A stretch of DNA of 64,000 nt from Herbidospora cretacea. Lineage in GTDB: Bacteria > Actinomycetota > Actinomycetes > Streptosporangiales > Streptosporangiaceae. The notes below the pieces were generated by a model. It searched no databases and was not told the DNA's origin. It saw nothing but the letters and a program-made list of their open reading frames with translations. Shown piece after piece: positions 1-64,000 of the stretch. The stretch is from contig NZ_BBXG01000003.1 of NCBI RefSeq assembly GCF_001570605.1, forward strand, positions 459,252 through 523,251. Reading direction: 5' to 3'. The first letter of the stretch is position 1, and every line of letters starts with the position of its first letter. Made by a program: the position numbers and the translations under genes.

Positions 1-2
1 GC

Positions 3-539
3 CCGCCGGCCACCACCGTCTACAGCGACGACTTCGAGACCGCCACCGGCTGGACGGCCAACCCGCTCGGCACCGACACCGCCACCCTCGGCCAGTTCAC
101 CCGCGCCAACCCCGACGCCACCACCTCCAGCGGCGCCAAGCAGCTCGGCACCACCGTCAGCGGCTCGTTCGACCTGGTCACCGGCCCCCTCGCGGGCGCC
201 TCGGCGGGCGACTACGACCTCGACGGCGGCGTCACCTCGATCCGCTCCCCGCAGATCACCCTGCCCAGCACCGGCACCCTGACCTTGTCGTTCTCCTGGT
301 ACCTGGCCCACGGCAGCAACTCCTCCACCACCGACTACCTCCGTGTCTCGGTCAACGGAACCCAGGTCTTCCAGCAGCTCGGCGCGGCCAGCAACCGCAA
401 CGGCGCCTGGGCCGCGGCCTCGGTCAACCTGGCCGCCTTCGCCGGCCAGACCGTCCAGATCACGGTCTCCGCAGCCGACACCGGCACCGCCTCACTGGTC
501 GAGGCCGCCGTTGATGATGTGAAGATCACCCAGCAGTAG
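3..539 (+). CDS. C-terminal part of a secreted peptidase (probable M14-type zinc carboxypeptidase), 5' end outside window
   Basis: The frame is open from the first bases of the window to TAG at 537-539, so only the last ~178 residues are visible. They form a beta-rich accessory domain: YSDDFETATGW at the beginning, then a Gly/Ser/Thr-rich stretch, SIRSPQITLP, FSWYLAHG and, at the end, VEAAVDDVKITQQ. From memory, this jelly-roll-like domain with a closing VDDV motif sits at the C-terminus of secreted actinobacterial metallopeptidases, most often zinc carboxypeptidases, where it probably helps substrate or wall binding. The catalytic domain is not in view, so the peptidase family is inferred. 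A tnpB-type gene on the other strand runs into the last ~200 bases of this gene, yet the frame remains intact to its stop. Confidence 0.6.
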   Translation, partial: PPATTVYSDDFETATGWTANPLGTDTATLGQFTRANPDATTSSGAKQLGTTVSGSFDLVTGPLAGASAGDYDLDGGVTSIRSPQITLPSTGTLTLSFSWYLAHGSNSSTTDYLRVSVNGTQVFQQLGAASNRNGAWAAASVNLAAFAGQTVQITVSAADTGTASLVEAAVDDVKITQQ

Positions 540-1414
540 TGACTCCTCCGATGCCTGAAAGCGCCGGTTTCCCGCAAAGCCGTCACGGCTCGGCGGAGGG
601 TGACGTCGGCATGTGCGGTGTGACCGCACGCCGTACATCGGAACTCGGCTTGGCTGACACGGTTGTCCGCAGCGCGGTGCCCGCATCGGGCGCACGTACG
701 GGACGTGCCGGCCGGGTTCACCGCGATCAGCTCTCGACCGGCGCTTTCAGCCTTGTAGGACAGGATCGTCAGGAACACCCCCCAGCCCGCGTCGAGAATG
801 CTCCTGTTCAGTCCGGACTTGGCGGCCGCGCCGTTGGGAAGGAACCCGTCCGCGTCCGGTTCGGGCCTGGCACGGCGGGTCATGTTCGCGATCTGGAGTG
901 CTTCGTGCACGATCACGTCGTCGTCTCGCACCAGCGTGTTCGCGGCCTTGTGCGCGTGGTCGAGTCGTTGACGGCCGACCTTCGCGTGCAGAGCCGCGAT
1001 GCGCGCCACGGCCCGGCGGCGGCGCCGGGATCCCCGTTCCTTGCGGGCGAGCCCCCTCTGGGCCGCCGCGAGCCGATCGGCGCTCGCCGCGAGGTGGCGC
1101 GGGTTGGCGACATGATCGCCGTCGCTGGTCGTCAGCAGCCTGGCGACTCCCAGGTCGACGCCGACCACGGTCCCGGTCGTGGGCAACCGCGTGGCGGGGA
1201 CGTCATCCCAGGACAGGACGACGAACCAGCGGTGGCCCCCCCGTTTGACACTGATCGTCTTCACCGTTCCGACCACGGGCCGGTGGCGATGCACGCGGAT
1301 GTGGCCGACGCCCTGCAACCGCACATAGGCCGAGTCCGGATGTTCGGGCTGCGAGTACGCCCGGCACCGCCCACGCGCTCGATGATTCCGCGCGATCAGT
1401 ACAGCACTACTCAC
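335..1414 (-). CDS. tnpB: TnpB-family (IS200/IS605 OrfB) RNA-guided nuclease, N-terminally truncated
   Basis: TnpB proteins are RuvC-fold nucleases of IS200/IS605-type transposons. The RuvC core is present: GVDLGV (Asp87), VHEALQIANM (Glu171), a CARCGH...CTACGH zinc ribbon (Cys241/244/260/263) and HADVTLRRA (Asp270), so the Asp-Glu-Asp set looks intact. The N-terminal ~60-130 residues expected in full-length TnpB are missing: the frame starts at a GTG (1412-1414) inside the beta-barrel region, and nothing matching the usual N-terminus was seen upstream. The family-like part ends around residue 292. The remaining ~65 codons (positions 335-539) are antisense to the peptidase gene and are probably read-through. 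No tnpA is visible. Most likely a relic insertion sequence; whether it still makes protein is uncertain. Confidence 0.75.
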   Translation of the reverse strand: MSSAVLIARNHRARGRCRAYSQPEHPDSAYVRLQGVGHIRVHRHRPVVGTVKTISVKRGGHRWFVVLSWDDVPATRLPTTGTVVGVDLGVARLLTTSDGDHVANPRHLAASADRLAAAQRGLARKERGSRRRRRAVARIAALHAKVGRQRLDHAHKAANTLVRDDDVIVHEALQIANMTRRARPEPDADGFLPNGAAAKSGLNRSILDAGWGVFLTILSYKAESAGRELIAVNPAGTSRTCARCGHRAADNRVSQAEFRCTACGHTAHADVTLRRAVTALRETGAFRHRRSHYCWVIFTSSTAASTSEAVPVSAAETVIWTVWPAKAARLTEAAAQAPLRLLAAPSCWKTWVPLTETRR

Positions 1415-1458
1415 CTGCCGTCACTTGGCGATCGGCGGCAACGGAGCCGTTCAAAAAG

Positions 1459-1950
1459 GTGACGGCCGTCTCGGGACAACATCATGGACTAGCTACCCTT
1501 ACCGGTGTAAACGTGGCATGTGTGATTAACGACCGGTCGCGGGGCCCCGAACGGGAGCTCGCCGTCCTGCTCCGCACCGGGCCGTTCGAACGTGCGCTCC
1601 GGGCCGCCATCGCGGCCCGGGGTCTTTCCCTGGAGCGGCTGCACGCGCGGCTCGCCGAGCGGGGGGCCCATGTCAGCCTGGCCAGTCTGAGCAACTGGCA
1701 GCGTGGGCGGTCCCGGCCGGAGCGGTCGCGGTCGCTGGCGGCGGTGCGGGAGCTGGAGTCGATCCTCGGGCTGCCGGCCGACTCGCTCGTCACGCTGCTG
1801 GGGCCGCGGCGGCCCCGGGGGCGGTGGCTGGCGCACGATCCGGGGGCGATCCGGCAGCAGCTGCGCGACCTGGTCGACGCGCTGGACGACGACGAACTGC
1901 CGACTGTACTAGCAGTCGTCCGCGCCCTCAGGGCGTCAGACCGGAAATGA
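1459..1950 (+). CDS. Small helix-turn-helix (XRE-like) regulator
   Basis: This short DNA-binding protein has the core pattern PFERALRAAIAARGLSLERL...VSLASLSNWQRGRSRPE, a Cro/XRE-type helix-turn-helix common in actinobacterial regulators. The HTH covers roughly residues 45-95. It is followed by a conserved-looking LLGPRRPRGRW segment and a short acidic helix ending the protein. No ligand or enzymatic domain follows. The start is uncertain: the ATG at 1459 gives 163 residues, but GTG at 1513 or 1522 would begin closer to the conserved ELAVLLRTGPFERAL region and would leave the tnpB flank free. The target is unknown; it lies between a tnpB relic and the secreted protease gene. Confidence 0.6.
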   Translation: MTAVSGQHHGLATLTGVNVACVINDRSRGPERELAVLLRTGPFERALRAAIAARGLSLERLHARLAERGAHVSLASLSNWQRGRSRPERSRSLAAVRELESILGLPADSLVTLLGPRRPRGRWLAHDPGAIRQQLRDLVDALDDDELPTVLAVVRALRASDRK

Positions 1951-1975
1951 TATACCGCCGGTTTTGACCGGAAAT
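1939..1975 (+). repeat. 10-bp direct repeat around a regulator stop codon
   Basis: GACCGGAAAT occurs at 1939-1948 and again at 1966-1975, flanking an AT-richer spot just after the HTH gene and before the protease gene. It could be a pair of protein-binding sites, but chance is possible. Confidence 0.3.
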
Positions 1976-2085
1976 TTCCTGGAAGCTCGGGACAGGCGGG
2001 TGATTCCGCCCCATCTGACCTGGCGTTTCGTCATGCCCTCATTCGGGCGTTTCGTCTGCGTGCGCCACCCAGGAAAGGACCCCCG

Positions 2086-3594
<1,509 letters not shown>

Positions 3595-3606
3595 CCCCCT
3601 GATCGG

Positions 3607-3641
3607 AAAGGTCCGGCTCCGGCGTGGGGGCCGGACCTTTT
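3607..3641 (+). terminator. Intrinsic terminator after the S8 protease gene
   Basis: Perfect stem AAAGGTCCGGC (3607-3617) pairing with GCCGGACCTTT (3630-3640), 12-base loop, ending in TTTT. It lies 12 bases after the protease stop codon. The matching A-run at its left side means it could also act for the convergent aldehyde dehydrogenase transcript. Confidence 0.85.
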
Positions 3642-3722
3642 CACGTCGTCACGGTGAGCGGCGGGAGCGGGGGCCGGCGCGCGGAGACGGCGCGGGGCGG
3701 GGACGGCGGTCGGGGCCGGTGT

Positions 3723-3750
3723 AGGCGGAGCCGTAACGGAAGAAAGCCTT
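3723..3750 (-). repeat. Dispersed 28-bp repeat, copy 1 (3' of aldehyde dehydrogenase)
   Basis: Read on the minus strand, directly after the aldehyde dehydrogenase stop codon, the sequence AAGGCTTTCTTCCGTTACGG followed by CTCCGCCT appears. Nearly the same sequence (one base shorter) is found at 19018-19045 after another gene. The start of the unit can form a tiny GAAAG/CTTTC stem. Confidence 0.65.
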
Positions 3751-5292
3751 TCAAATCCTGAATTCCAGGTCCGGGACGATCTCCGCCACATCCATCTGCG
3801 CCTTCTGGAGCCGCCCGGAGAAGTCCCAGTTCATCGCCTGCCAGCGGGTGAACTGGTCGAGCACCCACATGCCCGACTGGCGGCTGCCGTTGCCCGACTT
3901 GCCGTTGCCGCCGAACGGCAGGTGCGCCTCGGCGCCCGACGTGGAGTTGTTGACGCTGACCATCCCGGCCGACACCCCGGCGCGGAAGCGGAACGCGGCC
4001 TGCGGGTTCCGCGTGTAGATCGACGACGACAGCCCGTAGCCGGGCAGGTTGGCCAGGTCGATCGCCTCGTCGAGGGTTGAGAACGTCGTCACGCCCACGA
4101 TCGGGCCGAACGTCTCCTCCAGGAACAGCCGGTCGGTGGGCTTCACGCCGTCGACAATCACCGGGTGGTAGTAGAGCCCCTCGTTCGGGTCGTCGCCGAC
4201 GAAGTGGCCACACGGGTTCGACTCGGTAATCCGGCCGATCGGGCCGACGACCGTGTGGTGGTCGCCGATCCAGGTCAGGAACTCCTCGTAGCGGTCGGCG
4301 AACTTCCGGTCGAGCAGCGGACCCATCAGCACCTTCCGGGACGGGTCGCCGACATGGGCCGACTGCGCGGCGGCGGTGAACCGGGCCACGAAGTCGGTGT
4401 GGATGGACTCGTGGACGAGCACCGTGCCGAGCGAGGTGCAGCGCTGACCGGCGGTGCCGAACCCGGAGAACAGGGCGCCCTCGACGGCCAGCGTCAGGTC
4501 GGCGTCGGGCATGACCACCATCGGGTTCTTGCCGCCGAGCTCCAGGCACGCCGACTGGAGGTGCCGCCCGCACAGCTCGCCGATCCGCCGCCCGACCTCC
4601 GACGAGCCGGTGAACCCGACCTTGTGGACGACGCCCTCTTCGAGGGCCGCCTCCAGCCCCGCGTAGGTCTGCTCGCCGTCGGCGAAGACGATGTTGAACA
4701 CGCCGTCGGGCAGCCCGGCGGCGGAGAAGATCCGGTGCAGCGCGGCGGCGGTCGCGGCGGCGTACTCGGCCGGTTTCCACACCACCGCGTTCCCGCACAG
4801 CAGCGCCGGCACCAGATACCACGACGGCACCGCCACCGGGAAGTTCCCCGCCGTGATCACCGCCGCGACCCCGACCGGGGTGCGGAAGGTGAACAGGTTC
4901 TTGTCGGGCATTTCCGACGGGACGGTCTGCCCGTAGAGCCGCCGCCCCTCGCCGAGGAAGAAGTCACACGTGTCGACGATCTCCCGCACCTCGCCGAGCG
5001 CCTCGGCGTAGGGCTTGCCGATCTCCTCGGTGACCAGCCGCGCCAGCGACTCGGCGTTGGCCTCCACGAGCCGCCCGATCGAGGCGATCACCCGGCCGCG
5101 CACCGGCGCCGGCACCTTCGCCCATTCTTTCTGCGCCCCCGCCGCGCTCCGGCACGCCGCCGCGAACGTCGCCGCGTCGGCCAGCGCCACCTCGGCGACG
5201 ACCTGCGTGAGCCGGGCGGGGTTCATGGACACATAGGGCGTTCCGAACGCCTCGTCCTTACCCCCGATGACGGAAACGATCTGCCGGGCCAT
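3751..5292 (-). CDS. Aldehyde dehydrogenase (NAD(P)+-dependent)
   Basis: Oxidises an aldehyde to the carboxylate with NAD(P)+. The 513-residue length and motifs are typical of the ALDH superfamily: Asn150 in ITAGNFP, Lys in VWKPAEY, the cofactor-loop GFTGSSEVG (~226-234), general base Glu251 (LELGGKNP) and nucleophile Cys285 (GQRCTS). The C-terminal half holds EETFGPIV, the usual substrate-site/oligomer region. The GQRCTS environment resembles ALDH7/aminoadipate-semialdehyde-type enzymes, but the substrate cannot be fixed from sequence. The start is well supported: GAGGAGGT lies eight bases upstream of ATG. It is transcribed divergently from the GNAT gene and ends facing the protease terminator. 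Confidence 0.9.
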   Translation of the reverse strand: MARQIVSVIGGKDEAFGTPYVSMNPARLTQVVAEVALADAATFAAACRSAAGAQKEWAKVPAPVRGRVIASIGRLVEANAESLARLVTEEIGKPYAEALGEVREIVDTCDFFLGEGRRLYGQTVPSEMPDKNLFTFRTPVGVAAVITAGNFPVAVPSWYLVPALLCGNAVVWKPAEYAAATAAALHRIFSAAGLPDGVFNIVFADGEQTYAGLEAALEEGVVHKVGFTGSSEVGRRIGELCGRHLQSACLELGGKNPMVVMPDADLTLAVEGALFSGFGTAGQRCTSLGTVLVHESIHTDFVARFTAAAQSAHVGDPSRKVLMGPLLDRKFADRYEEFLTWIGDHHTVVGPIGRITESNPCGHFVGDDPNEGLYYHPVIVDGVKPTDRLFLEETFGPIVGVTTFSTLDEAIDLANLPGYGLSSSIYTRNPQAAFRFRAGVSAGMVSVNNSTSGAEAHLPFGGNGKSGNGSRQSGMWVLDQFTRWQAMNWDFSGRLQKAQMDVAEIVPDLEFRI

Positions 5293-5340
5293 CGTGCGAC
5301 CTCCTCGTCGTGCGCGTGCTGTTCACCCTATTCCGGGCGG

Positions 5341-5346
5341 CAGGAT
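5341..5346 (+). promoter_or_regulatory. Possible -10 box (CAGGAT) of leaderless GNAT gene
   Basis: CAGGAT is followed by six bases and then the GTG at 5353, the spacing expected for a transcript that begins at the start codon. The box is a weaker match than others in the window. Confidence 0.4.
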
Positions 5347-5352
5347 GGGCGT

Positions 5353-5946
5353 GTGTACGTCATCCCCGAGGTCGTCCCCGCCGGCGCCATGCGCGATCGG
5401 GCCCAGCCGGTGCTGCGGACCGGAGACCTGCTGCTGCGCCCCTTCCGCGAGTCGGGCGACGAGTCCGTCGTCGTGGCCGCCTTCGCCGACCCCGACATCC
5501 GCCTGTGGAACCTGGAGCACGAGGCCGACCACGCCAGGGCCGCCACGGTGATCGCCCGCTGGCGGGCCCGGTGGACGCTGGAGACCGGCGCGTCGTGGGT
5601 CGTCGAGAGGCAGGGCGTGGTCGCGGGCCGCGTCGCCCTCCGCTCCCTCAGCCTGGAACTCGGCCTGGCCGAGGCCGCCTACTGGACGCTGCCCGAGGGC
5701 CGCGGCAAGGGCGTCACGACGGCGGCGGTCGCGGAGATGACCCGCTGGGCCCTCGACGACCTGGGGCTCCACCGCATCGAACTCCGCCACAGCGTCGGCA
5801 ACCCCGCGTCGTGCCGCGTCGCCGAACGCACCGGCTACCGCCAGGAGGGCCTCCTCCACAGCGCGACCCTGCACGCGGACGGCTGGCACGACATGCACCT
5901 CCACGCGAAGGTCGCCCACCGCCCGGTCCCTACTCGGCCAGTTTGA
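5353..5946 (+). CDS. GNAT-family N-acetyltransferase (RimJ/RimL-like)
   Basis: Acetyl-CoA-dependent acyltransferase of ~197 residues. It begins VLRTGDLLLRPFRESGDESVV, a typical RimJ/RimL-type N-terminus, and carries the acetyl-CoA pyrophosphate loop LPEGRGKGVTTAAV (about residues 114-127), then LGLHRIELRHSVGNPASCRVAERTGYRQEGLL, where the N.AS...AE..GY.REG pattern is characteristic of ribosomal-protein or small-molecule acetyltransferases. I chose the GTG at 5353 because a -10-like box lies six bases before it; ATG at 5389 is the alternative. The open frame extends far upstream, but that part is only the antisense of the aldehyde dehydrogenase. Its 3' end overlaps the convergent cupin gene by 17 bases. 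Substrate unknown. Confidence 0.85.
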   Translation: MYVIPEVVPAGAMRDRAQPVLRTGDLLLRPFRESGDESVVVAAFADPDIRLWNLEHEADHARAATVIARWRARWTLETGASWVVERQGVVAGRVALRSLSLELGLAEAAYWTLPEGRGKGVTTAAVAEMTRWALDDLGLHRIELRHSVGNPASCRVAERTGYRQEGLLHSATLHADGWHDMHLHAKVAHRPVPTRPV

Positions 5947-6361
5947 AGTCAGCGAACTCGAACCCGGGCGAGACGACGCAGCTGACCAGCACGCCCTCCT
6001 CGCCCGCCGGCCTGGCCGCCTGCCAGACACCCGGCGGGATCAGCACCTGCGGCCGCTGCCCGTTCCGGACGTCCGGTCCCAGCACGACGCTGTCCCCGGC
6101 CTCCGGCTGGTCACCGCCGCCGCCGAACGTGAGGACCAGCGGCCCGCCCCGGTGCCAGAACCAGAGCTCGGCGGAGGCGACGACGTGCCAGGCCGACTCC
6201 TCGCCCGGTTCGAGCAGGAAGTAGATGGCGGTGGCGCTGTGCCGGGGACCTTCGTAGCCCTCCGGCGAGAACATCACCGGCGACCGCCACGTCTCCGCGA
6301 ACCAGCCCCCTTCGGGATGCGGCTCCAGCCCGAGCTCCTCGGCCAGCGGCGGCTTCTGCAT
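5930..6361 (-). CDS. Cupin-fold protein of the DUF985 family
   Basis: A 143-residue single-domain cupin. ELGLEPHPEGGWFAETWRS at the N-terminus, AIYFLLEPGEESAWH in the middle and LIPPGVWQAARP near the end match the DUF985 (YML079w-like) family, whose members adopt a cupin beta-barrel and are thought to bind sugar-like or small ligands; function is not established. ATG at 6361 is preceded by AGAGGAG with good spacing; a GTG one codon upstream is less likely. A TACCCT -10-like box lies around 6383-6388 on the minus strand, so the gene probably has its own promoter and not read-through from the LuxR gene behind it. Confidence 0.82.
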   Translation of the reverse strand: MQKPPLAEELGLEPHPEGGWFAETWRSPVMFSPEGYEGPRHSATAIYFLLEPGEESAWHVVASAELWFWHRGGPLVLTFGGGGDQPEAGDSVVLGPDVRNGQRPQVLIPPGVWQAARPAGEEGVLVSCVVSPGFEFADFKLAE

Positions 6362-6428
6362 CACGGCTCCTCTTTCCCGGGAATGCGGGGTGCCCGGTCC
6401 GAGGGTAGCGATCTTCCTGCCGAACGGG

Positions 6429-9287
6429 TCAGTCGGCGGCGGTCACGCCTTCTTGGTGGGCGATGGCGGCGGCCTGGGTGCGGGTGGTGGCGCCGAGTTT
6501 GGCCAGGATGTTGGAGACGTGGACGCTGGCCGTCTTCTGGCTGATGAAGAGGCGTTCGCCGATCTCGCGGTTGGATCTGCCGGCCGCGACCTGGGCGAGG
6601 ACCTCGCGTTCGCGGCCGGTCAGGGCGTCGAGGACGCTCGCCGCCTCCGGTTCGGCGGATTCGTGGACGGTGAAGCGGGCGCGGCGGCCCAGCAGGTCGA
6701 GGGCCTGGCGCAGGGGCGCGGCGCCCAAATGGTCGGCGACGGCGACCGCCTTCTCCCACTCGGCGCGGGCCCGGTCGCGGTCGCCCCGCTCCAGGAGGGT
6801 CTCGGCGAGGCGACGGCGGATGCGGGCCTGCTCGTAGACGTAACCGCCCTCGAACGCGGCCAGGGCGCGCTCCCACACCTCGGGTGTCGCGGTGCCGTTC
6901 AGGCGGTGCCATTCGGCCTCGGCGCGGGCCAGCCAGCCCTGGCCCTCCGGGCCGAGACCCGTTCGGGCGCCCACGGGGCCGTGGGTGGCGGCGTAGCGGG
7001 CGCGTTCGGCGAACTCGGCGCCGCGGGCCCTGGCGGGGTCGCCGGGAGGCAGGTCGGCGAGGGCGGCCAGACCGGTGGCGGAGATGCGGATCAGGCCGGA
7101 GTCGTGGGGCTGCTGCACGGCCACGACCGCGTCGACGTGGCCGAGCGCCTCGTGCGGGTCGCCGCGCCACAGGGCGAGCTCGGCGGCCATGCCCCGGGCC
7201 ATGTAGGTGACCAGGTCATCGGCGCCCCAGAAGGGCTCCAGCCAGCGCAGCCGCTCGGCCGCCACCGGGCGGCCCCGGCCGACCTCCACGAACAGGGCGA
7301 ACGACGACAGCAGCGCCTCGGGCGGGGTGCCGACGCGCACGCCGAACATGGCGGCCCGCTTCTCGGCGGCGTCCCAGTCGCCGTCGGCGAAGGAGATCAG
7401 GTAGCGCAGGAACCGCAGGTCGGTGCCGAACGTGCTCCACATCAGGCCGTTCTCGCGGGCCACCTGGAGCCCTAGCTCCGTCGACTTGGCCGCCGCGTCG
7501 AGGTCGCCGCGCTCGTATTGCAGCCGGGCGAGGCTGAACTGCGCCCGCAGATGACCGGAAAGTGAACCGGAGGTCTTCGCCGCCGCCATCGACAGCAGCT
7601 CCTCGGCCCGGTCGAGGTCGCCGAGCGCCTCCTGCAGGAGGCCGAGGGAGACCAGCGCCACGGTCTCGGCGTCGGCCGAGCCGGTGCGGCGGGCCACCGC
7701 GAGGGCGCGGTCGGCGGCCTCGCGGGCGTCGTCGATGCGGTCGACGGCCCACAAAGTGCGGGCGTGGGTGGCCAGGGCGCGGGCCAGCATCGGCGTCTCG
7801 GGGCCCTGGTCGACGGCTTTGACGGCCGTCTCGGCGACCTCGGCCATGCCGGCGAAGTCGTCGCCGTCGGCCTGGTACCAGGCCAGGCGCTCGTTGGTCT
7901 CGGCCACCAGCTGGGGTTCGGTGACGATCTGGCGCAGCCGCCGCAGGTGGGCGATGGCGCGGTGGTTGTCGCCGCTGTCGGCCGCCGCCGCGGCGCTGTC
8001 GAGGATGAGCCGGATCCGGGTCGTGGCGGTGATCGCCTCGGCGTCGGGGACCTGCTCCCACACCTCCAGCGCCCGGTCGAAGTGGCGGTGGGCCTCGGCC
8101 GGGGCGCCCATGCCGACCGCCCGCCGGCCCGCCTCCAGCGAGGTGATCAGCGCGCCGCGCACGTCGTGGGCGGCCGAATAGTGGTGGGCCAGCTCGGCGG
8201 CCCGGCCGCCGGAGGCGGTCAGCAGCGCCGCGAACTCCATGTGGAGGCGGGTGCGCTCGCCCGGCAGGAGATCGTCGTAGACCGCCTCCTGGAGGAGGGC
8301 GTGGCGGAAGTCGTAGCCGATGTGCTGGTCGACGGTGAGCAGCCCGCGCGAGACGATCTCGCGCAGCGCCTCCTCCAGCGGGCCGTCGGCCAGCCCGGCC
8401 ACCGCGCGCAGCACGTTGTGGTCGACCCGCCGCCCCGCCACGGCCGCCACCCGGAGCACCTGCTGGGCGGTGTCGGACAGCCCTTCGACCCGGGCCATCA
8501 GCAGGTCGGCGAGGGTCGCGGGCAGCCGGTCGCCGCTCGCGCCGGCCTGGAGCAGCTCCTCGGCGAAGAACGGATTCCCGCCGGCCCGCCCGACGACGCC
8601 GCCGATCAGCCCGGCGTTCCCGCCGCCCAGAGCGGTGAGGTGGGTGGCCATCGCGTCGTCGTCGAGCGGCGGCAGCTCCACCGGCACGACCAGCGGCAGC
8701 CGCTGCAACTCGGCCAGCACCGGCCGCAGCGGATGGCGGCGGTGCAGATCGTCGGTCCGGTAGGTGCCCACCAGGACGACGCGCTCCCGCTGCAGCATGC
8801 GCGTGAGGAAGACCAGCAGGTCACGGGTGGAGTGGTCGGCCCAGTGGAGGTCTTCGAACACCATCATCGTCGGCGCCCGGTCGGCCAGCTCGCCCAGCAG
8901 GCCCAAAGTCGCGCCGAACAGCCGCTGCTGCGCCAGCGCCCCGCTCAGCGCGTCGGACCCGCCCGTGTCGGCCCCCGGCAGCAGCCGCCGCAGGACCGGC
9001 CGCGACTCCAGGGCGGCGGCGGCGTCGGGACTGCGCAGCGCGTCGGCGAGCGGCAGATAGGGGAGCGCGTCGCCCAGTTCGGCGCACTGGCCCACCAGCA
9101 CCGTGAAGCCGCGCTCGCGCGCGATCGCGGTCAGCTCGCGGACGATCCGCGTCTTGCCGATCCCCGCGTCGCCCCCGACGAGCGCCACCCCGGCCATCCG
9201 GCCGACCGCAGCGTCGAGCACCCGGGACAGCCGGTCGAGCTGGAGCGCCCGCCCCACGAGCCCGTTTTGTGTCTTTCGGCCCACCAC
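6429..9287 (-). CDS. LAL-type LuxR-family transcriptional regulator (AAA+ ATPase + TPR-like + HTH)
   Basis: A 952-residue regulator of the LAL (large ATP-binding LuxR) class. Walker A is at residues 38-46 (GGDAGIGKT), a Walker B-like MMVFEDLHWAD lies near residue 145, and the long middle is made of Ala/Leu-rich helical repeats resembling TPRs (ligand or partner sensing). The last ~65 residues are a LuxR helix-turn-helix: LTGREREVLAQVAAG, then NREIGERLFISQKTASVHVSNILAKLG. Such proteins activate carbon-use or secondary-metabolite operons after ATP and inducer binding. The GTG at 9287 fits a leaderless start, with CATACT six bases upstream. The frame remains open much further upstream, but there it is antisense to the SWIM gene. 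Its target is not evident. Confidence 0.9.
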   Translation of the reverse strand: MVGRKTQNGLVGRALQLDRLSRVLDAAVGRMAGVALVGGDAGIGKTRIVRELTAIARERGFTVLVGQCAELGDALPYLPLADALRSPDAAAALESRPVLRRLLPGADTGGSDALSGALAQQRLFGATLGLLGELADRAPTMMVFEDLHWADHSTRDLLVFLTRMLQRERVVLVGTYRTDDLHRRHPLRPVLAELQRLPLVVPVELPPLDDDAMATHLTALGGGNAGLIGGVVGRAGGNPFFAEELLQAGASGDRLPATLADLLMARVEGLSDTAQQVLRVAAVAGRRVDHNVLRAVAGLADGPLEEALREIVSRGLLTVDQHIGYDFRHALLQEAVYDDLLPGERTRLHMEFAALLTASGGRAAELAHHYSAAHDVRGALITSLEAGRRAVGMGAPAEAHRHFDRALEVWEQVPDAEAITATTRIRLILDSAAAAADSGDNHRAIAHLRRLRQIVTEPQLVAETNERLAWYQADGDDFAGMAEVAETAVKAVDQGPETPMLARALATHARTLWAVDRIDDAREAADRALAVARRTGSADAETVALVSLGLLQEALGDLDRAEELLSMAAAKTSGSLSGHLRAQFSLARLQYERGDLDAAAKSTELGLQVARENGLMWSTFGTDLRFLRYLISFADGDWDAAEKRAAMFGVRVGTPPEALLSSFALFVEVGRGRPVAAERLRWLEPFWGADDLVTYMARGMAAELALWRGDPHEALGHVDAVVAVQQPHDSGLIRISATGLAALADLPPGDPARARGAEFAERARYAATHGPVGARTGLGPEGQGWLARAEAEWHRLNGTATPEVWERALAAFEGGYVYEQARIRRRLAETLLERGDRDRARAEWEKAVAVADHLGAAPLRQALDLLGRRARFTVHESAEPEAASVLDALTGREREVLAQVAAGRSNREIGERLFISQKTASVHVSNILAKLGATTRTQAAAIAHQEGVTAAD

Positions 9288-9293
9288 GCTGCG

Positions 9294-9299
9294 AGTATG
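9294..9299 (-). promoter_or_regulatory. -10 box (CATACT) of leaderless LuxR-family gene
   Basis: On the minus strand CATACT is followed by six bases and the GTG start at 9287, matching leaderless actinobacterial promoters. Confidence 0.5.
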
Positions 9300-9364
9300 G
9301 CACGTCACCCCGACAGATCCCGGAGGCCTTGATCCACGGCGCGCTTTTTGTCGTCCGGCGGGGC

Positions 9365-9370
9365 TAGGGT
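9365..9370 (+). promoter_or_regulatory. -10 box (TAGGGT) of the SWIM/MoxR/VWA operon
   Basis: TAGGGT, seven bases, then the GTG at 9378. This is the only evident promoter for the five-gene operon and indicates a leaderless mRNA. Confidence 0.55.
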
Positions 9371-9377
9371 GCGGCGC

Positions 9378-10706
9378 GTGACCGAAAGATGGAGTCGAGA
9401 CCAGGTGCTGGCGCTCGCGCCCGACGCCGCCTCGCAGAAGGCGGCCGGCGGGGTGAGCGCGCCCAGGAAGTGGTCCGCCATGGGGGTGTCCGGAACGGCG
9501 CTGTGGGGCGAGTGCGCCGGATCCGGGTCCAAGCCCTACCAGGCGTGCGTCGATCTTTCCGAGCCCGCCTACCGCTGCAGCTGCCCCAGCAGGAAGTTCC
9601 CCTGCAAACACGCGCTGGGCCTGCTCCTGCTGTGGTCCGCCGACGGCGTGCCGCCCGCGGCCGAACCGGCCCCCTGGGTGGCCGAATGGTTCGCCCAGCG
9701 GACCGCCCGCGCCGAGAAGGCCACGGAGAAGGCGGCCGAGAAGGCCGCGAAAGCGCCTACAGCGAAGGACGCCGAGAAGGACGAGAGCCGGGTCAGGCAG
9801 CGTGAGGAGCGCGTCGCGGCGGGCCTGGCCGAGCTCGAACGCTGGCTGTCCGACCAGGTGGCGAGCGGCCTGGCCGACGCCCGCCAGACCGGCCTGGCCG
9901 AGTGGAGCGACCTGGCCAAGCGCCTCGTCGACGCCCAGGCGCCCGGCCTCGCCGGGACCTTCACCGGCCTCACCCGCGTCTTCCGCGACGAGAACTGGCC
10001 GGGCCGCCTGCTGGGTGAATACGCCATGGTCCACCTGCTGGCCGTGGCCCACCGCCGGGCCGCCGAGCTGCCCGGCGACCTGCGCGAGACGGTCCGCCAG
10101 CGGGTCGGCTACCAGGTCGCCAAGGAGACGGTGCTGGCCCTGCCGCCGATCCGCGACGAGTGGCAGGTCATCGCCCGGCGCGACGAGGAGCGCGACCGGC
10201 TGCTGTCGCGCCGGGTCTGGCTCCACGGCCGGGCGACCGGTCGGGTGGCGCTCGTGCTGTCGTTCGCCCCGCCGGGCCAGCCGCTCGACGCGTCGCTGGT
10301 TCTCGGCACCCGGATCGACGCCGACGTCTCCTACTACCCGGGCGCGGCCCCGCTCAGGGCGCTGATCGCCGACCGCTACGGCCCCGCCGTCCCGGCCAGG
10401 ACGCCGGCCTCGGGGGTCGAGGTCGAGGGCGTGCCGCAGGTGATCGCCGACGTGCTGACCCGCGACCCGTGGACCGAGTCGTGGCCGCTGGTCATCACCG
10501 GGGCGCGGGTGGGCCGCGACGGCAAGGAGTGGTGCCTGCTGGGCGGCTCGGGCCAGGGGCTCCGGCTGCGCCCGTCGGCCGGCGACCCGTGGAGACTGAT
10601 CGCCGTCTCGGGCGGCCGTCCGGTGACGGTGGCCGTGGAATGGACCCCTGACGGCCTGCGTCCCCTCACGACGTGGGACGAGAACGACGAGGTGGTGGTG
10701 CTGTGA
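9378..10706 (+). CDS. SWIM zinc-finger protein, first gene of a five-gene AAA+/VWA operon
   Basis: 442 residues. The N-terminal ~85 residues carry a SWIM zinc finger: YRCSCPSRKFPCKHALGLLL has the CxC...CxH ligands Cys67, Cys69, Cys76 and His78. SWIM fingers bind DNA or proteins and occur in MuDR transposases, SWI2/SNF2-linked proteins and ubiquitin ligases. Next is an Ala/Lys/Glu-rich helical linker (~115-145), then a mostly helical region and a beta-rich C-terminal part with no motif I recognise. The GTG at 9378 is chosen from the TAGGGT box seven bases upstream. Its stop overlaps the GTG start of the next gene (GTGA), so the two are translationally coupled. The role is probably substrate or nucleic-acid recognition for the ATPase; this is inference. 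Confidence 0.85.
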   Translation: MTERWSRDQVLALAPDAASQKAAGGVSAPRKWSAMGVSGTALWGECAGSGSKPYQACVDLSEPAYRCSCPSRKFPCKHALGLLLLWSADGVPPAAEPAPWVAEWFAQRTARAEKATEKAAEKAAKAPTAKDAEKDESRVRQREERVAAGLAELERWLSDQVASGLADARQTGLAEWSDLAKRLVDAQAPGLAGTFTGLTRVFRDENWPGRLLGEYAMVHLLAVAHRRAAELPGDLRETVRQRVGYQVAKETVLALPPIRDEWQVIARRDEERDRLLSRRVWLHGRATGRVALVLSFAPPGQPLDASLVLGTRIDADVSYYPGAAPLRALIADRYGPAVPARTPASGVEVEGVPQVIADVLTRDPWTESWPLVITGARVGRDGKEWCLLGGSGQGLRLRPSAGDPWRLIAVSGGRPVTVAVEWTPDGLRPLTTWDENDEVVVL

Positions 10707-12097
10707 GGCTCGATCGGCGCAACGGGTGGAACGAGCTCGTCTCCACCGCTCTCGTCGGGACCGAACGCCGGGGCGCCGACACCCCCTTCGACCTGCTGGA
10801 GCAGGCCGCCGCCCAGGTGGTCGCCCGGCGGGCCGGGGAGCGGCCGGGCGGCGGGAGCCCGCTCGACGAGGCGCCCGCCGACGGGACGCCCCCGGTGCCC
10901 GGTCCGGCCGCCGACCGGCTGGCCCGGCTGCTCGGCGGTGAGTTCCCCCGGGTGCTGCCCGAATGGCTGGAGCTGGCGGCCCGCAGGTCGCTCCGGGTCC
11001 CGGCCCGGCTGCTGCCGCAGCTGCTCGCCGCCGGGGCCCGCGACAGGTCCATCCGGGCCGACCTCGCCGTCGTCACCGGGGCGCGGGGCCGCTGGCTCGC
11101 CGGGCTCAACCACGAGTGGGGCTACCTGCTGCAGGAGAGCTCCGGGGCTCAGGAGAGCCTCGACCACGGGCCGTGGGAGTTCGGCACCCGCGGCGACCGC
11201 CAGACCTTCCTCGCCGCGCTGCGGGCCGCCTCGCCCGGCGACGCCAGAGACCTGCTGGAGGTCACCTGGGCCAAGGAGAACCCCGACGACCGGGCCGTGT
11301 TCATCGGCGTCCTGGCCCACGGGCTGACCATGGCCGACGAGCCCTTCCTGGAGAAGGCCCTCGACGACCGCCGCCGGGAGGTCCGGCAGGCCGCCGCCGA
11401 CCTGCTCACCAAGCTGCCCGACTCCCGGCTCGGCAGGCGGATGGCCGAGCGGGCCGCCGGGCTGCTCACCCGGCGGGGCTCCCGGCTCGACGCGGTGGCC
11501 CCGGCGGCGTGCGACTCGGTCATGGAGCGCGACGGCGTCCGGTCCCGGCCGCCCGCGGGCACCGGGCCGCGAAGCTGGTGGCTGCAGCAGGTCATCGCGC
11601 ACACGCCGCTGGGCTTCTGGCCCGGCCACCTGGGCGCCGACCCGGCCGAGCTGGTCCGGATGACCATCGGCGACTGGGCCAGGGAGATCCACATGGGCTG
11701 GATCCGGGCCGCCATCCTGCAGGACGACCCCGCTTGGGCCCGCGCCCTCTTCGACGTCGAACCGCTGACCGACCTGCTGGCAGTCCTGCCGCCCGACGAA
11801 CGGTCGTGGCGGGCGGCCGAGATCGTCCGGGCCGGCAACGTCGACGGCCAGTTGATCATGATGCTCGGCGGGGTGCCCGGACCGTGGAGCGGCCCGCTGG
11901 CGGCGGCCGTGCTCCAGCGGGTCGCCGACATCGCCTCCAGCCAGCCGTGGAACGCGGGCGAGCTGGCCCGCCTGGCGGGCGAACGCCTAGACCCGGCCGG
12001 CCACTACGACCTCGACCAGCTGCCCGACATCGGCGAACTGCGGACCGCCGCCGCCCTGCTCCGCTTCCGTTCCGACATGATCAAGGAGTTCTCGTGA
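10703..12097 (+). CDS. DUF5691-like helical protein, second gene of the AAA+/VWA operon
   Basis: 464 residues starting WNELVSTALVGTERRGADTP, which I recognise as the opening of the DUF5691 family usually found beside SWIM, MoxR and VWA genes. The rest is Ala/Leu/Arg-rich and predominantly alpha-helical. Segments such as ALDDRRREVRQAAADLLTKLPDSRLGRRMAERA look like HEAT-type repeats, so a scaffold or adaptor role is plausible. No catalytic motif was seen. It overlaps the upstream gene by four bases (GTGA) and the downstream ATPase gene by four bases in the same way. The family assignment rests on memory and context, not on a search. Confidence 0.72.
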   Translation: MRLDRRNGWNELVSTALVGTERRGADTPFDLLEQAAAQVVARRAGERPGGGSPLDEAPADGTPPVPGPAADRLARLLGGEFPRVLPEWLELAARRSLRVPARLLPQLLAAGARDRSIRADLAVVTGARGRWLAGLNHEWGYLLQESSGAQESLDHGPWEFGTRGDRQTFLAALRAASPGDARDLLEVTWAKENPDDRAVFIGVLAHGLTMADEPFLEKALDDRRREVRQAAADLLTKLPDSRLGRRMAERAAGLLTRRGSRLDAVAPAACDSVMERDGVRSRPPAGTGPRSWWLQQVIAHTPLGFWPGHLGADPAELVRMTIGDWAREIHMGWIRAAILQDDPAWARALFDVEPLTDLLAVLPPDERSWRAAEIVRAGNVDGQLIMMLGGVPGPWSGPLAAAVLQRVADIASSQPWNAGELARLAGERLDPAGHYDLDQLPDIGELRTAAALLRFRSDMIKEFS

Positions 12098-13179
12098 CGA
12101 CCCCCACCGTGCTGCGGCCCCACGCGGAAGACCAGTACGCCGACGAACTGGCCGTCCTGGCCAAGCACGACGACCGGCCCCGCCCGCCCGGCTGGCGCCT
12201 GTCGCCGTGGGCGGTGACCACGTACATCCTGGGCGACGCCGACCACCCCGGCGGCGTGATCACGCCGAAGTACATCGGGCCGCGCCGCATCGTCGAGGTC
12301 GCCGTCGCCACCCTGGCCACCGACCGGGCGCTGCTGCTGCTCGGCGTGCCCGGCACCGCCAAGACCTGGCTGTCGGAACACCTCGCCGCCGCCGTCTCCG
12401 GCGACTCGACCCTGCTGGTGCAGGGCACCGCCGGGACCGCCGAGGAGGCCGTCCGCTACGGCTGGAACTACGCCCGGCTGCTCGCCGAGGGCCCCTCGCG
12501 GGAGGCGCTGACGCCCAGCCCGGTGATGCGGGCCATGGCCGAGGGGCGGCTGGCCAGGGTCGAGGAGCTGACCCGCATGCCCTCCGACGTGCAAGACGCG
12601 CTGATCACCGTCCTGTCGGAGAAGACGCTGCCGATCCCCGAGCTCAACGAGGAGACCCAGGCGGCCAAGGGCTTCAACGTCATCGCCACCGCCAACGACC
12701 GCGACCGGGGCGTCAACGAGCTGTCGAGCGCGCTGCGCCGCCGCTTCAACACGGTGGTGCTGCCCGTCCCGGCCTCCGCCGAGGAGGAGGTGGAGATCGT
12801 CTCCCGCCGGGTCGCCCAGCTCGGCCGGTCGCTGGAGCTGCCGGAGACCCCGGCGGGCCTGGAGGAGATCCGCCGGGTGGTGACGGTCTTCCGCGAGCTG
12901 CGCTCGGGGGTGACCTCCGACGGCCGAACCAAGGTCAAGACGCCCAGCGGCACCCTCAGCACCGCCGAGGCCATCTCGGTACTGACCAGCGGGATCGCCC
13001 TGGCGGCCCACTTCGGCGACGGGGTGCTGCGGCCCTCCGACGTGGCGGCCGGGATCGTCGGGGCGGTCGTGCAGGACCCGGTGTCCGACCGGGTGATCTG
13101 GCAGGAGTACCTGGAGACGGTCGTCCGCGAACGGGAGGAGTGGCGTGACTTCTACCGCGCGTGCCGCGACGCCGGGTGA
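12094..13179 (+). CDS. MoxR-type AAA+ ATPase, third gene of the AAA+/VWA operon
   Basis: 361 residues. MoxR ATPases are chaperone-like AAA+ proteins that usually work with VWA-domain partners to remodel or activate targets. Walker A is GVPGTAKT (residues 84-91). The helix after the usual Walker B has RMPSDVQDALITVLSEKTLPIPE, and sensor I and the arginine-finger region are visible in FNVIATANDRDRGVNELSSALRRRFN. The Walker B itself reads ARVEELTR where most MoxR proteins have DEINR, so the first acidic residue is Glu instead of Asp. The GTG at 12094 overlaps the upstream stop and is preceded by AAGGAG. It overlaps the next gene by 35 bases. A VWA partner is encoded two genes downstream. Confidence 0.9.
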   Translation: MTTPTVLRPHAEDQYADELAVLAKHDDRPRPPGWRLSPWAVTTYILGDADHPGGVITPKYIGPRRIVEVAVATLATDRALLLLGVPGTAKTWLSEHLAAAVSGDSTLLVQGTAGTAEEAVRYGWNYARLLAEGPSREALTPSPVMRAMAEGRLARVEELTRMPSDVQDALITVLSEKTLPIPELNEETQAAKGFNVIATANDRDRGVNELSSALRRRFNTVVLPVPASAEEEVEIVSRRVAQLGRSLELPETPAGLEEIRRVVTVFRELRSGVTSDGRTKVKTPSGTLSTAEAISVLTSGIALAAHFGDGVLRPSDVAAGIVGAVVQDPVSDRVIWQEYLETVVREREEWRDFYRACRDAG

Positions 13180-15349
13180 CCCGGTGACCGTCACCCTGCT
13201 GGGCGTCCGCCACCACGGCCCCGGTTCCGCCCGCGCCGTGGCGGCCGAGCTCGCCCGCCTCAAGCCCGACATCGTCCTGATCGAGGGCCCGCCCGAGGCC
13301 GACGGCCTGGTCGCCCTGGCCGCCGACCCGGGCATGGAACCCCCGGTGGCGCTGCTGGCCCACGTCCCCGGCGACCCGACGAAGGCGGCGTTCTGGCCGT
13401 TCGCGACCTTCTCCCCGGAATGGCAGGCGCTGAGATACGCGGCCGAGGCCGGCGTCCCGGCCCGCTTCTGCGACCTCCCGGCGGCCCACTCGCTGGCGGA
13501 GAAGGAGCCCGAGCCGGGGGACGACGACCCCACCCCGGCCCAGGTCGTCCGGATCGACCCGATCGCCTCGCTCGCCGCGGCGGCCGGTTACGACGACCCC
13601 GAGCGCTGGTGGGAGGACGCCGTCGAACACCGGGGCGACACCCCCTTCGAGGTGATCGCCGAGGCCATGGCCGCCGTCCGGGAGGGCTACACCCCCGACG
13701 AGAGGGAGGCCCGGCGGGAGGCGTACATGCGCCGGACCGTCCGGGTCGCCGTCAAAGAGGGCTTCGGCAACATCGCTGTCGTGTGCGGGGCGTGGCACGT
13801 CCCGGCGCTGACCACCATCGGACCGGCCGCCGCCGACGACCGGATCCTCAAGGGCCTGCCCAAGGTCAAGGCCGAGATGACCTGGGTCCCGTGGACCCAC
13901 GGCCGGCTCGCCCACTGGAGCGGCTACGGCGCGGGAGTCACCTCCCCGGGCTGGTACGCCCACCTGTTCGCCACCCCCGACCGCCCGGTCGAACGCTGGC
14001 TGACCGACGCGGCCGGAGTGCTCCGCGACGAGGGGATCCCCGTCTCGTCGGCCCACGTCATCGAGTCGGTCCGGCTCGCCCACAGCCTCGCGGTCGTCCG
14101 CGACCGGCCGCTGGCCGGGCTCGCCGAGGTCACCGAGGCCGCGCGGGCCGTCCTGTGCGAGGGCGACGAGCTGCCCGTCGAGCTCATCCAGCGGCGCATG
14201 GTCGTGGGGGAGCGGCTGGGCCACGTGCCCGACTCCACGCCCATGGTCCCGCTCCAGCGGCACCTCCGCGAGGAGCAGCGACGGCTGCGCCTCAAGCCCG
14301 AGGCGCTCGACCGCGAGCTCGAACTCGACCTGCGCAAGCCGCTCGACCTCGACCGCAGCCGCCTGCTCCACCGCCTCCGGCTCCTCGGCGTCCCGTGGGG
14401 CGAACCCCGGCACACCCGGGGGAAGGGCACGTTCAAGGAGGCCTGGGCGCTCCAGTGGCGGCCCGAGTTCGACATCTCGCTCATCGAGGCCGCGCCGCTC
14501 GGGGTGACCGTCCCGGCCGCCGCCGTCGCCCGGATCGCCGAGCTGGCCGCCAAGGAGGGGGCCGCGCTGGCCGACCTCACCGGTCTGGTCGAGCGGGCGC
14601 TGCTCGCCGACCTGCCGGGGTCGCTGCCGTCGGTGCTGGCCGCGATCGGCGACCGGGCGGCCGTCGACACCGACATCCGCCACCTCATGGCGGCGCTGCC
14701 CGCGCTGGTCCGCGCGCAGCGTTACGGCGACGTGCGGGGGACCCCGGCCGAAGGCCTGGCCGTGATCGCCACGTCGCTGCTGGCCCGGATCTGCGCCGGT
14801 CTGTCGGCCGCCGTCTCGGGGCTCGACGACGAGAACGCGCGCGGCATGGTCGTCCACGTCGACGCCGTGACCAGCGCGTCGGCGCTGCTCGACGAGGGGC
14901 GGGAGCGCTGGCTCGCCGCCCTGCGCGCCCTCGCCGACCGCGCCGGCCTGCCCGGGGTGGTCGAGGGCCGGATCGTCCGCATCCTCTTCGACGCCGACCG
15001 GCTCGGCGACGCCGACGCGCGCATGTCGCGGGCCGTGTCGATCGCCCATCCGCCCGCGCGGGCGGCGGCCTGGATCGAGGGGTTCCTGTCCGGCGGCGGG
15101 CTGCTGCTGGTCCACGACCCCCGGCTGCTGGCCATGGTCGACGACTGGCTCATGGGCCTGCGCGGCGACGCGTTCGTCGAGGTCCTGCCCCTGCTGCGGC
15201 GGACCTTCGGCTCCTTCGCGCCGCCGGAGCGCCGATCGATCGCGAGCCGGGTCCGGTCGGGCTCGGCCACCGAGAAGGACATCGACTACGACGACGACCG
15301 CGCCGCCCCGGCCGTGCGGACCGTCATGGGAATCCTGGGGAGCGGCTGA
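13145..15349 (+). CDS. DUF5682-like protein with TraB/TIKI-type motifs, fourth gene of the AAA+/VWA operon
   Basis: 734 residues. The N-terminal domain opens TVTLLGVRHHGPGSARAV, then PDIVLIEGPPEADG (Glu47), and further on has AVVCGAWHVPAL (His218). Paired GxxH motifs with an EGP in the first third resemble the TraB/TIKI/ChaN group of putative metal-dependent hydrolases. I recognise the whole as DUF5682, but enzymatic activity is inference. The C-terminal ~400 residues are helical and Arg/Leu-rich without clear motifs. The GTG at 13145 is well placed after GGGAGGAG despite its 35-base overlap with the ATPase gene. The stop codon overlaps the next ATG by one base. Candidate effector of the operon. 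Confidence 0.78.
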   Translation: MTSTARAATPGDPVTVTLLGVRHHGPGSARAVAAELARLKPDIVLIEGPPEADGLVALAADPGMEPPVALLAHVPGDPTKAAFWPFATFSPEWQALRYAAEAGVPARFCDLPAAHSLAEKEPEPGDDDPTPAQVVRIDPIASLAAAAGYDDPERWWEDAVEHRGDTPFEVIAEAMAAVREGYTPDEREARREAYMRRTVRVAVKEGFGNIAVVCGAWHVPALTTIGPAAADDRILKGLPKVKAEMTWVPWTHGRLAHWSGYGAGVTSPGWYAHLFATPDRPVERWLTDAAGVLRDEGIPVSSAHVIESVRLAHSLAVVRDRPLAGLAEVTEAARAVLCEGDELPVELIQRRMVVGERLGHVPDSTPMVPLQRHLREEQRRLRLKPEALDRELELDLRKPLDLDRSRLLHRLRLLGVPWGEPRHTRGKGTFKEAWALQWRPEFDISLIEAAPLGVTVPAAAVARIAELAAKEGAALADLTGLVERALLADLPGSLPSVLAAIGDRAAVDTDIRHLMAALPALVRAQRYGDVRGTPAEGLAVIATSLLARICAGLSAAVSGLDDENARGMVVHVDAVTSASALLDEGRERWLAALRALADRAGLPGVVEGRIVRILFDADRLGDADARMSRAVSIAHPPARAAAWIEGFLSGGGLLLVHDPRLLAMVDDWLMGLRGDAFVEVLPLLRRTFGSFAPPERRSIASRVRSGSATEKDIDYDDDRAAPAVRTVMGILGSG

Positions 15350-16515
15350 TGGACACGCACGACGACGAGCGGGCCCGCCGCTGGCGGCTGGTCCTCGGCG
15401 GGGCGGCCGAACAGGCCCCCGGCGGCCTCGGCGGCCTGTCGGGGTCCGACGCCGGCATGGACGCCGCCCTGGCCGCCCTCTACGACCTCGACGGCGACGG
15501 CGGCGAGTCGTCGCCCCGCTCGGCCGGGCTGGGCGGGTCGGCGCCCAGGGTGTCCCGCTGGCTGGGCGACATCCGGACCTATTTCCCCTCGACGGTCGTC
15601 CAGGTCATGCAGAAGGACGCCATCGACCGCCTCGACCTCAGCCGTCTCCTCCTGGAGCCGGAGATGCTCGAGGCGGTGGAGCCCGACGTCCACCTCGTCG
15701 GCACCCTCCTGTCGCTCAACCGGGTGATGCCCGAGAAGGCCAGGGAGTCGGCCCGGGTGGTGGTGCGGAAGGTCGTCCACGAGCTGGAACGCAAGCTCCA
15801 GCACCGCACCCGCGCGGCGGTGACCGGCGCGCTCAACCGGGCGGCCCGGACCAACCGCCCCCGGCGTCCGGCCGACATCGACTGGAACCGGACCATCCGC
15901 GCCAACCTGAAGAACTACCTCCCCGACCGCAACACGGTCGTGCCGTCGCGGCTGGTCGGCTACGCCCGCAAGCAGCAGTCGGTCCAGCGCGAGGTCGTGC
16001 TGTGCATCGACCAGAGCGGCTCGATGGCGGCGTCGGTGGTCTACTCGAGCGTGTTCGGCGCGGTGCTGGCCTCGATGCGCTCGCTGAAGACGTCCTTGGT
16101 CGTCTTCGACACGGCCGTGGTCGACCTGACCGACCAGCTCCACGACCCGGTCGAGCTCCTCTTCGGCACCCAGCTCGGCGGCGGCACCGACATCAACCGC
16201 GCCATCGCCTACTCCCAGGGCCTCATCACCCGCCCGGCCAACTCGATCTTCATCCTGATCAGCGACCTCTACGAGGGCGGCGTCCGCGCCGAGATGCTCA
16301 GGCGGGTCGCCGCGATGACGGCCGCCGGGGTCCAGGTGATCGTCCTGCTGGCCCTGTCCGACGAGGGCGCGCCCTTCTACGACCACGACAACGCCGCGGC
16401 CCTGGCCGCCATGGGCGTCCCCGCCTTCGCCTGCACGCCCGACGCCTTCCCCGACCTGATGGCCGCCGCCATCGAACGCCGCGACATCACGGCCTGGGCC
16501 GAACGCAACGCTTGA
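15349..16515 (+). CDS. VWA-domain protein, fifth gene of the AAA+/VWA operon
   Basis: 388 residues. The N-terminal ~200 residues are helical and carry a Gly-rich start. The VWA domain begins at EVVLCIDQSGSMAAS, a perfect MIDAS metal-binding motif (Asp221-x-Ser223-x-Ser225), with the further MIDAS threonine in GGGTDINRAI and aspartate in ILISDLYEGG. VWA proteins bind partner proteins through a metal ion and commonly pair with MoxR ATPases. ATG at 15349 shares one base with the upstream stop (ATGA-type coupling). This is the last gene of the operon; the next gene has its own promoter-like box. Confidence 0.9.
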   Translation: MDTHDDERARRWRLVLGGAAEQAPGGLGGLSGSDAGMDAALAALYDLDGDGGESSPRSAGLGGSAPRVSRWLGDIRTYFPSTVVQVMQKDAIDRLDLSRLLLEPEMLEAVEPDVHLVGTLLSLNRVMPEKARESARVVVRKVVHELERKLQHRTRAAVTGALNRAARTNRPRRPADIDWNRTIRANLKNYLPDRNTVVPSRLVGYARKQQSVQREVVLCIDQSGSMAASVVYSSVFGAVLASMRSLKTSLVVFDTAVVDLTDQLHDPVELLFGTQLGGGTDINRAIAYSQGLITRPANSIFILISDLYEGGVRAEMLRRVAAMTAAGVQVIVLLALSDEGAPFYDHDNAAALAAMGVPAFACTPDAFPDLMAAAIERRDITAWAERNA

Positions 16516-16580
16516 CGATTCGGCCGAAGGTCTCATGTCCTCTGGGGCCAGGGCCCGATGCCCGGTACGCTTCCCATCCG

Positions 16581-16586
16581 TAATGT
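16581..16586 (+). promoter_or_regulatory. -10 box (TAATGT) of leaderless MFS gene
   Basis: TAATGT, seven bases, then ATG at 16594. This spacing matches the other leaderless starts in the window and supports 16594 over 16558 or 16606. Confidence 0.45.
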
Positions 16587-16593
16587 CCGAATC

Positions 16594-17940
16594 ATGGTTT
16601 CTCTCATGACATCCACGTCACCGCCACCGGCCGTCTTCTCGGCCCGTTACCGGGCCCTGAGCACCGGCATCACCGCGCTCATCGTGCTGGTCGCGTTCGA
16701 GTACCTGGCGGTCGCGACCGCCATGCCCGAGATCGGCGAGGAGCTGCGCGGCTGGGGCCTCTACAGCCTCGCCTTCAGCGGCCCCGTCGCCGCCGCGCTC
16801 GTCGGCACGGTCGCCGGCGGCCGCTGGGGTGACGTCTCCGGCCCCGACAAGCCGCTCTGGACGGGCCTGGCCGCGTTCGTCGCCGGTCTGGTCGTCGCCG
16901 GTCTGGCCCCCACGATGGAGATCTTCATCGCCGGCCGCCTGATCCAGGGGCTGGGCGGCGGGATGTTCAACGTCGCCATCTACGTGCTGGTCGCGCGGGT
17001 CTACCCGGGCGCCATGCACCCGAAGGTCTTCTCGCTGCTGGCCGCCGCCTGGGTGCTGCCCTCGGTGGTCGGCCCGGCCATCACCGGCACGGTCACCGAG
17101 GCGTGGACCTGGCGGGCCGTCTTCCTGGGCGTCGCGGTGCTCGCGATCCCGGCCGCGGTGATCTTCTGGCGGGGGCTGGCCTCCCGGGAGCCCCACCAGC
17201 ACGAAGAGGAGAAGACGGACACCGGACCGTTCGCCGCGCGGCTCGCCTGGGGCGGGGCCGCGGCGGTGGGCGCGGCGGTGCTCCAATACGGCTCCGACGA
17301 CCGGAACTACCCGCTGATGGCGGCCGGCCTGATCGTGCTGATGGTCGCGCTGCCGATGCTGGTCCCGGCCGGGACGCTGCGGGCGGCCCGGGGGCTGCCG
17401 ACCGTCGTCGCGCTGCGCGGGCTGAGCATGGGCGCGTTCTTCGCCGCCGAGGTGCTGGTGCCGCTCATGCTCGTCAAGGAGCGCGGCCTGTCGCTGACCG
17501 AGGCGGGCATCGCGCTGACCGGCGGGGCGCTGGCCTGGTCGGCCGGGTCGTGGCTGCAGGGCAAGTACCCGGGCGGCCGGCTGCTGCGGCTGTGGGGCGG
17601 CCACCTGCTGGTCGCCGCCGGGATCTCGGTGACCGCGCTCGCCTTCCTGCCCGCCGTCCCGATCTGGGTGGCGTTCATCGGCTGGGTGGTCTGCGGGCTC
17701 GGCATCGGGATGATCTACCCGACGCTGTCCGTGCTGGTCCTGGAGCTGTCCCGGCCCGGTGAGGAGGGCAAGAACAGCGCCTCGCTCAGTGTCGGCGAGT
17801 CGGGGATGACCGTGGTCGCGGTGGCCGTCACGGGGGCCGTGCTGACCGCGACGGGAGCCTATGCCGTCTGCTTCGCCCTGCTCGTGGTGATGGCGCTGGC
17901 GGGGGCGCTGCTGTCCCGGCGTGTCACCATGGAACTCTGA
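16594..17940 (+). CDS. MFS transporter (drug exporter-like)
   Basis: A 448-residue inner-membrane protein with about 12 hydrophobic segments separated by short loops. ITALIVLVAFEYLAVATAMPEI is TM1 with the loop motif seen in multidrug efflux members, GGRWGDVSGPDKPLW is the loop between TM2 and TM3 (motif A-like), and GLGGGMFNVAIYVLVARVYP resembles the TM4 region. A charged loop (REPHQHEEEKTDTG) separates the halves. Such proteins export small molecules using proton motive force; the substrate is unknown. The nearest downstream gene starts 18 bases later and may be co-transcribed. Confidence 0.88.
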   Translation: MVSLMTSTSPPPAVFSARYRALSTGITALIVLVAFEYLAVATAMPEIGEELRGWGLYSLAFSGPVAAALVGTVAGGRWGDVSGPDKPLWTGLAAFVAGLVVAGLAPTMEIFIAGRLIQGLGGGMFNVAIYVLVARVYPGAMHPKVFSLLAAAWVLPSVVGPAITGTVTEAWTWRAVFLGVAVLAIPAAVIFWRGLASREPHQHEEEKTDTGPFAARLAWGGAAAVGAAVLQYGSDDRNYPLMAAGLIVLMVALPMLVPAGTLRAARGLPTVVALRGLSMGAFFAAEVLVPLMLVKERGLSLTEAGIALTGGALAWSAGSWLQGKYPGGRLLRLWGGHLLVAAGISVTALAFLPAVPIWVAFIGWVVCGLGIGMIYPTLSVLVLELSRPGEEGKNSASLSVGESGMTVVAVAVTGAVLTATGAYAVCFALLVVMALAGALLSRRVTMEL

Positions 17941-17958
17941 GAACTAGGGGGACCATCT

Positions 17959-18960
17959 GTGCCGCGTGTCCGTGAGGTCGATGTCTTCAGGCTGGTCCTG
18001 CCCTATGGCAGGCGGCCGGAGAGCATCCTGGTCAAGCTCACCGACCACGGCGGGATGGCGGGGTGGGGCGAGGTCGTCCACCCCGATCCCAAGGTCTGGA
18101 GCACGCTGGAGGAGAGCCTCGCGCAGATCCTCATCGGGGTCGACTGGGAGACCCCCCACGACCTGCCCGAGCTGGGGTCCGCGGCCGACATGGCCTGCTG
18201 GGACCTGGCGACAAGGATGACGGGCGTGCCGCTCGCCCACGCGCTGGGCGGCACCCGCACCTCCCTCATGGCGACCGTCCGGCTGCCGGCCGTCCGGTCG
18301 CTGCAGTCGGCCGTCGACGGGGTCAACCGCTTCGTCGGGGCCGGATACGCCCACGTCACCGTCGAGATCCACCCGGGGTGGGACGTCGAGCCGCTCCGCG
18401 CGATCCGGGCCGCCTACCCGGCGCTGGCGATCACGGTAGACGCGCGGCGGGCGTACACGGAGATCGGCCAGCTGGAGTCCCTGGCCGGATATGACCTGTC
18501 GGGCATCGAGCGGCCCTGCGACGACCTCGACCTGAGCGCCGAGCTCCAGTCGCGGCTGACCATCCCGGTCGTCGTCGAGGCGCGGTCGCTGGCCGAGCTC
18601 GACGAGGCGATCGCGGCGCGGGCCGGCCGCGCGCTCATGCTCCGCCCCTCGCTGTTCGGCTCGCTCGCCAGGGTGAAGACCGCCCACGACCGCGCCCGCC
18701 GCGCCGGCTGGGACATCACCTGCGCCGACGGCCGCGGCACCGGCCTGGCCCGCGCCGCCACCGTCGCCGTCGCGGCGCTCCCGGGCTGCACCCTCCCGAG
18801 CGACGTGACCGAACCGCCCAGGAACGCCCAGATCGTCGACCCGCCGGTCGGCGCGTCGGGAGGAGTGGTCGCGATCCCGCTGACCCAGCCGGGGCTGGGC
18901 CACACGGTCGACGAGGAGCGGGTCAGGCGGATGGCCCGCGACAGCTTCGCCCTGCGCTAG
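17959..18960 (+). CDS. Enolase-superfamily protein (MenC/N-acylamino acid racemase-like) lacking the catalytic lysines
   Basis: 333 residues with the overall layout of o-succinylbenzoate synthase/N-acylamino acid racemase: a capping domain, then a barrel with HPGWDVEPLRAIRAAYP and a repeat of metal-site strands. The key residues differ. The usual KxK before the PGWDVEP motif reads TVE, the DAN metal motif reads DAR, IEQP reads IERP, DES reads EAR, and the second-lysine motif (IKPG/IKPS) reads LRPS. Both catalytic lysines are therefore replaced, so normal racemisation or dehydration is unlikely. The fold may serve binding or another reaction. The GTG at 17959 follows AGGGGGA. It sits just behind the MFS gene, so it may help handle the same compound. 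Confidence 0.72.
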   Translation: MPRVREVDVFRLVLPYGRRPESILVKLTDHGGMAGWGEVVHPDPKVWSTLEESLAQILIGVDWETPHDLPELGSAADMACWDLATRMTGVPLAHALGGTRTSLMATVRLPAVRSLQSAVDGVNRFVGAGYAHVTVEIHPGWDVEPLRAIRAAYPALAITVDARRAYTEIGQLESLAGYDLSGIERPCDDLDLSAELQSRLTIPVVVEARSLAELDEAIAARAGRALMLRPSLFGSLARVKTAHDRARRAGWDITCADGRGTGLARAATVAVAALPGCTLPSDVTEPPRNAQIVDPPVGASGGVVAIPLTQPGLGHTVDEERVRRMARDSFALR

Positions 18961-19017
18961 AGGCTTCCCTTCCCGCACTCCGCGCGTTGAGGCCGCTCCG
19001 TCACGCCTCCGCGTGAT

Positions 19018-19045
19018 GAAGGCTTTCTCCGTTACGGCTCCGCCT
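19018..19045 (+). repeat. Dispersed 28-bp repeat, copy 2
   Basis: GAAGGCTTTCTCCGTTACGG followed by CTCCGCCT matches copy 1 at 3723-3750 (opposite orientation) except for one indel and an edge base. A weaker relative may lie just before it at about 18989-19014. Both good copies lie in 157-156 bp gaps downstream of genes. The gap 18961-19116 otherwise holds no gene. Confidence 0.65.
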
Positions 19046-19116
19046 GCCGCGACCCCGGCCCCCGCGCCCGGTCCTCACCGCATCCGGCGTCGACCCCCGC
19101 TTCCGCCAGGGGCGCG

Positions 19117-20493
19117 TCACGGCTCGACGGCGGCGCAGCCTTCGGTGATCTTGGGAGGCTTGGCCGGGCCGTGCCCTCCGGTGCCGCCGGAGATCGCCTT
19201 GGCGGCGGCGGCGCGGATCATCTCCCAGTCGGGCGCGGCGGTGCTGATCATCGGCGGGACGAACTGGACGCTCGTCACGCCCGCCCGCTTGACCTTGGCC
19301 GCGAGCGGCACCAGGTGCTCCAGCATCGGGACGGGGATGTCGGTCTCCAGCAGCCCCTCGGTCGCCGTGGCGATCTCGGTGAAGCGGGTCAGCACCGTGG
19401 CGGGCTCGGCCTGGTCGAGCAGGGCCGCGAACACGCACTTCTGCCGCTTCATCCGCGCGTAGTCGTCGGAGAAGGTGCGGGAGCGGGCGAACCAGAGGGC
19501 CTGCTCGCCGGTCAGCCGCCGGGTCCCGGCCGGGATGAGGCCCTCGTGGTGGCGGCCGTAGACGACGTTCTGGCCGACGGTCAGCTCCAGCCCGCCGATC
19601 GCGTCGATGATCTTGGCGAAGCCGCCGATGTTGACCAGCGTGTACCAGTCGATCCGCATCCCCAGGATCTCGCCGACGGTCTCCTTCAGCGTCTGCGCCC
19701 CCATGCCGGTGCGTCCCCCGAACACCTCCGGGTGCTGGTCGGCGTACTCCCAGACCGAGAACAGCAGGTCCTCGCGCGCCCCGCCGGGCCCGGACGGCAG
19801 CCGGAAGCCGAACGGGAAGTGGTTGTACATCGGGCTCCCCTCGGGGAACCGGACGCCTTCGAGGTTGCGCGGCAGCCCGAACATCACCGTGTGGCCGGTC
19901 CGCACGTCGACGCTGGCCACGTTGATGCTGTCGGTCCGCACCCCCACCCGGTTCCCGGCCAGGTCGCCGCCGAGCAGCAGGATGTTGACCCGCTCGCGCC
20001 CGCCGAACGGCTCACCCGCCGGCACCTCGCCCGAGCTCGTGAACAGGCCGTCGATCGTCCGCTGCGACACGGCCGCGTAGTGGGCGGCCAGCCCGAACGG
20101 CAGCGCCGACACGACCGCCAGCACGCCGGTCAGCACCCCCGAGACCAGCTGTCCCGGCACCGAGAGGCGGCCCGGCCGCAGCACCACGTAGGAGTGGACG
20201 ACCAGCACGAACCAGGCCACGCCGAGCGTGCCCGACATCACCGCCACCAGCCCGAGCCGCCCGATCAGCCGCCCGGCCAGGTCGGCCCCCGACATCAGGG
20301 CCACCGTGATGACCACCGCCACGCCCGACAGATAGATCGCCAGCACCGACGCGCCGGTCCGCCGCCATCCCGCCCGCAGATGCGCCACCCCCGGGAACAG
20401 CACCGACAACGCGACCCATCCGATCACCTGACCTGGTTTCCGCACGCCCATCCCCGAAGAGCTCGATTTAGTGGTCACGGACCGTGTCGCCAC
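19117..20493 (-). CDS. LytR-CpsA-Psr (LCP) family cell-wall glycopolymer transferase
   Basis: LCP proteins move lipid-linked glycopolymers onto peptidoglycan outside the membrane. This one has 458 residues with about four hydrophobic segments in the first ~150 residues (WVALSVLFPG, VLAIYLSGVAVVITVALM, the LVAVMSGTLGVAWFVLVV region and VSGVLTGVLAVVSALPFGLA). The LCP domain follows: NILLLGGD, RTDSINVASVDVRTG with the conserved Arg-x-Asp, and VMFGLPRNLEGV. The N.IGGFAKIIDAIGGLELTV and LTGEQALWFARSR motifs are also present. Multiple TM helices where one is common is the main oddity. The GTG at 20493 gives the longest product; GTG at 20478 is an alternative. Likely substrate class: teichoic or arabinogalactan-like polymer, by family only. 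Confidence 0.88.
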   Translation of the reverse strand: MATRSVTTKSSSSGMGVRKPGQVIGWVALSVLFPGVAHLRAGWRRTGASVLAIYLSGVAVVITVALMSGADLAGRLIGRLGLVAVMSGTLGVAWFVLVVHSYVVLRPGRLSVPGQLVSGVLTGVLAVVSALPFGLAAHYAAVSQRTIDGLFTSSGEVPAGEPFGGRERVNILLLGGDLAGNRVGVRTDSINVASVDVRTGHTVMFGLPRNLEGVRFPEGSPMYNHFPFGFRLPSGPGGAREDLLFSVWEYADQHPEVFGGRTGMGAQTLKETVGEILGMRIDWYTLVNIGGFAKIIDAIGGLELTVGQNVVYGRHHEGLIPAGTRRLTGEQALWFARSRTFSDDYARMKRQKCVFAALLDQAEPATVLTRFTEIATATEGLLETDIPVPMLEHLVPLAAKVKRAGVTSVQFVPPMISTAAPDWEMIRAAAAKAISGGTGGHGPAKPPKITEGCAAVEP

Positions 20494-20576
20494 GATTACA
20501 TTGAACCGTCCGAGGGGGCCGAACGCCTTTACCTTCCAGACACCGGCGAGTTCGCAGCCGATTCACCCCGTTCGCG

Positions 20577-20582
20577 TACCCT
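20577..20582 (+). promoter_or_regulatory. -10 box (TACCCT) of leaderless hydrolase gene
   Basis: TACCCT, seven bases, ATG at 20590. It supports this start within a much longer open frame. Confidence 0.5.
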
Positions 20583-20589
20583 GTCGGCT

Positions 20590-21549
20590 ATGTCGGAGGA
20601 CATCCTTGGCGCGGACTATGACGTCATCACGATCCCCCTGCCGCCCGACGACGAGGGCGAGGTCGTCGCCGCTCTGGTCCGCCGGGTCGTGCCGGGCTCC
20701 CGCCGGGCGGTCCTCTACCTCCACGGCTTCACCGACTACTTCTTCCAGGCCCATCTGGCCGACCACTACGTCGGCCAGGGCGTCTCGTTCTACGCGCTCG
20801 ACCTGCGCAAATACGGGCGGTCGCTGCTGCCGTACCAGACGCGGGGGTTCGTCCGGAGCGTCACCGAGTACTTCCCGGAGATCGACGAGGCCGTGCGGAT
20901 CATCCGGGCCGATCACGACGAGGTCGTGATCAACGGCCACTCGACCGGCGGACTGGTCGCCGCCCTGTGGGCCGACCGGGTGCGCGGCCGGGGGCTCGTG
21001 CAGGCGCTCGTGCTGAACAGCCCGTTCCTCGACCTGAACGTCCCGGTGCTGGTCAGGGGGGTCGCCGACGCGCTGAAGGGGGTGTTCGCGCGGCTGCCCG
21101 CCAGGGCGGTGATCCCGCTGGGCGTCTCCACCGTTTACGGCGACAGCATCCACCGCTCCCGCGAGGGCGAGTGGGACTTCGACCTGGAGTGGAAGCCTCT
21201 CGGCGGGTTCCCGGTGCACGCCGCCTGGCTGGCCGCGATCCGCCGCGCCCACCACCGGCTGCAGGGCGGGCTCAGGGTCGACGTGCCGGTGCTGGTGCTC
21301 TGCTCCGGCCAGAGCCTGCGGGTGAAGGACTTCGCGCCGGAGGTCCGCAGCACCGACACCGTGCTCGACGTCGAGCACATCGCCCGCTACGCCACCCGGA
21401 TCGGCCACCGCGTGACGGTGGTGCGGGTCGCGGGCGGCGTCCACGACCTGGTTTTGTCGGCCGAGCCGGTGCGCAAGCAGGTGTTCGACGAGATGGACCG
21501 CTGGCTGGCCTACGCGCTGCCGGAGGTCCTACCAGGGGAAGCCGAATAG
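20590..21549 (+). CDS. Alpha/beta hydrolase (serine hydrolase)
   Basis: 319 residues with a complete alpha/beta-hydrolase pattern: YLHGFTDYFFQ oxyanion region, nucleophile Ser in NGHSTGG (~residue 118), acid Asp probably in TDTVLDVEH, and the closing His in GGVHDLV. The layout, with FALDLRKYGRS preceding the nucleophile, resembles monoacylglycerol-lipase/lysophospholipase-type serine hydrolases. No signal peptide is seen, so it is probably cytoplasmic. The substrate is not predictable. The start is set by the leaderless -10 box. The 3' end overlaps by 21 bases the convergent gene of another, membrane-bound hydrolase. Confidence 0.85.
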   Translation: MSEDILGADYDVITIPLPPDDEGEVVAALVRRVVPGSRRAVLYLHGFTDYFFQAHLADHYVGQGVSFYALDLRKYGRSLLPYQTRGFVRSVTEYFPEIDEAVRIIRADHDEVVINGHSTGGLVAALWADRVRGRGLVQALVLNSPFLDLNVPVLVRGVADALKGVFARLPARAVIPLGVSTVYGDSIHRSREGEWDFDLEWKPLGGFPVHAAWLAAIRRAHHRLQGGLRVDVPVLVLCSGQSLRVKDFAPEVRSTDTVLDVEHIARYATRIGHRVTVVRVAGGVHDLVLSAEPVRKQVFDEMDRWLAYALPEVLPGEAE

Positions 21550-23034
21550 GCCGTAGTAGGCGGCGGTGATCAGCATCAGCGCGGTGCCGCCCAGCACGCC
21601 GGTGATCGCGACCTGCTGCCCGCCGGTCGTCTGCCAGCCGTCGCGGAACCCGACCAGCACCGCGCCGGTGGCCCCCACGAGCTGCGCCAGGATGACCACG
21701 GCCAGCACCCGCACCACCAGCCATCCGGCCTGGACGGCGGGCCACGCGCCGGCCTGGTTCACCGAGAACAGCACGATCAGCATGATGAACGCCAGCACCG
21801 AGGCCAGCAGGGCCAGGCCGGTCCAGATCAGGTGCCGCAGCCGTCGCCGGATCGGCGGCCAGACGCGGGCGTTGGTCTGGTGCTGGAGATCCCGGCCGCG
21901 CAGCCGGACGAAGATCTCGGTCACCGGGGCCGCGACGTAGCCGAACGCCGCCAGCGACAGGGTCAGGCCGAGGAAGGTGCTGCCGCCGTACCAGGGCGCG
22001 GCGGGCACGTCGCTGGCCTCGAACCGCTGCACCGGTTTCGCCCCGGCCATCTTGACCGGCGACTGGGCGGGCAGGCCGGTGATCCAGTTGGCCAGCGTCG
22101 GCAGGTAGTCGGGCACGAACGGCCCGCCGTGCCGGCGCATCGCGTGGTCGGCCCCGGCGAAGAACCGGATCGTGTAGTTGGGCGCGGGCTTGGCGTCGAT
22201 CAGCGTCTGGGTGCTCTCCACGAACGGGATCGACGGGTCGCCCGTGCCGTAGAGCGCGAGGGTGGGCTGGCGCATGCCGTGGAGGGCGGGCGCGCTGTCG
22301 TACCGGAGGAAGTTGAAACCGACGCCGCCCATGGCCCGGGTCAGCAGGTCGCGGACGCCGGTGGGGGCGTGGAGCCGGAGCAGCTGCTCGTTGAGCGCCC
22401 AGGCGACCTGGCGCATCGGCGAGACGTTGGGGGAGGAGACCAGCACCGTGTAGGTGATGTCGGGCGTCGCGGACGCCGCGATCGGGACCACCCAGCCGCC
22501 CTCGCTGACTCCCCACAGGCCGGTGCGCGCCGGGTCGACGCCGGGCCGCTGGCGCAGCAGCTTGATCATGGTGACCGCGTCGTCGGCCAGCAGCGTGAAG
22601 TCGCGGCTGCGGAAGGAGTAGCCGTTGACGCGCTTGTCGTAGGCGAGCGTCACGATGCCGTGGCGGGCCAGCCACTCGGCCTGCGTGGTGAACTCGCCCC
22701 GGTCGCCGGACCCCGACCCCTGCACGAACACCATCGCCGGGAACGGGCCTGGCCCCTGGGGGCTGCGGATCGTGGTGACCAGCTCGTCGCCCCGGACCGG
22801 CACGGTGAGCGTCTGGGTGGTGATCGGATAGAGGGTCGCGGGGGGCCGCGTCTCGCTCGACGGCTGGGCCGGAAGATCGCGGAACGCGGCCGGCGGTTCG
22901 AGCGGCGGCGGGTCGAACGTCGGCGGCGGCAGCAGATAGCCGATCACCGCCAGCAGTGCGACGAGGACACCGGCGAGAACCGTCAGCGTGCCCCGCCCCA
23001 TGCTCATCAGGCCGCTCCCCGATGGATCATCCAT
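21529..23034 (-). CDS. Membrane-anchored alpha/beta hydrolase
   Basis: 501 residues. An N-terminal hydrophobic helix (LTVLAGVLVALLAVIGYLL, ~16-34) anchors it, followed by a Pro-rich stalk. The hydrolase domain has FVQGSGSGDRGEF, the nucleophile elbow GLWGVSEGGWVVP and a late GADHAM His. After ~residue 330 four or five hydrophobic segments follow (e.g. LIWTGLALLASVLAFIMLIVLF and VLGGTALMLITAAYYGLFG). The N-terminal half resembles acyl-peptide/S9- or YqiK-like hydrolases; the C-terminal membrane domain is unusual for that fold. ATG at 23034 is used; the ATGs at codons 10 and 12 are possible. The hydrolase domain probably faces the outside, by topology inference. Confidence 0.75.
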   Translation of the reverse strand: MDDPSGSGLMSMGRGTLTVLAGVLVALLAVIGYLLPPPTFDPPPLEPPAAFRDLPAQPSSETRPPATLYPITTQTLTVPVRGDELVTTIRSPQGPGPFPAMVFVQGSGSGDRGEFTTQAEWLARHGIVTLAYDKRVNGYSFRSRDFTLLADDAVTMIKLLRQRPGVDPARTGLWGVSEGGWVVPIAASATPDITYTVLVSSPNVSPMRQVAWALNEQLLRLHAPTGVRDLLTRAMGGVGFNFLRYDSAPALHGMRQPTLALYGTGDPSIPFVESTQTLIDAKPAPNYTIRFFAGADHAMRRHGGPFVPDYLPTLANWITGLPAQSPVKMAGAKPVQRFEASDVPAAPWYGGSTFLGLTLSLAAFGYVAAPVTEIFVRLRGRDLQHQTNARVWPPIRRRLRHLIWTGLALLASVLAFIMLIVLFSVNQAGAWPAVQAGWLVVRVLAVVILAQLVGATGAVLVGFRDGWQTTGGQQVAITGVLGGTALMLITAAYYGLFGFPW

Positions 23035-23153
23035 AGTCCGAGTCGTGCCCTCTTCCTTACGATGCCCCCTGGTCGCCAGGTTAAGTCATTACGTGATGAC
23101 CATGTCTCAGGGGAGGCCCCATTTGTCGGTGGGACCTGTTAGCTTCGTGCGCC

Positions 23154-24242
23154 ATGCGGCTGCTGCACACGTCTGACTGGCACCTGGGCCGGTCGTTCCA
23201 CCGCGAAAGCCTCCTTTCGGCCCAGGCGGCGTTCGCCGACCATCTGGTCGAGACGGTCAGGGCGGAGCGGGTCGACGCCGTGCTCGTGGCCGGTGACGTC
23301 TACGACAGGGCCCTGCCGCCGGTCGACGCCGTCGCCCTGTTCGACGACACCCTACGGCGGTTACGGGGCCTCGGGGCGCACACCGTGATCATCAGCGGCA
23401 ACCACGACTCCCCGGTCCGCCTCGGCTTCGGCGCCGGCCTGATGGACCGCATCCACCTCCGCACCGACCCCCACCAGGCCTGGGTCCCCGTCGTCGTGAA
23501 CGACGTCGCCTTCTATGGGATTCCCTACCTGGAGCCCGAGCTCGTCCGCACCCCGTGGGGCCTCCCGGAGCGCACCCACACGGCCGCCATGACCCACGTC
23601 ATGGATCGCGTACGGTCCGACGCCGCCCCAGCGAAGGTGGTGCTGGCCCACGCGTTCGTCACCGGGGGCGCGGCCAGCGACAGCGAGCGCGACATCAGGG
23701 TCGGCGGGGTCGCCCACGTGCCGCTGCGCGTCTTCGACGGGGTCTCCTACACCGCCCTCGGCCACCTCCACGGCCGCCAGACGATGAGCGAGACGGTCCG
23801 CTACTCGGGCTCCCCGATCGCCTACTCCTTCTCCGAGGCCGATCACCTCAAGGGGTCGTGGCTGGTCGAGCTGGGCGGCGCGGTGGAGTTCGTGCCCGCG
23901 CCGGTGCCCCGCCCGCTCACCCGCCTGCGGGGCCGCCTCGACGACCTGCTCGCCCTGCCGCCCCTCGGCGACTGGATCCAGGCGACCCTGACCGACCCCG
24001 TCCGGCCGAAGGCCGCCATGGAGCGGCTGCGGGCCCGGTTCCCCCACACCGTCGACCTCCACTTCGCCCCCGACGAGGCGGCCGAGGCCGCGCCCGCGCG
24101 CCCCCGGCTGGCCGGGCGGCCCGAGATCGACGTGGCGCTCGACTTCGTCCGGGAGGTCCGCGGCGAGCCCGCCGACCCCGACGAGCGGCGCCTCCTCGAA
24201 GAGGCCGCCATGGCCTGCCGCATCAGGGAGACGATGGCCTGA
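23154..24242 (+). CDS. sbcD: Exonuclease SbcD (Mre11-like subunit)
   Basis: Nuclease subunit of SbcCD, which opens hairpins and trims DNA ends during replication and repair. The 362-residue length and metal-phosphatase motifs match the family: HTSDWHLGRSF (Asp8, His10), LVAGDVYDRA, ISGNHDSP, then VLAHAFV and LGHLHGRQ. The C-terminal ~110 residues form the capping region that contacts SbcC. ATG at 23154 has a TTAGCT box nine bases before it. The stop overlaps the ATG of sbcC by one base, so the two subunits are translationally coupled. Confidence 0.95.
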   Translation: MRLLHTSDWHLGRSFHRESLLSAQAAFADHLVETVRAERVDAVLVAGDVYDRALPPVDAVALFDDTLRRLRGLGAHTVIISGNHDSPVRLGFGAGLMDRIHLRTDPHQAWVPVVVNDVAFYGIPYLEPELVRTPWGLPERTHTAAMTHVMDRVRSDAAPAKVVLAHAFVTGGAASDSERDIRVGGVAHVPLRVFDGVSYTALGHLHGRQTMSETVRYSGSPIAYSFSEADHLKGSWLVELGGAVEFVPAPVPRPLTRLRGRLDDLLALPPLGDWIQATLTDPVRPKAAMERLRARFPHTVDLHFAPDEAAEAAPARPRLAGRPEIDVALDFVREVRGEPADPDERRLLEEAAMACRIRETMA

Positions 24243-27200
24243 TGCGCCTCCACCGGCTGACGATCTCGGCCTTCGGCTCCTTCCCCGGCACGGAGGAGGT
24301 CGACTTCGACCGGCTCGGCGAGGCCGGGCTGTTCCTCATCCACGGGCCGACCGGCGCGGGCAAGACGACCATCCTCGACGCCGTCTGCTGCGCCCTGTTC
24401 GGCGTCGTGCCCGGCCAGCGCAACGACGCGCGGTCCCTGCGCTGCGACCACGCGCCGCCGGGCGTCGGCCCGCAGGTCGTGGTGGAGACGACCATCCGGG
24501 GGCGGCTGCTGCGGGTCACCCGCTCGCCCGCGTGGTCCCGGCCGAAGCTCCGGGGCGAGGGCACCCGCCAGGAACAGGCGAAGGTGATCGTCCAGGAGTT
24601 CAAGGGCGGCGACTGGGCGTCGGTGACGACCCGCCTCGACGAGGCCGGCGACTTCATCGGCGGGCTGCTCGGCATGAACGCCGACCAGTTCGGCCAGGTG
24701 GTGATGCTGCCGCAGGGCGACTTCGCGAAGTTCCTGAAGGCCCACGGCGACGACCGCCGCAAGCTGCTGGAGCGCCTGTTCACCGTGCGGGTCTTCACCG
24801 ACATGGAGAAATGGCTGGCCGACCAGCGCCGCGAGACCGGCCGGGTCGCCGAGCAGACGGCCGAGGAGGTCCGCGCCCGCGCCGACCGCATGCGCGGCGC
24901 GGCAGGACCGGACCTGCTGTCCCAGGTGGCCGACTCCGACGACCCCGTCGAGTGGTCGTCGGCCCTGCTCGCCGCCGCCTCGGCCGCCGTCGCCTCGGCC
25001 GAGGCGGCCGTCTCCGACGAGGCCCTGCGCATCGCCCGCGACCAGCTGACCGAGGCCCGCGACCTGGCCGACCGGCAGCGCCGCCACACCGCCGCCCGAG
25101 TCCGCCGCGACGAGCTGGAGGCCCGCGCCGAGGAACGCGCCGACCTGGAGGTGATCCTCGCCGAGGCGGCCTCGGCCGCCCGCGTGGTCCCCCTGCTCGA
25201 CCAGCTCTCCGCGCGCGACCGGACCGCCGCCACCGCGTCGGCCGCCTTCGACGCGGGCACGGCGGGCCTGACCGAGACCGACCACCGCCGGGCCGAACGG
25301 GCCCGCCACGACGAACTGATCCGCCTGGAGGAGGCGCTCGGCGACGAGGCCCGCCTCCAGGGCGTGATCCGCGAACAGGACCATCTGAACGACGAGATCG
25401 TCACCCTGGAGAAGCGCCTCCAGAGCATGGCCGACCGTTTGGAGGCCGCCACCGCCGAACTCTCGGAGGCCGAGGAGCAGCGCGCCGCCGCCACCGTCGC
25501 CGAAGCCGCCCTCCCCGGAGCCGAGGCCTTCCGCGACCGCGCGGCGGGCCTGCTGGAGGCGGTCCGCCACCGCGACGCCACCCGGGCCGCATTGGCCGAG
25601 GCGACGGCGGTCCGGGCGGCGGCCGGTCATCCGGGCCTGGCGGGGTCCGAGCTCACCGCCCTCGAACGCCACCGGCGCGACGAACTCGCCCGCCTCGACG
25701 CGCTCGACTCCGAAGAGGCCCGCCTGTCCGCCCTGCGGGCCGGCCGTGAGGCCGCCGAGACCGAGGCCGCCCGCCTGGCCGGGGTCGAGGCCGAGCTGGC
25801 CGACCGCCTGACCACCCTGCCCGGCCTCCTGGCCGAGGCCGCCGCCCGCCTGGCCACCTGCCGCGAACAGGCGGCGGCCCTCCCGGCGGCCCGATCCCGC
25901 CTGCTGGCGGCGGAGGAACGCCTGAGCGCGGTGATCCGCCGCGACGAACTCGCCGCCGACCTGGCCACGGCCGAAGACGCCCGCCGTGCGGCGGTCGACG
26001 CCGCCCAGGCCGCCGTCGACCGCCTCCACGAGATCCGCCAGGCCAGAATCGACGGCATGGCCGCCGAACTGGCCCTGCGCCTGTCCGAGGGCGACCCGTG
26101 CGCGGTCTGCGGCTCTCCCGACCACCCGGCCCCGGCCGAGCCCCGGTCCGAGATGGCCACCGCCGACGACGAGGAGGCGGCCCAGTCCGAGGCCGACGCC
26201 ACCCAGGCGGCACGGGAAGACGCCGAGGCGGCCGTCGTCCACCTGGGCAACCAGCACGAACGCGCCGCCGACGCCTCCGACGGCCTCTCCCCGGCCGAGG
26301 CCGAACAGGCCCGCGAGGAGGCGGAGGCCGACCTGACCGCCTTGGAGTCGGCCGCCGCCCGTGAGCCCGGCCACCGCGAGGAGGTCACCCGCCTGGAAGC
26401 GGCCTTGGCCGAGGTCCGCGAACGGGCCGCCGACACCGCCCTCGCGCTCCGCGACCTCCAGACGAGGGAGGAAAACTCTCGCGCCGAGGAAGACCGCCTC
26501 ACGGTCCGCCTGTCCGCCGCCCTGGACCCGGGCGAGACGGTCGCCTCCCGCCGCACCCGCCTCACCGAGGAGGCCACCGCGATCAGCGCGGCCCTGACAG
26601 CGGCCGTCGAGACCACCGCCCTGTCCGACCGCCTGGCCGAAGCCATCCGCCAAGTTACGAGAGCGACAAGAGGCACCCCTCTGGCGCAAGGACCTCAATC
26701 CTCTGAGGCCATGCGAGAGGTCACGGATGCGACGCCCAGCACCGGCGGAGCGCCTTCCGCCGGCCATGTCTCCGGCGCGACGACCGTCGGCCCTGCGGAT
26801 GTGGGCTCCTCGGGCGGGGGCGACGATCAGGCGCATTTGGGTTCTCTGCGCGATGGTCCTGCCGAGACCGGTCTTGCGGGCGACTCCCTGACCGAGACCG
26901 GCGTGCGTTCCTTGAGCGCGGGTTCAACGAGGGTTGGGGCAGCCGCTGACCTCAAGGTGAGTGCTCTCATCGATGACCCGGCGGGCTGGGATCCTGCGGT
27001 CCGGCCTGACGTCCCCGCGGCGGAGGGTCTCCTGGCCGAGGCCGAGCGAGTGGTCGAGGAACTGGCCGCGACCGTCGGTCGCCGGTTCGCCGCGCAGCAG
27101 ACCGCTGAGCGCCTGATCGAGGAAGTCAGGAACCTCCGGTCCCAGGAGACCGGCGACACCAACCTGCTCATGGAGACCAGGGCCGCCCGAGGACGGTTCG

Positions 27201-28264
27201 CTCATGAGGAGCACGAGCTCAGGGGCCGTCTCGACCGGCTGCGCGGCGACGACGCCTCCCTCCACGACCGGGTCACCCGGCTGCGGGCCGAGACCGAGGC
27301 CTACCGGCACGCCGCCGAGGTCTCCGAAGCCCTCGCCGAGGCGAAGAGGGAACTGGCCGCCGCCAGGGACACCGCGCTGGCCGCCGCCGTCGACGCCGGT
27401 TTCACCGGGCTCGACGACGTGGCCGCCGCCCGGCGGACCCCGGCCGAGATCGACGAGATGGGCCGCCGCCTGCGCGAACTGGGCGACGAGCTGGCCGCCG
27501 TGGTCCGCACCCTCGCCGACCCCGAGCTGATGGCCGCCGCCGCGCGGCCGGCACCGGATCTCCCCGCCCTCCAGCAGGCCCACGACGAGGCCGACGCCGC
27601 CCGATCGGCCCAGGTCTCCACCCGTGACCGTGCCGTCGCCCGGCTGGCCCAGCTCCGGTCCCTGGCCGACGAGCTCACCCGGGCCCAGGAACGCCGCGCC
27701 CCCGCCGACCGCCGCCACCGGCTGGCCCGCCGCATGGCCGAACTCGCCAACGGGACCTCCTCGGACAACCAGTGGGACATGCCCCTGTCCTCCTATGTCC
27801 TCGGCGAACGCCTCCGCCAGGTCGCCGACGCCGCCAACGAACGCCTCACCCACATGTCGGGCGGCCGCTACCTGCTCCAATACGACGTCAGGAAGACAGC
27901 CGGCCACCGCAGCCGATCGGGCGGCGGCCTGGGGCTGCGCGTCCTCGACGCCTGGACCGGCATCGACCGCGACCCGGCCACCCTGTCGGGCGGCGAGAGC
28001 TTCATCACCTCCCTGGCGCTGGCCCTCGGGCTGGCCGACGTGGTCGCGGCGGAGGCGGGCGGCGCCGAGATCGGCACCCTCTTCGTCGACGAGGGCTTCG
28101 GCACCCTCGACGAGGACACCCTCGACGACGTCCTCGACATTCTCGACTCGCTGCGCGAGGGCGGCCGGGCGGTCGGCGTCGTCAGCCACGTGGCGGAACT
28201 CCGGGTCCGCATCCCGGCCCAGCTCCGCGTCCACAAGGGCCGGGCCGGCTCCACGTTGCGGTGA
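24242..28264 (+). CDS. sbcC: Exonuclease SbcC (Rad50-like SMC ATPase) with an atypical insertion
   Basis: ATPase subunit of SbcCD, 1340 residues, longer than most. Walker A is GPTGAGKTT (35-43), Q-loop MLPQGDFAKFL is near 156, the zinc hook is CAVC (Cys620/Cys623), the ABC signature is LSGGES (1248-1253) and Walker B is LFVDEGFGTLDE near 1282. The rest is coiled coil rich in Ala/Glu/Arg. At about residues 803-916 (nucleotides ~26650-26990) the coiled-coil pattern stops and a Gly/Ser/Thr/Pro-rich stretch with visibly lower GC and different codon use is inserted in frame. ATG at 24242 overlaps the sbcD stop. A frameshifted copy of the last ~40 codons lies just downstream. Confidence 0.93.
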   Translation: MRLHRLTISAFGSFPGTEEVDFDRLGEAGLFLIHGPTGAGKTTILDAVCCALFGVVPGQRNDARSLRCDHAPPGVGPQVVVETTIRGRLLRVTRSPAWSRPKLRGEGTRQEQAKVIVQEFKGGDWASVTTRLDEAGDFIGGLLGMNADQFGQVVMLPQGDFAKFLKAHGDDRRKLLERLFTVRVFTDMEKWLADQRRETGRVAEQTAEEVRARADRMRGAAGPDLLSQVADSDDPVEWSSALLAAASAAVASAEAAVSDEALRIARDQLTEARDLADRQRRHTAARVRRDELEARAEERADLEVILAEAASAARVVPLLDQLSARDRTAATASAAFDAGTAGLTETDHRRAERARHDELIRLEEALGDEARLQGVIREQDHLNDEIVTLEKRLQSMADRLEAATAELSEAEEQRAAATVAEAALPGAEAFRDRAAGLLEAVRHRDATRAALAEATAVRAAAGHPGLAGSELTALERHRRDELARLDALDSEEARLSALRAGREAAETEAARLAGVEAELADRLTTLPGLLAEAAARLATCREQAAALPAARSRLLAAEERLSAVIRRDELAADLATAEDARRAAVDAAQAAVDRLHEIRQARIDGMAAELALRLSEGDPCAVCGSPDHPAPAEPRSEMATADDEEAAQSEADATQAAREDAEAAVVHLGNQHERAADASDGLSPAEAEQAREEAEADLTALESAAAREPGHREEVTRLEAALAEVRERAADTALALRDLQTREENSRAEEDRLTVRLSAALDPGETVASRRTRLTEEATAISAALTAAVETTALSDRLAEAIRQVTRATRGTPLAQGPQSSEAMREVTDATPSTGGAPSAGHVSGATTVGPADVGSSGGGDDQAHLGSLRDGPAETGLAGDSLTETGVRSLSAGSTRVGAAADLKVSALIDDPAGWDPAVRPDVPAAEGLLAEAERVVEELAATVGRRFAAQQTAERLIEEVRNLRSQETGDTNLLMETRAARGRFAHEEHELRGRLDRLRGDDASLHDRVTRLRAETEAYRHAAEVSEALAEAKRELAAARDTALAAAVDAGFTGLDDVAAARRTPAEIDEMGRRLRELGDELAAVVRTLADPELMAAAARPAPDLPALQQAHDEADAARSAQVSTRDRAVARLAQLRSLADELTRAQERRAPADRRHRLARRMAELANGTSSDNQWDMPLSSYVLGERLRQVADAANERLTHMSGGRYLLQYDVRKTAGHRSRSGGGLGLRVLDAWTGIDRDPATLSGGESFITSLALALGLADVVAAEAGGAEIGTLFVDEGFGTLDEDTLDDVLDILDSLREGGRAVGVVSHVAELRVRIPAQLRVHKGRAGSTLR

Positions 28265-28270
28265 CTCCGC

Positions 28271-28386
28271 ACCTTCGACGACATCCTTGACTCGCTGCGC
28301 GAGGAGGGCGGTTGGCGTGGTCAGCCACTTGGTAGAGCTCCGGCTCCGCGTCGCGGCTCAGCTCCGCGTCCGCGAGGGCCGGGCCG
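28271..28386 (+). pseudogene. Decayed duplicate of the sbcC 3' end
   Basis: This stretch repeats sbcC 28121-28249: GACTCGCTGCGCGAG, GTCAGCCAC, GCTCAGCTCCGCGTCC and GAGGGCCGGGCCG are all recognisable in order. It has lost nine bases near its start and a few more after the Arg-Glu-Gly region, which shifts the frame. In one frame it still reads VGVVSHLVELRLRVAAQLRV against VGVVSHVAELRVRIPAQLRV in SbcC. It has no start and looks like a tandem-duplication remnant. The rest of the 28265-28478 gap shows nothing else. Confidence 0.8.
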
Positions 28387-28478
28387 CCGTGCCCTCGCGC
28401 ATGGCCTCGGCGGAACCGCTGACATGAGGCGGAAAACAACTCCGTGAGAGGCCCTTGCTCCAGCGTGTCGTACACGCG

Positions 28479-30689
<2,211 letters not shown>

Positions 30690-30696
30690 ATGCCCG

Positions 30697-30702
30697 ATTA
30701 TG
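30697..30702 (-). promoter_or_regulatory. -10 box (CATAAT) of the E1 fusion gene
   Basis: On the minus strand, CATAAT is followed by seven bases and the GTG at 30689, consistent with leaderless transcription. Confidence 0.5.
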
Positions 30703-30750
30703 TCGCCACCTCGCGGGTGCCGTCCTGTCCCTTGCGCATACGCGCCAGAT

Positions 30751-30779
30751 TTGACAAGTTTTCATGACAACATGTCATG
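30751..30779 (+). promoter_or_regulatory. TTGACA element with a perfect 7-3-7 palindrome (candidate promoter/operator)
   Basis: TTGACA (30751-30756) looks like a -35 box. Downstream, CATGACA-ACA-TGTCATG (30763-30779) is a perfect inverted repeat covering the region where the -10 would lie. It sits between the divergent E1 gene and the secreted-protein gene and could be a repressor site. No clear -10 hexamer is seen at 17-18 bases. Confidence 0.5.
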
Positions 30780-30874
30780 GGATCAAACCATTCCGGCGCA
30801 AAAGCCGTCTACTAGAAGGAAATGCGCGGCACCCTCATGTCGCGTTCAACACCTGGGGGAAGGAAAACACCCGC

Positions 30875-31924
30875 ATGTTGAAACGCATCAGCGCCGTGAT
30901 TCTCGCGGCGGCTGTGGCGTCGGTGGGATTAGCCACCGGTTCCGCGGCGAACGCCACGACGGTGGACAAGCCGACCGTCGGCGACATCACGATCAACCCC
31001 GGCGTCGTGGTCGTCACCGGCCGGGACAAGGTCACCGCGACCTTCACCTTCGTGGTGGGCAAGGCGGCCAAGAGTGTCGAGGCGACGATCGCGCCCAGGC
31101 ACGGCAAGGCCGAGGCCCTCACCCTCACCAAGCCGGAGGGCACCCCGGACGGCAAGTACTCCGGAACGTTCCCGTTCGGCCGCGGCGAGTCGGCCGGTGA
31201 GTGGAAGCTGGTCGTCAAGGCGACCAACGACGGCGGCACCACCGAGGCCACCAAGGAGTTCCGGGTGGTCCAGGTCTGGTCCACCGACATCGTCAGGTTC
31301 GGCGTCGGCCCCGAGCCGGCGAAGTTCGGCTCCGTCCTGACCGCGTCGGGCCGCCTGGTCATCCACGGTTCCAAGGGCCACGACGGCCTGAAGAACCAGC
31401 GGGTGACGATCCTGTTCAAGGAGAAGGGCCACTTCCGCTGGAAGCGCGTCGCCTGGGACCGCACCAACTGGCGCGGTGACTTCTCGGTCCGCGTCAAGGC
31501 CCTGAAGTCGGGCTGGTGGAAGGCCGAGTACGACGGGGTCAAGGGCTTCACCCACGGCTCCAGCAGTGACAGCGACCAGGTCACCGTCTTCCGCCCGAGG
31601 CCGCCGAAGCCGCACGACGCCAGCCGCGTCGTCGACTTCAACGCCTCCCCCGAGCCGGTGAAGAAGGGCAAGAAGCTCTCCCTCACCGGTGAGCTGCAGA
31701 CCTGGGACCACGGCCGCTGGGACGGCTACAAGTCCAAGGTCAGCGTCTGGTTCAAGACGAAGACCGGCAAGTGGACCTACGTCAAGACCGCCTGGACCGA
31801 CGGCTCGGGCGAGTTCTCGACCACGGCCACGGCCAAGAAGTCGGGTGACTGGCGCGTCGTCTTCGCGGGCGACAAGGACACCAAGCCCAGCACCAGCAAG
31901 TCCGACTGGGTGCTCGTGAAGTAA
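30875..31924 (+). CDS. Secreted protein with two tandem beta-sandwich-like repeats
   Basis: 349 residues. The signal peptide is MLKRISAVILAAAVASVGLA with probable cleavage after SAANA. An N-terminal ~115-residue Ig-like segment (VDKPTVGDITINPGVVVVTG...EFRVVQ) is followed by two homologous repeats: DIVRFGVGPEPAKFGSVLTASG... and RVVDFNASPEPVKKGKKLSLTG.... Each is ~90 residues with matching PEP, WKR/WTY, GDFS/GEFS and SGWWKAEYDG/SGDWRVVFAGD positions. No catalytic motif is seen. The protein is Lys/Trp-rich and is probably an extracellular or wall-associated binding protein. A GGGGGAAGGA ribosome-binding site precedes ATG at 30875, and a hairpin terminator follows. Function unknown. Confidence 0.8.
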   Translation: MLKRISAVILAAAVASVGLATGSAANATTVDKPTVGDITINPGVVVVTGRDKVTATFTFVVGKAAKSVEATIAPRHGKAEALTLTKPEGTPDGKYSGTFPFGRGESAGEWKLVVKATNDGGTTEATKEFRVVQVWSTDIVRFGVGPEPAKFGSVLTASGRLVIHGSKGHDGLKNQRVTILFKEKGHFRWKRVAWDRTNWRGDFSVRVKALKSGWWKAEYDGVKGFTHGSSSDSDQVTVFRPRPPKPHDASRVVDFNASPEPVKKGKKLSLTGELQTWDHGRWDGYKSKVSVWFKTKTGKWTYVKTAWTDGSGEFSTTATAKKSGDWRVVFAGDKDTKPSTSKSDWVLVK

Positions 31925-31938
31925 CACCCGTACAGGAG

Positions 31939-31971
31939 GATGCCCGGGACACCCCACGCGTCCCGGGCATC
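31939..31971 (+). terminator. Hairpin terminator between convergent genes
   Basis: Perfect 12-bp stem GATGCCCGGGAC (31939-31950)/GTCCCGGGCATC (31960-31971) with a nine-base loop. There is no T-run, which is common in actinobacteria. It lies between the secreted-protein gene and the end of the ABC permease gene on the other strand, so it may serve both. Confidence 0.8.
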
Positions 31972-31973
31972 TC

Positions 31974-32831
31974 TCATTCGGTACGCCGGAAGCGCGCGAT
32001 CGCCAGCTGCAGCAGCGTGAAGCCGATCAGCGCCACGATGACCAGCTCGAACCAGACCGGCAGCCGCCAGCCGAACCAGGTGATCCCCGGGTTCAGCAGG
32101 GCCAGCACCTGGGGTTCGACGGTGAGGTGGCCGAAGACGGCCTCCCTCATCGGGTCGACCGCGTAGGTCAGCGGGTTGACGACCGTGAGGACGTGCAGCC
32201 AGGCGGGCAGGTTGGCCAGCGGGTACATCGCGCCCGACAGGAAGATCATCGGCATGATCGCCATCTGCATGATGCCGAAGAACGTCTGCATGTTCTTCAT
32301 CCCGGCGGCCAGCAGCGTGCCGAACGCGGTGATCGTGAACGCCGCCAGCAGCATCTCCGCCAGCAGCGTCAGGATCAGCCCGGGACTGTAGGGCACCCCC
32401 ACCAGCCCGGCCATGGCCAGGATGACGACCCCCTGCGCAGTGGCCACCATCGCCCCGCCCAGGCACTTGCCGATCACGATCGCGCCCCGGCTGACCGGCG
32501 CGACCAGCATCTCCCGCAGGAACCCGAACTCCCGGTCCCACACGATCGACCCGGCCGAGAACATCGCCGTCGTGATCACCGTCATGGCGAGCACGCCGGG
32601 GTAGATGAAGGTGCGGTAGTCCACGCCGGGGATGGCGTTCTTGACGACCGAGCCCAGCCCCGTGCCGAGCACGAACAGGAACAGGATCGGCTGGGCCAGC
32701 GACGACACCAGCCGCGTGTGGTCGTTGACGAACCGCAGCATCTCGCGGCGCAGCACGATCTTCACCGCGCGCACGTCATGGGCCAGGCCGCCCGTGGGCA
32801 GCCGCACCGCGGCGATCTCGGTCGCGGTCAT
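31974..32831 (-). CDS. ABC-2 type transporter permease (drug/antibiotic exporter)
   Basis: 285 residues with six hydrophobic segments, e.g. SSLAQPILFLFVLGTGLG, VLAMTVITTAMFSAG, GLILTLLAEMLLAAFTITAFG and a final VALIGFTLLQLAIARF. REFGFLREMLVAPVSRGAIVIGK is the conserved cytoplasmic loop of ABC-2 (DrrB-like) permeases, and FLSGAMYPL plus VNPLTYAVDPMRE are the typical late motifs. Works with the ATPase encoded next to it (four-base overlap) to export a lipophilic compound; substrate unknown. Third gene of the PadR-ATPase-permease operon. Confidence 0.92.
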   Translation of the reverse strand: MTATEIAAVRLPTGGLAHDVRAVKIVLRREMLRFVNDHTRLVSSLAQPILFLFVLGTGLGSVVKNAIPGVDYRTFIYPGVLAMTVITTAMFSAGSIVWDREFGFLREMLVAPVSRGAIVIGKCLGGAMVATAQGVVILAMAGLVGVPYSPGLILTLLAEMLLAAFTITAFGTLLAAGMKNMQTFFGIMQMAIMPMIFLSGAMYPLANLPAWLHVLTVVNPLTYAVDPMREAVFGHLTVEPQVLALLNPGITWFGWRLPVWFELVIVALIGFTLLQLAIARFRRTE

Positions 32832-33799
32832 CGGCGCAGCCTCGCTCTCATCATCTGGTTCATCCCGCCCGACTCCTCTTCGGCGTCGCGGATGGTCGAG
32901 CCGGTGTAGTTCATGAACACGTCGTCAAGCGTCGGTCGGTGGACGCTGACCCCCGTGATCGGCAGCCCGAGTCCGGCGAACAGTCTCGGCACGAACTCCT
33001 CCCCGGAGGCCACCGCGAAGGTCACCGCGCCGTCGTGGACGGCCGCGTCGAGGTCGAACCGCTCCTTCAAGGCCGCGATGGCGGCCTGGTCGTCGGACGT
33101 GTGGATCTGCACCCGGTCCTTGCCGACGCTGGCCTTCAGCGCCTCGGGGGAGTCGATGACGACGATCTCACCGTGGTCGATGATCGCGATGCGGTCGCAG
33201 TACTCGGCCTCGTCCATGTAGTGGGTGGTCATGAAGATCGTGATGTCCTCGGTGCGGCGGAGCTCGTTGATGTAGCCCCAGATCGCCGAGCGGGTCTGCG
33301 GGTCGAGCCCGACCGTGGGCTCGTCGAGGAACAGCACGCGGGGGGAGTGGAGGAGCCCGCGGGCGATCTCCAGCCGGCGCTTCATGCCGCCGGAGAAGGT
33401 GCTGACCTTGCTGTCGCGGCGGTCCCACAGGGCCACCATCTCCATGACCTGCCTCAGCCGCTCGTTCACGACCGACTTGGGCACGCCGTAGAGCTCGGCG
33501 TGGAACAGCAGGTTCTGCTCGGCGGTGAGATAGGAGTCCAGGGTCGGGTCCTGGAACACCAGGCCGATGTTGCGGCGGACCTCGTCCCGTTCCTTGACGA
33601 CGTCGTGGCCGCCGACCCGGGCGCTGCCGCCGGTGGGGTTGCTCAGGGTGCAGAGCATGCTGATCGTGGTGGACTTGCCGGCCCCGTTCGGGCCGAGGAA
33701 GCCGAACACCTCGCCGTGTGCGACGTCGAAGCTGATCCCTCTGACCGCCTCGACCTTGCCGTAGGACTTCCGCAGGCCGGCGACCTCGACGGCGTTCAT
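32828..33799 (-). CDS. ABC transporter ATP-binding protein (DrrA-like)
   Basis: 323 residues. Walker A is GPNGAGKST (~38-46), Q-loop LVFQDPTLDSYLT, ABC signature FSGGMKRRLEIARGLL, Walker B VLFLDEPTVGLDP and H-loop MTTHYMDEAE. The C-terminal ~80 residues (DRVQIHTSDDQAAIAALKERF...VHRPTLDDVFMNYTG) are the DrrA-type extension found in antibiotic-resistance exporters. It pairs with the overlapping permease gene. The gene start overlaps the end of the PadR regulator by four bases, indicating translational coupling throughout the operon. Confidence 0.94.
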   Translation of the reverse strand: MNAVEVAGLRKSYGKVEAVRGISFDVAHGEVFGFLGPNGAGKSTTISMLCTLSNPTGGSARVGGHDVVKERDEVRRNIGLVFQDPTLDSYLTAEQNLLFHAELYGVPKSVVNERLRQVMEMVALWDRRDSKVSTFSGGMKRRLEIARGLLHSPRVLFLDEPTVGLDPQTRSAIWGYINELRRTEDITIFMTTHYMDEAEYCDRIAIIDHGEIVVIDSPEALKASVGKDRVQIHTSDDQAAIAALKERFDLDAAVHDGAVTFAVASGEEFVPRLFAGLGLPITGVSVHRPTLDDVFMNYTGSTIRDAEEESGGMNQMMRARLRR

Positions 33800-34284
33800 C
33801 GGTCTCCTTCCTCGTCGTCGTCGCCGGCCAGGATGCGGAACATCTCGCGGCGGGTGCTCTTGAGCAGCTTCTTGGTCTGGGCCACCTGCTCGTCGGTGGC
33901 GACGTGGGTGAGGTGGATGAACGCCTCGGCGAGCTGACCCCAGAGCAGCCGCATCTCGTGGCGGTCCTCGGTCATGCCCTGGGCCACCTCGGTCCAGGGC
34001 TCGACCCCGGTGCGGCTGTCGGCGATCTTCCGCCCGGCCTCGGTGAGGGTGTGGACGCGGGTTCCGGCCGACTCCACGGCCACGACCAGGCCCTCGTCCT
34101 CCAGTTGCTGGAGCGACGGGTAGACCGAGCCGGGGGAGGGCCGCCAGAGGCCGCCGCTGCGGCGGGAGATCTCCTCGATCATCTGATGGCCGTTGCGGGG
34201 CTCCTCCGCGAGCAGGGCGAGCAGCGCGGCCCGGACGTTGCCGCGCCTGATCTGGAGGAGGGACGGGATGGGGGGAGCGGGCAT
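33796..34284 (-). CDS. PadR-family transcriptional repressor
   Basis: 162 residues. The N-terminal winged helix has NVRAALLALLAEEPRNGHQMIEEISRRSGGLWRPSPGSVYPSLQQLEDEGLV, the signature of PadR proteins. The C-terminal helices (LLWGQLAEAFIHLTHVA) serve dimerisation. PadR proteins typically repress an exporter operon and themselves until a drug or phenolic ligand binds. GGAGG lies seven bases before ATG at 34284. A 16-bp inverted repeat directly upstream is the probable operator. It heads the operon with the ABC exporter. Confidence 0.92.
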   Translation of the reverse strand: MPAPPIPSLLQIRRGNVRAALLALLAEEPRNGHQMIEEISRRSGGLWRPSPGSVYPSLQQLEDEGLVVAVESAGTRVHTLTEAGRKIADSRTGVEPWTEVAQGMTEDRHEMRLLWGQLAEAFIHLTHVATDEQVAQTKKLLKSTRREMFRILAGDDDEEGDR

Positions 34285-34294
34285 GCTGAAGCCT

Positions 34295-34336
34295 CCAACT
34301 ATCGAGATATTCTCAAAGATATATCTCGATAGTTGG
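34295..34336 (-). promoter_or_regulatory. PadR operator: 16-bp perfect inverted repeat
   Basis: CCAACTATCGAGATAT (34295-34310) is mirrored perfectly by ATATCTCGATAGTTGG (34321-34336) with a ten-base spacer. This AT-rich dyad just upstream of the PadR gene has the ATCTCGAT-type core known for PadR sites. It lies 14 bases from the stop end of the corA gene, so it controls the PadR-exporter operon. Confidence 0.85.
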
Positions 34337-34350
34337 CGATGTCATGTGAT

Positions 34351-35463
34351 TCACAACCAGTCGCGGCGCTTGAACACCAGGTAGAGCGTCAGGCAGACGC
34401 AGCCCATGAGCAGCACCGCGAACGGGTAGCCCAGGGCCCAGTGGAGCTCGGGCATGTGGTCGAAGTTCATCCCGTAGATCGTGCCGACCAGGGTGGGCGC
34501 GAACAGGATGGCGGCCCAGGCGGAGATCTTCTTGACCTCGTCGCCCTGCGCGATGCTCGCGCTGGTGAGCTTGGTCATCTCCTCGTTCTGGGCCTGGCTG
34601 ACCAGGGTCGAGTTGACGATCAGGATGTCCTGGAGCATCTGCCGGAACCCGGCCACCCGCTCGGTGACCGTGATCGCGTGGTCGGCCACGTCGCGCAGGT
34701 AGCTCTGCAGCTCGGGGTCGACGCCGAACTTGGGGGCGTGCTGGATGAACCCGTCGAGCATCTGGGTGAGCGGCACGGTGGCCCGCTGGAACTCGATGAC
34801 CTCGCGCGACAGTTCGTAGATGCGCCGGGGGGCGGCCGGGTCGCCGCCGAACACCTGGACCTCGATCTCGTCGATGTCGTTCTGCAGGCCCGCCACGACC
34901 GGGGCGTAGGCGTCGACGACGGTGTCGAGGATGGCGTACAGCACGGCCTGGGGGCCCTGGCGGAGCAGGTCGGGGTCGTTCTCCATGCGTTTGCGGACCA
35001 GCGACAGGTCGGGGGCCTCGCTGTGGCGGACGGTGATCACGAAGTCGGGCCCGAGGAAGATGTGCAGCTCGCCGAACGCGACCTCCTCCTCGGCGTCGAG
35101 GTAGTTGGCCGCGCGGAGCACCATGAACAGCGTGTCGCCGTAGCGGTCGGCCTTGGGGCGCTGGTGGGCGACGATGGCGTCCTCGATGGCCAGGTCGTGC
35201 AGGCCGAACTCCTCGGCGACCTTGAGCAGTTCGCTGTCCTCGGGACGGTAGAGGCCGATCCAGGCCATCGAGCCGGGGTTGGCCCGCAGCGCGGAGAAGG
35301 CGCCCGCGAGGGACAGGGGCGAGTCGACCCGGTGTCCGTTCAGGTAGATCGCGTTGTCGATGACGCTCTGCCTGACGGGGTTGTCATCGGGCTTTCGGGG
35401 GTCCATCGAGGCCTCGGGGGAGGCGTCACGTCTCATCCATGTCCGCATTCGGAGCTTTGCCAC
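34351..35463 (-). CDS. corA: CorA-family magnesium/divalent cation channel
   Basis: 370 residues. A long cytoplasmic alpha/beta domain and coiled helix (to ~residue 300) precede two C-terminal transmembrane helices. The hallmark YGMNFDHMPELHW lies between them, containing the GMN selectivity filter, and the protein ends LVFKRRDWL as family members do. CorA forms a pentameric Mg2+/Co2+ channel. The GTG at 35463 gives the longest form; ATG at 35448 or 35436 are also possible. It is divergent from the M50-like protease gene. Confidence 0.92.
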   Translation of the reverse strand: MAKLRMRTWMRRDASPEASMDPRKPDDNPVRQSVIDNAIYLNGHRVDSPLSLAGAFSALRANPGSMAWIGLYRPEDSELLKVAEEFGLHDLAIEDAIVAHQRPKADRYGDTLFMVLRAANYLDAEEEVAFGELHIFLGPDFVITVRHSEAPDLSLVRKRMENDPDLLRQGPQAVLYAILDTVVDAYAPVVAGLQNDIDEIEVQVFGGDPAAPRRIYELSREVIEFQRATVPLTQMLDGFIQHAPKFGVDPELQSYLRDVADHAITVTERVAGFRQMLQDILIVNSTLVSQAQNEEMTKLTSASIAQGDEVKKISAWAAILFAPTLVGTIYGMNFDHMPELHWALGYPFAVLLMGCVCLTLYLVFKRRDWL

Positions 35464-35517
35464 ATGGTGACGTTATCCCCCTGTTCCGGGATCAATCCTC
35501 GGAGGTGCCGGAGCCCC

Positions 35518-35523
35518 TAGGCT
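35518..35523 (+). promoter_or_regulatory. Possible -10 box (TAGGCT) of M50-like gene
   Basis: TAGGCT ends 11 bases before the GTG at 35535, giving a leaderless or very short leader. GGAG directly abuts the start codon. Confidence 0.35.
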
Positions 35524-35534
35524 TCTCCCTGGAG

Positions 35535-36239
35535 GTGACCCCCCTGAAAGCCCTCTGGAACCAGCTCATCGACACCCACCCGGCGCCGCCGCTGTGGGTG
35601 ATCGCGGTCGCGGGAGTCGTGGCCTTCGGCATCGTGGCATACCGGCAGACGTGGCATCTGTCCCGGGGCCTGATCACGATCGCCCACGAGGGCGGCCATG
35701 CCCTGATGGCCGTCCTGACCCGCCGCAAACTGCGCGGCATCCGGCTCCACTCCGACACGTCCGGGGTGACCCTGACGCGCGGCCGGCCGACTGGGCCCGG
35801 CATGGTCCTGACGGCGGCGGCCGGCTACATCGCCCCCTCGCTCGTCGGCCTGGGCGCGGCCAGGCTGACCGACGCCGGACACGTCACGCTGCTGCTCTGG
35901 CTGGTGCTCGGCCTGCTCACCTGCATGCTGCTGCTGATCAGGAACGTCTTCGGGGTGGTCTCCCTGCTGGCGGTCGGCGGCGCGGTGTTCTGCGTGTCGT
36001 GGCTCGCGCCGCCCGACGTGCAGGGCGTGGTGGCCTACGGCACGGCGTGGTTCCTCATGCTCGGCGGGGTGCGGCCGATCTTCGAGCTCCAGCGCAAGCG
36101 ACGGCGCGGCCGGGCCCCCGACTCCGACGCCGACCAGCTCGCCCGGCTGACCCGCATTCCGGGTGCGTTCTGGGTGTTTCTGTTCTTATTGGTGTCCATG
36201 GGGGCGTTGGGATACGGCGGCTATTTGCTGGTGATGTGA
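35535..36239 (+). CDS. M50B-like membrane metallopeptidase
   Basis: 234 residues with about six hydrophobic segments. The zinc motif HEGGH (His51, Glu52, His55) is inside a membrane segment: TIAHEGGHALMAVLTRR. GMVLTAAAGYIAPSLVGLG is the second conserved part, although the usual Asp of the NxxPxxxLDG-type motif is not obvious. It matches the peptidase M50B-like family of integral membrane proteases. Substrate unknown. The start is uncertain: GTG at 35535 is chosen from the -10-like TAGGCT; the frame stays open to ATG at 35439, which would overlap the corA start. The end overlaps the convergent glycosylase gene by 19 bases. Confidence 0.78.
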   Translation: MTPLKALWNQLIDTHPAPPLWVIAVAGVVAFGIVAYRQTWHLSRGLITIAHEGGHALMAVLTRRKLRGIRLHSDTSGVTLTRGRPTGPGMVLTAAAGYIAPSLVGLGAARLTDAGHVTLLLWLVLGLLTCMLLLIRNVFGVVSLLAVGGAVFCVSWLAPPDVQGVVAYGTAWFLMLGGVRPIFELQRKRRRGRAPDSDADQLARLTRIPGAFWVFLFLLVSMGALGYGGYLLVM

Positions 36240-37135
36240 AGGAAATTCGCGATGTCCGCGATTTCCTGATCAATGGGAATTCCGGCTCCGTTTCCGTCCA
36301 GTGACCACGTTCCGACGATCTTCCCGTCCTTGACAACGGCCGGGCGGATGATTCCTCCGCCGGGGGCGATCGTGGCCGGTGGAACGGTCATCGGGGCACG
36401 TTCCTTCCACCCGAGCAGAAACTCGTCGAAGGCGGGTAGTAGCCGCACTCCCGTCCACGGCTCCTTTTCCGGTACGACCTGATGCGCCCTCCGCGCGTCT
36501 TTCAGGCTCAGGCCCGACCAGTGGGCGAGGTCCTCGGGCGTGGCGGGGGCGTGCGCCGCCGCGTACCGCAGGCCGAGTTCCCGCAGCGCGCGGTCGCGGT
36601 CGGGCTCGAAGACGATCGGGGCGCCGAGCCAGTCGGCGGTGTGGACGTAGGTGGCCTTGCCGTCCCGGTCGGGGCCGAGCACCAGCCGCCCCCGCTCCGC
36701 CGCGAAGGCGGCCAGGTGGATGATCGCCTGGCCCTGCGCCCCGAGCCGTTCGCCGAGCTCGGCCTTGGTGAGCGGGCCCTGCCCGAAGGTGGCCTCCTCG
36801 ACCCGGCCGGTTAGGTGGGCGGCTCCGAGCTGGGCCAGACGCCGGTCGACGGTGCTCGTCGAGGGCCGGGTGAGCGACAGCAGCCAGGGCAGGTCGTCGG
36901 CCCTGATCAGGTGCAGCGTGCCGCGCGGGCCCCAGGCCCGGACGATCTCCCGCCTCTCGACGGCCTCCCGCACGTCCTGCCTGGTGAACCCGGTTCCCCG
37001 GGCGCGGAGCGCGAGCGCCGCCGCTTTCGAGTCCTGGGCCTGTACGGCCAGGAGCCGCCCCACCAGCTCGGCGACGCCGACCTTGGGCCGGTCGAGAAGC
37101 TGCGCAGCGGCCCGTCTCGGCCATGGATCGTTCAC
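36221..37135 (-). CDS. Winged-helix DNA-binding protein, AlkZ-like DNA glycosylase family (HTH_42)
   Basis: 304 residues. The start, RRAAAQLLDRPKVGVAELVGRLLAVQAQD, and the following RAWGPRGTLHLIRADDLPWLL match the HTH_42/DUF1006 family of tandem winged-helix proteins. AlkZ of this family excises alkylated or cross-linked bases with a Gln-x-Gln motif; here Gln32-Ala-Gln34 is present at the equivalent place. VLPAFDEFLLGW-like residues (LLPAFDEFLLGWKER) are also conserved near the C-terminus. Activity is inferred from the family. GTG at 37135 has TAGGAT six bases upstream (leaderless). It is divergent from the SMC-like operon with starts only 52 bases apart, suggesting possible co-regulation. 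Confidence 0.82.
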   Translation of the reverse strand: MNDPWPRRAAAQLLDRPKVGVAELVGRLLAVQAQDSKAAALALRARGTGFTRQDVREAVERREIVRAWGPRGTLHLIRADDLPWLLSLTRPSTSTVDRRLAQLGAAHLTGRVEEATFGQGPLTKAELGERLGAQGQAIIHLAAFAAERGRLVLGPDRDGKATYVHTADWLGAPIVFEPDRDRALRELGLRYAAAHAPATPEDLAHWSGLSLKDARRAHQVVPEKEPWTGVRLLPAFDEFLLGWKERAPMTVPPATIAPGGGIIRPAVVKDGKIVGTWSLDGNGAGIPIDQEIADIANFLHITSK

Positions 37136-37141
37136 GGGACG

Positions 37142-37147
37142 ATCCTA
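37142..37147 (-). promoter_or_regulatory. -10 box (TAGGAT) of the glycosylase gene
   Basis: On the minus strand, TAGGAT, six bases and the GTG at 37135, typical leaderless spacing. The CCTAGGA core is nearly palindromic. Confidence 0.55.
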
Positions 37148-37174
37148 GGAACACGGAATGTCGGAGGGGTGCCC

Positions 37175-37180
37175 TACGGT
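37175..37180 (+). promoter_or_regulatory. -10 box (TACGGT) of the SMC-like operon
   Basis: TACGGT, seven bases, GTG at 37188. This is the only promoter-like element for the three-gene SMC module. Confidence 0.5.
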
Positions 37181-37187
37181 GGGGCGC

Positions 37188-38375
37188 GTGCTTCCCGAGA
37201 CGCTCGACTCGGCGCTGTCCGACGAGGCGGTGCTGGTCACCTACCGCAGGATGTTCGCCGCGCTGGCCCGCGACAGCGGCGCCGTCATCGACGACCCCGC
37301 GCTGGTCGACATCGCCGAGACCCTGTTCGCGGCGTTCGCCGAGGCGGGCGAGGAGTGGCTGACCCACGAGCAGATGCGCCACGCGTGCCGCGCCCACCCC
37401 GTCGAGCTGTTCGAGAACCGGCTCCGGGTGCTGCGCGGCCTGGGCGCGATCCGCGAGGTCTTCCCGAAGCCCAACCAGCTCCGCTACCGGGCGTCGTTCA
37501 CCTCGGTGGTCGGCCTGATGTTCATCCGGCGGATGATGGACGACGGCGGCCAGAGCGAGATGCACCGCCTGCTGGAGCTGGAGGACCTGACCGTCGCCGG
37601 GCCGCGCACGACGATGGAGCAGGCCCGCCGCTCGGCCGACATGCTCGCCCGCGCCTTCCGCCTGTGGGCCCTCGAACTCGTGACCCTGACCACCGGCACC
37701 ATCGAGGAGCTGCGCGAACAGGCCCCCAAGCTGTGGGGGACCGAGGAGATCGCCCGCCGCGCCCAGAGCCTCCACACCACGATCCTGACCCGCTGGCCCG
37801 ACCTCGACCGGGTCTGCACCGACCTGCGCTCGGCCATCTACGCCTACAGCGACGCCTCCCGCCGCGCCGCCGGCCGTCTGGCCGACTCGGCCGGCACGAC
37901 CCGCAACCTCACCCTGCTGCCCGCCGAGACCTGGCGCACCTTCGCCCAGACGGCCTCCCGCGAACGCCTCGCCGACGTGCTGGAGGGTTTCGTCTTCGAC
38001 GCCGCCGCGCCGTGGCACGACCCGGGGGCGATCGTCCGCGCGGTCGACGAGGCCCCGCGCCCGGCCCCGGTCCGCCCCGCGCCGCCCCGATCGTCGCTGC
38101 CGGATGAGGGGGCGTCCTCGTCCCTGGCGGCCGGCCCTCCCGGGCGGTTCGCCGAGGTGGCGGAGGCGTTGCTGGGGGAGCGCGACGCCGTGGCGCTGGA
38201 AGAGGTGCTCACCGGCGACTGGTCGACGATCCGCCGCGTGCTGGCCGACCTCGCCTCGGCCGACCTGCATCCGGAGGCGCCCTACCGGCTGGCGTGGTCC
38301 GACACGCTGACGGCCGATCCGGCCGGGCGGCCGAGCTGGCTGTCCCACGGCCGCTTGGAGCGGACCGATGGGTGA
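37188..38375 (+). CDS. Candidate kleisin-like (MukF/JetA-like) subunit of an SMC module
   Basis: 395 residues, not recognised by itself. An N-terminal helical region (VTYRRMFAALARDSG... DIAETLFAAFAEAGEEWLTHEQMRHAC) is followed by a winged-helix-like segment (FENRLRVLRGLGAIREVFPKPNQLRYRASFTSVVGL). Next come long helices rich in Arg/Ala/Leu/Glu, a Pro-rich linker (about residues 285-315) and a small C-terminal helical domain. Terminal helical domains joined by long helices and a flexible linker fit a kleisin that bridges SMC heads, and its place as first gene before a winged-helix protein and an SMC ATPase matches MksF/JetA. This is inference from context. The start is chosen by TACGGT seven bases before GTG; ATG at 37158 is an alternative. 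It overlaps the next gene by four bases (GTGA). Confidence 0.62.
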   Translation: MLPETLDSALSDEAVLVTYRRMFAALARDSGAVIDDPALVDIAETLFAAFAEAGEEWLTHEQMRHACRAHPVELFENRLRVLRGLGAIREVFPKPNQLRYRASFTSVVGLMFIRRMMDDGGQSEMHRLLELEDLTVAGPRTTMEQARRSADMLARAFRLWALELVTLTTGTIEELREQAPKLWGTEEIARRAQSLHTTILTRWPDLDRVCTDLRSAIYAYSDASRRAAGRLADSAGTTRNLTLLPAETWRTFAQTASRERLADVLEGFVFDAAAPWHDPGAIVRAVDEAPRPAPVRPAPPRSSLPDEGASSSLAAGPPGRFAEVAEALLGERDAVALEEVLTGDWSTIRRVLADLASADLHPEAPYRLAWSDTLTADPAGRPSWLSHGRLERTDG

Positions 38376-39574
38376 CGGATCGCCGGTGGCCGGTCGGCCG
38401 GGGGAGGGCCTGGTTCGTGGGTGAGCTTCATGCCGAGGCGCGGTCGTCCGGGCTGGTGCCGCTGGCCGGGACCGTCCCCCCGGGTTTCGTCCGGGTCGGG
38501 GGCGTCGGGGTGCCCGTCTGGCCCGACGGGGCCTCGCCCTCGCTGCTGGAGGAGTACCAGATCGCCGGTGCGCCGGTGGAGCGGGCGGGGGAGACCCGCC
38601 GCGTGCTGGCCTGCTGCCTGCGCATGTGCTGGGCCGATCTCGACGCCGAGCCGTGGCCGGGCGTGGTGGCGGCGGTCGACGACGTGCTCGCCTGCTACCG
38701 CACGATGGTCGGCCGGACCGACGACTCGGTGCGGAGCTGGGCCGTCGGCGCGCTGCGGCGGCTCCACGACACCGGCTGGATCGTGCTCGTCGGAGACGGG
38801 ACCCTGCGCCTCGGCCCGCGCTGCGTGCTCTGGACGGCCGACGGCCACGCCCAGCTGCGCGAGCTGATGCGGCGCATCGCCGCGCCCGCGGGTGAGACCA
38901 CACCGGTCGTCGCGTCGCGCGACGAGGGCGCCGAGGAGTTCGGCGACCTGCTGGGGGCGTTCGACGAGCGGCGGCGGGCCGAGCTCGTGGCGGCCTTCGT
39001 CGCGGTCGAGACGGCGGCCGAGCCGGTCCACGAGGCGCGGTTCGCGGCGCTGCGCGACCCGGCGCTGCGGCGGGCGCTCATGGAAATGCTGGCCCGGCGC
39101 GGCCGGGTGCTGCTCCAGCGCGCCGACTCGTGGATCTCCGGCTACACCGACGCCTACCGGGCGACCTCGCTGCCGGAGGCCGAGCGGGCCGTGCTGGCGC
39201 TCGTGCTGGTCCACACGGTGGCGATCCCCCGGGCCGAGGGACTGCTGGGCGAGGACACCTGGCTGTCGCCCCACCCGGTCGCGACCGAGGAGCTGCGGCG
39301 GCGGACCCTGCTGCCCATCGGCGAGCTGGAGGCCGCGCTGCGGGCGCTGCGCCAGGCGGGCCTGATCGCCCAGCAGAAGACCAGTGAGGAAGGCGCGGGC
39401 GGCTACGTGCCGGGACCGCAGTTCCACCGGCTGACCCGGGCGGCCCGCGCCCGGCTCCAGGAGGAGCTCATCCTGGCGGCCGGGCCGCAGACACCGCTGG
39501 CGGTCGCCATCAGGGACAGACGCCGCCGCCACGAACCGGCGGGCACGGAAGAGACGGAAAGGGCACGGGGATGA
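38372..39574 (+). CDS. Candidate KITE-like (MukE/JetB-like) winged-helix subunit of an SMC module
   Basis: 400 residues, not recognised alone. Winged-helix-like segments appear twice: SVRSWAVGALRRLHDTGWIVLVGDGTLRLGP (about residues 120-150) and, near the C-terminus, TEELRRRTLLPIGELEAALRALRQAGLIAQQKTSEEGAGGYVPGPQF. The second ends in a beta-hairpin and is followed by a basic tail. Such tandem winged-helix proteins (KITE) bind kleisins in MukBEF/MksBEF/Wadjet complexes. It is longer than typical MukE/JetB (~200-250 residues). The GTG at 38372 overlaps the upstream stop, and its end overlaps the SMC start by four bases (ATGA). Assignment depends mainly on operon position. Confidence 0.6.
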   Translation: MTDRRWPVGRGRAWFVGELHAEARSSGLVPLAGTVPPGFVRVGGVGVPVWPDGASPSLLEEYQIAGAPVERAGETRRVLACCLRMCWADLDAEPWPGVVAAVDDVLACYRTMVGRTDDSVRSWAVGALRRLHDTGWIVLVGDGTLRLGPRCVLWTADGHAQLRELMRRIAAPAGETTPVVASRDEGAEEFGDLLGAFDERRRAELVAAFVAVETAAEPVHEARFAALRDPALRRALMEMLARRGRVLLQRADSWISGYTDAYRATSLPEAERAVLALVLVHTVAIPRAEGLLGEDTWLSPHPVATEELRRRTLLPIGELEAALRALRQAGLIAQQKTSEEGAGGYVPGPQFHRLTRAARARLQEELILAAGPQTPLAVAIRDRRRRHEPAGTEETERARG

Positions 39575-42570
39575 CCGAGGTCGTCGATCTGAGTGGAAAC
39601 AAGCCGGGGGAGCCGGGGGCCTCCGGGTTGTTCCAGGTCGTCGTGCCGATCGACGACGTGCGGCCGGTGCGGGCGCCACAGGACAACATCGTCGGCGACC
39701 GGGTGCTGGTCGCGTTCCAGCCGGTCAACATCTCGCGGTTGTCGACCCACACCGTCCCGATCGTGCCGGGCACACTAGTCGTCGTCGCGGGCGCCGGGCC
39801 GAAGGACTCCAACGGGGCCGGGAAGTCGTCGTTCATCGCCGCGATCACGGCGCTGCTCGGCGACGAGCAGTGGCGGTTCGCCTCGGGCGCGAAGGCCGTC
39901 TCCGAGCTCCTGTTCAACGCCGAACTGGCCGCCCACGGCGACCAGCAGTGGGCCAGCGCCGGCCACGGCTACATCGTCGGGGTCTTCGACGTGCCGTCGG
40001 CCGGGGTGCCGGTGACCGTGTGGGTGCGGGTCAACCAGGAGGCCCCGCATCTGGAGGTGCGGTGGGCCGAGGGCGTCCACCTGGCCGGCGCCGCCTCCGA
40101 GGCCGAGCGGGTCACCCACGCCGACGTCATCTGGTCGAGCCTGCCCAGGAGCGCCGGGCGGCGCGACGTCGTGGCCCGCGACCTGACCCGGGTCCTCTAC
40201 GGCGACCGCGTCCGGTGCGTGTCGTTCCTCTCCACCTCCGTACGCAGCAAGGTCGCCACCAACCTCCTCTCCCAGCCCCTCAACGAGATCTCGCCCGACC
40301 GCATCTTCGAGGCCATCGCCGCGCTGACCGGCCTCGACGCCGAGCTCGACCAGGAGCGCGAGGCCCGCCGCGACGAACACGCCAAGCGGGTCCGCGCCGA
40401 CGAAGCCCGCCGCCGCCTGGCCGAGTTCGAAGACGAGTCCCGCCACCTGCTGGCCACCTTCGACCGCCGCGACCGCTCCCGCGAACGCCTCGCCGACGCA
40501 TTGAAACACTGGCGCGGGAGGCTGGCCCGCCGGGCCGTCGACGCCGCCGCGTCCGACACCGTGCTGACCGCCCAGCGGGCGGAGTTCGACGCCGCCGCCG
40601 ACACCACAGAGAGCGCGATCGCCGAGGTCAGAGCCGAGATCGCGGCCCTGCGCGACGACTCGCTCGACCGCGCGCTGGCCGCCGCCCGCAGGGAACTGGC
40701 CGCCGCCCAGGCGAGCGCCGCCCGCGTCGAGGCCGAACGCGCGGTCGCCCAGAACACCGCCGACCAGCTCCGCGCCCAGATCCCCGCCCTGGAGGAGCAG
40801 CGCCGCCGCGCCGACGGCCGCGACCCCGGCCAGGCCCGCGCCGAACTCGCGGAGGCCCGGAAGGTCCACGCCGAGGCGCTCAAGGCCCTCGGCGTCGCCG
40901 ACCGCGAACACGAGACCGCCCAGGCGGCCCTCCGCGACGCCGAGAACGGCCCGGCGGCCGTCCAGCTCACCGCGCTGGGCCTGGCCGGCGTCCAGGCGAC
41001 CGGCCTGCTCGACGCCCTCGACGCCGCCGAACAGGCCCGCGACAGCGTGGGCCTGCCCGACCCGGCCGCGCCCGCCGCGGCCGAAGGAGCGGGTGCCGCG
41101 CGGGACGCGGTCGTCGTCGACGCCGCCGACCTGGAAGCCGCGGCGAAAGCGCTGGCCTCGCTGCCCGGTTCCGTGCTGGTCTCGTCGTCGGGCGTGACCG
41201 TCGTGGGCCAGGCCGAGGCCCAGGTCACCGGGCGCGACGCCCGGGTCAAGGCGGCCCACAAAAGGGTGGAGCGGGCCGAGGAGGCCCAGGCGAGCGCCGC
41301 CGCCGCCGTCAGGAGGGCGGAAGACGGCGTCACCGGGGCCGAACGCCGGGTCGAGGGCGCCGAGGCCGCCGGCCGCCTGGCCGAACTGGCCACCCGGCTG
41401 ACCGCCCAGCGCGACCGCCTCACCGAGCTGGCCGCCGCCGCCGGGGAGCTCACCCCCGCCCTCGACGCCGCCGAGGAGCAGGTGGCCGCGCTCGACTTCC
41501 GCGCCCGCACCCGCGACGTCGAGGCCGACCGCCTGGAGGCCCGCCGCCACGCCCTGACCGCCCGCCGCGACGAGGCCCGCGCGGGGGCCGCCCGCATCGA
41601 GGCCCAGCGGCTCGCCCTCGAGCTCGAGACCCTGGTCAAGGAGTGGGGCGGCACGATCGAGGGCGCCCGCGAGTGGCTCGCCGACAACGAGCTGACCGCC
41701 GACGAGTGGTGGCGCGCCGCCGAACGCCACCTCGACGCCGCCCTCCGCGGCACCTTCGACGACGGTGAAGACCAGCCCGAGGAGCTCGCCTACCTCGTCG
41801 CGGCCCGCAAGGACGGCCGCGCCGCCGAGGAACTGGCCACCTTCCAGGCGGTCTGCAACGCCCTCGGCTCCTACCTGCGCGCCCAGGAGGAGTACGAACG
41901 CCACCAGCGCCGCCAGATCGAGACCCAGATCACCACCCGCCACCGCGACCTCGCCGCCGCCACGAGAGGCGCGGAGGAGGCCGCCCAGTCGACGGCCGTC
42001 CACCGCGCGACCCTCACCGAGGCCATCCGCGCCCGCCTGACCCGCGTCTCCGAGGAGTTCGACCGCCTCGACACCGGCTACGGCGGCTACGGCGCCTCCC
42101 TCGACTTCCCCGTCCCCGCCGCCCCGGCCGACCCGGAGCAGCGCTGGTCGTGGCGGGTCGTCCCGAAGTGGAAACGCGGCGAGGGCCAGGGCTACGTCCC
42201 CTACAACCGCCGGGCCAACACGGCGCTGATGGACGAGAAGGCGGTCAAACTGGTCTGCGCGGCGGCCATCGCGTCGAGCGGCGGCAAGCACCTGACGCTG
42301 GTCCTCGACGAACTCGGCCGCAACCTGGGCAAGGAGCACCGCCGCGAGGCCGTGGCCCTGTTCCGCCGCATCGGCGAGACCTACGGCATCACCGTGATCG
42401 GCGCCCTCCAGGACGACATGGAGCCCTACGCCATCGACGCCTGCGGCCAATACGTGAAGCTCAGAAGGTCCTCCGACGCGATGGCCTACAACGAGCCGCC
42501 CGTCATCATCGCCCACGACAAGCACGCCGACCGGGTCAGAATGCTCTCCGACCACGTGATCCGCGCCTGA
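39571..42570 (+). CDS. SMC-like ATPase (MksB/JetC-like)
   Basis: 999 residues with a split ABC-type head. Walker A is GPKDSNGAGKSS (residues ~76-87), followed by FIAAITALLGDEQWRF. Long Ala/Arg/Glu coiled-coil arms run from about 245 to 480 and from 560 to 860. They are separated by a small non-coiled hinge-like domain with VVVDAADLEAAAKALASLPG and VLVSSSGVTVVG. The C-terminal head has the signature-like ASSGGKHL (Ser902-Gly905, where LSGG is usual) and Walker B LTLVLDELGRNLG (Asp913-Glu914), then HRREAVALFRRIGETYGITVIGALQDDM. Length and features fit the MukB/MksB/JetC class more than canonical SMC (~1200 residues). ATG at 39571 overlaps the upstream stop. The following gene is an unrelated SDR on the other strand. 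Confidence 0.85.
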   Translation: MTEVVDLSGNKPGEPGASGLFQVVVPIDDVRPVRAPQDNIVGDRVLVAFQPVNISRLSTHTVPIVPGTLVVVAGAGPKDSNGAGKSSFIAAITALLGDEQWRFASGAKAVSELLFNAELAAHGDQQWASAGHGYIVGVFDVPSAGVPVTVWVRVNQEAPHLEVRWAEGVHLAGAASEAERVTHADVIWSSLPRSAGRRDVVARDLTRVLYGDRVRCVSFLSTSVRSKVATNLLSQPLNEISPDRIFEAIAALTGLDAELDQEREARRDEHAKRVRADEARRRLAEFEDESRHLLATFDRRDRSRERLADALKHWRGRLARRAVDAAASDTVLTAQRAEFDAAADTTESAIAEVRAEIAALRDDSLDRALAAARRELAAAQASAARVEAERAVAQNTADQLRAQIPALEEQRRRADGRDPGQARAELAEARKVHAEALKALGVADREHETAQAALRDAENGPAAVQLTALGLAGVQATGLLDALDAAEQARDSVGLPDPAAPAAAEGAGAARDAVVVDAADLEAAAKALASLPGSVLVSSSGVTVVGQAEAQVTGRDARVKAAHKRVERAEEAQASAAAAVRRAEDGVTGAERRVEGAEAAGRLAELATRLTAQRDRLTELAAAAGELTPALDAAEEQVAALDFRARTRDVEADRLEARRHALTARRDEARAGAARIEAQRLALELETLVKEWGGTIEGAREWLADNELTADEWWRAAERHLDAALRGTFDDGEDQPEELAYLVAARKDGRAAEELATFQAVCNALGSYLRAQEEYERHQRRQIETQITTRHRDLAAATRGAEEAAQSTAVHRATLTEAIRARLTRVSEEFDRLDTGYGGYGASLDFPVPAAPADPEQRWSWRVVPKWKRGEGQGYVPYNRRANTALMDEKAVKLVCAAAIASSGGKHLTLVLDELGRNLGKEHRREAVALFRRIGETYGITVIGALQDDMEPYAIDACGQYVKLRRSSDAMAYNEPPVIIAHDKHADRVRMLSDHVIRA

Positions 42571-42578
42571 GCCGGCCG

Positions 42579-43343
42579 TCAGGCGGCGCTCATGCCGCCG
42601 TCGATCGCGAGGGCGGCCCCGGTGATGAAGGGGGCCTCGTCGCTCAGCAGGAACGCCGTGAAGGCGGCGATCTCGTCGGGCCGCCCGACCCGGCCGATCG
42701 GGTGCATCGCTCCGGCCGCCCGCAGGGCCTCCTCCGGGGTCGGGCCCATGCCCGACCGCAGCAGCGGAGTGTCGACGCCGCCCGTCACCAGGGCGTTGAC
42801 GCGGATGCCGGCCGGGGCCGTCTCGAGCGCCGCCGACCGGGTGAGGCCGATCACGCCGTGCTTGGCGGCGCTGTAGGCGGCCGCGCCGGGCTGTCCGGTG
42901 ACGCCGGCGACGGAGGCGTTGTTCACGATCGCGCCGCCGCCGCTCGCCTTCAGGGCCGGGATCTGGTGCTTGAGGCCGTAGAAGACGCTGCTGAGATTGA
43001 CGACCAGCTCGGCGTGCCAGGCGCCGGCGTTCAGGTCGGTCAGGGGGCCGGGCGCGGTGGCGGCGCCGACGTTGTTGAACGCGCCGTCGAGGCGGCCGTA
43101 CCGGCTCACCGCCTGCCCGACGAGCTCGGCCATCTCGCCTTCGACCGTCACGTCGGCGGGGACGAAGGTGGCCTCTCCTCCGCTGGCGCGGATGGCGGCC
43201 GCCAGGGTGTCGCCGGACTCCTTGCCGCGTGCGGCCAGGACGACCTTCGCGCCTTCGGCGGCGAGGCGTTCGGCGGTGGCGCGGCCCATGCCGGAGGTGG
43301 CGCCGGTGATGAGGATGACTTTGCCGGTGAGACGTGCGGACAC
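42579..43343 (-). CDS. Short-chain dehydrogenase/reductase (SDR)
   Basis: 254-residue NAD(P)(H)-dependent oxidoreductase of the classical SDR type. Cofactor motif TGATSGMGRA (TGxxxGxG), NNVGAA (NAG-type), catalytic Ser in VNNASVAG and the YxxxK pair in AAYSAAKHG are all present; C-terminal GRVGRPDEIAAFTAFLLSDEA and ITGAALAIDGG are typical. GTG at 43343 follows AGGAG five bases upstream. The frame is open further upstream but without family similarity. It lies 28 bases after the quinone-oxidoreductase-like gene on the same strand and is probably co-transcribed. Substrate unknown. Confidence 0.92.
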   Translation of the reverse strand: MSARLTGKVILITGATSGMGRATAERLAAEGAKVVLAARGKESGDTLAAAIRASGGEATFVPADVTVEGEMAELVGQAVSRYGRLDGAFNNVGAATAPGPLTDLNAGAWHAELVVNLSSVFYGLKHQIPALKASGGGAIVNNASVAGVTGQPGAAAYSAAKHGVIGLTRSAALETAPAGIRVNALVTGGVDTPLLRSGMGPTPEEALRAAGAMHPIGRVGRPDEIAAFTAFLLSDEAPFITGAALAIDGGMSAA

Positions 43344-43371
43344 GATGACTCCTGTTTCGGATGGGTGGTGG

Positions 43372-44319
43372 TCAGAAGGTGAGGACGAGCCGGCCGCGCA
43401 CGCCGCCGGCTTCGAGCCGCCGGTGGGCGGTGGCCGCCTCGGCGGCGGGCAGGGTCGCCGCGACACGCGGCGTGAGCGCGCCCGACTCGACGAGCTCGCG
43501 GACGCGGTGCAGCTTGTCCGTCCGGCCTGCGTAGTCGGGGACGAACACCGTGCGCACCGCGACGCGGCCGGTATCGCCGAACGCGTGGCCGCCGGGTTCC
43601 TCGGCGGTCCGGAAGCGGGCGTACGCGCCGCCGTCGCGGACGGCGGCCAGCAAGCTCGGCCCGACCAGCGCGGTGTCGGCGACGGCGTCCACGCCGCCGG
43701 GACGGCGGGCCAGGACGCGTTCGGCGACGCCGGGGCCCCTGGCCACGATCTCGGCCGCGCCCAGCCCGCGGACCAGCGCCTCGTCGGCGGGCGCGGCGTC
43801 GGCGACCACGGTCAGGCCAGCGTGGGCGGCCAGTTCGACGAGGTAGCCGCCGAGGGTCCCGGCGGCCCCGACCACGGCCAGCACCGATCCGGGGGCGAGC
43901 GCCAGCAGGTCGAGGGCCAGCAGCGCGGTGAGGCCGTTCATCGGGAGCGTCGCGGCGGCGGCGTGGTCGGTGTCGCCCGGCGCCGGGACGACCCAGCCGG
44001 CCGGCAGCACCGCGTGTTCGGCGTAGCCGCCCTGCGGCGTCACCATGGCCATCACCGGCTGGCCGATCGACAACCCGGTCCCGGTTCCCGGGCCGATCTC
44101 GTCGACCACCCCGGCGACGTCCAGGCCGGGCACGTACGGGCCCGGCACGCCGGCGAACGCCTGCGCGCTCGCGCCGGAGCGCAGCAGTGTGTCGGCCGGG
44201 TTCACCGCCGCCGCGTGCACCCGCACCCGGACCTCGCCGGGGCCGGCGTGGGGGGTGGGCAGGTCGAGAACACGGAGCGTTTCGGGTCCTCCGAACTCAC
44301 GGACCCCGATTGCTTGCAT
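43372..44319 (-). CDS. Quinone-oxidoreductase-like MDR family enzyme (zinc-independent)
   Basis: 315 residues. The GroES-like start MQAIGVREFGGPETLRVLDLP, VHAAAVNPADTLLRSG, then GLDVAGVVDEIGPG and the nucleotide motif AVVGAAGTLGGYLVELA identify the medium-chain reductase family close to NADPH:quinone oxidoreductase. No zinc-binding cysteines are seen. ATG at 44319 has AGGAG eight bases upstream. It is divergent from the HxlR regulator, a pairing seen for quinone- or aldehyde-responsive systems, so it probably detoxifies electrophiles under that regulator's control. Confidence 0.9.
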   Translation of the reverse strand: MQAIGVREFGGPETLRVLDLPTPHAGPGEVRVRVHAAAVNPADTLLRSGASAQAFAGVPGPYVPGLDVAGVVDEIGPGTGTGLSIGQPVMAMVTPQGGYAEHAVLPAGWVVPAPGDTDHAAAATLPMNGLTALLALDLLALAPGSVLAVVGAAGTLGGYLVELAAHAGLTVVADAAPADEALVRGLGAAEIVARGPGVAERVLARRPGGVDAVADTALVGPSLLAAVRDGGAYARFRTAEEPGGHAFGDTGRVAVRTVFVPDYAGRTDKLHRVRELVESGALTPRVAATLPAAEAATAHRRLEAGGVRGRLVLTF

Positions 44320-44346
44320 CGTCCCAGCTCCTGAGTGGTTCTTGAT

Positions 44347-44457
44347 GTATACCAGGTCTGACATCGGTACCTTCACACCGCGTGGGGCCGGGCCGCAAGA
44401 AGGCACTTCGTCATGACCAGGTATCGCCGGCGGAACCGTCCGGGAGGAACCTGGTAT
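44347..44457. promoter_or_regulatory. Three ACCAGGT/ACCTGGT boxes in a divergent promoter region (HxlR sites)
   Basis: GTATACCAGGT (44347-44357), ACCAGGTATCG (44416-44426) and ACCTGGTAT (44449-44457) share one half-site in both orientations. They lie between the oxidoreductase gene and the HxlR gene, the last one just upstream of the HxlR -10 box. Likely operator sites of the HxlR protein, by position. Confidence 0.6.
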
Positions 44458-44463
44458 CGGCCG

Positions 44464-44469
44464 TATACT
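44464..44469 (+). promoter_or_regulatory. -10 box (TATACT) of leaderless HxlR gene
   Basis: TATACT, six bases, ATG at 44476. It is the best consensus -10 in the window and fixes the start inside a longer open frame. Confidence 0.6.
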
Positions 44470-44475
44470 GCGCTC

Positions 44476-44841
44476 ATGTCACCACCGGCCGAGCTGTGCG
44501 AGGAGGGCCGCCTCGCCCTGATCCGCGACGTGCTCGAACGGATCGGCGACAAGTGGTCGGTGGTCGTCATCTGCCAGCTCGACGACACCACCCGCAGGTT
44601 CAACGAGCTCAGCCGGATGAGCAGGCCCATCACCAAACGCATGCTCAGCGCGACCCTCCAGGGGCTGGAGCGCGACGGCCTGGTGACCAGGACGGTCCAC
44701 GACACCAAGCCGCCACGGGTCGACTACGCGCTGACCCCGCGCGGGATCAGCCTGCTCAAGGTGGTCCGGGAACTGGCCGGCTGGGCCGAGGCCAACGCCG
44801 TCGGCATCCTTGAGTCGAGATCGGGCTACGACACCCGTTGA
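44476..44841 (+). CDS. HxlR-family transcriptional regulator
   Basis: 121 residues forming one winged helix of the HxlR (DUF24) family: ALIRDVLERIGDKWSVVVICQL, FNELSRMSRPITKRMLSATLQGLERDGLV and VDYALTPRGISLL. A cysteine close to the N-terminus (PAELCEEGR, Cys8) is the conserved redox/electrophile sensor position in this family. It probably controls the divergent quinone-oxidoreductase/SDR pair. The start is set by TATACT six bases before the ATG; no ribosome-binding site is needed for such leaderless mRNA. Confidence 0.9.
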   Translation: MSPPAELCEEGRLALIRDVLERIGDKWSVVVICQLDDTTRRFNELSRMSRPITKRMLSATLQGLERDGLVTRTVHDTKPPRVDYALTPRGISLLKVVRELAGWAEANAVGILESRSGYDTR

Positions 44842-44852
44842 GAGTCGATCGT

Positions 44853-44868
44853 GGCCGTGCCAACGGCC
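44853..44868 (+). terminator. Possible terminator hairpin after HxlR gene
   Basis: GGCCGT-GCCA-ACGGCC, a six-bp stem with a four-base loop, 11 bases after the HxlR stop. No T-run. The remaining gap to 44960 holds a short AT-rich ACAAA...TTTGT dyad and no gene. Confidence 0.4.
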
Positions 44869-44960
44869 TGGCCCCAGGGCGCATGGCATGAGTGCCTTAC
44901 TTGCGTCGCACCCGGCCGTCCACAAAAATCTACTTTGTAAAGGTGTCGGGTCGAGTGCGC

Positions 44961-44976
44961 GTTAATCGCCGCTAAC
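44961..44976. promoter_or_regulatory. Operator-like site GTTAATCGCCGCTAAC at the 3' end of the tetR gene
   Basis: The same GTTAAT-N-C-G-N-C-TAAC arrangement occurs at 45558-45573 upstream of the tetR gene. This copy covers the tetR stop codon. Two matching 16-bp sites around one regulator gene suggest looping or a second regulated unit. Confidence 0.5.
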
Positions 44977-45534
44977 AGCGACGCGCAGCGACGCCCGGGC
45001 CATGACCTCCAGCACCAGCGCCATCTCGTCCCGCCCGAGCTCCCCGACGCTCCGGGGCGTGGAGTTCAGCAGGCCGAACACGGCGTGCACCGCCGCCCGC
45101 ACCCGCGCGACCGCGCACCCCGGATAGAGGTCGCGCACGACCCCGACCCACTCCTCGACGTAGCGGCGCTGGAGCCGGCGGATGGCCCGCTGGTCGGCCG
45201 CGGGCACGTTGTGCAGCTCCCGTTCGTGCACCCGGATCAGCTCGGGATGCCCGAGGGCGAACTCGATGTGCCCTCTGAGCAGCACGTCGAGCGCCTCGGC
45301 GGGATCCAGCGCCGCGGCCGACTCCCCGGCGGAGGACAGGCGGCCGGAGATGTCGAGCAGGATCTCGGTGAGCAGCGCCTCCTTGCCGCGGAAGTGCCGG
45401 TAGAGGGCGGGCCCGGACACCCCGACCGCCGCGCCGATCTCCTCGATGGAGACCCCGTGGAAGCCGCGCTCGGCGAACAGTCCGGCCGCCGCGGCGAGGA
45501 TCTCGGCCCGTCGATTCCGGGTAGGTGTGGTCAC
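44962..45534 (-). CDS. TetR-family regulator of the acyl-CoA catabolic operon
   Basis: 190 residues. The N-terminal HTH (RRAEILAAAAGLFAERGFHGVSIEEIGAAVGVSGPALYRHFRGKEALL) is textbook TetR. The C-terminal ligand domain is helical (LDVLLRGHIEFALGHPELIRVHERELHNVP, RRLQRRYVEEWV). Divergent from the leucine/isovalerate operon, with a dyad in the 56-bp gap, so it is probably that operon's repressor responding to an acyl-CoA. A TACCAT box eight bases before the GTG suggests an essentially leaderless transcript. Confidence 0.9.
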   Translation of the reverse strand: MTTPTRNRRAEILAAAAGLFAERGFHGVSIEEIGAAVGVSGPALYRHFRGKEALLTEILLDISGRLSSAGESAAALDPAEALDVLLRGHIEFALGHPELIRVHERELHNVPAADQRAIRRLQRRYVEEWVGVVRDLYPGCAVARVRAAVHAVFGLLNSTPRSVGELGRDEMALVLEVMARASLRVAVSGD

Positions 45535-45557
45535 AGCCCCCCATGGTAGACGTCAAT

Positions 45558-45573
45558 GTTAATGACGACTAAC
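45558..45573. promoter_or_regulatory. Operator-like site GTTAATGACGACTAAC between tetR and the catabolic operon
   Basis: GTTA...TAAC dyad in the divergent promoter region. It overlaps a TAACGT -10-like box (45570-45575) for the operon and lies just upstream of the tetR TACCAT box, so a bound repressor would block both. Confidence 0.6.
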
Positions 45574-45590
45574 GTGAGCGCCGTAGCCAG

Positions 45591-47165
45591 ATGGAGGTGG
45601 TCGACGTGTGGCCGGTTCTGCCCAGTTCGGGTGACCCGGGCGGGGCGCCGTACAAGAAGAACGCCGAGGTCAACGAGCGGCTCGTCGCCGAGCTGCGGGA
45701 GCGGCTCGACACGGCCGCGCGGGGCGGGCCCGAGCGGTCGCGCGTCCGGCACGTCGAGCGCGGCAAGCTGCTCCCCAGAGACCGCGTCGACTCGCTGCTC
45801 GACCCCGGCTCCCGGTTCCTGGAGCTCTCGCCGCTCGCGGCCACGGGGCTCTACGACGACGCCGCCCCGGCCGCCGGGATCATCACCGGCATCGGCAGGG
45901 TGAGCGGCCGTGAGGTCGTCGTCGTCGCCAACGACGCGACGGTCAAGGGCGGCACCTACTATCCGATGACGGTCAAGAAGCACCTCCGCGCCCAGGAGGT
46001 CGCCCTCGACAACCATCTCCCGTGCGTCTACCTCGTCGACTCGGGCGGGGCGTTCCTGCCGAAGCAGGACGAGGTCTTCCCCGACCGCGAGCACTTCGGC
46101 CGGATCTTCTACAACCAGGCCACCATGTCGGCGAAGGGCATCCCGCAGGTCGCGGCCGTGCTCGGCTCCTGCACCGCCGGGGGCGCCTACGTCCCGGCGA
46201 TGAGCGACGAGGCGGTCATCGTCCGGAACCAGGGCACGATCTTCCTCGGCGGGCCGCCCCTGGTGAAGGCCGCCACGGGGGAGGAGGTCACCGCCGAGGA
46301 GCTGGGCGGGGGCGAGGTCCACGCGCGGATCAGCGGCGTCACCGACCACCTGGCCGACGACGACGCCCACGCGCTGCGCATCGTCCGGGACATCGTGGCC
46401 ACCTTCGCCCCGAAGGCGAAGGCGTGGGAGCGCACCGAGACCGAGGCCCCCAAGTACGACGCCCGCGAGCTCTACGGCATCGTCCCGCCAGACACCCGCA
46501 CCCCCTACGACGTGCGGGAGGTCATCGCCCGGATCGCCGACGGCAGCCGGTTCCTGGAGTTCAAGCAGGAATACGGGCCGACGCTGGTGACCGGCTTCGC
46601 CCGCATCCACGGCCATCCCGTCGGGATCGTCGCCAACAACGGCATCCTGTTCGCCGAGTCGGCGCTGAAGGGCGCGCACTTCATCGAGCTCTGCGACCGG
46701 CGGGAGATCCCGCTGGTGTTCCTGCAGAACATCAGCGGGTTCATGGTCGGCAAGGCCTACGAGCAGGGCGGCATCGCCAAGCACGGCGCGAAGATGGTCA
46801 CCGCCGTCGCGTGCGCGCGGGTGCCGAAGCTGACCGTCGTGGTCGGCGGGTCGTTCGGCGCGGGCAACTACGCGATGGCCGGCCGCGCCTACTCGCCCCG
46901 GTTCCTGTGGATGTGGCCGAACGCCCGCATCTCGGTCATGGGCGGCGAGCAGGCCGCGACCGTGCTGTCGATGGTGGGCGACGCCGATCCGGAGGCGATC
47001 AGGGCCCAGTACGAAGCGCAGGGCAACCCCTATTACTCGACCGCGCGCCTGTGGGACGACGGCGTCATCGACCCCGCCGACACCCGGACCGTCCTCGGCC
47101 TGGCCCTCGGGGCCTGCGCGAACGCACCGCTGGGGCCGGTCGGCTACGGCGTCTTCAGGATGTGA
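45591..47165 (+). CDS. Acyl-CoA carboxylase carboxyltransferase subunit (3-methylcrotonyl-CoA carboxylase beta type)
   Basis: 524 residues. Transfers the carboxyl group from biotin to the acyl-Co[18 protein letters not shown] and [24 protein letters not shown] at the start, then [32 protein letters not shown], match methylcrotonyl-CoA carboxylase beta more closely than propionyl-CoA carboxylase. Conserved [20 protein letters not shown] and [39 protein letters not shown] contain the CoA and biotin site glycines. With the biotin subunit, HMG-CoA lyase and acyl-CoA dehydrogenase downstream, it belongs to leucine breakdown. ATG at 45591 lacks a clear ribosome-binding site; in-frame GTGs at 45597 and 45600 are possible. 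Confidence 0.92.
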
Positions 47166-47170
47166 GGGCC

Positions 47171-48976
47171 ATGTTCGACACCGTTCTGGTCGCCAACCGG
47201 GGCGAGATCGCCCTGCGTGTCATCGCCACGCTGCGCCGTCTCGGCATCAGGTCGGTGGCCGTCCACACCGAGGGCGACACGACCCACGCCGGCGCGGCCG
47301 ACCTGGCGGTGGAGATCGGGAGCTATCTCGACGCCGCCGAAGTGGTGGAGGCCGCCCGGAAGACCGGAGCCCAGGCGATCCACCCCGGCTACGGGTTCCT
47401 CTCCGAGAACACCGGCTTCGCGGCGGCCTGCCACGACCACGGGATCGTGTTCGTCGGCCCGCCCGCCGGTGCGATCGAGGCCATGGGCGACAAGATCCGG
47501 GCCAAGGAGACGGTCGCCGCCGCGGGGGTCCCGGTCGTGCCGGGCGCGTCGGCGAACCTGGCGGACTTCCGCGACTTCCCCGCGCTGATCAAGCCGTCGG
47601 CCGGTGGCGGCGGCAAGGGCATGGTGCTCGTCCGCTCCAAGGAGGAGTTGCCCGACGCGCTCGCCTCGGCCGCGCGGACCGCGCTCGCCGCCTTCGGTGA
47701 CGGCACCCTCCTCATCGAGCGGTACGTCGAGAGCCCCCGCCACATCGAGATCCAGGTGCTGGCCGACAGCCACGGCAACGTGATCCACCTGGGCGAACGC
47801 GAGTGCAGCCTGCAACGCCGGCACCAGAAGATCGTCGAGGAGGCCCCCTCGCCGCTCCTCGACGAGGCCACCCGGGCCAAGATGGGCGCCGCCGCCGTCG
47901 AGGCCGCCCGCAGCGTCGGCTACGTCAACGCGGGCACCATCGAGTTCATCGTCCACGGCGCGACCGGCGAGTTCTTCTTCATGGAGATGAACACCCGCCT
48001 CCAGGTCGAACACCCCGTGACGGAGCTCGTCACCGGCCTCGACCTGGTCGAGCTCCAGCTCAGGGTGGCCGCGGGGGAGAGGCTGCCGCTGGAGCAGGAC
48101 GACGTGGAGCTCAAGGGGCACGCCGTCGAGGCCCGCGTCTACGCCGAGGACCCGGCCCGGGGCTTCCTCCCGAGCACGGGCACGATCCTTCGATACGAGC
48201 CGCCCGGCATCCGGTTCGATTCGGGTGTCGCCGAGGGGGCGGTGGTCGGCACCGGCTATGACCCCATGCTCGCCAAGGCCGTCGCCTGGGCCCCCACGCG
48301 GAAAGAGGCGCTGGCCCGGCTGGACAGCGCGTTGAGAGACACGGTCATCCTCGGGGTGACCACCAATCTGGCCTTCCTCCAGAAGTTGCTGCGCCACGAG
48401 AAGGTCCAGCGGGGGGTGCTGGACACCGGGCTCGTCGAGCGCGAGCTCGATCCGGCCGAGCCGGAGGTCCCCGGTCACGTCCTCACCGAGGCCGCCCGCG
48501 TCTTCACGCCGGTGGCGGCCTCGGACGACCCGTGGGACGTCCCCGACGGCTGGCGGCTGGGCCGGCGCCGCCCGCTCACCCACCTGCTGGAGGTCCACGG
48601 CGAGATCGTCGAAGCCCCGGAGCCCGACGGGGTGACCCGGCGGTTCACCTCCGCACGCGACGGCGACACCCTGTGGCTGCACGCCGAGGGGCGGACCTAC
48701 CGGATCACCCGGCACGAGCCCATCGAGGAGAGGTCGGCCGCCGCCCAGGCGGGTGACGGCGCGGTGCGCAGTCCCATGCCCGGGACGGTCCTGGTCGTGA
48801 AGGCGGCCCAGGGCGACGAGGTCGCCGAGGGGCAGCCGCTGCTGATCGTGGAGGCGATGAAGATGGAGCACACCGTCACCGCGCCCGTCGCGGGCACGCT
48901 GACCACGCTGGGCGTCCGCGCCGGGCAGCAGGTCGCGCTCGACGAGGTGCTCGCGATCGTGGAGGCGGCGCCATGA
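47171..48976 (+). CDS. Biotin carboxylase/biotin-carrier subunit of acyl-CoA carboxylase
   Basis: 601 residues. The biotin-carboxylase domain (1-~445) starts [35 protein letters not shown], has the ATP-grasp loop [36 protein letters not shown] and [15 protein letters not shown] linker leads to a C-terminal biotinyl domain with EAMKMEH (biotinylated Lys564). It carboxylates biotin using ATP and bicarbonate and partners with the upstream carboxyltransferase, only five bases away. ATG at 47171 is chosen where homology begins; the frame is open much further upstream antisense-like to the first gene. It overlaps the HMG-CoA lyase start by four bases. Confidence 0.94.
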
Positions 48977-49878
48977 GCCACCGAATCGAAGGCCTCCCGG
49001 AAGAGGTCACGATCTACGAGGTCGGTCCCCGCGACGGCCTGCAGAACGAGAAGGCGATCGTCCCCGTCGAGGTCAAGGCCGAGTTCGTCGGCAGGCTCGC
49101 CGCGGCGGGCCTGAAGGTCATCGAGGCGACGAGTTTCGTCCACCCGAAATGGGTCCCGCAGCTCGCCGACGCCGAGGAGCTGCTGACGACCGTCCACCGG
49201 GAGCACCAGGTCAGATATCCCGTCCTGGTGCCGAACGAGCGCGGGCTCGACCGGGCGCTCGAACTCGGCTGCACCGAGATCGCGATCTTCGGCAGCGCGA
49301 CCGAGACGTTCGCGCAGCGCAACCTCAACCGGTCGCTGAAGACCCAGTTCGACATGTTCGCCCCCGTGGTGAGCCGCGCGCGGGACAACGGGATCAGGGT
49401 CCGCGCCTACCTCTCGATGTGCTTCGGCGACCCGTGGGAGGGGCCCGTCCCGATCGGCCAGGTCGTCGACGTCGGCACCCGGCTGCTCGACCTCGGCTGC
49501 GCCGAACTGTCGCTGGGCGACACGATCGGCGTCGGGACCGCCGGGCACGTCGGCGCGCTGCTGGACGCCTTCCCCCGGGAGAGCCCGCTCGCGGTGCACT
49601 TCCACGACACCTACGGCCAGGCGCTGGCGAACGTGGTGGAGGCGCTGCGCCACGGTGTCACCGTCGTCGACGCCAGCGCGGGCGGCATCGGCGGCTGCCC
49701 CTACGCGAAGTCGGCCACCGGCAACCTCGCCACCGAGGACCTGGTCTGGCTCCTCGACGGCCTCGGCATCCACCACGGCGTGGACCTCAAGGCACTGGCC
49801 GCCACCAGCCACTGGCTCGCCGGTCAGCTCGGCCGCCCCAGCCCCAGCGCGGTGGTCCGCGCCCTCACGAAGGAGTGA
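48973..49878 (+). CDS. Hydroxymethylglutaryl-CoA lyase
   Basis: 301 residues. Splits HMG-CoA to acetoacetate and acetyl-CoA, the last step of leucine breakdown. [16 protein letters not shown] (metal/active-site start), [29 protein letters not shown] (His ligands) and the signature [20 protein letters not shown], with the catalytic Cys, are all present. ATGA overlap with the carboxylase subunit gene and a three-base gap to the acyl-CoA dehydrogenase show tight operon packing. Confidence 0.95.
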
Positions 49879-49881
49879 GAC

Positions 49882-51033
49882 ATGCTCACCGAAGACCACG
49901 AGGACCTGCGCAAGACCGTCGAGGCGTTCGCCCGCGACGAGGTCGCCCCGGTCATCGGCGACCTCTACGAGAAGGGCGAGTTCCCCTACGACATCGTCCG
50001 CAAGATGGGCGCGATGGGCCTGTTCGGGCTGCCCATCCCCGAGGAGCACGGCGGCATGGGCGGCGACTACTTCGCCCTGTGCCTGGCGCTGGAGGAGCTG
50101 GCCCGGGTCGACTCCAGCGTCGCCATCACCCTGGAGGCCGCCGTCTCGCTGGGCGCGATGCCGCTGCACCGCTTCGGCACGGCCGAGCAGAAGGAGCAGT
50201 GGCTGCCCAAGCTGACGGCCGGGGAGCTGCTCGGCGCGTTCGGCCTCACCGAGCCCGGCGGCGGCTCCGACGTGCCCGGCGGCATGCGGACCACGGCCGA
50301 CCTCGACGGCGGCGAATGGGTGATCAACGGCTCGAAGGCGTTCATCACCAACTCCGGCACCGACATCACCGGCTTCATCGGGGTGGCCGCGATCACCGGG
50401 CGACGCCCCGACGGCAGGCCGGAGATCTCCACGATCATCGTCCCGGCCGGCACCCCCGGCCTGGGCGTCTCCGCGAAGTACTCCAAGGTCGGCTGGTCGT
50501 CCAGCGACACCCGCGAGCTGAGCTTCACCGACTGCCGGGTCCCGGCCGCCAACCTCCTCGGCGAGCGCGGCCGAGGCTACGCCCAGTTCCTCCAGACCCT
50601 GGACGAGGGCCGGATCGCCATCGCCGCCCTGTCGGTCGGCCTGGCCCAGGGCTGCGTCGACGAGTCGGTCCGCTACGTCGCCGAGCGCCACGCCTTCGGC
50701 CACCCCATCGGCCACTACCAGGCCATGCAGTTCAAGGTCGCCGACATGGAGGTCCGCGCCCACACCGCCCGTCTGGCCTACTACCACGCGGCCGACCGCA
50801 TGCTGCGGGGGCTCCCGTTCAAGAAGGAGGCCGCCATCGCCAAGCTGGTCGCCTCGGACGCCGCGATGGACAACGCCCGCGACGCCACCCAGATCTTCGG
50901 CGGCTACGGCTTCATGAACGAATACCCCGTCGGCCGCTTCTACCGGGACGCCAAGATTCTGGAGATCGGTGAGGGCACCAGCGAGATCCAGCGGCTGCTC
51001 ATCGCCCGTGAACTGGGGCTTGGCGGCCTCTGA
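49882..51033 (+). CDS. Acyl-CoA dehydrogenase (branched-chain/isovaleryl-CoA type by context)
   Basis: 383 residues, FAD-dependent. FGLTEPGGGSDVPGGMRTTA, WVINGSKAFITNSG, KVGWSSSDTRELSFTDCRVPAANLLGE, YVAERHAFGHPIGHYQAMQFKVADM and QIFGGYGFMNEYPVGRFYRDAKILEIGEGTSEIQRLLIAREL are the standard motifs. The late motif reads GEGTSE, with a Glu where isovaleryl-CoA dehydrogenases usually have Ala or Gly and use another Glu, so it may be a short- or branched-chain acyl-CoA dehydrogenase rather than a strict isovaleryl enzyme. Operon position with HMG-CoA lyase supports leucine/isovalerate use. Confidence 0.92.
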   Translation: MLTEDHEDLRKTVEAFARDEVAPVIGDLYEKGEFPYDIVRKMGAMGLFGLPIPEEHGGMGGDYFALCLALEELARVDSSVAITLEAAVSLGAMPLHRFGTAEQKEQWLPKLTAGELLGAFGLTEPGGGSDVPGGMRTTADLDGGEWVINGSKAFITNSGTDITGFIGVAAITGRRPDGRPEISTIIVPAGTPGLGVSAKYSKVGWSSSDTRELSFTDCRVPAANLLGERGRGYAQFLQTLDEGRIAIAALSVGLAQGCVDESVRYVAERHAFGHPIGHYQAMQFKVADMEVRAHTARLAYYHAADRMLRGLPFKKEAAIAKLVASDAAMDNARDATQIFGGYGFMNEYPVGRFYRDAKILEIGEGTSEIQRLLIARELGLGGL

Positions 51034-51142
51034 CCACGATTAATTAATCCTTAGAAAAGCCGATCAAGCGTTCGGGTCCACTCCCGGCTGCTGGTTGTCT
51101 GTGTCCGTACGACATCCAGTAACCCACCCGAAAGGCATCAAA

Positions 51143-51592
51143 GTGGACCTGAACGTCACTCGCCGTCGCGCCCTCGGCACCGCCGCGCTGGCCGGGGTCG
51201 GCGTCGCCGTCGCGGCGTGTTCGGGAGAGCAGGGCACGACGGCCGCCCCCGCCGAGACCACGGCCGCCGCGCCCCCCGCGGAGACCTCCGCCCCCGCCGC
51301 CGGTGGTGGCGGCGACGCGCTCGCCGCGACGGCCGACGTGCCGGTCGGCGGTGGCGTGATCACCGAGCAGGCCGTGATCACCCAGCCCGAGGCGGGCACC
51401 TACAAGGCGTTCAGCCCGGTCTGCACCCACCAGGGCTGCAAGGTCAAGTCGGTGGACGACGGCAAGATCGTGTGCCCGTGCCACAACTCGCAGTTCTCCA
51501 TCGCCGACGGATCGGTCCAGGGCGGACCCGCCAAGGCGCCGCTTCCCGAGGTCCCGATCAAGGTCGAGGGTGACTCCATCCTCCTCGGATAA
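51143..51592 (+). CDS. Rieske [2Fe-2S] lipoprotein with Tat-type signal
   Basis: 149 residues. The start VDLNVTRRRALGTAALAGVG carries a twin-arginine motif and a lipobox (AVAAC, Cys26), so it is probably exported folded and lipid-anchored. A Thr/Ala/Pro linker follows (~30-60). The Rieske domain has CTHQGC (Cys94, His96, Cys99) and CPCHNSQF (Cys111, Cys113, His114): cluster ligands Cys94/His96/Cys111/His114, with Cys99-Cys113 the usual disulfide. The cluster points to electron transfer at the outer membrane face; partner unknown. The GTG at 51143 is chosen because the signal begins there. A hairpin follows. Confidence 0.9.
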   Translation: MDLNVTRRRALGTAALAGVGVAVAACSGEQGTTAAPAETTAAAPPAETSAPAAGGGGDALAATADVPVGGGVITEQAVITQPEAGTYKAFSPVCTHQGCKVKSVDDGKIVCPCHNSQFSIADGSVQGGPAKAPLPEVPIKVEGDSILLG

Positions 51593-51619
51593 GTGCGAAA
51601 GTTTGGCACCATTACCACC

Positions 51620-51645
51620 AGTGGTACGTGGCCGGACGTACCACT
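51620..51645 (+). terminator. Hairpin after the Rieske gene
   Basis: Perfect ten-bp stem AGTGGTACGT (51620-51629)/ACGTACCACT (51636-51645) with a six-base GGCCGG loop, 27 bases after the stop. No T-run. An alternative ACCAC/GTGGT pairing precedes it. Confidence 0.7.
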
Positions 51646-51743
51646 TCCCACCTGCTTAAACATCCGTCAAGAAGGACGTTTCGGACGGCCTTTGTAGCCA
51701 GGTGACCGCATCCCGGTGATGGACGCGCAGGTCGGACGGATCC

Positions 51744-51749
51744 TAGAGT
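51744..51749 (+). promoter_or_regulatory. -10 box (TAGAGT) of leaderless GNAT gene
   Basis: TAGAGT, six bases, ATG at 51756. Confidence 0.55.
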
Positions 51750-51755
51750 CGCCTC

Positions 51756-52202
51756 ATGACGTCCGGTGATCTCCAGCTTCGGAGAGCAGAGAAGACCGAC
51801 GCGGAGCAGATCTTCGCGTTGGCCCGGGAATTCGCCGTGTCGTTCCGGCCCGAACGGGCCTCCTTCGACGCCGCGTTCCCCGAGCTTCTGGAGAACGAGG
51901 AGGCGCTCCTCCTCGTCGCCACCGTCGACGGCACGGTCCGCGGCTACCTCCTGGGCTTCACCCACCTGACCCTGTTCGCCAACGGCCGGGTCGCGTGGGT
52001 GGAGGAGGCGATCATCGAAGGCGGCTTCCGCCGGCTCGGGCTGGGCCGCCACCTGCTGCGGGAGTTCGAACTCTGGGCGCGCAGCCGCGACGCCGGATAC
52101 GTCGCACTGGCCACGCGCCGGGCGGCTGAGTTCTATAAGGCGACCGGCTACGAGGTGTCGGCCACCTACTACCGCAAGCTACTCCGCCCCAAGAACCCCT
52201 AA
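51756..52202 (+). CDS. GNAT-family N-acetyltransferase
   Basis: 148 residues. LQLRRAEKTDAEQIFALAREF at the start, a central VRGYLLGFTHLTLF, VAWVEEAIIEGGFRRLGLGRHLLREFELWARSRDAGYVALATRRAAEFYKATGYEVSATYYRK at the end. The RRLGLGRHLL segment is the acetyl-CoA pyrophosphate loop and AEFYKATGYE the usual C-terminal motif. A single-domain acetyltransferase of unknown substrate. The leaderless -10 box fixes the start. It overlaps the end of the convergent 589-residue protein gene by four bases. Confidence 0.88.
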   Translation: MTSGDLQLRRAEKTDAEQIFALAREFAVSFRPERASFDAAFPELLENEEALLLVATVDGTVRGYLLGFTHLTLFANGRVAWVEEAIIEGGFRRLGLGRHLLREFELWARSRDAGYVALATRRAAEFYKATGYEVSATYYRKLLRPKNP

Positions 52203-53968
52203 GAGGTGAGCTGGGCGTCGAGCCGGTAGCCGTCGACCGTCACGTAGACCGAGTCGCCCGGACGCGCGTTCAACCGCATCAGCACCGGCTGCAGCGAGTC
52301 GAAGACCGGCTGCCGGTCGCGCCACACGAGCACCACGGCGTTGTCGCCGGGGCCGGTCACCGACAGCAGGGTGCCGGGCCGCATGCCGAGCTGGGCCGCG
52401 TAGTTCTCCGGCACCGCCACCGGCTCGCCACGCAGGTGCCCGCTGGTCACGTCGATGCGCTGCCAGCGGCGCGGGTCGGACGCCGGGCTCGGCGTGCTGC
52501 GCGGGCTGGGCACCAGGTGCGGGCGCGGCGCGCCGCCGGTGAGGGCGTTGAGCGCGGCGAGCGCGGTCTGCGGGTCGGGGCCGCTGTGCGCCATCTTCGG
52601 TATCGGCACGCCCGCCGGACGGGCCGGGTGGCCGTTGGCGCCGGGGGTGCGGCGGGGGAGCGGCGCGTCGCCGGCGGGGGCGCCGCCGTTCGCGCCGGGA
52701 CCGGGGTTCGTGAGGCTCTTCGGCAGGGCTTCCATCCAGGCTTTGGCGGAGTGGGAACGGATCCCGAGCTGACCGAGCAGCTCGATCACGTCGGCGTCGG
52801 CCGGGTGGGCCGACAGCAACTGGCGGGTGCGGTCGCGCAGGCCGCCCAGGTCGCCCACGACGAGCCAGCCGTCCTGGAGACGGCGGTCGGGCATGAGGGT
52901 CACCAGGACGCGCCACAGCGGCGTACGCAGCGCCGGGACCTCGATCGGGTGGGAGGCGTCGGCGGCGATGAGCTGTTCCTGGGTGGCGGCGGTGCCGAGC
53001 CACTCGGTGAGACCGAACAGGTGGCCCGTCAGGGCGGCCGAGTCGGGGGAGCGCAGCCACATCAGCACCCGCTCCTCGGCGGTGCGCTGGGCCTGCGACA
53101 GCAGCTCGCGGTCGACGTTGAGCTCGTGGGCGAGGGTGCGGAGGCTGATCGGCTCGGCGGCGAACAGGCGCTGCGCGGCGACCGCGCGCTCCAGCTGGTT
53201 CCACTCGCGGAACAGGTGCTCGACCAGGCCGACCATCGGGTGTTCGGCCGTGTTGAGCGGCGCGGGCTTCTCGGGCTCCTTGGGCTTGGCCGGGGCGGGC
53301 ACCACGGGCGTGCCGTTGACGGCCGGTTTCGAGCCGTTGACCTGGGCGCGGGCCGGGATCGCGGCCATCATGCCGGTCTCCTCGACGGCCGGCACGGGCG
53401 CCGCCAGCGGCCCGGCGACGGGCTGGGCCTTCTGGACGGGGGCCGGCTGCTTCGCCGGGGTGGCCGCCTTGGCGGGCGCGGCGGCCGGAGCGGCCTGCGC
53501 GGTCTGCGCGGCGGCCGGAGCGGCGGCGTCGGCGGGGATCTCGATGCGGATGTGCGTGAAGATCTCCTTGAACACCGCCGTGAGCACCGTCTCGGGCGTG
53601 GCCGAGGCCGACGGGGTGGCCAGGTCGGCGGCGGTGAGGCGGCGCAGGCGCTGCCAGCCGCCCAGGCCGATGATCACCGACCGGACCGGCTCGGGCCAGC
53701 CGGGGAGTTGACGATCGACCGTGTGCACCTGCAGAGCCGGCATGAAGTCGGTCAGCGGCAGGTGGTCGAGGTGGGTCACGGCGAGCCGGGCGAGCCGCTC
53801 GCAGACCCAGTCGATGCCGGTCGTGCCGAGGGCACGGCCCAGTGCGACGGAGCCCCACCAGCCGCCGGGGAGGCGTGGGTCGGCCAGTGTTTCGGCCACC
53901 TGCTGGGGGCGGCTCCAGCGTAGAGCGGGAACCAGATCGCTCAGGCAGATCGTTGACTCGGCGTCCAT
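52199..53968 (-). CDS. Unrecognised 589-residue protein with a sigma-region-4-like HTH
   Basis: I do not recognise this protein. The first ~130 residues are a globular, Trp/Leu-rich domain (ALRWSRPQQVAETLADPRLPGGWWG). An Ala/Pro/Lys-rich linker (~145-235) follows. Residues ~265-300 read ISLRTLAHELNVDRELLSQAQRTAEERVLMWL, which resembles a sigma-70 region 4 helix-turn-helix. A helical domain comes next, then a second Pro/Gly-rich linker (~410-500). The last ~85 residues form a beta-rich domain (WQRIDVTSGHLRGEPVAVPENYAAQLGMRPGTLLSVTG). It could be a DNA- or polymerase-associated regulator, but nothing firm supports that. A GGGAGGG lies upstream of ATG at 53968; a TTGACA box lies near 54039-54044 on that strand. 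Confidence 0.75.
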   Translation of the reverse strand: MDAESTICLSDLVPALRWSRPQQVAETLADPRLPGGWWGSVALGRALGTTGIDWVCERLARLAVTHLDHLPLTDFMPALQVHTVDRQLPGWPEPVRSVIIGLGGWQRLRRLTAADLATPSASATPETVLTAVFKEIFTHIRIEIPADAAAPAAAQTAQAAPAAAPAKAATPAKQPAPVQKAQPVAGPLAAPVPAVEETGMMAAIPARAQVNGSKPAVNGTPVVPAPAKPKEPEKPAPLNTAEHPMVGLVEHLFREWNQLERAVAAQRLFAAEPISLRTLAHELNVDRELLSQAQRTAEERVLMWLRSPDSAALTGHLFGLTEWLGTAATQEQLIAADASHPIEVPALRTPLWRVLVTLMPDRRLQDGWLVVGDLGGLRDRTRQLLSAHPADADVIELLGQLGIRSHSAKAWMEALPKSLTNPGPGANGGAPAGDAPLPRRTPGANGHPARPAGVPIPKMAHSGPDPQTALAALNALTGGAPRPHLVPSPRSTPSPASDPRRWQRIDVTSGHLRGEPVAVPENYAAQLGMRPGTLLSVTGPGDNAVVLVWRDRQPVFDSLQPVLMRLNARPGDSVYVTVDGYRLDAQLTS

Positions 53969-54032
53969 CGGTTGACCGCACCCTCCCGAGAGTGACGCTT
54001 GTTGCTAATGGTGCAGCTTACGCCGCAAGCTA

Positions 54033-54956
54033 TCAATTGGTGTCAATAGGGTAAAGCTCAGTTGCGTGCTCAACGGCCGGGGGACGGCCGCCGATGAGGC
54101 CAACGGCCCTTCTGCCTGCGCGGCAGCCCGCTTCGAGGCATTCGGAACCGGTCAAACCCGCGAGTCGCGCCGTGAGGAACCCGGCCGCGAACGCGTCTCC
54201 CGCGCCCGTGGAGTCGACGACGCGGTCACCCGGCCCCGCCGCGACGGCACCGGCCCGAGCAACGATACGCCCGTCTTGGGCGAGAAGCGCGCCCGCCGGG
54301 CCGAGCTTCACGACGGCGGTTCCGTAGATGTCGCCGAGGAGTTCGGCCGCGCGTCCGGGATCGGTGGCTCCGGTCAGCACGAGTGCCTCGTCACGGTTGG
54401 GGATGATCACATCTGCTGCCCGTGTCTCGGCGGTGAAACGTTCGACGCCGAACTCGTGCAGGAACCTGGTGGAGGCCGGGTCGACGCTGACGGTGATGTC
54501 CTTCGCCGCCCGCATCGCCAGGCGGGCCAGCTCCAGCCCCTCCGGCGTCCACATCAGGTAGCCGGACAGATGGAGGCAGTCGACCCCGTCGAGCAGCGCG
54601 TCGGTCCAGTCGCCGGGGCCCAGATGGCGCGCCGCGCCCCGGTTGGTCAGGAACGACCGCTCCCCGGCGCCGTCGACCATGGCGATCACCACGGCGGTCG
54701 GGCGGACGGGATCGACGGTCACATGGGTTCTGACGCCGCTCAGGGCGTTCAGGTGCCATGCCGCCGTGTCGGCGCCCACGCGGGCCAGCAGCCGGACGTC
54801 GGCGCCCAGGTGGGCCGCCCACGCGGCGGTGTTGGCGCCGGAGCCGCCCGGCCGCAGCGTGATGTCGGCCTCGGTGTCGGTGCCCGTGGCCACCGGCTCG
54901 CGGTGGAGGGCGACGACATCGGTCACGACATCGCCGATCACCAGCAGGCCTCCCAT
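54033..54956 (-). CDS. psuK: PfkB-family carbohydrate kinase, probable pseudouridine kinase
   Basis: 307 residues, ribokinase fold. LVIGDVVTDVVAL at the start, PGGSGANTAAWAAHLGADVRLLARVGAD (PfkB signature 1) and DSTGAGDAFAAGFLTARL (signature 2, with the anion hole and the catalytic Asp in GAGD). PfkB kinases phosphorylate sugars or nucleosides. The neighbouring psuG gene, five bases upstream on the same strand, encodes pseudouridine-5'-phosphate glycosidase, so phosphorylation of pseudouridine is the likely job. Substrate is by context; ribokinase or adenosine kinase remain possible from sequence alone. Confidence 0.88.
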   Translation of the reverse strand: MGGLLVIGDVVTDVVALHREPVATGTDTEADITLRPGGSGANTAAWAAHLGADVRLLARVGADTAAWHLNALSGVRTHVTVDPVRPTAVVIAMVDGAGERSFLTNRGAARHLGPGDWTDALLDGVDCLHLSGYLMWTPEGLELARLAMRAAKDITVSVDPASTRFLHEFGVERFTAETRAADVIIPNRDEALVLTGATDPGRAAELLGDIYGTAVVKLGPAGALLAQDGRIVARAGAVAAGPGDRVVDSTGAGDAFAAGFLTARLAGLTGSECLEAGCRAGRRAVGLIGGRPPAVEHATELYPIDTN

Positions 54957-54961
54957 GTCGA

Positions 54962-55870
54962 TCAGATCTCCGGCGTCCAGGATGACGCGATTTCCGCCGC
55001 GAGGCGGGTGTTTCCGCGTACTGCCGCGAGGTTGGCCGCAAGTGAGGCGCCTTGGGTGGCCTCGACCAGGTATTCCAGCAAGTAGGGGGTGATGGCCTGA
55101 CCTGTCACCCCGTTGGTCTCGGCGGCCCGGAGCGCCTCGGCGAGCACGCGGTCGTGCAGGGCCGGGTCGAGCTGCTCGTCCTCCGGCACGGGGTTGGCGA
55201 CGATCAGCGCGGTCTCGGGCCCTCCCAGGGCGTCCTGGGCGCGCATGATGCCGGCCGCCTCCCCGGCGGTCTCGATGCGCCAGTCGACCGGCTCGCCGGA
55301 GGTGTGCAGGTAGAAGCCGGGGAACTCGTCGGTGCGGAAGCCGACCACGGTGACCTGGCGCGTCTCCAGGCGCTGGAGGGTGGCGGGGACGTCCAGGATC
55401 GACTTCACGCCGGCGCAGACGACCGTGACGCGGGTGCGGCTCAGCGTGTCGATGTCGGCCGACTCGTCCTGCACCGAGGTGTAGCCGCGGTGGACGCCGC
55501 CCAGGCCGCCGGTGGCGAACACCCGGATGCCCGCCCGCGCGGCCAGGAACGAGGTCGCCGAGACGGTCGTCGCGCCGCTCAGCCCGAGCGCGGCGCAGGC
55601 CGGCAGGTCACGGAAGCCCAGCTTGCGCAGATCGCCCTCGGTCGCGACCCGGACCAGCTCCTCGTCGGTCAGGCCCGCGCGGGGCACGCCGTCGAGCACC
55701 GCGATCGTGGCCGGGACCGCGCCGCCCTTCCGGACGAGGTCCTCCAGCTCGCGGGCCACTTCGAGGTTCCTGGGCTGCGGCAGGCCGTGGGAGATGATGG
55801 TCGACTCCAGTGCCACCACCGGGCGGCCCTCCGCGAGCGCGGTCGCCACTTCCTCGGAACGCTTGATCAT
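54962..55870 (-). CDS. psuG: Pseudouridine-5'-phosphate glycosidase
   Basis: 302 residues. Breaks the C-C glycosidic bond of pseudouridine 5'-phosphate to uracil and ribose 5-phosphate. The opening VVALESTIISHGLPQPRNLEVARELE is the family signature, with ATIAVLDGVPRAGLTDEEL, FATGGLGGVHRG and VVCAGVKSILDVPATLQRLET following. IVANPVPEDEQLD is the later conserved part. ATG at 55870 has GGGGAA eight bases upstream; the open frame begins farther up without similarity. It is followed by the kinase gene as in other psu operons. Confidence 0.94.
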   Translation of the reverse strand: MIKRSEEVATALAEGRPVVALESTIISHGLPQPRNLEVARELEDLVRKGGAVPATIAVLDGVPRAGLTDEELVRVATEGDLRKLGFRDLPACAALGLSGATTVSATSFLAARAGIRVFATGGLGGVHRGYTSVQDESADIDTLSRTRVTVVCAGVKSILDVPATLQRLETRQVTVVGFRTDEFPGFYLHTSGEPVDWRIETAGEAAGIMRAQDALGGPETALIVANPVPEDEQLDPALHDRVLAEALRAAETNGVTGQAITPYLLEYLVEATQGASLAANLAAVRGNTRLAAEIASSWTPEI

Positions 55871-56016
55871 TGAAATTTCCCCATACGTCGCATGTGGTCC
55901 CAGAGCACTCACAAATGTAGGGTGCGGGCATGGTGTCCCAGCCGCAGCCCCACTGGCAGACCGGTCTCTAGCCCCTCACCCGCTTTCGTCCAGTCACGAA
56001 ACGGAGGGGACTCACC

Positions 56017-57513
56017 ATGTTCGACGTCGTCATCGCCGGTGCCGGTCACAACGGCCTGGTCGCCGCCGCCTATCTCGCCCGCGCCGGCAAGAGCGTGCTG
56101 CTGCTGGAGCGGTACGGCCACGTGGGCGGCCTGGCCGTCTCGGCCCAGGCGTTCCCGGGGGTCGACGCCCGGGTCTCGCGCTACTCCTACCTCGTCAGCC
56201 TGCTGCCCTCCAAGGTCGTCCGGGACCTCGGGCTGCCGCTGACGCTGCGGCGGCGGCGCTTCTCCTCGTACACCCCGGTGGGAACCGGCGGTCTCCTGGT
56301 CGACGGCGGCGACGAGGACCGCACGGCCGCCTCGTTCGCCAACGTCACCGGGGGCGGCCACGAGATCGTCGCCTGGCGGCGCTTCTACGCCATGACGGCC
56401 GCCGCCGCGACCGCGATCGCCCCCACCCTGATCGAGCCGCTGCCCTCGCGCGACCAGCTCAGGGAACTGGTCGGGGAGTCCTGGACCGACCTGTTCGAAC
56501 GGCCCATCGGCCAGGTGGTGAGCGAGCTGTTCGCCGACGACGTGGTGCGCGGGGTGGTGCTGACCGACGCGCTCATCGGCACCTTCGCCGACCCCGACAC
56601 CGACCTGCTGGCCAACCGGTGCTTCCTCTACCACGTCATCGGCGACGGCACCGGCGACTGGAACGTCCCCGTCGGCGGCATGGGCGCAGTCACGGGTGGC
56701 CTGGCCGACATCGCCAGGAAGGCGGGCGCGGAGATCCGGGTGAACGCCGAGGTGGTCGCGATCGACCCGGCGACCGGCGAGGTGACGTACCGGGACGAGA
56801 AGGGCGAGCACACCGTGACCGGCGGGAAGGTCCTGGCGAACCTGCCGCCCTTCACGCTGGCGCGGCTGCTGGGCGAGGAGGCCCCCGAGCGGCCCGAAGG
56901 CGCCCAGCTCAAGATCAACATGGTGCTGAAGCGGCTGCCGAGGCTGAAGGACCGCTCGATCGACCCGCGTGAGGCGTTCAGCGGCACCTTCCACATCAAC
57001 GAGAGCCGCGACCAGCTCGCGCTGGCCTTCCGGCAGGCGTCGGCGGGGGAGATCCCCGGCCTGCCGCCCGCCGAGGTCTACTGCCACTCGCTGACCGACC
57101 CCTCGATTCTCGGCGCCGACCTGCGGAGGTCGGGAGCGCAGACGATGACGCTGTTCGGCCTGCACATGCCCGCGCGGCTGTTCGACCGGCCGGGGGCCAA
57201 GGAGGAGGCGGTCCGCCGCACGCTCGCCTCGATCGACTCGGTCCTGGCCGAACCCCTCGAGGACGTGCTGCTCACCGGCCCGGAAGGCGTCTGCCTGGAG
57301 GCCAAGACCCCGCTCGATCTCGAACAGGACGCCGGGCTCCCGGGAGGCCACATCTTCCATCAGGACCTGTCCTGGCCCTACGCCGAGGAGGGCGGCTGGG
57401 GCGTGGAGACCGTCCACGAGCGGCTCCTGCTGTGCGGCGCGGGCGCGCGGCGCGGCGGCGGGGTGAGCGGGATCCCCGGCCACAACGCGGCGATGGCCGT
57501 CCTGGGACGTTAA
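56017..57513 (+). CDS. FAD-dependent oxidoreductase of the phytoene desaturase/PYROXD2 family
   Basis: 498 residues. The N-terminal Rossmann motif [27 protein letters not shown] binds FAD, with [16 protein letters not shown] just after as in phytoene-desaturase-like enzymes. The C-terminal FAD-site element [13 protein letters not shown] is present. Middle motifs [31 protein letters not shown] resemble PYROXD2-type proteins rather than true carotenoid desaturases. It has no carotenoid genes beside it, so the substrate is unknown. The GGAGGGGA upstream of ATG supports the start. It may be co-transcribed with nothing downstream; a response regulator begins 34 bases later with its own -10 box. 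Confidence 0.87.
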
Positions 57514-57535
57514 GGGTCTTCTCAGAGGCGGTCGT

Positions 57536-57541
57536 TACCGT
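57536..57541 (+). promoter_or_regulatory. -10 box (TACCGT) of two-component operon
   Basis: TACCGT, six bases, GTG at 57548. This favours 57548 over the GTG at 57542 as start. Confidence 0.45.
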
Positions 57542-57547
57542 GTGAAC

Positions 57548-58243
57548 GTGACGGACGAGACACCCCGGCTGCTGGTCGTCGACGACGAACCGGCCCTGCG
57601 CGACGCGCTGCGGCGCAGCCTGGAGTTCGAGGGCTACCGGGTCGGCGTGGCCTCCGACGGGCTGGCCGCGCTGGCCGAACTCCAGCGTGAGCCCTACGAC
57701 GCGGTGCTGCTCGACGTCATGATGCCGCGCCTCGACGGCCTGACCACCTGCCGGCGGCTGCGCGCGGCCGGCGACCACGTGCCGATCCTCATGCTGACCG
57801 CCCGCGACGCCGTTGGCGACCGCGTCTCCGGCCTGGACGCCGGCGCCGACGACTACCTGGTCAAGCCCTTCGAGCTCGACGAGCTGCTGGCCCGGGTGCG
57901 GGCGCTGCTGCGGCGCAGCACCCTGACGGCCCCCGCCTCCGACGAGCTGGCCTTCGAGGGACTGCGGATGAACCCGCAGACGCGGGAGGTCCGGCGCGGC
58001 AGGCGGCCCCTGGATCTGACCCGGACCGAATTCCTGCTGCTGGAGCTGTTCCTGACCCATCCCCGCCAGGTGCTCGGCCGCGAGCAGATCCTCAGCGCGG
58101 TGTGGGGGTTCGACTTCGAGCCGTCGTCCAACTCCCTGGACGTCTATGTCATGTACCTGCGCCGCAAGACCGAGGCCGACGGCGAACCACGCCTGATCCA
58201 CACCGTGCGCGGCGTCGGCTACGTGCTGAGGGGCACGCCGTGA
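57548..58243 (+). CDS. OmpR-family response regulator
   Basis: 231 residues. The receiver domain (1-~120) has the acidic pair Asp12-Asp13, the phosphorylated Asp near 56 in [37 protein letters not shown] with the conserved Thr and Lys. The C-terminal OmpR/PhoB winged helix includes [26 protein letters not shown] and [16 protein letters not shown]...[12 protein letters not shown]. The sequence resembles the MprA/PrrA group. It overlaps the kinase gene by four bases (GTGA), and phosphotransfer between them is expected. Confidence 0.95.
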
Positions 58244-59586
58244 GCCTGCGGCGGCGGGTGACGATCGTGATCGCGGTGGCGGTGGCCGTCGCCATCGCCG
58301 TCTGCGCCGGGGCGAGCTGGCTGATCGTCCGCGACCAGATGCGCGACCAGCTCATCGAGTCGCTGGAGCAGTTCCCCGTGCGCGACGACCAGGTCGCCCA
58401 GGCCCTCGCCCGCTGCGGCCAGGAGGACAGCGACCAGCCGTGGGACCCGTCCGGGCGCGGCTGGCAGCTCGTCCGGAGCGACGGGACGATCTGCGAGGGC
58501 GGGTCGTCGTCGCTCGAACCCATCCCCGAGGAGCGCGCGCTGTGCTCGCGCAGCGGCCCGGCGGTGGTCCGCAACGGCATCCTGAGCGGGCACTACCAGA
58601 CGCCCGTCATCGCCCAGACCAGGGCGTTCGAGCCCGGGACCGCGCTGACCGTGTTCCGCTCGACCCGCGAGATGGACGACTCGCTCCGGGTGCTCGGCCT
58701 GGTGCTCGCCGGGGTCTGCGCCGTCGGGGTGCTCGGCGCGGCGGCGACCGGCCTGTGGCTGGCCCGCACCGCCCTGCGCCCGGTCGCGTCGCTGACCGGC
58801 GCGGTCGAGCACGTCGCCAGGACCGAGGACCTCGAAGTCCGCATCCCCGTCGACGGCAAGGACGAGATCGCCCGCCTGGGCGCGGCCTTCAACACCATGA
58901 CCGCCGCCCTGGCCGCCTCGCGGGACCGCCAGCGGCAGCTCGTCTCCGACGCCGGCCACGAGCTCCGCACCCCCCTCACGTCGCTGCGCACCAACATCGA
59001 CCTGCTGCTCCGCAGCGAGAACACCGGCCGCCCGCTGGAGCCCGAGGCGAAGCGGCGGCTGCTCGTCAGCGTCAAGGAGCAGTTCGAGGAGATGTCCTCC
59101 CTCATCGCCGACCTGCTGGAACTGTCCCGGAACGCCGAGACGGCCGGCGCGTCCACCGAGGTGGAGTTCCAGGACGTGGTGTCCGCCGCCGTGGACCGGG
59201 CCCGGCGGCGCGGCCCCGGCCTGGTGTTCGACGTGGAACTGTCCCCGTGGCGGGTGTCCGGGGACGTGCGGGGGCTGCAGCGCGCCGCCGTCAACATCCT
59301 GGACAACGCGGTCAAGTTCAGCCCGGAAGGGGGCACGGTGACGGTCCGCCTGCGGGACGGCGAGCTGACCGTCCGCGACGAGGGCCCCGGCATCGCCGAG
59401 GAGGAACTGCCCCACGTCTTCGAACGCTTCTGGCGCTCACCCGCCGCGCGCAGCCTGCCCGGATCGGGCCTGGGCCTGGCGATCGTCGCCCAGGCGGTCA
59501 GGGCCGCCGACGGCCGGGTGACCCTCGCGAGCGGCCCCGACGGCGGGACGACCGTGACGGTCGTGCTCCCCGGGTCGGCCGCGTGA
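58240..59586 (+). CDS. Sensor histidine kinase (MprB/PrrB-like)
   Basis: 448 residues. TM1 is [24 protein letters not shown] (7-30), followed by an extracytoplasmic sensor (~30-155) with two cysteine-containing segments ([24 protein letters not shown]), and TM2 ~ 155-180 ([20 protein letters not shown]). HAMP ([28 protein letters not shown]), HisKA with His240 in [16 protein letters not shown], and HATPase motifs [17 protein letters not shown] and GSGLGLAIV follow. The cysteines in the sensor could be redox or disulfide linked. It is coupled to the response regulator and overlaps the next gene by four bases. Confidence 0.94.
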
Positions 59587-60314
59587 TCGAGATCGTCCTG
59601 CCCGTCCGCGACGAGGAGCGGGTGCTGGCGTCGAGCGTCGCGACGCTGCTCGCCTTCCTCAAGCGGGAATGCCCCTTTCCGGTGCGCGTGACCGTGGCCG
59701 ACAACGGCTCCACCGACGCCACCTGGTCGGTGGCCCGGTCGCTGGACGGCGTCCGGACGCTGCGCCTGGAGACCCCCGGCCGGGGACGGGCGCTGCGGGA
59801 GGCCTGGTCGTGGAGCGAGGCCGACGTGGTCGCGTACATGGACATCGACCTGTCCACCGACCTGGCCGCCTTCGTGCCGCTCGTCACGCCGCTGCTGTCG
59901 GGGCACGCCGACGTCGCGATCGGGACCCGGCTGGCGGCCGGGTCGTCGGTCGTCCGCGGCCCCCGCCGCGAGCTCATCTCCCGCGCCTACAACCTGCTGC
60001 TGCGCTCGGCCGGCGCCGCCTTCACCGACGCGCAGTGCGGCTTCAAGGCGCTGCGCGCCCCCGTCGCCCGCGAGTTACTCCCCTCCGTCGTGGACGACGG
60101 CTGGTTCTTCGACACGGAACTGCTGCTCAGGGCGCAGTGGCGGGGCCTGCGCATCCACGAGGTCCCCGTGCGGTGGGTCGACGACCCCGACAGCAGCGTG
60201 GACGTCCTGCGCACCTCGATCGCCCAGCTACGAGGCCTCGCCCGGGTGGTGTCGGAACGCGAACGAGGGGTAGCCGCAGGCGCATGGACAAACAGGCATT
60301 CATCGCGCTCCTGA
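59583..60314 (+). CDS. GT2-family glycosyltransferase (dolichyl-/polyprenyl-phosphate sugar synthase-like)
   Basis: 243 residues. Starts [18 protein letters not shown], then VADNGSTDATWSVA and AYMDIDLSTDLAAF (the DxD metal motif), QCGFKALR and GWFFDTELLLRAQ. This is the GT2 pattern of polyprenyl-phosphate sugar transferases, which load a sugar from a nucleotide onto a lipid carrier for wall or protein glycosylation. No transmembrane tail is seen. The GTG at 59583 overlaps the kinase stop (GTGA), so it is coupled to the two-component system, suggesting regulated envelope modification (inference). It overlaps the next gene by 31 bases. Confidence 0.9.
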   Translation: MIEIVLPVRDEERVLASSVATLLAFLKRECPFPVRVTVADNGSTDATWSVARSLDGVRTLRLETPGRGRALREAWSWSEADVVAYMDIDLSTDLAAFVPLVTPLLSGHADVAIGTRLAAGSSVVRGPRRELISRAYNLLLRSAGAAFTDAQCGFKALRAPVARELLPSVVDDGWFFDTELLLRAQWRGLRIHEVPVRWVDDPDSSVDVLRTSIAQLRGLARVVSERERGVAAGAWTNRHSSRS

Positions 60315-60700
60315 ACGAGGACCTCGAGAGCGAATACCGCTCGATCGTCCAGTACACCCAGCACGCGGCGACCATCAAGGGCGCCCAGTACCAGCCCATC
60401 GTCGAGGAGATGCGCGCCCACCTGACGCAGGAACTCGAACACGCCTCGGCCCTGGCCCAGCAGATCGACTTCCTGGGCGGCGTCCCGTCCGTCCGCGTCC
60501 CCTCGATCCCCGACACCCCTGACAGCGCGGCCGCCCTCCAGCTCGACCTGGAGCTGGAGGAGACCCAGCTCGTCCGCTACCGGGAGCGGGTCGAGCAGGC
60601 GATCGAACTCGGCCTCCCCGACGTGGCCGAGGCGCTGCGCCCCCTGCTGCAGCAGACCCAGGACCACGTCATGGACCTGCAGGGCGCCCTCGGCAAATGA
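60284..60700 (+). CDS. Ferritin-like/bacterioferritin-type protein
   Basis: 138 residues in a four-helix-bundle pattern: NEDLESEYRSIVQYTQHA (helix 1), QYQPIVEEMRAHLTQELEHASALAQQIDFLGG (helix 2 with the ExxH pair), then LDLELEETQLVRYRERVEQAIELG (helix 3) and ALRPLLQQTQDHVMDLQGAL (helix 4). Each helix carries Glu/His at diiron-site positions. It is shorter than true bacterioferritin (~160), so it could be a ferritin-like Dps/rubrerythrin relative. ATG at 60284 lies within the glycosyltransferase gene; its end overlaps the convergent acyl-CoA synthetase by 32 bases. Confidence 0.85.
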   Translation: MDKQAFIALLNEDLESEYRSIVQYTQHAATIKGAQYQPIVEEMRAHLTQELEHASALAQQIDFLGGVPSVRVPSIPDTPDSAAALQLDLELEETQLVRYRERVEQAIELGLPDVAEALRPLLQQTQDHVMDLQGALGK

Positions 60701-62972
60701 CGGCGTCGACCGCCGTCGCGGTCCGCCCCCGCAGGATGACGGGGTTGACCTCGGCGAACACGAACCCTTCCCGACGGGTCATGTCCGCCAGCGCGACGGC
60801 GGTCCGGGCGAGCGTCCCGACGTCCGGAACGAGCCTGGCGGCCCTCATCTCCCGTACGGCCCTCTCCACGCGCTCCCTGGTGACGGGGAGCGGGACGACC
60901 GCCGCGTCGTCGAAGACCTCCACCCAGGCCCCGCCCAGCGCGATGACGACGACCGGGGTGACGGCGTCGTACCTGACGGAGACCATCACCTCGACCCCCG
61001 GGGGAACCATCTCCTCGACGAGGACCGGCGGGGGGATCTGCCTCAGCGCCCGTTCGAGGTCCTTCTCCGTCGAGACGCCGAGGATGACGCCGCCCTGCGC
61101 GGCCTTGTGGCGGACGTCGGGCGAGTCGACCTTGACCACGACGGTCCCGAGCTCGGCCAGCAGCGCCCCGGCCTGAGCCGGATCCCCGGCGACCCCGCCT
61201 CTCGGGACGGCGATGCCATGAGCCTGGAGACAGGCCTTGCCCTCCACCTCCCGCAGCCAGGTGGGTTCGGCACTGCTGCCTCGCTTTTTGCTTTGGTCGG
61301 CGATCTCGCGGATGCGGGCCGGATCGACCGCGGTGGTCATGGCGCCGGCGCAGATCAGGCCCTCGGTCAGGCCCGCCACGGGGACCAGGCCCAGGTCGGT
61401 GAGGTGTTCGGCGGTGGCCTCCGGCATGAGCTCGGGGAGCGTCGAGGCCACCACGACCGGGACGTCGAGGCTCCCGGCCGCACGCGTGACGGCGTCGAGG
61501 GCGGCGTCCCACGCCTGTTCCTGCTCGGGGTCCATCTCGGCCGGGCGGTCGTAGCAGGCGAGGACGACGCCGATCGACGGGTCCTCGCCGGCTGTGGCGA
61601 TGACGGCGGCGGTTCGCTCGGTCTCGCCGAAGATGACGGCGGTGTAGTCGAGGGGATTGGAAGCGGTGGCCGTACCGGGCAGAAGCCCTTTCAGAGCTTG
61701 GACGGTGCCCGCGCTGAGCGCCGGAAGCGGCACCTTGAGCCTCGCGGCCTCATCGGCAGCCGTGGCGGCGTCACCCCCAGAACACGTCACCACCAGCACC
61801 CCCGTCTCAGGGGTGTTCAGCGGATCGGTTCGCGTGTGGGCGATGGTGCGAGCAGCTCGCCCGGACGAGGCGCTTTCGTCCGGCGGGTTGAGGTGCGCGG
61901 GGGCGTCCAGATTCGACGGGTAGACGTGCCCGACGGGTTCGGGATGCGGCGGGTTGAGGTGCGCGGGGGCGGAGCCGGGATGCGACAGGTAGAGGTTACT
62001 GGCGGCAGCTTCGGCTTTCGACGGGGTGATTCGCCCGGGCGTGGCATGGGTGGTCGGCGGGTTGGTGTGCCCGGACCTGGTGGCGGTTCGGTGGTTGGCC
62101 TGGCTCAGGGCTTTGGCCAGTTCGAGGAGTTCGTGGGGGTTGCGGGCCCACGCGCCACCGGCCTCCTCGATCAGGGCCTTGAGGATGCGGTGATCACCCG
62201 CGACGGCGCCCGTGTGGGCGGCGGCGGCGGCGGCGCCCAGGGCGCTGGTGCCCGCTTTCAGTACGGCCACCCGGATGCCGTGCTCCACCGCCAGCGCGAG
62301 GGCTTCCGGGAGGCCCGGGTCCTCGGTCTCCAGGTAGAGCGCGGCCGAGGTGACGCCGTCGAGCTCGGTCAGGGCGGTGAGGTAGTCCGACGCGGTGAGG
62401 ACGGCCTGGTTGCCGCAGGACACGACCGTGTGGAGCCGCAGCGCGCGCCTGCTGAGCAGGGCGTTGACCGCGACGTTGCCGCTCTGCGAGACGAGCGCCA
62501 CCGGGCCGGGACGCCTGGGTACATAGGCGTCGCCCCACATGGGCGCCCGGCCGACGACCGAGACGACGCCGTTCCCGTTGGGACCGCAGACGGGGAGGCC
62601 GTGGGCCAGGGCGGCCCGCCGGAGCTCGTCCTGAAGCGCCCGGCCGCCGGGGATCTCGGCGAAACCGGCCGCGAGGACGACCGCGCCGCCACACCCTCGT
62701 TCCCCCGCTTGCCGCAGCAGATCCGGCACGGTGCCCGCCGGGGTCGCGATGACGAGGGCGTCCGGCGCGATGGGCAGGTCGGCGATGGTCGGCACGCACG
62801 GCACGCCGTGCACGTCGCGGGCGGTGGGGTGGACGCCGTACACGGGACCGGGAAAACCGGCGGTGACCAGGTTGGCGACCGCCTGGTTGCCGTAGGAGCC
62901 GGGGCGGGTCGAAGCGCCGACGACGGCGACCGAACGGGGAGCGAGCAGGCGCGCGGGTCTCACCTCCTCCAC
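60669..62972 (-). CDS. ADP-forming acyl-/acetyl-CoA synthetase (ACD family) with an inserted repeat region
   Basis: 767 residues. The N-terminal CoA-binding domain (SVAVVGASTRPGSYGNQAVANL) and succinyl-CoA-ligase-like domain with the phospho-His candidate His253 (AAAHTGAVAGDH) are followed by a C-terminal ATP-grasp domain (KACLQAHGIAVPRGG, VVKVDSPDVRHKAAQGGV, VLVEEMVPPGVEVMV, FAEVNPVIL). It interconverts acyl-CoA plus ADP and acid plus ATP. Residues ~293-387 are an atypical Pro/His/Ser/Thr-rich insertion with duplicated APAHLNPP segments. The start is uncertain: GTG at 62972 is adopted, but GGAGGAG follows it and GTG at 62963 is possible. Divergent from a TetR gene with a palindrome over the start. 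Confidence 0.88.
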   Translation of the reverse strand: MEEVRPARLLAPRSVAVVGASTRPGSYGNQAVANLVTAGFPGPVYGVHPTARDVHGVPCVPTIADLPIAPDALVIATPAGTVPDLLRQAGERGCGGAVVLAAGFAEIPGGRALQDELRRAALAHGLPVCGPNGNGVVSVVGRAPMWGDAYVPRRPGPVALVSQSGNVAVNALLSRRALRLHTVVSCGNQAVLTASDYLTALTELDGVTSAALYLETEDPGLPEALALAVEHGIRVAVLKAGTSALGAAAAAAHTGAVAGDHRILKALIEEAGGAWARNPHELLELAKALSQANHRTATRSGHTNPPTTHATPGRITPSKAEAAASNLYLSHPGSAPAHLNPPHPEPVGHVYPSNLDAPAHLNPPDESASSGRAARTIAHTRTDPLNTPETGVLVVTCSGGDAATAADEAARLKVPLPALSAGTVQALKGLLPGTATASNPLDYTAVIFGETERTAAVIATAGEDPSIGVVLACYDRPAEMDPEQEQAWDAALDAVTRAAGSLDVPVVVASTLPELMPEATAEHLTDLGLVPVAGLTEGLICAGAMTTAVDPARIREIADQSKKRGSSAEPTWLREVEGKACLQAHGIAVPRGGVAGDPAQAGALLAELGTVVVKVDSPDVRHKAAQGGVILGVSTEKDLERALRQIPPPVLVEEMVPPGVEVMVSVRYDAVTPVVVIALGGAWVEVFDDAAVVPLPVTRERVERAVREMRAARLVPDVGTLARTAVALADMTRREGFVFAEVNPVILRGRTATAVDAVICRGRPAGP
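61881..61970 (+). repeat. 24-bp perfect direct repeat in the acyl-CoA synthetase insertion
   Basis: The 24 bases at 61881-61904 are repeated exactly at 61947-61970 (66 bp apart, a multiple of three). In the gene's own frame they encode APAHLNPP-type segments. This is within the region of visibly lower GC. Confidence 0.85.
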
Positions 62973-62988
62973 ACTGGTTGGTCAACCA
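62971..62988. promoter_or_regulatory. 18-bp palindrome between acyl-CoA synthetase and tetR genes
   Basis: ACTGGTTG-GT-CAACCAGT is a near-perfect dyad whose left edge touches the synthetase start codon (62970-62972). TetR proteins commonly bind such sites. The divergent TetR gene starts 55 bases away. Confidence 0.65.
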
Positions 62989-63031
62989 GTCAGCAGTCAA
63001 GGTGTGTCGCCGACGCGAGGCGCTGCTGGGG

Positions 63032-63037
63032 TAGAGT
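63032..63037 (+). promoter_or_regulatory. -10 box (TAGAGT) of leaderless tetR gene
   Basis: TAGAGT, six bases, GTG at 63044. Confidence 0.5.
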
Positions 63038-63043
63038 TGCCGG

Positions 63044-63679
63044 GTGCGCAGCGCGGAGGGCGCCCGGAGCAGCCGGGCCGATCAGGCAGATCAGCGCCGG
63101 GCCGAACTGCTGGACGCCGCCCGGCGTGTGGTGCTGGAGCGAGGTCTCGCCAGCACCCGGGTCTCCGACATCGCGAAAGCGACCAACGTCAGTGGCGGGT
63201 TGATCCACTACCACTTCGCCACCAAAGACGACCTGATCACCGCCATGCTGCGGGCCACCTCCGAGAGCGAGGTCAGGCGGCTGCGCGAGATCATCGCCGG
63301 CCCCGGGACGGCGGTGCAGCGCCTCGACCGGGTGCTGCGCTTCTACATCCCCAACTCGCGGTCCGACCAGAGCTGGATCCTGTGGCTCGACGCGTGGGCG
63401 CTCGGGGTCCGGGAGCCGCATGTGCGGGAGATCCTGCTGGAGCTCGAGGGCGGCTGGATCGAGATCCTGTCCGAGGTGATCTCCGAGGGCATGTCGGCGG
63501 GGGAGTTCACCTGCGACGATCCCCAGGGGGCCGCCGAGCGGCTCGACGGGATGCTCGACGGGCTCGTGGTGCGCTACACGCTGCACTCGGGGGCGATGTC
63601 GCGGAAGCGACTGCTGGAACACGCCCGGATCGCGGCGGCCCGCGAGGTGGGCGTGGAACGGTCGACCTTCCCTGCTTGA
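63044..63679 (+). CDS. TetR-family regulator
   Basis: 211 residues. HTH: RRAELLDAARRVVLERGLASTRVSDIAKATNVSGGLIHYHFATKDDLITAML. The C-terminal ligand domain includes RLDRVLRFYIPNSRSDQSWILWLDAWALGVREPHVREILLELEGGWIEIL, similar to regulators of the BetI/TetR_C_6 kind that bind small organic ligands. Divergent from the acyl-CoA synthetase with a palindrome between, so it probably represses both. The leaderless -10 box supports the GTG at 63044. Confidence 0.9.
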   Translation: MRSAEGARSSRADQADQRRAELLDAARRVVLERGLASTRVSDIAKATNVSGGLIHYHFATKDDLITAMLRATSESEVRRLREIIAGPGTAVQRLDRVLRFYIPNSRSDQSWILWLDAWALGVREPHVREILLELEGGWIEILSEVISEGMSAGEFTCDDPQGAAERLDGMLDGLVVRYTLHSGAMSRKRLLEHARIAAAREVGVERSTFPA

Positions 63680-63684
63680 TTCCG

Positions 63685-63715
63685 CCTGACTCGGCGTAGG
63701 ACCTGACTCGGCGTA
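63685..63715 (+). repeat. Two copies of CCTGACTCGGCGTA
   Basis: The 14-base unit at 63685-63698 recurs at 63702-63715 (17-bp period), just after the tetR gene. The rest of the gap 63680-63941 shows no gene. Confidence 0.6.
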
Positions 63716-63941
63716 CGACCTGGCAGGGGTCGGCGGGCGGTGTGGCGGCGTGTGAACTGGCGGGGTCGGAGTTGTCTGCGGTTGAGCAGGGCCGGATCAC
63801 CGCCGACTGCACTAAGGGCCTTGGCGCATCGAATCTCCACCGGTGACGCGGCTCCAGGTGCCGGACGCATCGTGAGCTGCCGCCCGAATCGCGCGCGAGG
63901 CTCCGGCCGCTCGGCGAACGCGGGGGAGGACCGCCGCGCGG

Positions 63942-64000
63942 TCAGACCCCTGTGTCGTCGTCCTGCACCCTCATGAGCTTCGAGGAGACCTCGTCGGCGG
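63942..64000 (-). CDS. C-terminal end of a minus-strand gene running off the window
   Basis: On the minus strand the frame ADEVSSKLMRVQDDDTGV ends in TGA at 63942-63944. The acidic/polar end, codon use (G/C third bases) and the position after a gap fit a real C-terminus, but only 18 residues are visible. No family can be named. Confidence 0.4.
   Translation of the reverse strand, partial: ADEVSSKLMRVQDDDTGV

Follow-up and report, generated by a model that had tools for sequence, protein, structure and literature searches.

A probable KITE-type SMC complex with a fused KITE pair and no adjacent nuclease gene in Herbidospora cretacea

The window analysed here is a stretch of 64 kb from the 8.28-Mb genome (36 contigs) of Herbidospora cretacea, and it carries a module of three genes on the forward strand, which we call A, B and C. 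Gene A (37188-38375) has a GTG start and encodes a kleisin-like protein of 395 aa, which an alternative ATG start at 37158 would extend to 405 aa. Gene B (38372-39574) encodes a KITE-like protein of double length (400 aa), in which two parts, B1 and B2, are fused, and gene C (39571-42570) encodes an SMC-type ATPase of 999 aa. The overlaps between A and B and between B and C are 4 bases each (GTGA, ATGA), so that the locus has the order kleisin, KITE, SMC and the translational coupling that are typical of Wadjet. An earlier note on this DNA had described three co-directional genes with such overlaps, the last one encoding 999 residues, and all of this was confirmed. Upstream of the module lies a divergent AlkZ-like gene, and downstream a convergent gene for a short-chain dehydrogenase.

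The protein encoded by C shows the layout of an SMC ATPase, as the earlier note had proposed. The Walker A motif, GPKDSNGAGKSS (39796-39831, forward strand; residues 76-87), is invariant in 20 C sequences. The Walker B motif, LTLVLDE (42292-42312, forward strand; residues 908-914), is likewise invariant as LxLDEL (residues 910-915) in an alignment of 20 C sequences that includes the one from the window, the invariant residues being L910, L912, D913 and E914. Between the two coiled-coil arms lies a short, conserved, hinge-like stretch that does not form coiled coil (40933-41241, forward strand; residues about 455-557). This stretch contains no cysteine in the protein from the window, and a CxxC zinc hook is therefore absent. 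The hinges of Wadjet-II, Wadjet-III and MukBEF are described as channel-less (PMC12647877).

The ABC signature of C is non-canonical. The earlier note, mostly right in its observations, was wrong in taking the sequence SSGG (42274-42285, forward strand; residues 902-905) as the signature, which is ruled out by its spacing to the Walker B aspartate. SSGG occupies positions D-11 to D-8, while a motif of the LSGGE type precedes this aspartate by 28 residues in Smc, 35 in SbcC, 34-35 in JetC-II and 41 in MukB. Of the 90 C sequences compared, 77 carry SSGG at these positions, but the most distant one lacks it and has APDP there. The signature position is instead occupied by NTALMDEKA (42217-42243, forward strand; residues 883-891), and across the family by N-T-A-x-M/I-D-E-K, 29 residues before the aspartate in 86 of the 90 sequences; the distant relative has NSAREK at this place. 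A weak profile alignment of C with Smc (E 0.006, probability 6%) puts the signature in the same register.

Profile comparisons of the two halves of the head place C at some distance from the known families. The N-terminal part reached probabilities of 29% with Smc, 23% with JetC-II and 31% with MukB, and the C-terminal part 6%, 3% and 1%, respectively. For most pairs, these values are below those that the known families gave among themselves: 84% and 95% for JetC-II with Smc, 67% and 95% for JetC-II with MukB, and 88% and 51% for Smc with MukB. As judged by these profiles, C has an outlying head of the SMC type.

For A, no match was found to any model of Pfam, NCBIfam or PADLOC at E-values up to 1. 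Its AlphaFold2 model, built from 32 aligned sequences (mean pLDDT 65.8, pTM 0.39), consists of an N-terminal winged helix, long helices in the middle and a C-terminal winged helix, and thus has the winged helix at both ends that marks the kleisin fold, although the confidence of this assignment is modest (best match at E 2e-4). When the model was compared with the PDB by Foldseek, the first rank was taken by chain 9gm7_C of MukBEF (E 2.0e-4, 440 residues, 461 alignment columns), on which the global superposition is poor (TM 0.28, rmsd 38). The second rank was the MukBEF entry 7nz2, the third an unrelated methyltransferase, and the fourth chain 3euh_B of a MukE-MukF complex. As the search output names entries only, we infer from their length and entry that the matched chains are MukF.

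The AlphaFold2 model of B, built from 48 sequences (pLDDT 78.1, pTM 0.45), shows one clear winged helix in B1 and two in B2. The first three ranks of the Foldseek search were ScpB or ScpA-ScpB chains (6juv_B at E 9.2e-4, 6juv_A and 4i98_B), and the fourth was a chain of the Wadjet-II JetABC complex (9qe0_D, E 9.9e-3), whose subunit is unnamed in the output; many single winged-helix proteins followed at lower ranks. The match to ScpB is modest (E 9e-4, TM 0.20), and the tandem winged helices that characterize KITE proteins are clearest in B2. Sequence models gave DprA_WH in Pfam (E 0.011, below the cut-off) and Csa3 in PADLOC (E 0.0015). The winged-helix segments that had been predicted for the first two proteins are thus present in both models, and neither fold is unrelated to its proposed counterpart, with MukBEF and MukEF matching A and ScpB matching B. 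On the basis of these Foldseek matches, we take A to be probably a kleisin and B to be probably a KITE protein, each with modest confidence.

The earlier note had remarked that the KITE-like protein is twice the usual length. This length is real, and is explained by the fusion of two genes. Residues 1-172 (38372-38887, forward strand) align with separate B1 proteins and residues 187-400 (38930-39571, forward strand) with separate B2 proteins, while the linker between them (38888-38929, forward strand; residues 173-186) was modelled with low confidence and is variable and of low complexity in relatives. B is split into two genes in Actinomadura, Thermomonospora, Bailinhaonella, family f21 and the distant locus L176, and these genes encode about 170-200 aa (B1) and about 210-245 aa (B2). 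In all 16 loci for which four genes were called, the end of B1 and the start of B2 share 4 bases. Among 79 named loci, B is fused in 51, was called as two separate genes in 17, and is represented by a called B2 only in the remaining 11; B1 was recovered by tblastn in 7 of these 11, and the other 4 end near a contig edge. Among these seven, L172 has B1, a long Thr/Ala/Pro-rich linker and B2 in one reading frame, and L103 is broken by masked bases.

On a tree of C (FastTree, 90 rows, with the C gene picked by best BLAST match), a single change between the fused and the split state suffices, at a branch support of 100. The tree was scored for 52 fused and 32 split rows, leaving L103, L108, L136, L145, L153 and L172 unscored (6 of 90), and its rooting depends on one long branch, that of the outgroup. 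As B is split in the distant relative that serves as outgroup, the fused form is the derived state. Judged by these alignments and this tree, B is a fusion of B1 and B2 that arose in one event.

Relatives of C were detected in 17 of 60 near genomes, all of them among the 37 from the family of the host (0/23 elsewhere). Within the class, A was found in 31 of 394 genomes, with strong matches in 14 genomes of the host's family and 14 of family f21, one remnant and two weak matches. The module is absent from about half of the sample of the host's family, and is thus dispensable. In Actinomycetota the module is widespread: a scan of GTDB yielded 254 confirmed stretches, of which 79 loci were kept, from Herbidospora, Nonomuraea, Streptosporangium, Microtetraspora, Planobispora, Actinomadura and other genera; the closest C protein is that of Herbidospora mongoliensis (93% identity over 952 columns). 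No relatives of the module were found in the viral contigs scanned or in phage records, and plasmid records gave one match, NZ_LT559118.1 of Nonomuraea. This 11.85-Mb record is filed as a plasmid and carries the module, and looks like a chromosome.

Homologues of C that occur without A and B would have spoken against a complex, and none were found: A, B1, B2 and C were all detected by tblastn in 37 of 37 fetched loci. Forty loci had been fetched, of which L067 and L068 (weak matches, no module) and L094 (a remnant of A only) were dropped, and the loci L237, L236 and L224, discussed below, are outside these counts. The remnant in L094 (G056:C65, 6062-6556 in the contig; family f19) is a short piece of gene A, with the rest of the module absent. 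Among the named loci, gene calls and BLASTP found A in 71 of 79 and B2, alone or fused, in 79 of 79; in the 8 loci without A, C starts 675-2028 bp from a contig edge. The dN/dS ratios for four pairs of Herbidospora genomes were 0.05-0.09 for A, 0.11-0.15 for B and 0.16-0.20 for C, and by this measure all three genes are under purifying selection. The presence of relatives of the whole module in many genomes, together with dN/dS values of 0.05-0.20, indicates that the module is more than a chance arrangement.

The available family models hardly recognize these proteins, as no Pfam or NCBIfam model reached its cut-off on A, B or C. The NCBIfam model for Smc (TIGR02168, SMC_prok_B) gave 24.2 bits on C against a cut-off of 567.35, and the Pfam model SMC_N stayed below its cut-off. 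In PADLOC, C matched mad3 (4.6e-5), LmuB (0.0021), mad8 (0.022), SspC (0.056), JetC2 (0.089) and JetC3 (0.3). A sequence search of the PDB with C alone returned one designed protein (E 0.03), and profile searches of the PDB with C, A and B returned coiled-coil or unrelated chains only, a fragment of SMC3 (E 0.59) among them. Profile comparisons linked A to neither JetA-II nor MukF and B to neither JetB-II nor MukE, with probabilities of 0.06% for A with MukF, 0.18% for B with MukE and 17.6% for C with MukB, although the control comparison of JetA-II with MukF was equally blind (0.48%). As far as we searched, the module is undescribed in the open-access literature. A 2020 classification of ABC ATPases could include the family. 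These results fit a separate lineage of KITE-type SMC complexes that is recognized by none of the scanned libraries.

The failure of every SMC model to reach its cut-off on C would also suit a different reading, in which C is a Rad50/RecF-like ATPase that merely lies beside two DNA-binding regulators. The obligate co-occurrence of the genes, their 4-base overlaps, the kleisin and KITE fold matches and the JetD-like partner found in relatives (see below) all argue against this, as does the hinge stretch without a CxxC zinc hook, and we regard it as highly improbable. An SMC complex remains the preferred assignment.

The surroundings of the module are conserved within lineages. All 6 Herbidospora loci that were fetched share the same flanks. 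Family f21 has its own arrangement, in which each of its 14 loci is followed by cluster c5 or c6. When ten neighbours were scanned with PADLOC at 1e-5, one gave a match, to an ABC-transporter ATPase. The module thus looks like a resident chromosomal system rather than a passenger of a defence island. Elsewhere in the window, five contiguous genes (9405-16515, forward strand) encode a SWIM zinc finger protein, a DUF5691 protein, a MoxR-like AAA_5 ATPase, a DUF5682 protein and a VWA_CoxE protein. By their domains, these form a module of the MoxR-VWA type.

About 9 kb upstream of the module, the window contains sbcD and sbcC (23154-28264, forward strand). SbcC or SbcD is also encoded close to the module in 28 of the 54 named loci whose flanks are complete, and in 35 of all 79. 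Such frequent proximity could point to a repair role of the A-B-C complex in cooperation with SbcCD. However, simple shared ancestry can also account for it, as 24 of the 28 loci belong to the fused-B clade, which provides 42 of the full-flank loci. In family f21, no SbcCD was seen in the vicinity of the module. We consider a joint repair function very unlikely.

Wadjet and MksBEFG carry a nuclease of the JetD kind (PMC10586767, PMC10123090), and the earlier note had observed that such a subunit is missing here. No JetD-like frame was found in any of 116 module loci, using an HMM made from six JetD-II sequences and phmmer with the D protein of the distant locus L176 (E 0.01, frames of at least 50 residues), a scan that is blind to strongly diverged nucleases, since the HMM missed the D protein of L176 and the D query missed ordinary JetD-II. 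In control searches, JetD was recovered with the HMM from 12 of 15 Wadjet-II loci, including the six from which the model had been built, while phmmer with the D protein returned its own locus L176, L237 and the L224 remnant. The genome of the window contains neither JetD_C nor DUF2399, the two domain families of this nuclease that we counted, and TIGR02680 is absent from it as well. The absence of a recognizable nuclease at this locus is real, and probably reflects a loss.

A nuclease could also be encoded elsewhere, or be borrowed from another system, in which case the module would be a living Wadjet-like plasmid defence. Genes with JetD_C were found in 3 and with DUF2399 in 14 of 37 module-bearing genomes, either family in 16 and neither in 21, a count that covers 37 of the 41 such genomes and would probably rise with the other four (G009, G095, G115 and G173), as all of these carry a TIGR02680 SMC. 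Both the 16 genomes and these four would favour an unlinked nuclease, and the SbcCD genes in the flanks of 28 full-flank loci could supply a borrowed one. On the other hand, the 21 genomes with neither family include that of the window, and no match to either family lies within 170 kb of the module except in one genome of another class of the phylum (G564); the nearest one outside it is a 43-residue match about 177 kb away (G183). The conserved, chromosomal contexts, with a PADLOC match in one of ten neighbours, to the transporter ATPase, likewise speak against active defence of this kind. We therefore judge an unlinked or borrowed nuclease to be unlikely, and prefer a complex that has none.

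In G564, a DUF2399 match directly follows C. This locus, L176, has the order A, B1, B2, C, D, with 35% identity to the window in C and 29% in A, and its D gene (651-2033, reverse strand) matches DUF2399 at 36.0 bits (cut-off 23.4) and the PADLOC model JetD1 at E 1.7e-6. Among 66 genomes of the class of G564, A was found in two more: L237 (G554) holds a truncated A and pieces of B2, C and D in that order, and is a decayed module, while L236 (G593) has A followed by the end of the contig. A further trace comes from the class of the window, in locus L224 (G162, family f19), where a DUF2399 match of 26.8 bits (cut-off 23.4) continues, without a change of frame, from the last 87 residues of a decayed C (48% identity); a search of 35 genomes of family f19 gave no intact module. 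The same locus also contains a Wadjet-II operon with a JetD of its own (5086-13613), about 3 kb from the remnant (16343-17161). A survey of neighbours for TOPRIM genes, as the earlier note had suggested, thus points to a JetD-like gene after C in the distant L176, and to none in the 116 module loci.

The order C, then D is accordingly known from one intact and two decayed loci of two classes, and an ancestral arrangement A-B1-B2-C-D that lost D is the simplest reading of it. Only one of the D-linked modules known is intact, so that the ancestry of D depends on this locus and the two decayed ones. The opposite polarity would require an independent SMC family that was never associated with a nuclease, with a JetD-like gene gained by the lineage of L176 and L237 and by the ancestor of L224. 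The single intact D-linked locus and the rooting of the C tree on one long outgroup branch leave room for such a gain. However, the order recurs in three loci of two classes, two of them already decayed, and the related Wadjet and MksBEFG systems carry the same kind of nuclease (PMC10586767, PMC10123090). We find a gain of D quite doubtful, and consider its loss from the lineage of the window to be probable.

The module can be compared with several known systems. Like Wadjet (JetABCD, types I-III, also known as EptABCD and MksBEFG, the latter described with its nuclease in PMC10123090), it has translationally coupled genes in the order kleisin, KITE, SMC, and its distant member L176 has a JetD-like DUF2399 TOPRIM gene after C. 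JetB of Wadjet-II is also of double length, at 380-480 aa. The two halves of JetB-II (L218-L232) resemble each other (hhalign probability 74%, E 2.9e-5, from a comparison made without a shuffle control), which suggests an internally duplicated KITE. In contrast to Wadjet, A and B are matched by none of the JetA and JetB models, the JetC models match C weakly and over the coiled coil, JetD is absent at the locus, B consists of two genes in its split form, and C has a non-canonical signature and is, at about 1000 aa, shorter than JetC-II, which has about 1360-1400 aa. As protein models and nuclease both fail at this locus, we do not class the module as Wadjet.

MksBEF of Pseudomonas also lacks JetD, and reportedly acts on DNA without cutting; the module differs from it by its fused or paired B1-B2 KITE. 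The order F, E, B of MukBEF of Escherichia coli corresponds to A, B, C, and the best PDB matches of A are MukBEF and MukEF, whereas the KITE protein MukE has 234 aa in E. coli against the 400 aa of B, and our host also has a canonical Smc. Likeness to Smc-ScpAB is seen in the top PDB matches of B and in a weak alignment of C with Smc around Walker B, but the module is a separate operon, and a canonical Smc is encoded in the same genome (887 bits, summed over pieces that share a frame, against a cut-off of 567.35). KITE complexes include the dimeric MukE and the Nse1/Nse3 pair (PMC10512200). If B1 and B2 are both KITEs, the module might parallel Smc5/6 in having two different KITE chains. Profile comparison does not support paralogy of B1 and B2, with an hhalign score of 15.6 against a mean of 13.2 and a maximum of 21.4 in 40 column-shuffles. 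SbcCD and Rad50 differ from the module in that C lacks a zinc hook and has A and B as operon partners, while SbcCD is encoded separately in the same window.

The earlier proposal of a divergent MksBEF/JetABC-like complex is thus supported by gene order, coupling, fold matches, obligate co-occurrence and the JetD-like gene after C in distant relatives. Taken together, the module is probably a KITE-type SMC complex that is related to Wadjet in design and probably in descent, has no nuclease here, and has its KITE pair fused. Two C subunits would be joined at the small hinge, with the kleisin A bridging their ATPase heads and the B1-B2 pair, a single chain in the window, seated on A. Binding and hydrolysis of ATP by the heads would then drive the entrapment of DNA and the extrusion of loops. 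The module would descend from, or share an ancestor with, a five-gene Wadjet-like system A-B1-B2-C-D, with a TOPRIM nuclease of the JetD type encoded by D. The lineage leading to the window would have lost D, and B1 and B2 would have fused thereafter. The present complex would be a non-cutting one, and its most likely role would lie in chromosome organization or in the silencing of foreign circles, much as reported for MksBEF of Pseudomonas. We hold this account, a nuclease-less Wadjet-like lineage with a non-cutting role on DNA, to be slightly favoured on balance. A more specific version is put forward tentatively, in which an unnamed KITE-type lineage of Actinomycetota descended from a five-gene system for plasmid restriction that had two different KITE chains. 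After loss of the nuclease it would have been domesticated as a condensin, either chromosomal or plasmid-silencing, beside canonical Smc, and its KITE chains would have fused only after that.

If true, these findings would extend the known SMC complexes by a lineage that has no name in current family libraries, in actinomycetes known for large genomes and the production of antibiotics. They would also provide a dated, comparative case of an SMC motor that shifts between plasmid defence with a nuclease and a non-cutting role. The natural fusion of B1 and B2 predicts the stoichiometry of the KITE subunits, with one B1 and one B2 per motor. With split and fused relatives and a distant relative that bears the nuclease, the function of the nuclease-less motor would be directly testable.
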